In this document: positions 1 through 38,122 of the stretch, piece after piece
Layout of the letters: each line of letters starts with the position of its first letter
Numbering within the stretch: the first letter of the stretch is position 1
Source of the DNA: Bacteroidia bacterium
Lineage (GTDB): Bacteria; Bacteroidota; Bacteroidia; B-17B0; Aurantibacillaceae
Reading direction: 5' to 3'
Length of the DNA: 38,122 nucleotides
NCBI GenBank assembly: GCA_025362575.1
Contig: JANYIQ010000251.1
Span: 1-38,122 of the forward strand
Position numbers and translations under genes: made by a program
Notes under the pieces: model-generated
What the model saw: the letters and a program-made list of their open reading frames with translations, nothing else
The model's database searches: none
Told to the model about the DNA's origin: nothing

Positions 1-2729
1 GGCGCGCCATACGATGCATCGCTAAAATTAACCGCGCCATCATTAACAATTGGTATGAGCGGCGAGTAATTAAAATCGGCCACCGGCACAGGATAAGCCT
101 GTGAACTATAAACCGCTGTATTTACACAACCATTCATGTCGGTAACGCTTGCCGTTACGGTAAATGTACCCGGCACTTTATAGCAATTAGAACTGTTAAC
201 GCCTGCATTTGTATTGCCATCGCCAAAGTTCCAGCTGGCAGCCATTATAGGGCTTCCGTTTTGAACCGTGTACGTTACACATAAAGGCACACAACCTTTG
301 TTCGGGCTTGAACTGATGTTTGGTGTGGGTAAGGGGTTAACCGTTACATTAACAACTGCAATGGCCGAGCAGCCAATGGCATCGCTAACCGTTACGCTGT
401 AATTACCACTCGCTAATGAGGATGTAGTTAAAATGGTAGGATTTTGTACTGCCGAGAAAAATCCTTGCGGACCTGTCCAGGCGTAATTAATACCACCGCT
501 TGCACTCAGCGCAATAATTTGATTGGCGCATATTGGCCCGTTACTTTGCGCAGTTGGTGTTGGAATTGGATTTACACCAACATTTGCAACTGCTGTATTG
601 GTGCAGGTATTGGCATCGGTAACAAAAACGGTGTATTGCCCTATCATTGCCAAACTCGCTGTTGGAATGTTAGGGTTTTGACTTAGTGAATTGAATCCGT
701 TCGGACCTGTCCATAAATAAGATGTTCCTCCATTTGCACTCAAATTAATAGTTTGATTGATACAAACGGTTGAACCGTTTGTTGCAACAATTGGCAAAGC
801 ATTTACAACAACCGCTTGCGTTGTAGTTGTTGAACAACCGTTAGCATCAGTAACCGTTAAGGTAAAAGTTCCGCTGTTTGCCAGGGTTGAATTGCTAATA
901 GTAGGACTTTGTGCAGCTGATGAAAATGCAGGGCCCGACCAGGCATAAGCAATGCCGCCGCCACCCGTAAAATTAATTGGAGCACCTATACATACCGGCG
1001 AATTACTGCTGATGTTTGGTGTGGGAGAGGGGCTGACCGTTATGGTTGCCGTAGCCGAACTCGAACAGGTTGATGCAGATGTTCCACTTACCGTATAAAC
1101 TGTTGTTACTGCCGGTGATGGTGTAATGGCTGCAGTGGTTGCTCCTGTATTCCAGGTATAAGTTGTGGCACCGCTTGCTGTTATTGGCGCTCCTTTATTA
1201 GCGCATACCGAAAATGTTCCGGCAATGCTTAAGGTAGGCGTATTGATGGGTGTTACGGTATAGGTTGCTGTATTTGTACAGGTTGCTGCACCACCAACAA
1301 CTGTGTAAACTGTAATTGCAGCCGGAGCAACAGAAATTGTTGAAGTTAATGCGGCTGTGCTCCATGTATAAGAGGTAGATCCGCTTGCTGTTAAAGTAAC
1401 AGCGCTTCCGGTACAAACTGTTGGTGTACCTGCAACTGTTATTGTAGGAATGAGAACTGAAATGGATAAGTTAGGAACTGCAGTTCCCGGTGAACCCGGC
1501 AATGCGCCCCAACCAGTATTAAAACAAGTGCTTGCAGGATTTAAAACCAAACCGTTAACACCGGCCGCAGTTGAATACGTAACAGTACCCGGCATTGCTG
1601 CAGGACTAAATGCATAAACACCACCACCACCACCACCACCCGGACCATGACAATTGCTTGGGAAAACAGAATTAAAGTTAGATCCACCTTTTCCGCCGCG
1701 TGTATCAATGGTCAATGTTCCAACATAAAGCGGACAATTAATATAAATAGATCCGCCACCACCACCGCCACCCGAACCTTCGTCAACCGCATTAACGGTC
1801 ACGTCATTACCCTTTGCTGTAAAAATTCTTCCGTTACCGTTTATTTGATTAGAAATAATAAAAACAATTGCTCCTCCGTTTCCACCGGGTGTGCAACTCA
1901 TTCCGTTATCTCTGAAACCGCCGCCACCGCCGCCGCCCATATATAATAATGTTGTTGGAGGCGCCAAAGCTACAGAGCCTTGCCCTTGATCTCCTGCACC
2001 GCAACCATTGTATTGGTTACCGCCAATGCCGCCGGCACCACCGTTACCGCCGCCACCGCCGCCGGAGTTACCGCAGTTACTTCCGCCGCCACCATTAGCA
2101 TTTTTTCCTTTGCTGCCGTCTTGTCCTGCAACATACTTAGCAATGGCCTCACCTTTTTGTCCGCCCGCTGTTGCTGCAGTAAAAAAATTGGGATTGCTGC
2201 AACAGAACCCGCCGCTTGTAAATGCACCGCCTCTGAATCCTAAACCCGCCACATTAATGTCGGAGTTACAGGTTAAGGTGTTCGATTCAAAAGCTAAAAT
2301 TCCTCCTGTAGTTCCGTTCCACGCCGCACAAGTTAAAGTTGAAGTAATGGTTGCATTGGTATACACCGGAACTTTTACTAATTGAACTGCACCCGGTACG
2401 CTGTAGGTATTAATAACAGGGCAAGTTAGTGTAACACATAAACCGTTAATGGCACCAACAAAATTGAATTCGTATTTACCTGCCGTACCTGCAGAAGTAA
2501 TGGTTCCAAAAGCAGTTGTGTTAGAAGTGTTAATGTTAGCACCCTGCATTTGAATGAGCATGACCTTATCGCCAACTGCAAAACCGGCTGTGGTATTTAC
2601 ACAAACAGTATTGGTAGCAATGGAAGTTACCGCCGCATACGAATTAATGATGCCCGAAATATTCTGACCAAAAATTTTTGAAGTAGCCGTTAAAAAAACA
2701 AAGAGTACGAGAAGCTGTTTTAATTTCAT
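1..2729 (-). CDS. Secreted T9SS adhesin with Gly-rich and Ig/PKD-like repeats (3' end off window)
   Basis: The reading frame is open from an ATG at 2729 to the left edge (909 codons). It starts with a signal peptide, MKLKQLLVLFVFLTATSKIFG, and continues with a secreted domain (AVTSIATNTVCV, VGDKVMLIQMQGANI). Next comes a region extremely rich in glycine, encoded around 1600-2110. A series of roughly 80-residue Ig-like/SprB-like repeats follows, with cores such as YTWSTAA, PVCIGAPINFTG and SYLWTGPNGF. The last part in the window is a PKD domain, PVADFNYSP then VNFSDASYGA. In both neighbouring adhesins this PKD domain directly precedes the type B sorting domain, so the missing end probably encodes that domain. 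The gene begins 5 bp after the 1257-residue gene and is likely its operon partner. Its repeats resemble those of the protein at 6954-9623. Likely exported by T9SS to the cell surface or medium; the ligand is unknown. Confidence 0.88.
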   Translation of the reverse strand, partial: MKLKQLLVLFVFLTATSKIFGQNISGIINSYAAVTSIATNTVCVNTTAGFAVGDKVMLIQMQGANINTSNTTAFGTITSAGTAGKYEFNFVGAINGLCVTLTCPVINTYSVPGAVQLVKVPVYTNATITSTLTCAAWNGTTGGILAFESNTLTCNSDINVAGLGFRGGAFTSGGFCCSNPNFFTAATAGGQKGEAIAKYVAGQDGSKGKNANGGGGSNCGNSGGGGGGNGGAGGIGGNQYNGCGAGDQGQGSVALAPPTTLLYMGGGGGGGFRDNGMSCTPGGNGGAIVFIISNQINGNGRIFTAKGNDVTVNAVDEGSGGGGGGGSIYINCPLYVGTLTIDTRGGKGGSNFNSVFPSNCHGPGGGGGGGVYAFSPAAMPGTVTYSTAAGVNGLVLNPASTCFNTGWGALPGSPGTAVPNLSISVLIPTITVAGTPTVCTGSAVTLTASGSTSYTWSTAALTSTISVAPAAITVYTVVGGAATCTNTATYTVTPINTPTLSIAGTFSVCANKGAPITASGATTYTWNTGATTAAITPSPAVTTVYTVSGTSASTCSSSATATITVSPSPTPNISSNSPVCIGAPINFTGGGGIAYAWSGPAFSSAAQSPTISNSTLANSGTFTLTVTDANGCSTTTTQAVVVNALPIVATNGSTVCINQTINLSANGGTSYLWTGPNGFNSLSQNPNIPTASLAMIGQYTVFVTDANTCTNTAVANVGVNPIPTPTAQSNGPICANQIIALSASGGINYAWTGPQGFFSAVQNPTILTTSSLASGNYSVTVSDAIGCSAIAVVNVTVNPLPTPNISSSPNKGCVPLCVTYTVQNGSPIMAASWNFGDGNTNAGVNSSNCYKVPGTFTVTASVTDMNGCVNTAVYSSQAYPVPVADFNYSPLIPIVNDGAVNFSDASYGA

Positions 2730-2734
2730 ATTTT

Positions 2735-5700
2735 TTATTTAATTAAAGTAACGTGACCGGTTAACTCTTTAGATTTTCCAAACACGTTGGTCAGTTTAAT
2801 TCTCCAGGTGTAAACACCCTCCTGAATTTGTTTGGTGCCGCCTTTCGCTGCGAATGTACCATCCCAAGCTTCGTTAAGGTCGGTTGAAGTAAATACTTTT
2901 TCGCCCCAACGGTCAAAGATCTGCATTTCAAATTTCTTGATACCAAATCCTTTTCCGTAGAAAATATCATTCAGTCCATCACCATTCGGAGTAAATGAGT
3001 TCGGCATGTAAATACCGAAATCTTCCCCAACTAAAATGCTTTTTAAAATGGTATCAGAACAACCTTTATCGCTTTTTACAACCAAGGCAATTACATATTC
3101 ACCTGCATCGGCATACGTAAATGTTGGATTTTGTAAAGTAGAAGTGTACTGAGCATTGTTCATGAAATACCAGTTCCAGCTTACAATGTTTGCAGCGTAA
3201 GATGCATCGGTAAAGCTAACCAGATCAGCACTCGCCAATGGTTTAATTGGATCGTAATTGAAATCAGCAACCGGGTGCGCATCAATGATGATGTTGATAG
3301 GATTGCTTGAGTTCATACAACCGTTAACGTCTGTAACACTTAAACCTACAGAATAATTGCCTGATGTCTGGAAGCAGTGGTTGGTCATGTTGTTTCCGCT
3401 TATCCCCGCATTATTAATGGTCCAGTTATAAGTTACAATGTTTGATGAAGTAGAACTTTTCAGATCAACACATAAAGGAATACATCCGCTTAATGCCGAA
3501 CTGCTCGCCGAAATATTTGGTAAAGGATTCACCACAATGTTTGTAATGGCTTGTCCTGTACAACCGATCGCAGAACCGATCACAGTAATGTTTCCTGAAT
3601 TAGTTGCAGTAGTAGTAAATGTAGAACCTGTTGCACCACTTGGTAACCAAAGATAAGTGTTGGCACCACTTGCAGATAATATGGCAACATTGCCGGCACA
3701 AACGGTAGCGCTGGTAGCAGTTACTGTTGGTTGCGGATTGTAAGTAAGATTGATGTTCTGACCAATAACACAAGCATTAGCATCGGTTGCAGTTACCGAG
3801 TACATATAATTACCCGGAATATTTTGTGTAACTGAATAAGCTGCTGTATTTGGTCCTGCAGCCCACACATAATTAATTGCTCCTGTGCCACCTGCCGCAA
3901 TTGCATTTAAGTTGATGGGGCTTCCGGCACAAACCGAAGTGGTATTGGAATTAATAACTAAGGTTAAAGCAGCAGGCTGTGTAATGGCAGATGTTCCGGT
4001 GCTTACACAACCATTATTATCGGTAACTACAACATTATAATTACCTGCTCCTAAACCTAAGGCAGTTGATGTGTTTTGTACCGGAAAAGTTGACCAAACA
4101 AAATTAAATGGTCCGTTACCACCAACAACATTCGCTGTTGAAGTTCCGTTCAATTGTCCGTTACAAACTACGTTCGTGCTAGCCATGTTAATAACCGGTA
4201 AAGGATTAACATATACAACCGCGTTCATTGTAGCAGTACACGCACCGTTAGCGCCTGTAACTGTCATTGTTGTTGTATTGGCAGGACTTGCTGTATAGGT
4301 ACTTCCAATAAATGCACCAGGATTCCAAACATAAGATGTGGCGCCATTCGCTGTTAAAGATGCAACTTGTCCTATACAAATGGTTGAATTGGTTACGGTA
4401 AGATTTGGGTTATTAATGAAATTAACTGAAACACTATTTACCTTAACACAATTATTTCCATCGGAAGCAGATACCGTATAAACATATGTTCCTCCGGTTT
4501 GGCTCACCACATAAGTGTTTAAGTTTGGTCCTGCTGTCCAGGTATAATTATAACCTGCACCCGAACCGCCGTTGATGTTTGCTGTTAAGGTAATGCTGTT
4601 TCCAATGCAGGCACTTGGTGTACTTGCTGCTGCAGTTAATGTTAATGCCGGCGGCTGAATAATTTGCAATGTTCTTGTTACTGTACAGGAGTTACTTAGA
4701 TCATTCGATGTTACTGTGTAAATACCGGCAGCTAATCCTGTTGCCACCGAAGTAGTTTGCGCAGTTGGTGTCCAGGTGTATGAATAACTTCCTGAGCCAC
4801 CGGTTATGCTTAAAGATGCTGTAGCAGTGCTTGCACCGTTACATAAAACGCTTGTAGTTGTAACCGTTCCCGACATTAAGTTCACGGAACCTAAATTAGT
4901 TGTGCCTGTAACAACACATCCGCCGCCATTATCTTTTACGGTAACAGAATAAATACCAGATGATAAACCAACGGCAACCGATGTGGTTTGCGCGGTTGGC
5001 GACCAAGTGTAAGAATATGGTCCGACTCCACCACCTGCTGTTACGGTTGCTGAACCTAATGAAGAGCAGGTTGCCGATGTAGTGGTAATGGCAATGGTTG
5101 GAGAAATTAATGTAACCGGAACTTTAATGGTATCGTTTGTACAGTTGTAATTAATAATTAGAACCGCAGTATAAGTTCCGGGCCCCGGGTAAGTGTGGCT
5201 TGGACTTGTTAACGTGGATGTGTTAAGGGGTCCTGATGGAGGATCACCAAAAGTCCATGTCATGCCTGTAACAGTTGTACCAGCCGCTGCACAACTCGAA
5301 GTTGTAGTTACAACCGAAGGAGGAGTGAAGGAGGCCGTTAGACAACTTACCGAAGAGTTTACAGTGTATGTGAATGGAGGCGGTGGTACTTTTAAATAAC
5401 TTGTAACAAAATTGGGTAAGCCTAAATTGTTTGTTTTTGGAGCAATGGTTTGCCCAAGATCAATGTAACCACAACCAACACCGGCAATATTCGGGTTAGG
5501 AATAACACCCATCATGTTAGAACCAATTCGTGCAACATAGATCTTTCCATCTGTAGCTAATTGGAACGCGAACATTTGAACAGCAGGAACACCAATTGTA
5601 ACTTTCGAAGCAAGAATTGCAGCGGTTGATCCTGCGCAAATATCCCACTGCGTAATTGAGTTTGAGCCTCCGCCGTATTTACCACCGTATAATTTTGTTC

Positions 5701-6508
5701 CATCAGGAGAAAACTCAACACCATAAGCCCAATTATAAACTGTTCCTAAAGTAATAGGATTGGAAACAACCCCTGTAGAATTATTGAAATCAAATAATTC
5801 AAAACTATTAAATGGAGCATCGTGAATGGCTAGAGCTAATTTTTTTCCGTTTGGTGATGCTTTCATTTGACCAATTGTATTCGCATTACTTCCGTTATGA
5901 ATGGTTCCTAAAGGAGTAATAACTGGTGCGCCAACACCTGCAGCAGTAACTAAAAATGTTCTGAAATTATTAGATAACCAGTCGTGAGTGATAACCCAAA
6001 CATCAACGCCATTACAATGCCTTACCGCAGTAATTTTTTCATCGCTTGGAGTAAACAAGGGCGTATTTTTTGTTCCTGCAATAACATCACCTAATCCTGC
6101 TGATAAAGTCATGTCGACAGTAGAATAACGTAAACCGTTAACGGCAGCTTGTGCATCTTCGGTAAAAATATAATAAATGTTAGGACTTCCTGGTTTCTGC
6201 ACAATTACACCTGATTGAGTTGTAGAGCCATTTCCCATTAAACCAAAACCATTGGTCATTTGAATGTGGTTCTTGTTCCAAACTTTGATCCCATCGGTGT
6301 AAAACAACAGATTTCCTGCGCCATCGGCTATACTTGCACAGCCTTCCCATGGATTCATAACCCCAAGTGTAAGCGGTGTTGGGCCGCCCACGAAATCTAA
6401 ACCTGCAGTATTGCCAAAATACCATTTTTTGGTTTGGTTCTGCGAAAATGAAACTGTACTTGCAAAAGCAAACACAAGAATCATTGAAAATTTGAAAATG
6501 TTTTTCAT
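2735..6508 (-). CDS. T9SS type B sorted surface protein, propeller-like plus PKD/SprB repeats (1257 aa)
   Basis: A signal peptide (MKNIFKFSMILVFAFASTVSF) is followed by about 350 residues resembling a beta-propeller, with KKWYFGNTAGLDF, NLLFYTDGIKVWNK, FSPDGTKLYGG and ATDGKIYVARIG. A PKD domain (GMTWTFGDPPSG, PSHTYPGPGTYTAVL) comes next. Several SprB-type repeats follow (TWSPTAQTTSVAVGL, GGNGPFNFVW, NYNVVVTDNNGC), then Ig-like repeats and a final PKD domain (ADFNYDPIKPL, SWNWYFMNNA). The last 90 residues form the gliding-motility-associated C-terminal domain: MPNSFTPNGDGLNDIF, DRWGEKVF, GVYTWRIKL and the end ELTGHVTLIK. That domain is the established type B sorting signal for the type IX system. 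It sits 11 bp after the small secreted gene and 5 bp before the next adhesin, consistent with one operon. A role in adhesion or gliding is inferred. Confidence 0.9.
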   Translation of the reverse strand: MKNIFKFSMILVFAFASTVSFSQNQTKKWYFGNTAGLDFVGGPTPLTLGVMNPWEGCASIADGAGNLLFYTDGIKVWNKNHIQMTNGFGLMGNGSTTQSGVIVQKPGSPNIYYIFTEDAQAAVNGLRYSTVDMTLSAGLGDVIAGTKNTPLFTPSDEKITAVRHCNGVDVWVITHDWLSNNFRTFLVTAAGVGAPVITPLGTIHNGSNANTIGQMKASPNGKKLALAIHDAPFNSFELFDFNNSTGVVSNPITLGTVYNWAYGVEFSPDGTKLYGGKYGGGSNSITQWDICAGSTAAILASKVTIGVPAVQMFAFQLATDGKIYVARIGSNMMGVIPNPNIAGVGCGYIDLGQTIAPKTNNLGLPNFVTSYLKVPPPPFTYTVNSSVSCLTASFTPPSVVTTTSSCAAAGTTVTGMTWTFGDPPSGPLNTSTLTSPSHTYPGPGTYTAVLIINYNCTNDTIKVPVTLISPTIAITTTSATCSSLGSATVTAGGGVGPYSYTWSPTAQTTSVAVGLSSGIYSVTVKDNGGGCVVTGTTNLGSVNLMSGTVTTTSVLCNGASTATASLSITGGSGSYSYTWTPTAQTTSVATGLAAGIYTVTSNDLSNSCTVTRTLQIIQPPALTLTAAASTPSACIGNSITLTANINGGSGAGYNYTWTAGPNLNTYVVSQTGGTYVYTVSASDGNNCVKVNSVSVNFINNPNLTVTNSTICIGQVASLTANGATSYVWNPGAFIGSTYTASPANTTTMTVTGANGACTATMNAVVYVNPLPVINMASTNVVCNGQLNGTSTANVVGGNGPFNFVWSTFPVQNTSTALGLGAGNYNVVVTDNNGCVSTGTSAITQPAALTLVINSNTTSVCAGSPINLNAIAAGGTGAINYVWAAGPNTAAYSVTQNIPGNYMYSVTATDANACVIGQNINLTYNPQPTVTATSATVCAGNVAILSASGANTYLWLPSGATGSTFTTTATNSGNITVIGSAIGCTGQAITNIVVNPLPNISASSSALSGCIPLCVDLKSSTSSNIVTYNWTINNAGISGNNMTNHCFQTSGNYSVGLSVTDVNGCMNSSNPINIIIDAHPVADFNYDPIKPLASADLVSFTDASYAANIVSWNWYFMNNAQYTSTLQNPTFTYADAGEYVIALVVKSDKGCSDTILKSILVGEDFGIYMPNSFTPNGDGLNDIFYGKGFGIKKFEMQIFDRWGEKVFTSTDLNEAWDGTFAAKGGTKQIQEGVYTWRIKLTNVFGKSKELTGHVTLIK

Positions 6509-6519
6509 TTGTATGTGTA

Positions 6520-6942
6520 TTAATTCGATGATTCTTTAATAACTACTTTGAGAGTATTGCTTTGAATATCGATGATGTTAAGATCGCATTTGCATTTTTG
6601 ATGACCGAAATCCAATTTTAGTGAAGTGTTCGATCCTGCAGACCATTTTCCGGTGTATGCAAACGGTGCAACACACCATCTCCAATATGCTACGTTAAAA
6701 TCTGTGGCATTTGAAAAACTAAGTTCACTCCAGGCAAACGCAGGGTCATCTCCTGACTGATAAATATATTTAGCCACATGGAATACGATAGTGTCTCCTT
6801 TAGATTCCTTTGGATTTTCGTACCATGTTTTTTGTAAATAACCTTTTTGCAAACTTGTAAGCTTGCTTGCAGTTTGTGCTTTTGCAAAAATTACAGCCAT
6901 AAAAAATGCTGCAAGGATTAAAGTGTATTTTTTCATATTCAT
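6520..6942 (-). CDS. Small secreted protein of unknown function (140 aa)
   Basis: The protein begins with a clear signal peptide, KKYTLILAAFFMAVIFAKAQ, and the mature part is about 118 residues. It is rich in Trp, Tyr and Phe, with segments such as LQKGYLQKTWYENPKES, FAWSELSFSN and YWRWCVAPFAYTGKW. Three cysteines are seen: one in WRWCVAPF and two in the C-terminal KCKCDL. Alternating hydrophobic residues suggest a small beta-rich, lipocalin-like fold, but that is a guess. There is no T9SS sorting domain. The start could be the ATG at 6942 or the ATG at 6936; both leave the signal peptide intact. It lies 11 bp from each flanking adhesin gene on the same strand, so it is probably co-transcribed and may assist or accompany them. 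I do not recognise a family. Confidence 0.75.
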   Translation of the reverse strand: MNMKKYTLILAAFFMAVIFAKAQTASKLTSLQKGYLQKTWYENPKESKGDTIVFHVAKYIYQSGDDPAFAWSELSFSNATDFNVAYWRWCVAPFAYTGKWSAGSNTSLKLDFGHQKCKCDLNIIDIQSNTLKVVIKESSN

Positions 6943-6953
6943 GTTTTAAAATT

Positions 6954-9623
6954 CTATTTGATCAAAGTAACATGACCTGTTAATTCTTTTGATTTACCGT
7001 ACACGTCCATAAGTCGGATCCTCCAAACGTAAGTTCCATCTTGTAAAACTTTAGAGCTCTTACCTTGGTATTTACCGTCCCATCCATTGTGCATGTCTTT
7101 AGTGCGGAATAATTTCTCGCCCCAGCGATCATATATTTCCATTTCGTAATCGGTGATACCAAAACCCTTTGGTGAGAAAACATCGTTTATTCCATCTCCA
7201 TTAGGCGTAAAGGCATCCGGAACATATAAACCAAAATCTTCAAGCACCTCAATGTTTTTGATAATAGTATCAATGCAACCAAAATCACTTTTCACAACTA
7301 AGGCAATACTGAATACACCGAATTGAGGATAAGTGAAATTCGGATTTTGTTCGTTAGAAGTAAAACTTCCATCAGCCATGAAATACCAGTTCCATGAAGT
7401 TACATTTGCCGCATAAGTGGCATCGGTAAACTGAATTGGCTCTTCGAATATTGGTTTTATTGGAGCGTAATTAAAATCGGCAACCGGTAAAGGATAGGCA
7501 GTGGCGCTTGCGGTGGCAAGATTTGTACATCCATTCGCGTCTTTTAAAGTCGCGGTGATCACAAAGTCGCCGGCGGTACTGTAACAATAATTTATGCTTG
7601 ATCCGCTCAATGTTACACCATCCCCTAATTGCCACTGACAATTTTGAGTACCTGAAGAACTCATTACGGTAAATGAAGTACACAATGGAACGCAAGCTTT
7701 ATTGTTGCCCATTGAAATTGCAACCAGTGGTAAAGGATTAACAATTGCAGTTATAACGGCCGACGCAGTACAGCCAATGGCATCACTTACAAAAACCGTA
7801 TAGGTTCCGCTGAAATTTGTTGTTGTTGCTGTTAGGTTCGGATTCTGTGAGCCGGATGCAAAACCGTTCGGTCCTAACCAGGAATAGCTGACTCCGCCAT
7901 TCGCAAAGAAGCTCAAGGTGCTGTTAATACAAACCGGACTGTTGGTTGAAAGTGTTGGAGTAGGCGGAGGGTTAACAATTACATTTGCTGAACCGGTGTT
8001 CTTACAAGAAGTAGCGGCAGTAACCGTAACATTGTAAACACCCGTCATTGCAGCTGTAGCAGCAGCTATGGTTGGATTCTGTAAATTAGAAATGAAACCG
8101 TTTGGACCTGACCATAAATAACTAACACCACCATTGGCACTGAGATTAATGGTTTGATTGATACAGATCGAAGATCCGGTTGCTGCAACAATTGGCAAGG
8201 AATTAACTGTAACAGGAGTTGTTGTTGTTGTTGAACAACCATTAGCATCGGTAACCGTTAGTGTATATGTTCCGTTATTTGCCATTGCCGAAACAGGAAT
8301 ATTAGGATTTGCATTACTCGAATTAAAACTGCTTGGGCCAACCCATAAATAAGTTATGCCACCGCTTCCTGTAAAATTAATTGGAGCCCCAATACAAACC
8401 GGACTGTTACTTGTAATGTTTGGAGTTGGAGATGGGGTAATGAAAACTGTTCCTGTGCCTTGAGAGATGCAGGCTGCTCCTGTACTTCCAAGAACTGTAT
8501 AAACTGTTGTTGCTAACGGTGAGTAGCTTGCTGTTGTTCCGCTTGTACCTCCTGTAACCCAAGTGTAGGTTGTGGCCCCGGATGCAGTGAGGGTTCCGGT
8601 TGCGCCCTGGCAAATACTTGTAGATGTTACCGCTAAAGTTGGACCCGGTACAACTGATACCGTTAATGCACTTGTATAAGTACTGTTTGCGCCTGCACAT
8701 GCAGAAACATTCATGGTAGCTGTATAATTTGATGTAGCACTCGGGCAAACCGTTGCAGTTAAACCTGTACCAACAATTCCTGTTGGGCCGGTCCATGTTA
8801 CCGTATAAGTTGGGGCACCCGTTGGAGCAAAACGCCAGGCTTCGTTTACCGCTGTCCATGCTGTAGGAAAATTTCGTAAAGGTGGAGAAGTTGCAAGTGT
8901 TGCGTTCACATTTTGAATTCCAATGATTCCTCTTCCTGAATTCCAGCCTGCACAACTTGTACTATTTTGAATGAACACATCAATGTAGTTTGTTGTTTCG
9001 TGCAACACTAATTGAAAAGTGGAATTTGGAATACCTGTACATGAACCCGGGTTATCATACATTGGAATGTTATTCCATGAAACCACGAAGGATCTGCATG
9101 GCGCTACACCATAAGATGCAAAATAAATATTTCCGCTTGAGGTTGGATCGATATCGCGGAATGCAGCGCAAATTGTATTACCAGGCATATTAACCAGACT
9201 CGGGATGGCTGCAGTGATCTGCCAGTTATTTCCACCGAGTGTGCTGGGTACTGCAAGACTAAAAGTAAGCTGACCATTTGAACTCACTTTGCACTGATTA
9301 AATGTGTTTCCGTAATAGCAAAACGGAAAACCAATGTTGATTGTGGAACTCCAGATATCATCCTGATTTGCTAATATTGAAGTACCGGTTGAAAACGAAA
9401 AAGGCGAGTAGGCTGTAGGGCCAACAGAATAAGTTGTTGTTAAGTTTACGGGTACCACACTTGCTGTTAAGTTGGCGCACTGACCATTACAAATGACAGT
9501 TGTTGGTCCGGTTGAAACCTGAGAATTAATAGTTGGACAAAAGGGAGCTGATTGACCGAATGAAGTATTTAAGGATAGACAAAAAAGGGCAAGGCAAACA
9601 AGAAAAGTAAATGATCTTTTCAT
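6954..9623 (-). CDS. T9SS type B sorted adhesin with nidogen-like N-terminus (889 aa)
   Basis: I chose the ATG at 9623 because it gives a compact signal peptide, MKRSFTFLVCLALFCLSLNT, before SFGQ. An upstream in-frame ATG at 9668 would add 15 residues. The N-terminal 250 residues look nidogen-like: GFPFCYYGNTFNQCKVSSNG, AAFRDIDPTSSGNIYF, SFVVSWNNIPMY, FQLVLHETTNYIDVFIQN. Repeats of Ig/SprB type follow (TYTWVTGGTSG, ITYLWVGPSSF, SYLWSGPNGF, SYSWLGPNGF). Next are a PKD-like domain (NCQWQLGDGVTLSG), a second one (PVADFNYAPIKPI, SWNWYFMADG) and the type B sorting domain (VPDAFTPNGDGINDVF, YDRWGEKLF, ELTGHVTLIK). It appears to be the first gene of a four-gene cargo operon. The 177 bp upstream hold no gene; no convincing promoter was found. 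Likely exported and surface-attached through T9SS. Confidence 0.9.
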   Translation of the reverse strand: MKRSFTFLVCLALFCLSLNTSFGQSAPFCPTINSQVSTGPTTVICNGQCANLTASVVPVNLTTTYSVGPTAYSPFSFSTGTSILANQDDIWSSTINIGFPFCYYGNTFNQCKVSSNGQLTFSLAVPSTLGGNNWQITAAIPSLVNMPGNTICAAFRDIDPTSSGNIYFASYGVAPCRSFVVSWNNIPMYDNPGSCTGIPNSTFQLVLHETTNYIDVFIQNSTSCAGWNSGRGIIGIQNVNATLATSPPLRNFPTAWTAVNEAWRFAPTGAPTYTVTWTGPTGIVGTGLTATVCPSATSNYTATMNVSACAGANSTYTSALTVSVVPGPTLAVTSTSICQGATGTLTASGATTYTWVTGGTSGTTASYSPLATTVYTVLGSTGAACISQGTGTVFITPSPTPNITSNSPVCIGAPINFTGSGGITYLWVGPSSFNSSNANPNIPVSAMANNGTYTLTVTDANGCSTTTTTPVTVNSLPIVAATGSSICINQTINLSANGGVSYLWSGPNGFISNLQNPTIAAATAAMTGVYNVTVTAATSCKNTGSANVIVNPPPTPTLSTNSPVCINSTLSFFANGGVSYSWLGPNGFASGSQNPNLTATTTNFSGTYTVFVSDAIGCTASAVITAIVNPLPLVAISMGNNKACVPLCTSFTVMSSSGTQNCQWQLGDGVTLSGSSINYCYSTAGDFVITATLKDANGCTNLATASATAYPLPVADFNYAPIKPIFEEPIQFTDATYAANVTSWNWYFMADGSFTSNEQNPNFTYPQFGVFSIALVVKSDFGCIDTIIKNIEVLEDFGLYVPDAFTPNGDGINDVFSPKGFGITDYEMEIYDRWGEKLFRTKDMHNGWDGKYQGKSSKVLQDGTYVWRIRLMDVYGKSKELTGHVTLIK

Positions 9624-9800
9624 CAGGAAAGCAAGGTTAGAAAATTGCATTGAAAATGAGAACTTCATTCTATAAAGTTACTTACAAAATAGACGAAAAG
9701 CCTGAAATTGGATAATTACTAATGTATTCCTACTCATTAAGTATCAAAGCCCACTCAAAGAATAAATCTAAAAAATCTAAAACTGTTAAAACGATGATTT

Positions 9801-10448
9801 TTAGTCCCTTTCGTCGGTGATCTGGTCAGGCTTAAAGTTTTTGGTATCGAAGGTGAAAACGGTTTCGGCGATCTCAGCATTTGGTTTAAAAGATTTGACC
9901 TCAAAAACATCCATTCCACCGTCTTTTAAAAGACTTTTCATCTGAACCACCTGCTTTTTTATTTTGTCAACGTATAATTTCATGGTGTGAAATTTTTTCT
10001 TTTCGGGTTTTACAGTTGGGTAAAGATCGATCACGTGACAAACAATTGTTCCTAATTTTTCTTCCTTATCGTATTTGTATTTGTAGCCGGTTTCGTAAAG
10101 TGTGAAAATTTTTGAGGGATTCTGATCTTCATTATTCGGATCAAAATTTTTGATGGTTACCTCACCTGCGTCTTTGTTGTGATTCCATATTGTTTTGCCA
10201 TCGCAAACAATTGTATTTCCGGGAATTTCCAAACGAAATTTCTGACCTTTTAACTGAATTTTCCAATCCTGTTTCTCGGTCTGCTTTTTATCTTTGTTGT
10301 ACGATGCTCTTACAACGCTTGCTGTTATTGATTTGTAGGCTTTCGTGGTTTTGCTCAGATCATCTAGAATAGTTTTTGCTTTAGGGTCTTCCTGTGCAAA
10401 AAAATTCAGGACAAAAAAATTGAGAAGTATGAATAGGAAATTTTTCAT
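9801..10448 (-). CDS. LolA-like outer-membrane lipoprotein carrier family protein
   Basis: This 215-residue protein has a signal peptide (MKNFLFILLNFFVLNFFAQ) and the LolA-like layout. An N-terminal helix (AKTILDDLSKTTKAYKSITA) leads into antiparallel strands with family-typical phrases: GQKFRLEIPGNTIVCDGKTI, WNHNKDAGEVTIKNFD, TIVCHVIDLYP, KLYVDKIKKQVVQMKSL. The related E. coli protein carries lipoproteins from the inner to the outer membrane through the periplasm. In Bacteroidota there are several paralogues whose cargo is not proven, so I leave the symbol blank. The gene stands alone between rplY and the adhesin operon, on the same strand as both. A weak promoter-like element (TACTTTAG, minus strand, near 10487-10494) lies about 40 bp upstream. 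Confidence 0.8.
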   Translation of the reverse strand: MKNFLFILLNFFVLNFFAQEDPKAKTILDDLSKTTKAYKSITASVVRASYNKDKKQTEKQDWKIQLKGQKFRLEIPGNTIVCDGKTIWNHNKDAGEVTIKNFDPNNEDQNPSKIFTLYETGYKYKYDKEEKLGTIVCHVIDLYPTVKPEKKKFHTMKLYVDKIKKQVVQMKSLLKDGGMDVFEVKSFKPNAEIAETVFTFDTKNFKPDQITDERD

Positions 10449-10554
10449 AAGCTTGGTTTCATAGTTTTGTTACGGTAATTTGATGCACTAAAGTAGCGAA
10501 AGTTTAATTCTCAACTATTACACAATTGCTACATTTAAATAATCTTAACAAGTA

Positions 10555-10588
10555 TAAACAAAAAACCCCGACATTTCTGTCAGGGTTT
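10555..10588 (-). terminator. Rho-independent terminator of rplY
   Basis: On the minus strand, just after the rplY stop, an 11-bp arm AAACCCTGACA pairs with TGTCGGGGTTT (one G-T pair) around a 4-base loop (10574-10577). A T-rich run, TTTTTGTTT, follows. It should end the prs-rplY transcript before the LolA-like gene. Confidence 0.85.
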
Positions 10589-10605
10589 AATTCATTTTTC
10601 AACGA

Positions 10606-11247
10606 TTATTTCTTTTTGTCGTCTTTTTTATCGGCAGGAGCTGCTGTTGCTGCAGGAGTTGCTGCTGTAGTTACTGCTGCAGTGGTTGCTTCAGGTTCTA
10701 CGGCACGTGTAGTTTGTACGCTGATCACCGAAATATTCTTAGGGTGAAGAATGCTTAAACCATCTAATTTAATATCACCAACCGAAATTGATTTACCGAT
10801 TTCTAATTTTTCAACGTTCAATTCAATATTTTCAGGAAGTTTGCTGATCAAACCTCTTACTTTTAATTTACGCATTTTAACGATCATTTTACCGCCGTTC
10901 TTAACACCTTCAGCTTGTCCGCCAACAGCTTTAACAGGGATCTGAACAGTAACCGGGTTACCTTCGATAACCTCTAAAAAATCAACGTGAATTAATTTCT
11001 CAGAAATTTTATGGAACTGTGCTTCCTGCACAACTGCATTATGTACTTTTCCGTTAACGTTGATAGCAACTAAATTTGTTTCCGGAGTGTAAAGGATAGG
11101 CTTGAATGCTCTTGCATCTGCCGAGAAGTGGATCTGTTCTTTTCCGCCATAAATCACACATGGAACTTCGCCTTTGTTTCTCAACAAGGTCGCGTTTGTT
11201 TTCCCTACGTTCGCACGTGGCGAACCGCTCAATTGTACTGTTTTCAT
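10606..11247 (-). CDS. rplY: 50S ribosomal protein L25 / general stress protein Ctc
   Basis: This 213-residue protein has the L25/Ctc two-domain form. An N-terminal 5S rRNA-binding L25 domain (residues about 1-90) starts SGSPRANVGKTNATLLRNKG and continues VPCVIYGGKEQIHF, LVAINVNGKVHNAVV and KLIHVDFLEV. A C-terminal beta domain follows (NPVTVQIPVKAVGGQAEGVK, KLKVRGLISKLPENIELNV, ISVGDIKLDG). The last 30 residues are a low-complexity Ala/Thr tail ending in PADKKDDKKK. Length and N-terminus fit the family. It lies 70 bp downstream of prs on the same strand, a pairing seen elsewhere in bacteria, and a strong terminator follows. It acts in the large ribosomal subunit. This is a housekeeping gene and marks the host backbone. 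Confidence 0.95.
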   Translation of the reverse strand: MKTVQLSGSPRANVGKTNATLLRNKGEVPCVIYGGKEQIHFSADARAFKPILYTPETNLVAINVNGKVHNAVVQEAQFHKISEKLIHVDFLEVIEGNPVTVQIPVKAVGGQAEGVKNGGKMIVKMRKLKVRGLISKLPENIELNVEKLEIGKSISVGDIKLDGLSILHPKNISVISVQTTRAVEPEATTAAVTTAATPAATAAPADKKDDKKK

Positions 11248-11317
11248 ATTATTATTTTTGTGATGTTTCTCAAAGCCCCGCCGCTATGATCACACCGTTA
11301 TTTTTAAATGATGCGGG

Positions 11318-12250
11318 TTATATTAAAAAGTTTGAACTTATCGATTCGTAATTATGCACGCTGCTGATCACTTTTGCAAAAAGATCGGCAACGCTGATCA
11401 CCTTTATTTTGTCGCTTTTCTGAGTTAGAGGCACAGTATCTGTAACGATCAGTTCTGTTAATTTCGAGTTCTCAATATTTTCGTAAGCTTTGCCTGAAAG
11501 AATGCCGTGTGTACATAAAGCTCTTACGCTTGTAGCACCACGTTCCATCATCATGTCGGCAGCTTTGCAAAGTGTTCCGCCGGTATCCACCATGTCATCG
11601 ATCAATACAATATCTCTGCCTTCAATTTCACCGATCGCTGTCATGTGATCAACCACATTGGCTTTGGTACGTTGCTTGTAACAAATAACGATATCGCACT
11701 TTAAATGCTTGGCGTAAGCGTTGGCGCGTTTGCTGCCGCCCATGTCGGGTGCGGCAATTGCCAGATTAGGCACTTTTAAATTCTGAAGATATGGTAAAAA
11801 AATTGTTGAGGCATATAGGTGATCAACCGGTACGTTAAAGAATCCCTGAATTTGATCGGCGTGAAGATCCATGGTCATAACCCTTGTAGCACCTGCCACA
11901 GCGAGCATGTCGGCAACCAATTTGGCGCCAATGGCAACGCGGGGCTGATCTTTACGATCCTGGCGCGCATAACCGAAATACGGTAAAACGGCAATGATAT
12001 GGCGGGCAGATGCGCGTTTGGCAGCGTCGATCATTAAAAGCATTTCCATCAGATTTTCGGCCGGTGGCATGGTTGACTGGATCACAAAAACGCTTTGACC
12101 GCGGATACTTTCTTCATAAGAAGCCTGTATTTCGCCGTCGCTAAAGCGATAGTGCTGAACTTTACCAAGTTCCTGACCATAAGATTTGGCAATTTTTTTG
12201 GCCAGATCTAAGGATGCGCTTCCGCTGAATAATCGTACTTGTGTTTCCAT
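11318..12250 (-). CDS. prs: Ribose-phosphate pyrophosphokinase (PRPP synthase)
   Basis: The enzyme transfers pyrophosphate from ATP to ribose 5-phosphate to make PRPP, the precursor of nucleotides, histidine and tryptophan. The 310 residues match the usual bacterial length. Landmarks in order are FSGSASLDLAKKIAKSYG, the flexible-loop region PYFGYARQDRKDQPR, the family signature MDLHADQIQGFFNVPVDHL, and the PRPP-binding loop DIVLIDDMVDTGGTL. The C-terminus (SVHNYESISSNFLI) is slightly longer than the common ending. A stretch of about 120 bp separates it from the divergent tRNA. It is probably transcribed together with rplY. Confidence 0.97.
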   Translation of the reverse strand: METQVRLFSGSASLDLAKKIAKSYGQELGKVQHYRFSDGEIQASYEESIRGQSVFVIQSTMPPAENLMEMLLMIDAAKRASARHIIAVLPYFGYARQDRKDQPRVAIGAKLVADMLAVAGATRVMTMDLHADQIQGFFNVPVDHLYASTIFLPYLQNLKVPNLAIAAPDMGGSKRANAYAKHLKCDIVICYKQRTKANVVDHMTAIGEIEGRDIVLIDDMVDTGGTLCKAADMMMERGATSVRALCTHGILSGKAYENIENSKLTELIVTDTVPLTQKSDKIKVISVADLFAKVISSVHNYESISSNFLI

Positions 12251-12323
12251 TTTTTAGTGAGGGGGCAAATTTAAGTATTTTATGGCTTAATTCATAAAAA
12301 ACTTGCGGTCAAAGGGCAATTTC

Positions 12324-12355
12324 TTTGTAATATATAAAAACAAAAATTAGCTTTG
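12324..12355 (+). promoter_or_regulatory. Bacteroidota-type promoter of tRNA-Leu
   Basis: TTTG at 12324-12327 is followed after 20 bp by a perfect TAnnTTTG element, TAGCTTTG, at 12348-12355. The tRNA begins 17 bp further on. Both elements and the spacing fit the primary sigma factor consensus of the phylum. Confidence 0.75.
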
Positions 12356-12372
12356 CACCCCGTTTTAATAAT

Positions 12373-12456
12373 GCCCCGATGGCGGAATTGGTAGACGCGC
12401 TGGTCTCAAACACCAGTAACTTCACTGTTGTGCCGGTTCGAGCCCGGCTCGGGGTA
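12373..12456 (+). tRNA. tRNA-Leu (anticodon CAA)
   Basis: A class II tRNA of 84 bases up to the discriminator. The acceptor arm is GCCCCGA with TCGGGGT (the first pair is G-T). The D arm contains GCGGAATTGGTAGACGCGC. The anticodon arm is CTGGT-CTCAAAC-ACCAG, giving anticodon CAA, which reads UUG. A long variable arm and the T arm GCCGG-TTCGAGC-CCGGC follow. CCA is not encoded directly after the discriminator A. Its 3' half overlaps, in antisense, the end of the recombinase gene, so it is the target site of the mobile element. Confidence 0.95.
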
Positions 12457-12460
12457 CGCA
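12422..12460. other. Probable left attachment junction of the integrated element
   Basis: Host tRNA sequence changes to element sequence around the end of the acceptor stem, and the recombinase frame crosses this point. Integration at a tRNA 3' end normally recreates the tRNA and leaves a direct repeat at the other end. I could not find a second copy of the T arm and acceptor sequence in the window, so the exact core is unknown. Confidence 0.55.
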
Positions 12461-14020
12461 GTCGGGGAAGTCAAAGAAAAACTTTGACTCCCCGATTTTT
12501 TTTGCCTCCCAATCGCCCGTCAATAGGGCGAAGTAGCGAATAACCGAATTTATTTTTGTGGTTCGACACTGGTCTTTTTTCTTATTGTAAAAAATACCCT
12601 CCGGAAACAGCACATTTTGCAACAAGCTTTTTTCCTTAAATGGCGTGAGTCGCCACACTGTCGGGAGTTTGGCGAATAGTCGCATTGCTAAATTCACGCA
12701 TTTTTCAAGGTTCGACACCTCGTTTCCTGACTTCAGCATTTCTAACTCAATTAAGGCTTTTTCGGCTTTGAATTTTGCACTGTATTTATTAAAAAGTTCG
12801 TTATTTATCTCCTCAAGTACCACCCTTTCCTCCAACCTTTCGATCTTATTATCGATTTCAGAAATTTGGCGTTTAAAGGCGGTAAAATTTGCTTCCTTTT
12901 CGCTGTTTACCTTGTTGTAATCCGCAGCCATTTGGTTCGCTATAAGGGCTTCCGTTGCCTTATTTGGGGCAAGGCTAAAGGTTCGCAGGATTTTTTCAAA
13001 AACCCGGTCAATTTCCTTGGCGTTGGTGTTATTTTTACAACCCTTCGTTCCGCACTTATAATACGGCAATTCCTTGGTCAGCACGATATATCCCCTCATG
13101 GGCTTTTTACAACTATCGCAACACATAAACCGCCTTAATGGGGTTGTTTCGCCATCCATATTGCAGGTGTAACCCTTCTTCGCCCCTTTCATCAGTTCGT
13201 TCACTTTTAAGAAAACGTCTTTTGAAATCATCTTCTCATGTTTTCCTTCAACAACCTGCCCTGCCAAACAACTATGAACCATTAATCCGCAGTAAAAAGG
13301 ATTTCTAAAATATTCGCTGAGTCTGTTGTCAGGGCAAATCAAACCCAAAGTTTTTAATCGGTTACTAATTTCAACAAGCGTTAAATTTTCACTTGCTTTC
13401 CACATGAAAGCTTTTTTTATCAGTTTCCCTTTTTCATTAATTACAATTTTACTTTCTCCGTTTACTTTTATTATATCGTACCCAAAGGGTTGTCGTCCGC
13501 ACCAAAACCCATTCAAAAGGGCTTGCTTAGTTCCCATGATGGTTCTTTCCTTTCGCACTTGATTATCGTAATGCGAAAAAATAAATTGAACGTTTTGTTG
13601 AAAGTCGCCAATTGAGCTTCGTGGATCAACAGGAGTTGTTGCTGCTTGCAAATAAACATTAGTGAGTTTGAGTTGCTCTTTTATATAAATGGCATTTGCT
13701 CCGGTTCTCGAAAACCTATCGATGTGACTAATGATGATGTAATTAATTTTCTCCTTACTCTTTTTTACATATAAAAGCATTCGATTAAATTCTTTTCGCT
13801 CATCGGTTTTTGCACTTTCATACGTTCCTCCGAAATAACCCAAAATCGCATGACTATTTTTTATAGCAAACTCGGTGCAAAGTTTTCTTTGCGTTTCTAA
13901 ACTATGACCTTCTTCTTGTTCCTTACTTGAAACCCTTGTGTAAATCACACAATTGTTTGTTTTGCTAAGCGCATCAACTTTGCCTTTTGCAAACTGATCA
14001 AATAAAACTAATTTTTCCAT
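12422..14020 (-). CDS. Large serine recombinase (integrase of the element)
   Basis: This 532-residue protein catalyses site-specific integration and excision through a serine nucleophile. The N-terminal resolvase domain has CVIYTRVSSKEQEEGHSLETQ, with Ser31 as probable nucleophile, and IIISHIDRFSRTG. A recombinase domain (GFWCGRQPFGYDI, LSEYFRNPFYCGLMVH) follows. A zinc ribbon has paired cysteines (FMCCDSCKKPMRGY, YYKCGTKGCKN), then come a coiled coil (EIDNKIERLEERVVLEEINN) and a C-terminal tail. The final residues, VPRAGLEPAQQ, are the antisense translation of the tRNA acceptor and T arm, so the tail is created by the host site. The start is one base from the stop of the 80-residue upstream gene (TAATG overlap), suggesting coupling. 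A hairpin near its 3' end could also affect its transcript. Confidence 0.93.
   Translation of the reverse strand: MEKLVLFDQFAKGKVDALSKTNNCVIYTRVSSKEQEEGHSLETQRKLCTEFAIKNSHAILGYFGGTYESAKTDERKEFNRMLLYVKKSKEKINYIIISHIDRFSRTGANAIYIKEQLKLTNVYLQAATTPVDPRSSIGDFQQNVQFIFSHYDNQVRKERTIMGTKQALLNGFWCGRQPFGYDIIKVNGESKIVINEKGKLIKKAFMWKASENLTLVEISNRLKTLGLICPDNRLSEYFRNPFYCGLMVHSCLAGQVVEGKHEKMISKDVFLKVNELMKGAKKGYTCNMDGETTPLRRFMCCDSCKKPMRGYIVLTKELPYYKCGTKGCKNNTNAKEIDRVFEKILRTFSLAPNKATEALIANQMAADYNKVNSEKEANFTAFKRQISEIDNKIERLEERVVLEEINNELFNKYSAKFKAEKALIELEMLKSGNEVSNLEKCVNLAMRLFAKLPTVWRLTPFKEKSLLQNVLFPEGIFYNKKKDQCRTTKINSVIRYFALLTGDWEAKKIGESKFFFDFPDCVPRAGLEPAQQ
12462..12503 (+). terminator. Hairpin terminator after tRNA-Leu, inside the recombinase 3' end
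   Basis: TCGGGGAAGTCAAAG (one bulged A) pairs with CTTTGACTCCCCGA around a short A-rich loop and is followed by eight Ts. It sits 6 bp after the tRNA. On the opposite strand it codes for the recombinase residues between KKIGESKFF and FPDC. It probably ends the tRNA transcript and was carried in by the element. Confidence 0.8.
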
Positions 14021-14262
14021 TAGGCTGCCATTTTTAGTTCTTCGTTATTATTGAGTTCAATTATTTTTGCTTCTAAATCAATCTCGCCATCAACTTCTCT
14101 TTTATGCAATGCGTAAATACACATGCTGTAAACTTTTATCAGGTTAATAAATTCCTTGGCTTGCTCATCTGTAAAATGTTTCATCCCTTCGGTGGCTTTT
14201 ACTTCTTCAACAGTAATATCCTCCGTTCTTTCCCAATTTATTTTTTTCTTCTCCGTTACCAT
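14020..14262 (-). CDS. Small protein upstream of the recombinase, unknown function (80 aa)
   Basis: An acidic, helix-rich protein: KINWERTEDITVEEVKATEG, MKHFTDEQAKEFINLIKVYS, then a C-terminal helix EIDLEAKIIELNNNEELKMAA. No catalytic motif or HTH is obvious. The stop overlaps the recombinase ATG by one base, so the two are translationally coupled. This makes it a candidate recombination directionality factor or recombinase partner, though nothing in the sequence proves this. The upstream region (14263-14567) has no gene, so it is the first gene of a two-gene recombination operon. Confidence 0.7.
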   Translation of the reverse strand: MVTEKKKINWERTEDITVEEVKATEGMKHFTDEQAKEFINLIKVYSMCIYALHKREVDGEIDLEAKIIELNNNEELKMAA

Positions 14263-14375
14263 TTTGAAATTCTATAAAAAATTACGTACACTTTCGGGAA
14301 CGTGGTAGCGAATTCGACTATTTTTTTATGAGGGTAAAAATTGAGGGGAATAAACTTGCACGTTCAAAATAAAGA

Positions 14376-14392
14376 TGCCATACTGTATGGCA
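14376..14392. repeat. Perfect 17-bp palindrome, possible operator
   Basis: TGCCATACTGTATGGCA is a perfect inverted repeat of two 8-base arms around a central T. It lies 114 bp upstream of the recombination operon start. The size and symmetry suit a dimeric repressor, but no matching regulator is identified. Confidence 0.5.
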
Positions 14393-14564
14393 AATACAGC
14401 TAAGAATCGTCTATTTCAGGGGGATATGGGGTTCTACAACACACAGGGCAAAACTATGTCCATATAAAAAACTCGAAGACCACTTTAAGAATTCTCTTTA
14501 AATGGGTTTAATTTTTTTTAAAAACTTTAATCTCTTTTGAAATATTTATAAAAATTTTGGCAAA

Positions 14565-14597
14565 CAAAAAAAGCCCATGCGATCTGCATGGGCTTTT
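14565..14597 (-). terminator. Terminator of the glycosyltransferase/radical-SAM operon
   Basis: Read on the minus strand, AGCCCATGC pairs perfectly with GCATGGGCT around the loop AGATC and is followed by TTTTTTTG. It lies 20 bp after the stop of the WG-repeat gene. The plus-strand side also has a short T run, so it may work in both directions. Confidence 0.85.
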
Positions 14598-14617
14598 AAA
14601 GCAACATTTTGTTCCTA

Positions 14618-15316
14618 CTAAATATTGCCAACTAATTTTCCCGATTCATTTATTAATGCTTTTGTTCCATTATCGTTTGTAACTAAACTAACACCATTAT
14701 AAAAGGGTTCAACAGAATGAAAGCGTTGAGAATATAAACCAACTCCATTTTTATCAATATGAAACCAACCAGTTAAATCTTTTGCAATAGCGTAGCCTTT
14801 ATGAAAAATACCCAAGTCCTCAAATCTTTTATTATTAAGGTCTGCTCCTCTATTATCAATGTGTTTCCAACCATCCGTTCCTTTTACACAAGCATACCCA
14901 TCCTTATAATCACCGGCATAAAAGTAGTTTTCACTATAAATTCTTTTTCCAAACGGATCAATATGAAAGTAGTTATTATTGAAATCACGAACAGAACATT
15001 TGTCTTCCTGATAATTTCCAATCCATACGTAAGTTTCCTTACACAACCTGAGTCCCTTATCATCAATATGAAACCACCCTTCATCTGTAATTACAGCCGC
15101 CTTATTAAAATAGAATCCGAAGGTTCTCTTGTAGCGTTCTTTGTATAACGCTTCACCATTGATATTAATGTGATACCAACCGTCTTTATCCTGTACAGGA
15201 GCAAATCCGGGAGTGTGAAATTTTAATGCGTTAATAAATGTTTTATCAAACACTTTGTTCCCTTGGAAATTAAAGAATGTCCCATTTTCTGATAATTTAA
15301 TTTCTTGCCAGTTCAT
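14618..15316 (-). CDS. WG-repeat protein (232 aa)
   Basis: About five tandem repeats of some 36 residues have the core W-(Y/F/K)-H-I-(D/N)-x-x-G followed by LYxxRY/F. The cores are WYHININGEALYKERY, WFHIDDKGLRLCKETY, YFHIDPFGKRIYSENY, WKHIDNRGADLNNKRF and WFHIDKNGVGLYSQRF. This matches the WG beta-repeat family, thought to form a beta structure for binding. There is no signal peptide, so it should be cytoplasmic. It begins 2 bp after the histidine phosphatase and ends an operon with a terminator. The repeat unit suggests a binding or scaffold role for the other products of the operon. The partner is unknown. Confidence 0.85.
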   Translation of the reverse strand: MNWQEIKLSENGTFFNFQGNKVFDKTFINALKFHTPGFAPVQDKDGWYHININGEALYKERYKRTFGFYFNKAAVITDEGWFHIDDKGLRLCKETYVWIGNYQEDKCSVRDFNNNYFHIDPFGKRIYSENYFYAGDYKDGYACVKGTDGWKHIDNRGADLNNKRFEDLGIFHKGYAIAKDLTGWFHIDKNGVGLYSQRFHSVEPFYNGVSLVTNDNGTKALINESGKLVGNI

Positions 15317-15318
15317 AT

Positions 15319-15894
15319 TTATTCAACTTTTAAAATTATTCCTGATAAATATTTCACCCAATTCTCCTTCGTATAAACAACTTTATTTAAACAATAGTGA
15401 TAAAAGGCGATTAACGAATCATGTGTAATAAAAATGGTCAGTCCATCTTCTATTGTATTTTGTTTGATGAACTCCGTCATTTTTGTTTCGAAGCCCTGCG
15501 GTGTCGGTACACCGGGAATAGCCTCGCCAAGCATGAATCTTCGGTACATCTCATCAAAAGTATGTTTTAGGAAAAATTCCCCTGCTAACTTGTCGTCAGC
15601 AATATGTAGTCCCGGATCACCCAAAGCCTTGGTAGTATGAAACGAGAGTTCCTTTTCATAACCTTCTTTTAAATAGTGGGCAGTTTGCACACACCTTGCA
15701 ACAGGGCTTGTGTAAATGCGATTGATCCTATACTGTTTTAACTCTCGTCCGAAATTTATTGAATTGTGGATGCCTTTTTCATTGAGCAAAATTTCATTCC
15801 CAAACGATCCAACAGGAATTTTCTCCCGATCTCCATGTCTAATGATTAACGCCAATTTAGAGTTATTCGAGTGTTTCTTTATTTCTTCAATCAT
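15319..15894 (-). CDS. Histidine phosphatase family protein
   Basis: The 191 residues have the phosphoglycerate-mutase-like layout. The catalytic RHG is at residues 19-21 (LALIIRHGDREKIPVG), the second Arg is in IYTSPVARCVQTAHYL, and the second catalytic His is in TIFITHDSLIAFYHY. The family forms a phosphohistidine intermediate and acts on very different phosphorylated small molecules or proteins. The substrate cannot be read here. The ATG overlaps the stop of the glycosyltransferase/radical-SAM gene (ATGA), showing tight coupling. In this operon a sugar-phosphate or phosphopeptide substrate is plausible but unproven. Confidence 0.85.
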   Translation of the reverse strand: MIEEIKKHSNNSKLALIIRHGDREKIPVGSFGNEILLNEKGIHNSINFGRELKQYRINRIYTSPVARCVQTAHYLKEGYEKELSFHTTKALGDPGLHIADDKLAGEFFLKHTFDEMYRRFMLGEAIPGVPTPQGFETKMTEFIKQNTIEDGLTIFITHDSLIAFYHYCLNKVVYTKENWVKYLSGIILKVE

Positions 15895-18194
15895 GGTTTA
15901 CGCATATTACAGGTTTTACAAAGGGGTTGATTTTTATAGTTATTTACAAGGTTTTGATAATTGCTACCGGAGATAATTTCTTGGAGTGTTTGATTTTGAA
16001 TGTTTCCAAAATCTCCTAATTTATCTCGCTCTTTATCAGGCGCACAGCACGGAGATATTTTTCCGGTGGCAGAAATCCATATTTCCTTTTTTAAGAATGG
16101 GCAACCATAACTTTCAGGCACTTCCTTTTTCTCCGTTTCCACAAGAGTATAAATGTTCTCAAGCAAAACTTTTTCTCCATTTGGTCTTCGGTACTTATTC
16201 GCTGCATTGTAAGCCTCTTCAACGTAGGTATTCCATTTATTTATACTTGAGGAATCTACCTTCATAGATAGTGTTTTTATCTCATCAAAGTGTGCCCACA
16301 AATGATGTCCTTTCACACGATCAACATCAAGGTAAGCAGCTAGTTTTATAATTTCTGCCAACTCATGCATATTATTTTGCATGAAAGTTAATTGTAAGGT
16401 TACCCGACAGTAATTACCTCCGCTTTTGAAATATTGATTTCTGTATGTGACAAACTGTTTAACATTATCTACCGCATTTTCAAAATCAATTCCCACCATC
16501 ACTTCTTCGGATGTTTCTGCTGTTGATCCGTTCCACGATATTTTTACATCGCTCGTTTGTGGTACAATAATTTTAGCCCATTCAACAACAAGTTTTTTAG
16601 GGAATGTTCCATTGGTTGTAAGGTTAATTTTTATTTTATTTTCTTTTGCTAAATCATAGATGCGCTCAATCCCCTTATATAAAAGAGGTTCACCCATAGT
16701 TGAGGGGATAATTTCTCTTACTCCCATTTCTTTTGCTTGGGCAAATATTTTATCCAACCATTCAACGGGCATTCTTCTTCGTTTCACTCCTGTTTCTTTA
16801 TATAGGGTATCAATGTATTTACTAAATTGGCTATGCTCTTCACACATGGTACAACTTAAATTGCAATCTTCCGGATTAGTGTCTATGGTAATTCTCCAAA
16901 GGGAGTCCTCTGATTTTGACTTTTGTAATCCTTCATAAATATTTTGTAACTCTTTGCAATGCTCTTTAATTTCAGGAACGCTGCCATTTTCCGAAAATAA
17001 ATAACCACGCTTTCCAAAATCAGCCATCTTGCTTTTATTTTCAATTGCCCATTGCATTTGCTCTGACAAACTGTTTGATTTTCGATGTTCGAATAATAAA
17101 CCATTTATTCTATGTTTAACATATTCAGCCATTCCACCATAGTTTGCAGTTATAACTGGAATATGGCAAGCCTGCGCCTCGTGAATTACCAATGGTGAGT
17201 TTTCGCTCCAAATAGATGGAACTACAATACAATCCACTTGCGAGAATACTTCATCGGCAAGATTTTTATTTACATACTCGCCCATAAATTCAATAGGAAG
17301 CCCCAAAGCCTTTGCTTTTTCAACTAATTCTTTCGTAGCTCGCTGATCTTTCCATCCCCATATTTTTAAAGACGTTTTTCCTTTCAATTTTAAAAAAGCT
17401 TCGATTAATTGATTAACTCCTTTTGCCGGGATATGGGTTCCAATGTACCCGAACACAAAAGTGTCAGATGTTTCTCTATTTTCTGTAGGCGTTAAATATT
17501 GTAGTGGGAAACCATAGTCTAAATAATGAATTTTATTTTCTTTCACTCCAAACTCTTCAACATATCGCCTCTTCAAATATTTTGATGGAGCAATAAATAA
17601 ATCCACTTTATTGGTAATGTCTTTTGTTTCTCGCATTCTACTCCCAATCCAATTACTCCAATGGGAAATATCTGTTTCTTTGTTTTCTTCCTGCCCGGTG
17701 AAATATGCATTATAACAGCTTACCGCACATTTTTTATTTTCTTGTTTGTCGCACAACTGTAAATGATCCGGATTTCCAAAATTTCTTTGTAGAAACTGAC
17801 CACGAGGACACATTAGCCAAAAATCGTGTAGAGTGAATACAATTGGAATGTTTTTATTTTTTAATACGTCAACAAATCCTGTTGAGAGATGATTCAAATG
17901 ACCAATATGTGCAACGTTCGGTTTGATTTCATTTAACAGATTGGAAAAAATTAAATCTAATTCCCGATGCCGAAAGCCATCTTTTCCTTGAGCCATATTA
18001 GCCAAGTAGATAACAAGATTTTCATTTATTTGTTCTTTGCGAATTGTAAAATCCGGCAGGTATGGATTCTCTTCCCTTGTAAAAACAAATACTTGATTAC
18101 TCTTTGATAACTCTTCGCAGATGGATTGACTATAAACTTCCGATCCTGCATTGTAGAAGGGCGGATACCCATGTATGATTTTAATTATTTTCAT
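15891..18194 (-). CDS. Glycosyltransferase family 4 / radical SAM-SPASM fusion protein (767 aa)
   Basis: The N-terminal half (about 1-415) is a GT4-type glycosyltransferase: HGYPPFYNAGSEVYSQSICE, the Cys-bearing LHDFWLMCPRGQFLQR, FVFGYIGTHIPAKGVNQL, and the nucleotide-sugar-site region VVPSIWSENSPLVIHEAQAC with GGMAEYV. The C-terminal half (about 430-767) is a radical SAM enzyme with CNLSCTMC at 444-451 (CX3CX2C, for the 4Fe-4S cluster) and REIIPSTMGEPLLYKGIERI. It ends in a SPASM-like cysteine set: YGCPF, ISPCCAPDKERD, LCKTCNMRKP. SPASM radical SAM enzymes often modify peptides or carbohydrates. A single-chain fusion to a glycosyltransferase is unusual. Gene spacing is 1 bp to the 100-residue gene upstream and a 4-base overlap downstream. 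Substrate unknown. I judged the frame intact, so the fusion is real and not an artefact of a lost stop, but sequencing error cannot be excluded. Confidence 0.87.
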   Translation of the reverse strand: MKIIKIIHGYPPFYNAGSEVYSQSICEELSKSNQVFVFTREENPYLPDFTIRKEQINENLVIYLANMAQGKDGFRHRELDLIFSNLLNEIKPNVAHIGHLNHLSTGFVDVLKNKNIPIVFTLHDFWLMCPRGQFLQRNFGNPDHLQLCDKQENKKCAVSCYNAYFTGQEENKETDISHWSNWIGSRMRETKDITNKVDLFIAPSKYLKRRYVEEFGVKENKIHYLDYGFPLQYLTPTENRETSDTFVFGYIGTHIPAKGVNQLIEAFLKLKGKTSLKIWGWKDQRATKELVEKAKALGLPIEFMGEYVNKNLADEVFSQVDCIVVPSIWSENSPLVIHEAQACHIPVITANYGGMAEYVKHRINGLLFEHRKSNSLSEQMQWAIENKSKMADFGKRGYLFSENGSVPEIKEHCKELQNIYEGLQKSKSEDSLWRITIDTNPEDCNLSCTMCEEHSQFSKYIDTLYKETGVKRRRMPVEWLDKIFAQAKEMGVREIIPSTMGEPLLYKGIERIYDLAKENKIKINLTTNGTFPKKLVVEWAKIIVPQTSDVKISWNGSTAETSEEVMVGIDFENAVDNVKQFVTYRNQYFKSGGNYCRVTLQLTFMQNNMHELAEIIKLAAYLDVDRVKGHHLWAHFDEIKTLSMKVDSSSINKWNTYVEEAYNAANKYRRPNGEKVLLENIYTLVETEKKEVPESYGCPFLKKEIWISATGKISPCCAPDKERDKLGDFGNIQNQTLQEIISGSNYQNLVNNYKNQPLCKTCNMRKP

Positions 18195-18195
18195 T

Positions 18196-18498
18196 TCAAT
18201 TCAGTATTTGCAGGTAATAATTTTGCTTCTTGATAATATGCGTAAGCACGTTTGAAAAAAAAGCACTTTTTAATTTACCATTCTTTATAATTATGCAGAG
18301 GTTAGGTAATTCCATTTTTTCAGGAAAAGGGAGTTTGTGTTTTTTAAGCCATTGATATCTCGCAATAAGAACCGTGTTTTCTTTCTGTGGTTTTTTCTTT
18401 GAAGCAGCAATAACAACCTTGATCGCATGCGGATCGGGGATTACTTTAGCATCTTTACATTTCCCATTGGGACTCATTGAAATTTTATTCGCTTCCAT
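18196..18498 (-). CDS. Unknown 100-residue protein, first gene of the GT/radical-SAM operon
   Basis: The protein is basic, with an N-terminal segment MSPNGKCKDAKVIPDPHAI, a strand-rich middle (KVVIAASKKKPQKENTVLIA) and the C-terminal LPNLCIIIKNGKLKSAFFSN. It has two cysteines, no signal peptide and no membrane segment. It stops 1 bp before the fusion gene and is probably the first gene of the transcript. Its size and position next to a SPASM radical SAM enzyme make it a possible peptide substrate or a small carrier/recognition protein. However, it lacks the repetitive or Gly-rich core typical of RiPP precursors. I do not recognise a family. Confidence 0.65.
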   Translation of the reverse strand: MEANKISMSPNGKCKDAKVIPDPHAIKVVIAASKKKPQKENTVLIARYQWLKKHKLPFPEKMELPNLCIIIKNGKLKSAFFSNVLTHIIKKQNYYLQILN

Positions 18499-18641
18499 TT
18501 TTAAGTTTCTTATTGGTACGTGTTTCTATTTTCACATTTCATGCCGCAATATTTTTGAACTGCTATCTAAATGTATATCAACACATTAGTTAATAATTAA
18601 GAAGACAATTACTTCTATTTAGATATTTGTATCTTTATCAA
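18499..18641. promoter_or_regulatory. Divergent promoter region between the GT/radical-SAM operon and the AAA+ gene
   Basis: This AT-rich 143-bp region separates divergent genes. A 9-bp inverted repeat, TATCTAAAT (near 18564) and ATTTAGATA (near 18618), flanks its centre. GATATTTG at 18622-18629 is close to the TAnnTTTG consensus for the AAA+ gene. I found no sigma54 -24/-12 (GG-N10-GC) element. Confidence 0.5.
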
Positions 18642-19700
18642 ATGAATAAAATTTTTTTAGATGAAATAAAAGATCAACACCCTTTAAGAAAGGAGGCGTT
18701 GCAAAGGCTTTATCACTTTATGTCGAATCCTGGAAATTTTTCTGTGCTCGTAATTGGAGAAAGAGGAACCGGGAAATCAAGGTGGATAAAACAAATAAGC
18801 GAAATTTTAAAAGAAGAAAGAGTTTTGCATACAGATTATTATGTTGAAGCATCTTGCGCCTCTTTTAATAATGATAATGCTGAAGCTGACATTTTCGGTT
18901 ATGAGCCACATGCCTTTACCAATGCCAATCCAAAAGGACACGATGGGCTTTTAAAACAGGCGAACAATGGGCTTTTATTTCTTGATGAAGTTCATCACTT
19001 AGAGGATCGAGTTAAGTCAAAACTGCTCACAGCTTTACAGACCGTTGGAAGCGGGAAAGAAAAAGGGAAGTTTTCCTTTAGAAAAATGATGGGCGATAAA
19101 ATCTACTACGTTGCCGTAAGACCGATTTTTGGAAGTAATAGAGCTATTTCCGAATTGAAAAATAACACCCTGCTTCCTGATTTTTACGACAGGATTGCTC
19201 AACTTGTGATCAAATTGCCGTCAATTTCAGAAACAAGGGATACAGTAAAATCAGATTTTATATTGGTGTGGCGAGGGATGCAATTCGAAAAGTCAAAAGG
19301 ATACGAAAGAATAAAAGCACCAATGGAGAAAGGGTTTTATAAATGGTTGAGTCAATTGCCACTTGACGGCAACTTTAGAGACTTACAATCAATATCAATC
19401 TTGTGGATGACGTATTGGAAAACGGTTTTTGACCCTAAATCTTCCAATGACCTCGATGAAAAAGCAATCTTCAATTTAGTAAAAATGGATTTTGAAAAAT
19501 ACAATTTAACAACGAAGATAGAAATGCCGCAGACGTTTGACATTTCACAGCCATTTGATTTATACAACAGAAAGCTCATGAAGAATTATGCAGATGTGAT
19601 TTCGTCATTACCCGAGTATGAAAAAATAAAGCAGGGCGACATGGTCTTTAGTACCGGGAAAACAAAAAAAACAATTGATCGCTGGTCAAAATTGGTCTGA
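18642..19700 (+). CDS. Sigma54-activator-like AAA+ ATPase with altered GAFTGA loop (352 aa)
   Basis: I prefer the ATG at 18642 to an in-frame TTG at 18627, because a TAnnTTTG-like element overlaps the latter. Walker A is GERGTGKS at 39-46, and Walker B is GLLFLDEVHHLEDRVKSKLL, with Asp115-Glu116. The arginine-finger region DFYDRIAQLVIKLPSISE resembles that of bacterial enhancer-binding proteins. The loop that contacts sigma54, normally GAFTGA, reads HAFTNA (residues 90-95). There is no N-terminal receiver or other sensor domain. The C-terminus (GKTKKTIDRWSKLV) may be a short HTH. It is divergent from the GT/radical-SAM operon and is a candidate regulator or energy-driven partner of it. Classic sigma54 activation seems doubtful given the loop. 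Confidence 0.8.
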   Translation: MNKIFLDEIKDQHPLRKEALQRLYHFMSNPGNFSVLVIGERGTGKSRWIKQISEILKEERVLHTDYYVEASCASFNNDNAEADIFGYEPHAFTNANPKGHDGLLKQANNGLLFLDEVHHLEDRVKSKLLTALQTVGSGKEKGKFSFRKMMGDKIYYVAVRPIFGSNRAISELKNNTLLPDFYDRIAQLVIKLPSISETRDTVKSDFILVWRGMQFEKSKGYERIKAPMEKGFYKWLSQLPLDGNFRDLQSISILWMTYWKTVFDPKSSNDLDEKAIFNLVKMDFEKYNLTTKIEMPQTFDISQPFDLYNRKLMKNYADVISSLPEYEKIKQGDMVFSTGKTKKTIDRWSKLV

Positions 19701-19721
19701 TGTAAAAATCCACGTCCTTTG
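19691..19721 (+). promoter_or_regulatory. Possible promoter of the methyltransferase/restriction operon
   Basis: ATTG at 19691-19694 is followed by GTCCTTTG at 19714-19721, with about the same spacing as in the tRNA promoter but only 6 of 8 matches to TAnnTTTG. CCTTTG at 19716-19721 also begins a small inverted repeat, CCTTTG-TATAT-CAAAGG. A second weak -7 candidate, TATATTTA, lies just upstream of 19819. Confidence 0.35.
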
Positions 19722-19830
19722 TATATCAAAGGGTATAATACTCCAATAGGAGGTTCATGTTACAGGAAATGTATAACAATATTTGTTGAGAGAGGAAAAA
19801 GTAATATATTTACATCAAATGCTAATTAAT

Positions 19831-20040
19831 ATGTCTAAAAAAGCAATGAATAGGCTAAAGGCAGTTCTCGCAGAACAGAACAAAACCAACAAATGGTTGG
19901 CGGAAAAGCTCAAAAAAAACGAGACAACAATTTCTCGATGGTGTACTAACGAGACACAGCCCTCGGTCACAAACCTTGTTGCAATTGCAAAATTGTTGGG
20001 TGTTGACGTCAAAGAATTATTAAAAACAACAATAAAATAA
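19831..20040 (+). CDS. XRE-family HTH regulator (69 aa)
   Basis: A minimal Cro/C1-type repressor: NRLKAVLAEQNKTNKWLAEK, then the HTH KKNETTISRWCTNETQPSV and NLVAIAKLLGVDVKELL. I chose the ATG at 19831, which gives MSKKAMNRLK. An ATG at 19819 and a TTG at 19783 are possible longer starts. It lies 7 bp before the methyltransferase and leads the operon, like the controller proteins of restriction-modification systems that delay toxic gene expression. Autoregulation through the upstream inverted repeat is inferred. Confidence 0.85.
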   Translation: MSKKAMNRLKAVLAEQNKTNKWLAEKLKKNETTISRWCTNETQPSVTNLVAIAKLLGVDVKELLKTTIK

Positions 20041-20047
20041 TCGGGGT

Positions 20048-21316
20048 ATGGCAATTCAAAATGTAAATACAAATTTTGACAGTATAAAAGTAAGCCCTGA
20101 ATGGTGTTTTAAAAATGTTCGGTCAATTGAACAATGGACACACGGTTATCACAGATATCCTGCAAAGTTTCTCCCAAACTTGGTGAAAAAAATTATCGAG
20201 GATTATACACAAAAGGATGATTTGGTAGCGGATTTTTTTGCAGGGTGCGGAACAACTTTAGTTGAGGCAAAAGTTCACGGAAGGAAATCAATAGGAGTAG
20301 ATATTAATCCTGTTGCGGAATTAATAACAAAAGCAAAGATAAATCCTATTGATCCAAAAAAACTTGAAAGACGATTTAAATTTATACTAAACACCTTTGA
20401 TGATTTTAATGCAAAGGAATACTCAAAGATTGATGTGCATGACAGAATTGATTATTGGTTTTCCAAAAAAAATAAAGCCAAAATCGCATTTCTCTATGAA
20501 AAAATATTAACCACCCGTGATAAACCACTCAAGGAATTTTTCCTTGTTGCGTTATCTCACATCTTAAAAAATTGTTCAATGTGGTTACAGTCAAGTACTA
20601 AACCACAAATTGATCCTGACAAAGAACCCACAGATCCATTTGTGTCTTTTAAGGCTCACACAAAGATGATGATTAAAAGAAATAGTGAATTTTTTAATCA
20701 GCTTTCAAAAGATGATTTTCTAAAAACTGAATGTGAAATCCGGTTGGAAGATGCACGCAGGACTTCAATTCGATCAAATTCAGTTGGGGCGATAATTACT
20801 TCACCGCCTTATGTTACCTCATATGAGTATGCTGATATACATCAATTAACAGCGTATTGGTATGAATACATTACCGACCTACAGGGATTCAGAAAAAATT
20901 TCATAGGAACATTTTATTCCCTAAATCAGGAAACTGAAAGTGACTCCAAACTCGCACAAGAAATTATAGCCAAACTTTTGAAAAAAGATAAACGGACAGC
21001 AAAAGAAGTGGCAAATTATTTTAAAGATATGCAAGCGGTAGCTGAAGAAATGCATCGTGTCCTAAGAAAAGACGGTCACGCTTGCTTGGTTATTGGCAAT
21101 ACTACATTTAAAAACGTGAAAGTAAAATCAGCGGAAGTTTTTGCTGAAATACTTGAGGCATTGGGGTTTGAGTTGGTTGAGATCATTAAAAGAAGCATTC
21201 CTCATAAATTAATTCCAACAATCCGGGATAAAAAATCCGGTAGATTTTCCAAATTAAAAAACAAGGACAGCAAATTAGTATATCCTGAAGAATACATACT
21301 GATTGCAAAAAAATAA
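20048..21316 (+). CDS. Site-specific DNA methyltransferase (N4-cytosine or N6-adenine)
   Basis: Motif I, the AdoMet-binding DFFAGCGTTLVEAKVHG, begins at Asp62 and is followed by the acidic strand end SIGVDINP. Catalytic motif IV is SPPY at 252-255 (IITSPPYVTSYEYADIHQL). A helical segment of about 170 residues with many basic residues separates them. The later part (LRKDGHACLVIGNTTFKN) fits the remaining strands of the fold. SPPY is most typical of N4-cytosine enzymes, so the modified base cannot be fixed. The N-terminal WTHGYHRYPAKFLPNLVKK is a phrase common in this subgroup. It follows the XRE gene by 7 bp and precedes the dual-GHKL gene by 3 bp. It may provide self-marking for the module downstream, independent of the type I HsdM in the same operon. 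Confidence 0.88.
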   Translation: MAIQNVNTNFDSIKVSPEWCFKNVRSIEQWTHGYHRYPAKFLPNLVKKIIEDYTQKDDLVADFFAGCGTTLVEAKVHGRKSIGVDINPVAELITKAKINPIDPKKLERRFKFILNTFDDFNAKEYSKIDVHDRIDYWFSKKNKAKIAFLYEKILTTRDKPLKEFFLVALSHILKNCSMWLQSSTKPQIDPDKEPTDPFVSFKAHTKMMIKRNSEFFNQLSKDDFLKTECEIRLEDARRTSIRSNSVGAIITSPPYVTSYEYADIHQLTAYWYEYITDLQGFRKNFIGTFYSLNQETESDSKLAQEIIAKLLKKDKRTAKEVANYFKDMQAVAEEMHRVLRKDGHACLVIGNTTFKNVKVKSAEVFAEILEALGFELVEIIKRSIPHKLIPTIRDKKSGRFSKLKNKDSKLVYPEEYILIAKK

Positions 21317-21319
21317 AGT

Positions 21320-23533
21320 ATGGCAGTAATTAAAAAAGATAGTCAACCATTTGAGCCTTATGCGAGGCTTATGAATATTATTGGCGACCAATTAATCACC
21401 AACAAAATTGTTGGGGTTATAGAAGTTGTCAAAAACTGTTATGATGCCGATGCGGAAAATGTGCAGGTTCGGTTTTTTAATGTTCAAAATCGTGGAAAAG
21501 ACTACTTAGCAGAAAATGAAAAACCCTACATTGAAATTGAGGATGATGGAGATGGAATGACACTTGACATTATACAAAATGTTTGGTTGAGACCTGCAAC
21601 TCCACATAAGTTAGATAAGAAAAACAAAAAGAATAACATTACAAATAAAGGCAGAATAATACAAGGAGAGAAAGGAGTTGGGAGATTTGCTATTCATAAA
21701 CTCGGAGAAAAAATAGAGGTATTTACAAAGGCAGAAAATAACGATGAAATAAAATTAGTTTTAGATTTTACGGAATTTAACCCTGAAAAAATTAACCTTT
21801 TTAATCAGCCTGATGACTTTAAACTTTTAAGTGAAGTAAAAAATGAGTGGTTTGTTCAAAGTCCACCTGAAGAAATAAAAAAGCCAAAAGGGACACTAAT
21901 AAGAATTTTTAATTTGAGGGAGGGTTGGAAGGAAGAGGATTTTAGACAATTAAGAATGGCTACAAATAAGTTACTCCCTCCTTATGACCCGAATTCAAAG
22001 GAGTTTAATATTAAAATCATTTCGGATTTCAATATTGACATTTACAATGATCGTGCAGAAATTCCTAAAGAAGGAACGGTTACTTTTCAAGATGTAATCG
22101 AAAAAGCTCATTTTAAAATGAAGGGCGAAATTAGTGAGAAAGGTATTTTGAAGTTTGAATATGAATGCACTTTGACAAGTAGAAAAATAAAAAGAGAAAT
22201 AAATTTACTGGACGAAGAATCACAAAGGAAATTTCAGTATGATCTGTATTCATTCATTAAGTATTTATCTAAGACTGACAAACCTTCATGTGGAGAGTTT
22301 AAATTCTCATTATACTCATACGACCTTACCGATAATCTATCCATTACAAAAATTGACAAGGAATTTATAAGATCAAATTTTATTTATGTTTATCGTGATG
22401 GTGTTCGTGTTTATCCTTTTGGAGAAAAAGAAATGGATTGGTTGGAATTAGATAAGCTCCGTTCAGTTGTTAAAGCAGGAAGATTTCCAAGTTACAATGA
22501 TTTGTTAGGGTTTGTGTATATCAGCCAAGCAGAAAATGCAATTTTAAAAGATGCCACGAATAGGCAGGGGATGATGAATATAGATGGAGCGTATGATGAT
22601 TTCAGATATTTAATGCTCGGAGCCACAGAAATTCTAAACACAGAATCAAAAATTGATAAGGAAAAAAAGAAGGTATCAAAAAATAAATCCTACTCTGATT
22701 CTAACTCTGTAGTTAGAAAATCGTTTGATTCTTTGAAGGGGAAATTGGAAAAAATTAATGATTTAGATACACTCAAAACCGCTAACCACTTTTTAGAAAC
22801 TCTTGACAAGCATACTGAGTTGATGAAAGAGCGCATGGAAACTGTTGAGGACTTGGCAGGTTTAGGAATGGCGGTTGAAAAAGCATCTCATGATGCTTTG
22901 ATGTTGTTGACAAAAATGCGAGGCAATATAAAGGACTTTAAGGTAAAAGCGAAGAATAAGGATTACAAAAATGAAGAGTTAGTGAGCCTTTTGAATGAGT
23001 TGGATGAAAACCTAAACTTCATTTATGACGAAATGCAAGTTATACAACCGCTTTTTAAAATTCAACGCAAAGCCATTCAAAATGTGAGTATCTATGAAAG
23101 CATTGAAAAGGTAGAAAAATATTTCAGACGAGAACTGGAAAACAAAATCAGCGTGAAACTTATTAAGGACAAGGATGTAATTGTGAAAACGAATAATGGT
23201 TTAATATTACAAGTTCTGATAAACCTTCTTGACAATGCAATTTATTGGGCAAGTAAAAAAGGAAGTAAGAAAACAGAAATTGCTTTCCAAATAAACACCA
23301 AAGACAATACTCTAATTGTTGCGGACAATGGAACTGGCATCAGGGAAGATGTTGAACCATTAATATTCAACGAATTTTTCTCACTTAAATCAGATGGACG
23401 TGGATTGGGACTTTACATCGTTAAAGAAATTCTTATGCGGATTAACGCAGAAATTTCCGTTATACAAGAAGATAAAAAGAAAATTCTTCCGGGAGCAAAT
23501 TTCCTCATCAAATTTAATAACGAACAATCATAA
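21320..23533 (+). CDS. Dual GHKL ATPase: MORC/Hsp90-like N-terminus plus histidine-kinase-like C-terminus (737 aa)
   Basis: Two ATP-binding Bergerat folds are visible. The first has VIEVVKNCYDADA (N box, Glu35/Asn39), IEDDGDGM (76-79) and GEKGVGRFAIHKLGE (116-130), typical of Hsp90/MutL/MORC-like ATPases. The middle (about 150-460) is a transducer-like region. A coiled-coil, DHp-like helix pair follows, with AVEKASHDALMLL carrying a possible phospho-accepting His524 followed by Asp. The second Bergerat fold is the histidine-kinase type: NLLDNAIYWA (Asn639), VADNGTGI (Asp669), GRGLGLYIVKEI. No sensor or membrane domain is present, so the first ATPase may take that place. The next gene, 1 bp away, encodes a receiver domain, its likely partner. 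Published work links MORC-like ATPases to bacterial restriction systems; kinase activity here is inferred. Confidence 0.85.
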   Translation: MAVIKKDSQPFEPYARLMNIIGDQLITNKIVGVIEVVKNCYDADAENVQVRFFNVQNRGKDYLAENEKPYIEIEDDGDGMTLDIIQNVWLRPATPHKLDKKNKKNNITNKGRIIQGEKGVGRFAIHKLGEKIEVFTKAENNDEIKLVLDFTEFNPEKINLFNQPDDFKLLSEVKNEWFVQSPPEEIKKPKGTLIRIFNLREGWKEEDFRQLRMATNKLLPPYDPNSKEFNIKIISDFNIDIYNDRAEIPKEGTVTFQDVIEKAHFKMKGEISEKGILKFEYECTLTSRKIKREINLLDEESQRKFQYDLYSFIKYLSKTDKPSCGEFKFSLYSYDLTDNLSITKIDKEFIRSNFIYVYRDGVRVYPFGEKEMDWLELDKLRSVVKAGRFPSYNDLLGFVYISQAENAILKDATNRQGMMNIDGAYDDFRYLMLGATEILNTESKIDKEKKKVSKNKSYSDSNSVVRKSFDSLKGKLEKINDLDTLKTANHFLETLDKHTELMKERMETVEDLAGLGMAVEKASHDALMLLTKMRGNIKDFKVKAKNKDYKNEELVSLLNELDENLNFIYDEMQVIQPLFKIQRKAIQNVSIYESIEKVEKYFRRELENKISVKLIKDKDVIVKTNNGLILQVLINLLDNAIYWASKKGSKKTEIAFQINTKDNTLIVADNGTGIREDVEPLIFNEFFSLKSDGRGLGLYIVKEILMRINAEISVIQEDKKKILPGANFLIKFNNEQS

Positions 23534-23534
23534 T

Positions 23535-24707
23535 ATGAAAGGCGTAATACTCTTTGCGGATGATCATGTCTTTCATAATGATAGAACAGAAAATGGTCTT
23601 TTCAAGAAATTTAACTTGGAAAGTGAGTTTCCAATCCTCCCGATTGATAATTTGTCTGTTTTGGAGAAAACAGTTTCTTCTGTTTCTACATATAGGGCAA
23701 TAATCCTGGACTGGAATTTTAAAAAGGATAGCGGTGAGGAAGGAGTTAAAATTCCTGATGAAACTCCTTTTGAATTTTTGAAAAACAACAAAATATATTC
23801 TCTTGTCTATGTCTATTCGCAAGCAGACATTGAAAAAGAGAAAAAGGATGAATTAGAAGCGCTGTACCCGAAAAAGATTTTTTTTGAAACAAAAAATGCA
23901 GCAAACAGTTTAGATGTTGAATACAAGAAAATTGTAGATGGGATTAAAAAATTTGAAACAGATAATCAACATTTAATAACTCCCTTTCTTTGGAGTCAAG
24001 CTATCAATAATTCCGTACAAACCATTTTTGATGAATTGGAAAATGCAGACCCTAATTGGATCAAAGAAATTTACACAAGCGCAGTAACTGACGGTGCTGA
24101 ACCAAATGCTGAGGTGATTGGGGTTTTTCAGAACCTTTTAAATGAATCAATAGTTCAAAATAGCGACCTCACAAAATCATTAGCTGCAACCGCAGCCCTG
24201 AACGATGTTCCCATCGCGAATAAAGAAGAATCCTTAGCGAAACTTTACAATAGAATTTACTACACTCAATTACTAAACGATGCTCCTATTATGACTGGAG
24301 ATATTTTCAAATTTAGTGACGATGAATTTGCAATTTTGATTACTCCTGAATGTGATGTGAATGCAAAAAAAGAAACAACTTTAGAATTCCTCAAATTTAC
24401 AAAGACTGCATCTGCCGCTTTCATTACAAAAAAGAAAAAAGACGATGCGATTTTTAATAATGGAGTTCAGAGCCGACACATCCTACCTTCTTTCCCATTC
24501 GAGGCGAATGTTTATAATTTATCAGCATTCATCGATTTTGAAACTTCCTTCATTGTAAAACCGAAAAGTGAATTTGAAAATAAAAGAAGTGAATTTAAAC
24601 TCAATTCCCCATATATATTTCAGCTGCGACAAAGATATTTAGCTTATATAGGAAGAGTTGGTGTTCCTGCAATACCGCCAAGCCTAAAAACGTTCAACCT
24701 GAAGTAA
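23535..24707 (+). CDS. Receiver-domain protein with unknown C-terminal domain (390 aa)
   Basis: I chose the ATG at 23535, directly after the kinase-like gene, because the longer frame overlaps that gene. The first 120 residues have the full receiver signature: ILFADDH (acid pair Asp9/Asp10), IILDWNF (phospho-acceptor Asp59), VYVYSQ (Ser95) and PKKIFF (Lys113). The remaining 270 residues are not a DNA-binding domain that I recognise. They include helical segments (FLWSQAINNSVQTIFDELE), a conserved-looking DEFAILITPECDVNAKKE and the C-terminal LRQRYLAYIGRVGVPAIPP. The domain could be an effector or adaptor controlled by phosphorylation from the upstream kinase-like protein. It lies 16 bp before the GGCT/HEPN gene. 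How the signal passes on is unknown. Confidence 0.82.
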   Translation: MKGVILFADDHVFHNDRTENGLFKKFNLESEFPILPIDNLSVLEKTVSSVSTYRAIILDWNFKKDSGEEGVKIPDETPFEFLKNNKIYSLVYVYSQADIEKEKKDELEALYPKKIFFETKNAANSLDVEYKKIVDGIKKFETDNQHLITPFLWSQAINNSVQTIFDELENADPNWIKEIYTSAVTDGAEPNAEVIGVFQNLLNESIVQNSDLTKSLAATAALNDVPIANKEESLAKLYNRIYYTQLLNDAPIMTGDIFKFSDDEFAILITPECDVNAKKETTLEFLKFTKTASAAFITKKKKDDAIFNNGVQSRHILPSFPFEANVYNLSAFIDFETSFIVKPKSEFENKRSEFKLNSPYIFQLRQRYLAYIGRVGVPAIPPSLKTFNLK

Positions 24708-24723
24708 AGTCCCCACTCTGCCA

Positions 24724-26694
24724 ATGATTTATTTTGCATACGGTTCAAATATGTTCACATACAGACTTGAAAAAAGAGTCGGTAGAGTTGAAATTTTAGG
24801 TAGTGGCAAATTGCATCAATATAAATTGCTGTTTAATAAAAAATCAGTTGATGGATCACTTAAAGCGAACGCTTTTTTTACCGGGAAACCGGAAGATGTA
24901 ATTATTGGCGTTCTCTTCAAAATAAATCCAAGTAAAAAAGAGGATTTAGATAAATTGGAAGGACTTGGTAAAGGATATGATCAAAAGGAAGTTGAAATTG
25001 AATCCAATGGTGGTAAGCAAGTAAAGGCTTTTACTTATGTGGCAAACCCTATAGATTTGACTGAAGGCAATCACCCATATGATTGGTATTTAGAATTTAT
25101 TAAACAAGGTGCAGAAGAACACTCACTACCGGAAGAATACAAAAAAAACATTTCAGCTACTCCAACTAAAATAGATACTGATGTAATAAGACCTGATGCA
25201 AATAACTCGATTATTAAAGAGAGCAAAGCAATCAGGAAACAATTGTTTGATAGTTTTGAGTTATTGTTTGATCTTAATAAACCTAAAGAGTACATTATCA
25301 ATCTACCCTCTCATGCTTTACATAGCAGGAAAATAGTTATTGAAAAATCTGAAAGACAGTTTAACTTTCAAACTGATAGTGTAATTCCAAAAGGTGTTCA
25401 AAGGCACAAAGAATTACAGGTTTCTGGGAAGAAAATATTTTTGAGTGAAGAAGGAAAAGAATCTAAAATATTCATAGAAGGAAAGCATTTTTTGCTTAAT
25501 AATATTGGGTATGATTTCGATAATAGTTTGAAATTATTGAGTGGGTCAATCAATTCCCTTGGAAATTCGATTGAGAGTGATTTTAACGAAAAATATTTGC
25601 GATTAATCATTCCATCAAGTAAAAAACTTAAAATTATAAATGACTATCAATGTAGAGGGTTCGTTGTAGATTATAAATTAAAACCAGGACTAATTACTCT
25701 GAAGATAAATGACCGAAATTTTCATTTTTATGAAGTAAAATATGGGGAGAAGGAATACATAATTATTGATTGTGTTGATAAATTCAACCTCAAAGAATTT
25801 CAAAATGTATGTCAGACTATTCTTTTAACATACGCCTTTCTTTCTGCCGACTATCACTCAGGAGAAGGATACTACTTGGGTTTTGAAACGAATAATTTGG
25901 ATACACCGACTCATTTTTTGTACCATTCTTTAAGTGAATCAATATATGACGGAAATGGAGCCTTTACTACGAATGCTTATTTCGGTATTGATCTTGAAAA
26001 TATTAAAAGAGATGAAAAAGGATTTATTGCTGAAGAAACAAGGAAAGAACAATTTAAAGATATCATGTTTTTTTCGAGTGATGTTTATAGTGCAATATGT
26101 CAGACTGCTTTAGAAGATGAAAAAATATTTCGCTCGCTTTTACTTCTCGTATTCAATCAAGCTTCTACTCTTGAAATGAAAATCCCCATCCAATACGTTG
26201 CAATTGAAGCTTTAACTGGGGCTATCATAAAGAAAGGAAACGCTGAGTTAAAACCGATTGAAAATAATGAAATAGCTAACGAACTTGTTGGAATACTTAA
26301 ATCAGAAACAGAAAAACTCCTGCAAAAACATAGCATACCAATTGAAGGCAATGACTTAATAACACCTTTGTTTAAAAGAGTAGCTTCCCTTAATGCGCCA
26401 ACTAATACTGACAAATTGAGTAAACCATTTGCATTATTAGGTTATACTATTTCCGATGAAGAAAAGAAATTAATAAAACTTAGAGATACTTTTTTGCACG
26501 GTAGTACAAAATCATATGGTGATCTTGATGATGATTTTAAAGGATTGTTCTACCTATCACTAAAACTGCATTTTTTGATTTGCGTCTTATTGCTTAAGAA
26601 ATCAGGGTTTGAAGGGCGAATAATTAATTATCCAAAATTATACGAATACATTACTGAGAAATATTTAGAAGAAGAAGTTTTGAGAAAAATTTAA
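24724..26694 (+). CDS. Gamma-glutamylcyclotransferase-like / HEPN-like fusion protein (656 aa)
   Basis: Residues 1-135 form a GGCT/AIG2-like domain: YFAYGSNM (3-10) is the substrate-loop signature, ANAFFTGKPEDVIIGVLFKI matches the barrel core, and DKLEGLGKGY carries the conserved acid Glu79. About 300 residues of unknown beta-rich sequence follow. The C-terminal 190 residues are helical and contain KLIKLRDTFLHGSTK, with Arg587 and His592 forming the Rx4H motif of HEPN ribonucleases. The arrangement of the flanking helices also fits that superfamily. HEPN proteins often act as RNases in abortive infection. The gene sits between the receiver gene and hsdM (28 bp), in a position reminiscent of the anticodon nuclease PrrC within a type I restriction locus. 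Cyclotransferase activity and RNase activity are both predictions. Confidence 0.75.
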   Translation: MIYFAYGSNMFTYRLEKRVGRVEILGSGKLHQYKLLFNKKSVDGSLKANAFFTGKPEDVIIGVLFKINPSKKEDLDKLEGLGKGYDQKEVEIESNGGKQVKAFTYVANPIDLTEGNHPYDWYLEFIKQGAEEHSLPEEYKKNISATPTKIDTDVIRPDANNSIIKESKAIRKQLFDSFELLFDLNKPKEYIINLPSHALHSRKIVIEKSERQFNFQTDSVIPKGVQRHKELQVSGKKIFLSEEGKESKIFIEGKHFLLNNIGYDFDNSLKLLSGSINSLGNSIESDFNEKYLRLIIPSSKKLKIINDYQCRGFVVDYKLKPGLITLKINDRNFHFYEVKYGEKEYIIIDCVDKFNLKEFQNVCQTILLTYAFLSADYHSGEGYYLGFETNNLDTPTHFLYHSLSESIYDGNGAFTTNAYFGIDLENIKRDEKGFIAEETRKEQFKDIMFFSSDVYSAICQTALEDEKIFRSLLLLVFNQASTLEMKIPIQYVAIEALTGAIIKKGNAELKPIENNEIANELVGILKSETEKLLQKHSIPIEGNDLITPLFKRVASLNAPTNTDKLSKPFALLGYTISDEEKKLIKLRDTFLHGSTKSYGDLDDDFKGLFYLSLKLHFLICVLLLKKSGFEGRIINYPKLYEYITEKYLEEEVLRKI

Positions 26695-26722
26695 ATTAAT
26701 GAGTTTTAATAAAATATTATAA

Positions 26723-28291
26723 ATGTCAGAAGATCAAAAAAAACAACTTGAACAGCAACTTTGGAACATTGCCAATACGTTAAGAGGCAAAATGAATGCT
26801 GACGAATTCCGGGATTACATTTTAGGCTTTATTTTCTATAAATACCTTGCCGAAAAAATGGAAATTTATGCTAATACCATTTTGAAACAAGATAAAATAA
26901 AGTATAAAGACATAAAGGAGAAAACTAAAGATGGTAAAGAATACATCGAAGCAATTAAGTCTGAATCCCTTGAAAAATTAGGCTATTTTTTGAAACCTTC
27001 AGAGTTATTTAGCGAAGTTGCAAAACGAGGCAACAGCGATGAAAAAGGTAAAGACAATTTTATATTGGAAGATTTACAAAAAATATTGACCAATATTCAA
27101 TTGAGTACAATGGGGACTGAGAGTGAAGAGGATTTTGACAACCTCTTTGAGGACATGGATTTGAATAGTACCAAACTTGGTAAAACGACAGAAGCAAGAA
27201 ATGAAATTATTGCAAAAGTGCTTTCACATTTAGATAAAATAGATTTCAAACTTGAGAATACAGAATTGGATGTTTTAGGAGATGCTTATGAGTATCTTAT
27301 TGGGCAATTTGCAAGTGGTGCAGGTAAAAAGGCAGGCGAATTTTATACGCCACAAGAGGTAAGTAAAGTTCTTGCCAAAATTGTAACTACTGGGAAAAAG
27401 AAATTAAAATCAGTCTATGATCCAACTTGTGGTTCAGGCTCTTTGCTACTTCGGGTGTCAAAGGAAGTAAAAGAAGTAAGCAACTTTTACGGACAGGAAA
27501 TGAACCGTACTACATACAACCTTGCCCGAATGAATATGATTTTACACGGTGTTCATTACCGCAAATTCGACATTAAGCAGGAGGATACTTTAGAACATCC
27601 GCAACATAACGGAAAACAATTTGAAGCAATTGTAGCTAATCCACCCTTTTCGGCAGAATGGAGTGCCAACCCTTTGTTTACAAGTGATGACCGCTTTAGT
27701 CAATATGGAAAACTTGCTCCGGGAAGTAAAGCAGACTGGGCGTTTGTTCAGCATATGATCCACCATTTAGCGGAAAATGGAACAATGGCAATAGTACTGC
27801 CTCACGGTGCTTTGTTTAGAAGTGGTACTGAACAACACATTCGTAAATACTTAATTGAAGACAGAAATTATTTAGATACAGTAATTGGGTTGCCAGCAAA
27901 TATTTTTTATGGTACATCTATTCCTACGTGTATTATGGTTTTCAAGAAATGCAAAGAAAACCCTAACGATGTTTTATTTATCAATGCAGCAGAACATTTT
28001 GAGCGAGGTACTCAAAACATATTGCGACAAGAAGACATTGATCGAATAATTACAACCTACAGAGAAAGAAAAGTTGTTGATAAATATAGCAGTTTAGCAA
28101 CACTTGAAATGATTGCGGAAAACGAATATAATCTGAATATTCCTCGCTATGTAAACACCTTTGAGGAACAGGAAACAGTTGATATTACTTCAGTAGCAAA
28201 GCAATTGCGAAGTCTTGAAAAAGGAATGAAAAATACCGATACTGAACTAACTGCACTTTGCAAAGAACTTAAAATTGACGCCCCTTTTTAA
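26723..28291 (+). CDS. hsdM: Type I restriction-modification system, methyltransferase subunit
   Basis: The 522-residue protein has the HsdM N-terminal helical domain (LWNIANTLRGKMNADEFRDY, FIFYKYLAEKME). It then has AdoMet motif I, DPTCGSGSLLLRV from residue 233, preceded by the family phrase KKAGEFYTPQEVSKVLAKIV. Catalytic motif IV is NPPF at 306-309 (VANPPFSAEWS), which defines an N6-adenine methyltransferase. The length is normal. With HsdS it methylates the recognition site, and with HsdR it restricts unmodified DNA. It begins 28 bp after the GGCT/HEPN gene and 2 bp before hsdS, so expression is probably shared with the upstream module. Confidence 0.96.
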   Translation: MSEDQKKQLEQQLWNIANTLRGKMNADEFRDYILGFIFYKYLAEKMEIYANTILKQDKIKYKDIKEKTKDGKEYIEAIKSESLEKLGYFLKPSELFSEVAKRGNSDEKGKDNFILEDLQKILTNIQLSTMGTESEEDFDNLFEDMDLNSTKLGKTTEARNEIIAKVLSHLDKIDFKLENTELDVLGDAYEYLIGQFASGAGKKAGEFYTPQEVSKVLAKIVTTGKKKLKSVYDPTCGSGSLLLRVSKEVKEVSNFYGQEMNRTTYNLARMNMILHGVHYRKFDIKQEDTLEHPQHNGKQFEAIVANPPFSAEWSANPLFTSDDRFSQYGKLAPGSKADWAFVQHMIHHLAENGTMAIVLPHGALFRSGTEQHIRKYLIEDRNYLDTVIGLPANIFYGTSIPTCIMVFKKCKENPNDVLFINAAEHFERGTQNILRQEDIDRIITTYRERKVVDKYSSLATLEMIAENEYNLNIPRYVNTFEEQETVDITSVAKQLRSLEKGMKNTDTELTALCKELKIDAPF

Positions 28292-28293
28292 CA

Positions 28294-29523
28294 ATGGAAA
28301 AACAACAAAGCAAAAAACCGCTGATTAGATTTCCTGAGTTTAAAGATGCTTGGGGACATAGAAAACTAAATGAACTTTTAAGCGAAGCTAAAAAGAGAAA
28401 TGAAGATTTGAAATATGGTAAAGACGAAGTTTTATCTGTTTCAGGTGAATTGGGAATTGTTAACCAAATAGAGCATTTAGGCAGAAGTTACGCGGGTGTT
28501 TCTGTGCATCAGTACCACGTTGTAGAGGTAGGCGACATTGTTTATACCAAAAGCCCGCTCAAAGCAAATCCATTTGGAATTATAAAACTCAATAAGGGTA
28601 AAGCAGGAATAGTATCAACACTTTATGCTGTATATAAAGTAAATAACAAAACAGCTTACGGAGAATTTTTAGATTGTTACTTTTCCCTAGACGCAAATAC
28701 CAATCGCTACTTGCGACCATTGGTAAAGAAAGGTGCGAAAAATGACATGAAGATCAACAACGCTTACGTTTTGAACGATAGAATATTTGCACCAACAATT
28801 CCTGAACAAAAGCGAATTGCTTCTTTCTTTACTGTTTTAGATAAAAAAATCTCCGAACTTAAAAAAAAGAAAAGCCTTTTAGAGCAATACAAAAAGGGCG
28901 TAATGCAAAAACTCTTCTCACAAGAATTAAGATTTAAAGATGACAATGGGAAAAAGTTTCCGAAATGGGAGAAAAAAAAATTGGGAGAATTGGGAGAATT
29001 TATTGGTGGAGGAACGCCATCTACTCAAAACAGTGAATATTGGGGGGGAGACATTCCGTGGCTTTCAAGTTCGGATCTGTCAGAAGATAATATTTATCAA
29101 ATAAATGCATCGAGATTTATTACCAAAGAAGCTGTTTCAAAATCTGCTACAAGATTAGTACCTAAGAACAGTATTTTAATTGTTTCAAGAGTTGGTGTTG
29201 GAAAAATTGCTGTTAATGAAATGGAACTTTGTACAAGTCAAGATTTCACAAACCTCATTCCCAAAACGGACAATTATTTATTCGTAGCTTATTTGATAAA
29301 GCTTCAAACTAATAAATTATTAGCCTTTAATCAGGGAACCTCAATTAAAGGTTTTGTGAAAAGCGATTTAGAAGATTTGCTGCTCTCTTTACCTTCAATT
29401 AAAGAACAAAATAGAATTGCAAATTTTATTTCAAAAATTGATAATAAAATAATTTGCACGCAAAATCAAATTCTGCAAACCCAACAATATAAGAAGGGCT
29501 TACTTCAAAATATGTTTTGTTAA
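28294..29523 (+). CDS. hsdS: Type I restriction-modification system, specificity subunit
   Basis: The 409 residues contain two target-recognition domains, each followed by a conserved helix. The first runs to PTIPEQKRIASFFTVLDKKI with the spacer helix ELKKKKSLLEQYKKGVMQKL. The second starts at KFPKWEKKKLGELGEFIGGG and ends with IKEQNRIANFISKIDNKI and QQYKKGLLQNMF. The two halves define a bipartite target sequence that cannot be deduced here. The order hsdM-hsdS-hsdR with 2-bp gaps is a normal operon. No nearby second hsdS or inverted repeat was seen, so shuffling of specificity is not indicated. Confidence 0.95.
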   Translation: MEKQQSKKPLIRFPEFKDAWGHRKLNELLSEAKKRNEDLKYGKDEVLSVSGELGIVNQIEHLGRSYAGVSVHQYHVVEVGDIVYTKSPLKANPFGIIKLNKGKAGIVSTLYAVYKVNNKTAYGEFLDCYFSLDANTNRYLRPLVKKGAKNDMKINNAYVLNDRIFAPTIPEQKRIASFFTVLDKKISELKKKKSLLEQYKKGVMQKLFSQELRFKDDNGKKFPKWEKKKLGELGEFIGGGTPSTQNSEYWGGDIPWLSSSDLSEDNIYQINASRFITKEAVSKSATRLVPKNSILIVSRVGVGKIAVNEMELCTSQDFTNLIPKTDNYLFVAYLIKLQTNKLLAFNQGTSIKGFVKSDLEDLLLSLPSIKEQNRIANFISKIDNKIICTQNQILQTQQYKKGLLQNMFC

Positions 29524-29525
29524 TT

Positions 29526-32381
29526 ATGGCTAAACAACCTGAACAAATATTAGAAGAACAATTGATAGCCCAACTGCAAAAGTTGGGTTATGGCTTGGTA
29601 TTTATCAAAGACGAAGCCTCACTTATTACCAATCTCAAAATTCAGTTAGAGAAACACAACAACATTCAATTCAGTCAATCGGAATTTGAAAAAGTGTTAA
29701 ATATACTTAGCAAAGGTTCTGTTTTTGAAAAAGCAAAAACACTGAGAGAGAAACAGCACATTGTAAGAGATAATGGGAAGAATTTATATTTTGAGTTTAT
29801 ACAAACAGAGCATTGGTGTCAAAACCAATTTCAGGTAACACATCAGGTAACGGTTGATGGCAAGTATAAAAACCGGTACGATGTAACCTTACTCATTAAC
29901 GGTTTGCCTTTGGTGCAAATAGAACTTAAACGTAGAGGGCTTGAATTAAAAGAAGCATTCAATCAAATCAATCGTTATCAGCGTCACTCGTTCGGTGCGA
30001 ATTCCGCATTGTTTCAATACTTGCAAATTTTTGTAATCAGTAACGGGGTAAATACAAAGTACTATGCCAACAATAGGCATCAATCTTTCAAGCAGACTTT
30101 CTTTTGGACGGACAAGGAAAATAAACGTCTTTCAAATATTTTAAATGGATTTACAAGTGAATTTTTAGAGCCGTGCCACATATCAAAAATGATATGCAAG
30201 CATATAGTGTTGAGTGAAACCAATAAAATATTGATGGTGCTTCGTCCTTACCAATTCTATGCTGTTGAAGCACTTGTTGACCGGGTAAAAAACAGTGATA
30301 AGAATGGTTACATATGGCATACTACAGGATCAGGGAAGACTTTAACCTCTTTCAAGGCAAGTCAGATTCTAATGAATCTGCCGAATGTCAAAAAGGTCGT
30401 TTTTGTTGTCGATAGAAAGGATTTGGATTATCAGACAACTAAGGAGTTTAATAGCTTTAGTAAAGGTAGTATCGATGGAACAGATAATACAAAAGCATTA
30501 GTAAAACAATTTTCAGACGACACAAAACTTATTGTTACAACTATCCAAAAGCTAAATACAGCCATTAGCAAACAGCAGTATTTAGCGAAAATGGAAAAAC
30601 TGAAAAATGAACACATCGTTTTTATATTTGATGAGTGCCACCGAAGTCAATTTGGTGAAACACATAACCGGATCAAAGCATTTTTCAATAACATTCAACT
30701 CTTCGGTTTTACGGGTACGCCAATTTTTGCAGACAATGCTGTGAAAAATGAATTAGGAAAGCGTACAACAAAAGAATTATTTGGGGATTGCTTGCACAAA
30801 TATGTAATAACAGATGCGATAAAAGATGAGAATGTATTGAAGTTCTCAGTTGAATATGTTGGCAGGTATAAGAAGAAGGAATCAGCAACGGAAATAGATA
30901 TCGAAGTAGAAGACATTGACACGAAGGAGTTGATGGAAGATAAGAAGAGATTGGAAAAAATTACAGATTATATAATAGCTAATCACAATCGTAAAACTCA
31001 TAATCGGGAGTTTACCGGAATGTTTTGTGTTAGCAGCATAGAAACGCTGATTAAATATTACGATCTGTTTCAAAAGAAAAAGGAAGAAGGGAAGCATAAT
31101 TTAAAAATTGCAACAATTTTTAGTTATACCGCAAATGAAGCGGATGCTGATGCCAATGGATTTCTGCCGGATGAATTATCAGTTGCAGAAGAACCCAAAG
31201 TATTATATGGTTTAGCAGCGCACAGCAGAGAAAAATTGGATGAGTTTATTGATCACTACAACAAAATGTTTGAAACCAAGTTTTCAACGAAGGATAGTGA
31301 ATCTTTTTACAATTACTATAACGATATATCAAAGAAGGTTAAGGAAAGGAAAGTTGATATTCTTTTGGTAGTAAATATGTTCTTAACAGGCTTCGATAGC
31401 CCAACATTAAGCACCTTATACGTAGATAAAAATCTAAAGTATCATGGATTAATTCAAGCCTACTCAAGAACCAATCGTATTTTAAACGAGCAAAAATCTC
31501 AGGGAAATATTGTCGTATTCCGCAATTTAAAAAACGCAACAGATGAAGCGATAACCTTATTTAGCAATAAAGAAGCAATTGAGGTTATTATCATGAAACC
31601 GTATGAAGATTATGTAAAGAAGTTTAATGAAGCCTTTATTTTATTGCTTAAAATTGCTCCAACGATAAATAGCGTAAACGAATTAGTTAGTGAGGATGAC
31701 GAGTTAGAGTTTATTAAAGCATTTAGGGAACTAATGCGTATTAAAAATATTTTAACTGCCTTTGCCGATTTCAAATGGGAAGATTTGGCAATGAGCGAAC
31801 AACTTTTTGAGGACTATAAAAGCAAATATCTTGATCTATATGACAAAGTAAAATCAGATCATCAAAAGGAAAAAGTTTCAATTTTAGAAGATGTTGACTT
31901 TGAATTGGAACTAATCCATAGGGATGAAATCAACGTAAATTATATCATTCAATTATTGATCAAGCTAAAATCAAGGGTTCAAGCGGATGTGACACAGACC
32001 GAAAAAGAGATATTTAACTTGTTAAATACTGAAGCTCACTTAAGAAGTAAACGTGAACTGATTGAGAAATTTATCCAAGAGAATCTTCCTGTTCTCAAGG
32101 ATATGGACACTTTGCCGGAAGAGTTCGATAAATTTTGGAATGAGCAACAACAAAAAGCATTTAACCAACTCGTTAAGGAAGAAAACCTATCAGCAGATAA
32201 AACTCAATCGCTTATCGAAGATTATTTATACGCTGAAAGAGAGCCTATGAGAGACGAAGTGCTTGATCTAATTGAAGGCAACAAACCAACCCTTTTGGAA
32301 CGTAAACCGATTGGAGATCGAATTCTCAAGAAAATTTTGGGCTTTGTTGATACATTCATTAATGGAATGTCCGGGAATTAA
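29526..32381 (+). CDS. hsdR: Type I restriction-modification system, restriction/translocase subunit
   Basis: I chose the ATG at 29526 (MAKQPEQILEEQL), 2 bp after the hsdS stop, instead of a TTG inside hsdS. The N-terminal PD-(D/E)xK nuclease has Asp119 (NRYDVTLLI) and Glu133-x-Lys135 (QIELKRRG). The superfamily 2 motor has Walker A TTGSGKT (266-272), DECHRSQ from residue 369 as motif II, and FGFTGTPIF as motif III. A later motor motif is LVVNMFLTGFDSPTLSTLYVDK with AYSRTNRIL. The C-terminal region is helical and contacts HsdM in homologues. The 951 residues are a normal size and appear intact. It uses ATP to translocate DNA and cuts distant from the unmodified site. Confidence 0.95.
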   Translation: MAKQPEQILEEQLIAQLQKLGYGLVFIKDEASLITNLKIQLEKHNNIQFSQSEFEKVLNILSKGSVFEKAKTLREKQHIVRDNGKNLYFEFIQTEHWCQNQFQVTHQVTVDGKYKNRYDVTLLINGLPLVQIELKRRGLELKEAFNQINRYQRHSFGANSALFQYLQIFVISNGVNTKYYANNRHQSFKQTFFWTDKENKRLSNILNGFTSEFLEPCHISKMICKHIVLSETNKILMVLRPYQFYAVEALVDRVKNSDKNGYIWHTTGSGKTLTSFKASQILMNLPNVKKVVFVVDRKDLDYQTTKEFNSFSKGSIDGTDNTKALVKQFSDDTKLIVTTIQKLNTAISKQQYLAKMEKLKNEHIVFIFDECHRSQFGETHNRIKAFFNNIQLFGFTGTPIFADNAVKNELGKRTTKELFGDCLHKYVITDAIKDENVLKFSVEYVGRYKKKESATEIDIEVEDIDTKELMEDKKRLEKITDYIIANHNRKTHNREFTGMFCVSSIETLIKYYDLFQKKKEEGKHNLKIATIFSYTANEADADANGFLPDELSVAEEPKVLYGLAAHSREKLDEFIDHYNKMFETKFSTKDSESFYNYYNDISKKVKERKVDILLVVNMFLTGFDSPTLSTLYVDKNLKYHGLIQAYSRTNRILNEQKSQGNIVVFRNLKNATDEAITLFSNKEAIEVIIMKPYEDYVKKFNEAFILLLKIAPTINSVNELVSEDDELEFIKAFRELMRIKNILTAFADFKWEDLAMSEQLFEDYKSKYLDLYDKVKSDHQKEKVSILEDVDFELELIHRDEINVNYIIQLLIKLKSRVQADVTQTEKEIFNLLNTEAHLRSKRELIEKFIQENLPVLKDMDTLPEEFDKFWNEQQQKAFNQLVKEENLSADKTQSLIEDYLYAEREPMRDEVLDLIEGNKPTLLERKPIGDRILKKILGFVDTFINGMSGN

Positions 32382-32489
32382 TATTTCCTATTGATTTTAA
32401 ACCAAGTCCCTAACCATACTTTCTTTCAAAATATTAAATAACACGTAATCAATATGTTACAATATTTTTGTAATAAAAAAGGGAATATA

Positions 32490-32521
32490 TTTGGCAATAT
32501 TGCAGAACATTTATACTTTTG
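32490..32521 (+). promoter_or_regulatory. Promoter of the XRE/ImmA-like gene
   Basis: TTTG at 32490-32493 is followed after 20 bp by TACTTTTG, a perfect TAnnTTTG, at 32514-32521. The ATG lies 28 bp further. The spacing equals that of the tRNA promoter. So this gene is transcribed separately from the restriction operon. Confidence 0.7.
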
Positions 32522-32549
32522 ATATGCAGTTAAAGAAAAACTATAGCGA

Positions 32550-33584
32550 ATGAGTCTTAACAAATTAAATCCTAAAATGATAGCGTTGGCAAGAGAGTCG
32601 AGAGGATTATCCCAATTCGAATTAGCTGAGAAACTAAACCTTTCTCCTGCCCATATGTCACGCATAGAACAAGACTTTAGAGAAGTTGGTCAGCATCATT
32701 TAAAAGAAATTTGCACCGTTTTAAACTATCCGGAGGGATTCTTTTATCAGGAAGGCGAAACACTCCCTCCTGCACTTGCTTTACGCAAACGCAATATAGT
32801 GGCGCAAAAAATCCTGCTTCCGGTTGAAGCCGAAGTAAACATTAATCGTCTACACGTTGAGAAACTAATAAACGCAATCGGTCATTCTGAAATTAATCTA
32901 CCCATTTTAGATGTTGAGAAATTGGGATCACCTGCCGAGGCAGCCCGAAAACTTCGCAAACTTTGGAAGATTGAAAAGGGTGTGATTAATAATCTCACAC
33001 AAGTATTAGAAGAGAATGGATTATTTGTAATCAACTTTGATTTCAATACTGACCGAGTTGACGGTATGAGCATTTTAGCAAACGGAAAATTCCCTATTAT
33101 TTTTTCAAATAGAAGAAGTTTAGGAGATCGTCAACGATTCACATTAGTTTATGAGTTGGGACATTTAGTAATGCACCTTCAAACCAACCCTTCTTTTACA
33201 AGAGATATAAGTCACGAAGCGAACGAATTCGCTGCCGAATTCTTAATGCCCGAAAAAGATATCAAAGGGGATTTTAAGGATGGCGTTACTTTAAATGTTT
33301 TGGCTGATTTAAAACGCAAGTGGAGGCTTTCGATGCAAGCACTTTTATATCGGGCAAACGATATCGGGATTATAACTGATAATCAAAAGAGGTATTTGAT
33401 TAATCAGTTCAACTCCCTGAACATTCGTAGAAGAGAGCCAGCGGAGTTAGATATCCCAAGGGAAAACCCAATGAAATTAAGAGACATGATTACTACTTAC
33501 AAAAACAAGCAAAAATTAAATGTAAAACAACTCGCTTTGTTCTTTAATTCAAATGAAGATGAGTTTTTAAATAAATATTCATAA
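32550..33584 (+). CDS. XRE / ImmA-IrrE family regulator with degenerate HExxH (344 aa)
   Basis: The N-terminal HTH spans about residues 8-64: IALARESRGLSQFELAEKL, SPAHMSRIEQDFREVG. A linker follows (LPPALALRKRNIVAQKIL), then an ImmA/IrrE (peptidase M78-like) domain with NFDFNTDRVDGMSIL and RQRFTLVYELGHLVMHL. The later EANEFAAEFLMPEKDI contains the Glu223 expected as third zinc ligand. The zinc motif HExxH is YELGH here (residues 201-205), so the first metal His is a Tyr. Family members cleave a phage-type repressor in response to stress or act as regulators. This one may be catalytically weak or only a sensor. It has its own promoter and lies 168 bp after hsdR, so control of the restriction operon is a reasonable guess. 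Confidence 0.85.
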   Translation: MSLNKLNPKMIALARESRGLSQFELAEKLNLSPAHMSRIEQDFREVGQHHLKEICTVLNYPEGFFYQEGETLPPALALRKRNIVAQKILLPVEAEVNINRLHVEKLINAIGHSEINLPILDVEKLGSPAEAARKLRKLWKIEKGVINNLTQVLEENGLFVINFDFNTDRVDGMSILANGKFPIIFSNRRSLGDRQRFTLVYELGHLVMHLQTNPSFTRDISHEANEFAAEFLMPEKDIKGDFKDGVTLNVLADLKRKWRLSMQALLYRANDIGIITDNQKRYLINQFNSLNIRRREPAELDIPRENPMKLRDMITTYKNKQKLNVKQLALFFNSNEDEFLNKYS

Positions 33585-33602
33585 ATATGACTTTTTGGAA
33601 TA

Positions 33603-33636
33603 TTTGTAAACCAGACCTTAAGTTACTTTAATTTTG
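33603..33636 (+). promoter_or_regulatory. Promoter of the second XRE regulator gene
   Basis: TTTG at 33603-33606 and TAATTTTG at 33629-33636 (perfect TAnnTTTG) are 22 bp apart. The ATG is only 16 bp downstream, implying a very short leader. Confidence 0.6.
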
Positions 33637-33652
33637 AATAAAAATAACAGAC

Positions 33653-34444
33653 ATGGAAAAATATGATTACACTAAATTAAAAGAGTTAAGGGGCGGAAAG
33701 GGTATTACTCAAATTGAAATGAGCAATCGACTTGGAATGACCCAATCCAATTATAGTAAGCTGGAAAAAGGAATAAAAAAAATGGACTCGCTCCAAACAC
33801 TTGAAAGATTAGCAAAAGCTCTTTCTATGCCACGAGGCAGGCTAATAGCTATTCTCAAGGATCAGGAAAACATCCAGTCTGCCGGAATAAAAGAAACCGA
33901 GTTGTTGCAGGTACAAGAAATTCTTAAAAAAAACCCGTTGAGAGAAGATGAATTTGTATTGTTTTCATCAGAGGTTCTTGAATTGGAAAAGCATGGTTTT
34001 AAAGATCAGTATGCAGGCATTAATATGAAAGAATATGATGACGATCTTCATAGAATTGACAACGGTGAAGCCTTACCAATTTGGGAGTACCCTCCAGTCA
34101 TGAATATTATTCACGCAGATTCTGTTGAAATTGGATTTGATTATGATAAAAAGAAACTAAAGGGGCTTAGCATTTGGCTTGCTGATAAAAAATTAGGTAT
34201 TATTAAAGAAGAGTATGTTATGCTTGCTGATCAACTTATTAATTCTTTGCTTATAAGTAGAGTTGTTTTAATAGAAAATGAAGATGGCATCGCTGGGTAT
34301 TTTGATACCTATATGAAAGCAGTATTTATTGCAACCAATGCAGTATGTAAATCTTCTCACTTTGAGAAAGGGCGTTTTTCTTCACTTAAATTCCTGAGTC
34401 ATGAAGAGATTAAAAAAATTGATAATAACGAAGATGAAGAGTAA
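33653..34444 (+). CDS. XRE-family regulator with unknown C-terminal domain (263 aa)
   Basis: The N-terminal HTH (residues about 5-67) reads YTKLKELRGGKGITQIEMSN, GMTQSNYSKLEKGIKKMDS, LERLAKALSMPRGRLIAIL. The C-terminal 190 residues are acidic and not recognised; they include IWEYPPVMNIIHADSVEIGF and GLSIWLADKKLGIIKEEYVM. The ending SHEEIKKIDNNEDEE is very acidic. It has its own predicted promoter and no zinc-protease motif, unlike its neighbour. It may be the repressor partner of the ImmA-like protein, as in the ImmA/ImmR pair of mobile elements, although here the two genes are in tandem with separate promoters. This is inference. Confidence 0.75.
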   Translation: MEKYDYTKLKELRGGKGITQIEMSNRLGMTQSNYSKLEKGIKKMDSLQTLERLAKALSMPRGRLIAILKDQENIQSAGIKETELLQVQEILKKNPLREDEFVLFSSEVLELEKHGFKDQYAGINMKEYDDDLHRIDNGEALPIWEYPPVMNIIHADSVEIGFDYDKKKLKGLSIWLADKKLGIIKEEYVMLADQLINSLLISRVVLIENEDGIAGYFDTYMKAVFIATNAVCKSSHFEKGRFSSLKFLSHEEIKKIDNNEDEE

Positions 34445-34483
34445 ATAAATATTTTGTAGTAATAACATAGAAAGAGAGGAAAG

Positions 34484-34687
34484 ATGAGCATCACGACAGA
34501 CAAGTTCGATTTGAAGGCTTCCACAAAAAAAGAGATGGCGGCAGTTTACGGTGTTTCCGTAAGAACATTTAACAGTTGGTTAAAGCCCTTTGAAGAAAAG
34601 GTTGGAGAAAAAAGAGGTCGCTATTATACAGTGAACCAAGTTGCAACAATTATCGAGCTTATTGGCTTGCCCGGAGTAATGCACTAA
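34484..34687 (+). CDS. Small HTH DNA-binding protein (67 aa)
   Basis: A compact protein with a MerR/excisionase-like helix-turn-helix: STKKEMAAVYGVSVRTFNSW, then LKPFEEKVGEKRGRYYTVNQ and VATIIELIGLPG. It is clearly related to the 69-residue protein at 35690-35899: both have (N/K)EMAxxYxVSxxTFxxW, KVGxxxGxYxxVxQV, and a LGxP-like end. It is followed by a strong terminator. Size and fold suit an excisionase, recombination directionality factor or local regulator of the element. I do not know the family name. Confidence 0.75.
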   Translation: MSITTDKFDLKASTKKEMAAVYGVSVRTFNSWLKPFEEKVGEKRGRYYTVNQVATIIELIGLPGVMH

Positions 34688-34724
34688 CAGTTTTACTTTT
34701 ATTTTCTTGAAAAACTATTGAATT

Positions 34725-34754
34725 GGTGACCGATTGGTCACCTTTTATTTTTTT
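34725..34754 (+). terminator. Rho-independent terminator after the small HTH gene
   Basis: GGTGACC pairs with GGTCACC around the loop GATT, followed by TTTTATTTTTTT. It is placed 38 bp after the stop and isolates the regulator block from the repeat region downstream. Confidence 0.85.
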
Positions 34755-35129
34755 ATTAAGTCTCCCCGAAGTCTCCTCCGGTAATCCCCTGAAAATCCCC
34801 TAAAAAGTGCGAAAGACTTTTAATAAACCCGGAATCTCCCCGGTATTATTCCGCATTAATCCCCGATAATTTTCACGATCAAAATTCTTAAAGAGATTTA
34901 AAAACATTTTTCGTTTGTGCAAAAAATTGCACTTAGATGCACTTGCACGCACATAGGATTACTTGCGTGCGCCTTGCTTTAAAATTTTGCTATCATCTTC
35001 AAAAAATTGCTATTGTCTTTAATTTTTTGCGCTTAGATGCGTATTTGGGAAAGTGACCAAAACTGCTGCCGTTCCTTTGTATCGTCAAAGAGACAAAACA
35101 AAAAAAGTAATCACTAAAACCTAAATAAA
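34755..35129. other. Gene-free region with C-rich repeats and a 20-bp iteron-like array
   Basis: No gene is seen. The left part (34761-34866) holds scattered short copies of TCCCC, such as TAATCCCCTG, AAAATCCCCTAA, AATCTCCCCGG and TTAATCCCCGAT. The centre is the 20-bp array. The right part has a possible promoter, with TTCCTTTG at 35072-35079, for the 182-residue gene. The layout resembles a replication or transfer origin, but no known origin motif was recognised. Confidence 0.6.
34921..35040 (+). repeat. Six-unit 20-bp iteron-like array
   Basis: Blocks of exactly 20 bp begin at 34921, 34941, 34961, 34981, 35001 and 35021. Blocks 1, 4, 5 and 6 share an A/T-rich start with TTGC at positions 7-10, and blocks 1 and 6 share CTTAGATGC in their second half. 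Blocks 2 and 3 are degenerate and carry an inverted repeat GCACGCA / TGCGTGC (34945-34951, 34964-34970). The even spacing of about two helical turns suits cooperative binding by one protein. Confidence 0.55.
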
Positions 35130-35678
35130 ATGACAGCAGTAAGAAAATTTAAAACGCCAGTATCACATTTAAGAGTGATAAAAGGAGGCAAATCAAATCC
35201 AAAAAATAACATCGTTGAGAACACTTGGACTTTTATTCACGCAGCATTATGGAACAACAACGAGTTCTCTTATAAAGAAAAAACTCAGTTCGAAAACCTG
35301 ATCGCAGATCATTACAACACATTTAAAAATCCTGAAAAAGTTTTTGAAGAAATTATTGAGCGTGTGTGTTTAGCGAAACGCTATGTAAATAGAAAGCGTG
35401 GTCGTTACATCGCAAAACCGATTGATTGGTTGAACATTCATTATTACGCAGGATTAACCGGAACTGAAGGATGGTATCAAGAGGTGTCTTTGCAACGCAT
35501 AACTGTTCCTGACTATAACTACGGTATAACACTTCTTGCAAAAGCGATCACTAAATATTTGCAAGAGCCAACAATCAAAACGATTGTAACCCATCGCAAA
35601 AAACTAATTGGCGAAAAACAATTTGACCTTTTGCAAATCTTCAACAACAGTATTATCAATTTTCAAATCAACAACTAA
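35130..35678 (+). CDS. Unknown element protein (182 aa)
   Basis: A basic, soluble protein without signal peptide: MTAVRKFKTPVSHLRVIKGG at the start, then ENTWTFIHAALWNNNEFSYK, EKTQFENLIADHYNTFKNPE, the basic stretch YVNRKRGRYIAKPIDWLNIH, and a C-terminal helical region (GITLLAKAITKYLQEPTIKT). The spacing of charged and aromatic residues suggests a helical DNA-binding or plasmid-type protein, but no motif is decisive. It begins right after the iteron-like array and a possible promoter, and 11 bp before the small HTH gene. That position would suit a replication or array-binding protein, which is only an inference. Confidence 0.7.
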   Translation: MTAVRKFKTPVSHLRVIKGGKSNPKNNIVENTWTFIHAALWNNNEFSYKEKTQFENLIADHYNTFKNPEKVFEEIIERVCLAKRYVNRKRGRYIAKPIDWLNIHYYAGLTGTEGWYQEVSLQRITVPDYNYGITLLAKAITKYLQEPTIKTIVTHRKKLIGEKQFDLLQIFNNSIINFQINN

Positions 35679-35689
35679 TAAAAAGAACC

Positions 35690-35899
35690 ATGCAACAATC
35701 AGAAAAAAAATCAATTGAAATAAAGCCATACCTCAATAATGAAATGGCGAGATTTTATCAAGTAAGTCATCCAACATTCACAAAATGGATGAAAGCAATT
35801 GCCGACAAAGTTGGAAAACGCAACGGTGCATACTGGTCAGTAAAGCAAGTAGAGATAATTTTTGCAGAATTAGGAATGCCGAAAACACTTTTGTTTTAA
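35690..35899 (+). CDS. Small HTH DNA-binding protein, paralogue (69 aa)
   Basis: The HTH segment LNNEMARFYQVSHPTFTKWM is followed by KAIADKVGKRNGAYWSVKQV and EIIFAELGMPKTLLF. It parallels the 67-residue protein at 34484-34687 along its whole length, at moderate identity. It lies 11 bp after the 182-residue gene, so it is probably expressed with it. The two related proteins flank the repeat array and may recognise it or the attachment sites. Confidence 0.75.
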   Translation: MQQSEKKSIEIKPYLNNEMARFYQVSHPTFTKWMKAIADKVGKRNGAYWSVKQVEIIFAELGMPKTLLF

Positions 35900-36027
35900 A
35901 AAGAAATAAAAAAGATGAAAACGTTTTAAAGGGATTTAAAAAGAATTCTCAAACCGGGAAAGCTTGCCAGACAACAGTTACACCTTTGTACCGTGATGGA
36001 TGTACAACTAATAAAAAAGAAAAAACT

Positions 36028-36219
36028 ATGTCAGAAATTAAACACAATGGATCAGCAGATGGAACAGGAAACATGCTTCTCACCGCAAGCATCCTGTTCG
36101 CAAACATAGACTACTCAAGTTTGATGGACTATGCAATTAAAGCACTTGTAGGTGGGGCAATTTGGATGGCTTTTAAAGTAGGCGGAGAATATTTCAGCGA
36201 CAAAATAAAAAGAAAGTAA
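36028..36219 (+). CDS. Small membrane protein (63 aa)
   Basis: The start is the ATG at 36028. A longer frame that begins at 35785 would overlap the small HTH gene in another frame and is unlikely. The protein has a soluble start (MSEIKHNGSADGTGNMLL), a hydrophobic stretch, a single likely membrane helix (YAIKALVGGAIWMAFKVGG) and a basic end (FSDKIKRK). A motif CCTTTGTACCGT lies 33 bp upstream and may be part of a promoter. It stands 1 bp before the LEA14-like gene. Such short single-helix proteins occur among phage holins and virion membrane proteins, but the family cannot be named. Confidence 0.65.
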   Translation: MSEIKHNGSADGTGNMLLTASILFANIDYSSLMDYAIKALVGGAIWMAFKVGGEYFSDKIKRK

Positions 36220-36220
36220 A

Positions 36221-36721
36221 ATGGCAGGCATTAAAAAAATATTGTTGGGCTTAGGCATAGGAGGAGGTTTGTTTGCAGGTGGAATGTATCTGTGGAGATT
36301 AAAAAAGACCTCGGTGGACTTGGACATTGTTCCAACAGTCAAGCTGCACAAGTTGGATTTGCAAGGATTGGTGTTGAGAGTAGATGTGACGTTGAAAAAT
36401 CCAACTCGCACGAGTTTGAAACTCAAGTTCCCATTTATCAAATTATCGATAAAGGGAAACAGCATCGGAAGTTCGCAAGCGGTCAACCAAGATGTTGCAC
36501 TTCCTGCTTTCGGTGAGGCAAAATTCGAAGCGATAATGATTCGCATTCCGATGCTCAGCCTCCTCTCTACTGCCAAAGGCTTGTTACAAGCGGTTCAGCA
36601 AAGTCAGCCATTTACAATCGGTGTTACCACAATGACAACAATTGATTTGGGATTGAAAAAAGTTCCTTACGACAAAACGGATGAAGTACAATTAATCGGA
36701 GCGCAAAATGGAAGCAACTAA
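36221..36721 (+). CDS. Membrane-anchored LEA14-like (WHy domain) protein (166 aa)
   Basis: A glycine-rich transmembrane segment at residues 6-26 (ILLGLGIGGGLFAGGMYLWR) is followed by a beta-sandwich of the LEA-2/WHy type: VPTVKLHKLDLQGLVLRVDV, TLKNPTRTSLKLKFPFIKLS, IKGNSIGSSQAVNQDVALPA. The phrase LKNPTxxxLKLKxPF is the hallmark of such domains. The function of bacterial members is unclear; in this place it may be a membrane-anchored structural piece. The gene overlaps the start of the transglutaminase-like gene by 14 bases and follows the small membrane protein by 1 bp, so the three form one transcription unit. Confidence 0.75.
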   Translation: MAGIKKILLGLGIGGGLFAGGMYLWRLKKTSVDLDIVPTVKLHKLDLQGLVLRVDVTLKNPTRTSLKLKFPFIKLSIKGNSIGSSQAVNQDVALPAFGEAKFEAIMIRIPMLSLLSTAKGLLQAVQQSQPFTIGVTTMTTIDLGLKKVPYDKTDEVQLIGAQNGSN

Positions 36722-38122
36722 AAAAAGGAAAATAAAAAGCGGACAAGAATTCGAGCATTTATTTCCAAAACCAAAGTTCCTTGATCCAACAATTAAAAAA
36801 GGCGCAACGGTTTACGACACAGTCCGGTTTATTCCACAAGTAGTGCGAGAAACTTTGTTTCAAACTTCAAAGTTAGCACCGCTGCTAAAAGGAAATAACG
36901 TAGAGGAAACGTGCAAAAACATTTGGGATTTTGTTTACACACACATCGCATACAAAAAAGATGAAGATGGGAAAGAACAAATCCGAAGTCCTGCAAGAGC
37001 TTGGCACGATAGGTTTCACGGAATAGATTGCGATTGTTACACGGTGTTTATCAGCAGCATATTGAGCAACTTAAAAATAAAGCACAAACTGCGGATCACA
37101 AAATACAGCCAAGATCACTTTCAGCATATCTATCCGATAGTACCGACAGCAACAGGAAATTACATCACGGTTGATTGTGTAGTAGACCGATTCAATTATG
37201 AAGAACCCTATACAGAAAAAAAAGACACAAACATGGAATTAGAATATTTAAATGGCATACCCAGCACAAACAATGTAGATGTGCAAGACCTAATGGGTTG
37301 GGAAGAAATGAACGGAGAGGATGATTTAGGAAAAATTAAACTCTTCAAAAAAATGGCGGAGCCTCCGGGAAGTGAAGGAGACACATCAAAGGGTGGAAAA
37401 TTAAAAGCCCTTTTGCATAAAGGTCTTCACATCACCAACAGATTGAATCCTGCAACGACATTAATTCGTGAAGGAGTTTTAATCAGCATGAAACTTAATC
37501 TTTTCAAAGTAGCGCAGCGACTCAAGTATGCTTACATGACCGAAGCAGATGCGAAGAAAAAAGAAATGGACATGGGCAAGTTTGCCAAGCTGAAAAAAGT
37601 ACACCAAAAAATTGAAAAGATTTTTTACGATGCCGGTGGTAAACCTGAGAATTTAAAAAAAGCAATTCTTACCGGAAGAGGAAATAAAAAATCAAAGCAC
37701 GATGTAAACGGTTTTGGATACTTACCCGATGACATGAATGGCTTTGATGAAACAACTCCACCTGAAATTTTACTCGGACACGAAATGTACTACGATGAAA
37801 ATCTGAATGGATTGGGTGAACTCGGATCGGCAACAGCAGCAGCGGCTTCTGTCACCGCAGCAACAGGAATAATTGGAGCGATTGCAGGATTACTAAAAGG
37901 GATTGGAAATATGTTTCCGAAAAAAAGCCCCGAAGGAAAAGATTTTGCAAATCCTGATTCTCAACCCGGTGATGGAACATCCACAGATGAAGTTTCAAAA
38001 AGTGCAGCCGATGTAAAAATTACCAACAGCGATGATGGAAGTTCAAAAACAACTACAAGCAGTTCAGGTGATGATTCAGGAGGAGGCGGTAACAATGAAA
38101 AATCGTTGATTAAAAAATCTGA
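36708..38122 (+). CDS. Transglutaminase-like protein with C-terminal membrane segment (3' end off window)
   Basis: The ATG at 36708 lies inside the end of the LEA14-like gene. Of the protein, 471 codons are visible. Residues about 60-180 look like a transglutaminase/cysteine-protease core: helix NIWDFVYTHIAYKKDEDG, SPARAWHDRFHGIDCDCYTV (nucleophile candidate Cys108 in a DCD context), then FQHIYPIV for the His and ITVDCVVDRFNYEE for the Asp. A helical region follows (KGGKLKALLHKGLHITNRL, AYMTEADAKKKEMDMGK), then a hydrophobic segment TAATGIIGAIAGLLKGIGNM and a low-complexity Ser/Gly/Asp tail. Such proteases are found in phage structural modules and elsewhere. Activity and substrate are unproven. 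Confidence 0.7.
   Translation, partial: MEATKKRKIKSGQEFEHLFPKPKFLDPTIKKGATVYDTVRFIPQVVRETLFQTSKLAPLLKGNNVEETCKNIWDFVYTHIAYKKDEDGKEQIRSPARAWHDRFHGIDCDCYTVFISSILSNLKIKHKLRITKYSQDHFQHIYPIVPTATGNYITVDCVVDRFNYEEPYTEKKDTNMELEYLNGIPSTNNVDVQDLMGWEEMNGEDDLGKIKLFKKMAEPPGSEGDTSKGGKLKALLHKGLHITNRLNPATTLIREGVLISMKLNLFKVAQRLKYAYMTEADAKKKEMDMGKFAKLKKVHQKIEKIFYDAGGKPENLKKAILTGRGNKKSKHDVNGFGYLPDDMNGFDETTPPEILLGHEMYYDENLNGLGELGSATAAAASVTAATGIIGAIAGLLKGIGNMFPKKSPEGKDFANPDSQPGDGTSTDEVSKSAADVKITNSDDGSSKTTTSSSGDDSGGGGNNEKSLIKKS

Follow-up and report, generated by a model that had tools for sequence, protein, structure and literature searches.

A gene coding for a fusion of a glycosyltransferase (GT) with a radical SAM (rSAM) enzyme has been described as UC3 (WD0613) of the Undecim Cluster of Wolbachia phage WO, the eleven genes WD0611-WD0621 of the WO Eukaryotic Association Module, whose functions were predicted from annotation (PMC9203015). 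Two further descriptions bear on the locus presented here: RelE genes have been published beside viperins (PMC10865869), and the CARF class of activators, to which the regulator discussed below is related, was reported beside restriction-modification (R-M) systems by Makarova et al. 2014 (PMC4012209). Beyond the Undecim papers, no description of GT-rSAM-WG operons was found in the searchable literature, many subscription papers being outside its reach, and within the same limits the Bacteroidota operon, its regulator, its exchangeable slot and its link to viperins are undescribed. The sequence-only reading of this locus had known of no published system with this composition, which stands for the whole operon in that literature and falls for the fusion, already published as UC3/WD0613 (PMC9203015).

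The window, i.e. the whole stretch of DNA that was analysed, comprises 38,122 nucleotides of contig JANYIQ010000251.1 from a Bacteroidia bacterium. The compact four-gene operon recognised in it earlier was recovered in full, with all four ORFs verified on the minus strand, gaps of 1, -4 and 2 bp between them and an intrinsic terminator behind them (Table 1). Overlooked at that time was a divergent gene encoding a sigma54-type AAA activator, which by sequence comparison also belongs to the unit, the latter thus consisting of five genes: the activator, the 100-aa slot protein, the fusion, the phosphatase and the WG protein.

Table 1 Features of the locus, with positions in the window
Feature	Position	Strand	Basis or remark
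tRNA-Leu	12373-12457	opposite to recombinase	overlapped by the recombinase 3' end
Serine recombinase	12422-14020	-	PF00239 E 8.7e-20, PF07508 E 5.8e-9
Intrinsic terminator of the operon	14569-14597	-	12-pair stem with 6 G-C pairs, then T-rich tail
WG-repeat protein, 232 aa	14618-15316	-	repeats about 34 residues apart
Histidine phosphatase, 191 aa	15319-15894	-	PF00300 (His_Phos_1) E 2.2e-9
GT4-radical SAM-SPASM fusion, 767 aa	15891-18194	-	Pfam/NCBIfam, homologues; homologue of WO UC3/WD0613
Slot protein, 100 aa	18196-18498	-	family c12
Probable -24-like element CGGCATG	18540-18546	-	some 42 bp upstream of the slot protein gene
Sigma54-type AAA+ activator, 357 aa, divergent	18627-19700	+	PADLOC RtcR_PspF1 E 1.8e-48

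The proposed joining of a glycosyltransferase and a radical SAM enzyme in one protein was confirmed by Pfam, which finds Glycos_transf_1 (GT4; E 9.6e-30), Radical_SAM (E 2.8e-12) and SPASM (E 1.5e-11) within it. Catalytic residues are intact in the window and invariant across 81 homologues; these are the EX7E motif of the GT (E331/E339), the rSAM cysteines C444/C448/C451 and the SPASM cysteines C698/C716/C717/C759/C762. Identity to UC3 is 49.4% over residues 1-767, i.e. over the full length. Scanning of genomes gave 80 loci that encode a full-length or near-full-length fusion, 55-89% identical to the window protein in Bacteroidota and about 45-60% identical in Ignavibacteriota, Pseudomonadota, Thermodesulfobacteriota, Myxococcota, Planctomycetota, Verrucomicrobiota, Cyanobacteriota, Electryoneota and one Asgard MAG; at least nine phyla possess full-length homologues, and further copies are found on plasmids of Arsenophonus and in phage WO of Wolbachia. 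Within its phylum the fusion is rare, being matched at E 1e-30 in 3 of the 395 sampled genomes, the window's own included and one of them matching in the GT part only. Viral contigs gave no match when scanned with the window protein alone and two loci when scanned with the alignment. On a Heimdallarchaeota MAG contig (L082, 10001-12325) the fusion lies in broken frames together with an epimerase gene, possibly as a contamination. Identical fusion genes are present in MAGs of different assigned organisms (L039/L040 and L046/L047, the latter two apparently being one and the same contig), which reflects either recent transfer or a binning error.

Downstream gene content was counted in the 41 Bacteroidota-type loci whose sequence extends far enough behind the fusion, the near-duplicate pairs L039/L040 and L046/L047 among them making the counts non-independent. 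In this neighbourhood search with the fusion as query, which had been put forward as a check, a WG-repeat gene accompanies the fusion in all 41 loci and exactly one phosphatase in 39, either a histidine phosphatase (17) or a nucleotidyltransferase-tyrosine phosphatase (22) and never both. An O-methyltransferase is encoded in 24 of the loci and is missing from the window operon, and the order fusion-phosphatase-(methyltransferase)-WG is conserved throughout. The operon of a genome of the same class (G198), consisting of the fusion, a histidine phosphatase, an O-methyltransferase and a WG protein, has one extra gene. The assignments made earlier for the last two genes of the window operon held as well: the phosphatase carries both RHG and THD in addition to its His_Phos_1 match, and the WG match, which in the window protein (19.9 bits) stays under the curated Pfam cut-off of 25.6 bits, becomes significant in the orthologue of locus L013 (38.7 bits). 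A single protein of about 555 aa unites the methyltransferase with the WG part in Proteobacteria, Rickettsiales and WO, and the WG protein of the window shows homology to a portion of this fusion of other phyla and phage WO.

The activator contains an AAA+ sigma54-interaction domain (PF00158 E 2.7e-24; PDLC01994 E 1.8e-48) and covers positions 163-418 of the 468 positions of the RtcR_PspF1 profile only, the N-terminal CARF domain being absent. Orthologues in L018, L031 and L050 reach into the CARF half, and full-length orthologues match RtcR_PspF1 CARF-AAA-HTH regulators; judging from these matches, the window activator is derived from an RtcR-like CARF-AAA-HTH regulator. Its orthologues occupy the same divergent position in about 30 fusion loci. 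The activator accompanies the small upstream protein in 27 of the 31 loci with that protein and is present in 0 of the 16 lacking it (Fisher p 3e-9, with kinship of the loci ignored). In about 17 of 30 loci the small gene is preceded by a TGGCA[CT]-type element, which agrees with expectation for the -24 part of a sigma54 promoter (background 0.19 per kb per strand). Taken alone, the copy in the window is non-significant (shuffle p 0.175). The divergent activator is, from its conserved placement, the probable switch of the unit.

The small protein behind this putative promoter belongs to a family, c12, with orthologues in six further loci (44-62% identity) and none in 147 other Bacteroidota genomes. 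Its structure model (pLDDT 77) probably represents an alpha/beta fold with a conserved, disordered N-terminal tail, and no convincing fold match was obtained (best Foldseek E 0.57, best VIA Z 5.1). In the closest relative, L014, the fusion is 89%, the activator 80%, the phosphatase 77% and the WG protein 72% identical to those of the window; here the place between activator and fusion is taken by another protein, c8, and the DNA similarity breaks off on either side of the slot. To account for c12 on the fusion tree, at least four changes are required. As read from these alignments, the small gene upstream of the fusion is an exchangeable slot. The best structural neighbours of the c8 model include many RelE-family toxins (HigB2, RelE, YoeB, Cami1; Z 3.5-5.3), with all scores (HigB2 5.3, RelE 4.4, Cami1 4.1) under the trusted level of the tool. 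Homology between c8 and c12 is unsupported by profile comparison (hhalign probability 3.7%). The slot proteins of L025 and L052 match DUF4258 weakly, below the trusted threshold.

Slots of other loci hold short, disordered peptides of four kinds, three in Bacteroidota, (a) NHxADIKNPN...NRGKQLNPNQ, (b) STTGKPSGxGRxNNPPKPKK and (c) AASRIQS...GSFAxRAQSAAAK, and one in Proteobacteria, (d) DNRANQLNPxHPAYxxSRG, the motif NRxxQLNPN being shared by (a) and (d). Of 27 fusion genomes, 11 have peptide (a), always as a single copy adjoining the fusion, and it has no strong match in 147 other Bacteroidota genomes; peptide (d) is found once per fusion genome having it and is without a strong match in 184 other genomes of one carrier's class. 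Neither the window nor its genome holds such a peptide, as searched with (a), (b) and a relative's unlinked copy; many sister operons likewise lack a local short peptide, and no conserved one was found in the Rickettsiales/WO loci. In the genome of the closest relative, an unlinked 73-aa relative of peptide (a) lies near an avidin-like ORF (L119, 1965-2186, minus strand).

In Lacinutrix, an unlinked copy of peptide (a) lies in a locus with the order peptide (a), viperin-kinase, c8-like protein. Among nine Bacteroidota viperin loci that were examined, peptide (a) lies beside the viperin in four (L118, L135, L138, L141) and peptide (c) in one (L136), while a c8-like protein directly follows the viperin-kinase in three (L118, L135, L136). 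The c8 proteins of fusion and viperin loci have the signature HFxxxQWDRxIxDxLL in common, and in L034 a stand-alone viperin of 286 aa (9128-9988, plus strand; pVip E 1e-82) is encoded between the c8 and fusion genes. Parts of the slot are hence common to both kinds of loci, as far as sequence comparison can tell. A 5'-nucleotidase-like gene (NT5C) was also seen beside viperin genes in L135 (4502-4915), L136 (2484-2894) and L140 (2859-3266), in the first two immediately 3' of the c8-like protein; the HMM check covers the L135 copy. The fusion itself was considered as a viperin and rejected: its match to the pVip HMM is partial (31.6 bits, E 2.7e-8, versus 235-1020 bits for true viperins) and its rSAM part is a SPASM enzyme. 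An unbiased search in the family of Lacinutrix detected peptide (a) in 7 of 259 genomes, its partner being the fusion in one, a viperin in three and a protein of 213-221 aa in two, with a partial copy beside HtpG in the seventh. The 213-221 aa protein, for which no confident Pfam match was obtained, is directly preceded by peptide (a) in two Flavobacteriaceae genomes (L149, 4167-4295, and L151, 4035-4163, both minus strand; the L151 copy lies beside restriction-type genes) and is a possible third partner system.

That the operon travels on a mobile element had been claimed, and it agrees with a horizontal spread: the unit aligns with that of L014 at 76.6-80.7% DNA identity in unrelated flanks, the alignment not extending beyond the unit. 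This comparison is better evidence for mobility than the recombinase and the tRNA-Leu, which are probably the integration module of the island and not of the operon itself; a second att copy of the tRNA-Leu end was not found within the window. R-M genes adjoin the unit in the window. They are part of a defence-like cluster (20048-32381, plus strand) that encodes a DNA methyltransferase and a complete type I R-M system, together with a relative of BbrUII-type restriction enzymes that contains two GHKL ATPase domains and a protein of 656 aa in which a GGACT/AIG2 domain was recognised.

The exchangeable parts shared with viperin loci, the class of the regulator, the mobile nature of the unit and its requirement for a phosphatase together make a viperin-like, stress-inducible operon that would produce a sugar- or nucleotide-derived inhibitor the best explanation, one that in our judgement has an even chance of being correct. 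Such a product is suggested by the presence of GT4 and rSAM-SPASM in one chain, accompanied by a phosphatase and an optional methyltransferase. We infer the induction, the product, the order of steps and an antiphage effect of the operon as follows. A stress or infection signal would act through the RtcR-type sigma54 activator to switch the operon on; the fusion enzyme would transfer a sugar from an NDP-sugar onto an acceptor and subsequently edit it by radical chemistry, yielding the inhibitor; the phosphatase may trim or convert a phosphorylated intermediate, with the O-methyltransferase as a putative finishing step in other lineages. The WG protein, to judge from its union with the methyltransferase in other phyla, would probably bind substrate or product, and the small slot protein may be an accessory, possibly a RelE-like RNase. 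The viperin-like reading is further favoured by the ties of the CARF class to R-M systems (PMC4012209), since R-M genes adjoin the unit. Also counted in its favour are the gene order conserved in 41 loci, the co-occurrence of the activator with the small protein, the -24-like element, the recurrent slot exchange and, with RelE genes published beside viperins (PMC10865869), the RelE-family neighbours of the c8 model. Against it speak the c12 protein of the window, not seen beside a viperin, and its weak relation to c8; the RelE-like Z scores, which stay under the trusted level; the activator without CARF and the operon without a nucleotide kinase; the SPASM nature of the fusion and its partial pVip match; and the WO/Rickettsiales version, where transporters and amino-acid enzymes but no activator are present, pointing to an exported metabolite. 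The earlier suggestion of a defence function gains from the defence-type regulator, the horizontal spread, the conserved order and the parts common to viperins, all of which are sequence-based. More specifically, we put forward, tentatively and with doubts prevailing, that the unit represents a hitherto undescribed and broadly mobile system for making antiviral small molecules, with a GT-radical-SAM core, which would have spread over at least nine phyla, been captured by WO and have exchangeable accessories in common with viperins, namely short disordered peptides and RelE-like proteins. If true, this would constitute a second radical-SAM route to bacterial antiviral small molecules, provide a defence-type hypothesis for the conserved, highly expressed and unexplained UC3 and next gene of WO, and draw attention to the accessory peptides beside viperins, undescribed in the searchable literature; direct tests are feasible in free-living Bacteroidota carriers, unlike in Wolbachia.

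SPASM domains are common in peptide-modifying enzymes, and the fusion could, in a RiPP-like manner, glycosylate and radically edit a short co-encoded peptide, further tailored by the phosphatase and methyltransferase; in the window the substrate might be the disordered tail of the 100-aa protein. Short hydrophilic peptides encoded immediately before the fusion at many loci, the lack of strong matches to peptide (a) in the 147 other genomes, the single DNRANQLNP peptide per genome, the shared motif and the conserved c12 tail all agree with this. Short peptides as precursors serving the fusion only were initially favoured, and the earlier proposal of peptide modification or a bacteriocin pointed the same way. 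Both were weakened, as peptide (a) also lies beside viperins, which are known to act on nucleotides, as well as next to the unrelated 213-221 aa protein, which argues for a portable accessory rather than a precursor reserved for the fusion; moreover, the window and many sister operons lack such a peptide, and neither a precursor-recognition domain nor a gene for a protease was seen. We regard peptide modification as unlikely, yet as the main rival of the viperin-like reading. Modification of the cell surface or of an exopolysaccharide, as predicted for UC1-UC3 and UC10 of the Undecim Cluster by the authors of PMC9203015, would suit the GT4 domain and the NAD-dependent epimerase whose gene immediately precedes the fusion in Proteobacteria and Rickettsiales. 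In the Bacteroidota operons, however, neither a lipid-carrier enzyme nor a flippase or polymerase was seen, and the CARF-type sigma54 control, the parts common to viperins and the annotation-based nature of those predictions render this improbable. A pathway of RNA modification or repair would fit the RtcR CARF-AAA-HTH class of the activator and the Polbeta-type nucleotidyltransferase-phosphatase of sister operons, but the operon is without an RNA-binding, ligase or cyclase gene and the activator class is also tied to defence systems, so that we consider it very improbable. A chance grouping of unrelated genes, conceivable in a defence-like island with a recombinase and to be expected if homologues never co-occurred elsewhere, has practically no probability left and is refuted by the same genes being found in the same order in 41 loci.

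Compared with known systems, the c8 model of the wider operon family bears a weak resemblance to toxins of the RelE superfamily, with DUF4258-like proteins in other slots and scores below trusted thresholds, whereas c12 gives no RelE-like match among its structural neighbours. Like RtcR/RtcR_PspF1 systems, the window has a divergently placed sigma54 AAA gene with a promoter-like element; it differs in the activator without CARF and in a target operon without rtcA/rtcB. The Undecim Cluster likewise resides on a mobile element and has the fusion (about 49-50% identity), behind which a protein combining WG repeats with O-methyltransferase regions is encoded. The window is not an Undecim Cluster, as its counterparts are UC3 and the WG portion of the protein encoded next and no others: where the cluster has genes for an epimerase, a GlmU-like protein, PhyH, an ABC transporter, threonine aldolase and UDP-glucose dehydrogenase, the window encodes the phosphatase, the slot protein and the sigma54 activator instead. 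From prokaryotic viperins, which convert NTPs to ddh-nucleotides and block phages, the operon differs by the GT4 domain and SPASM of its fusion and by lacking the nucleotide kinase that many viperin loci have, while it resembles them in a radical SAM core enzyme, adjacent nucleotide/phosphate enzymes, a defence setting and, in the wider operon family, the same slot accessories, namely peptides (a) and (c) and the c8 protein.
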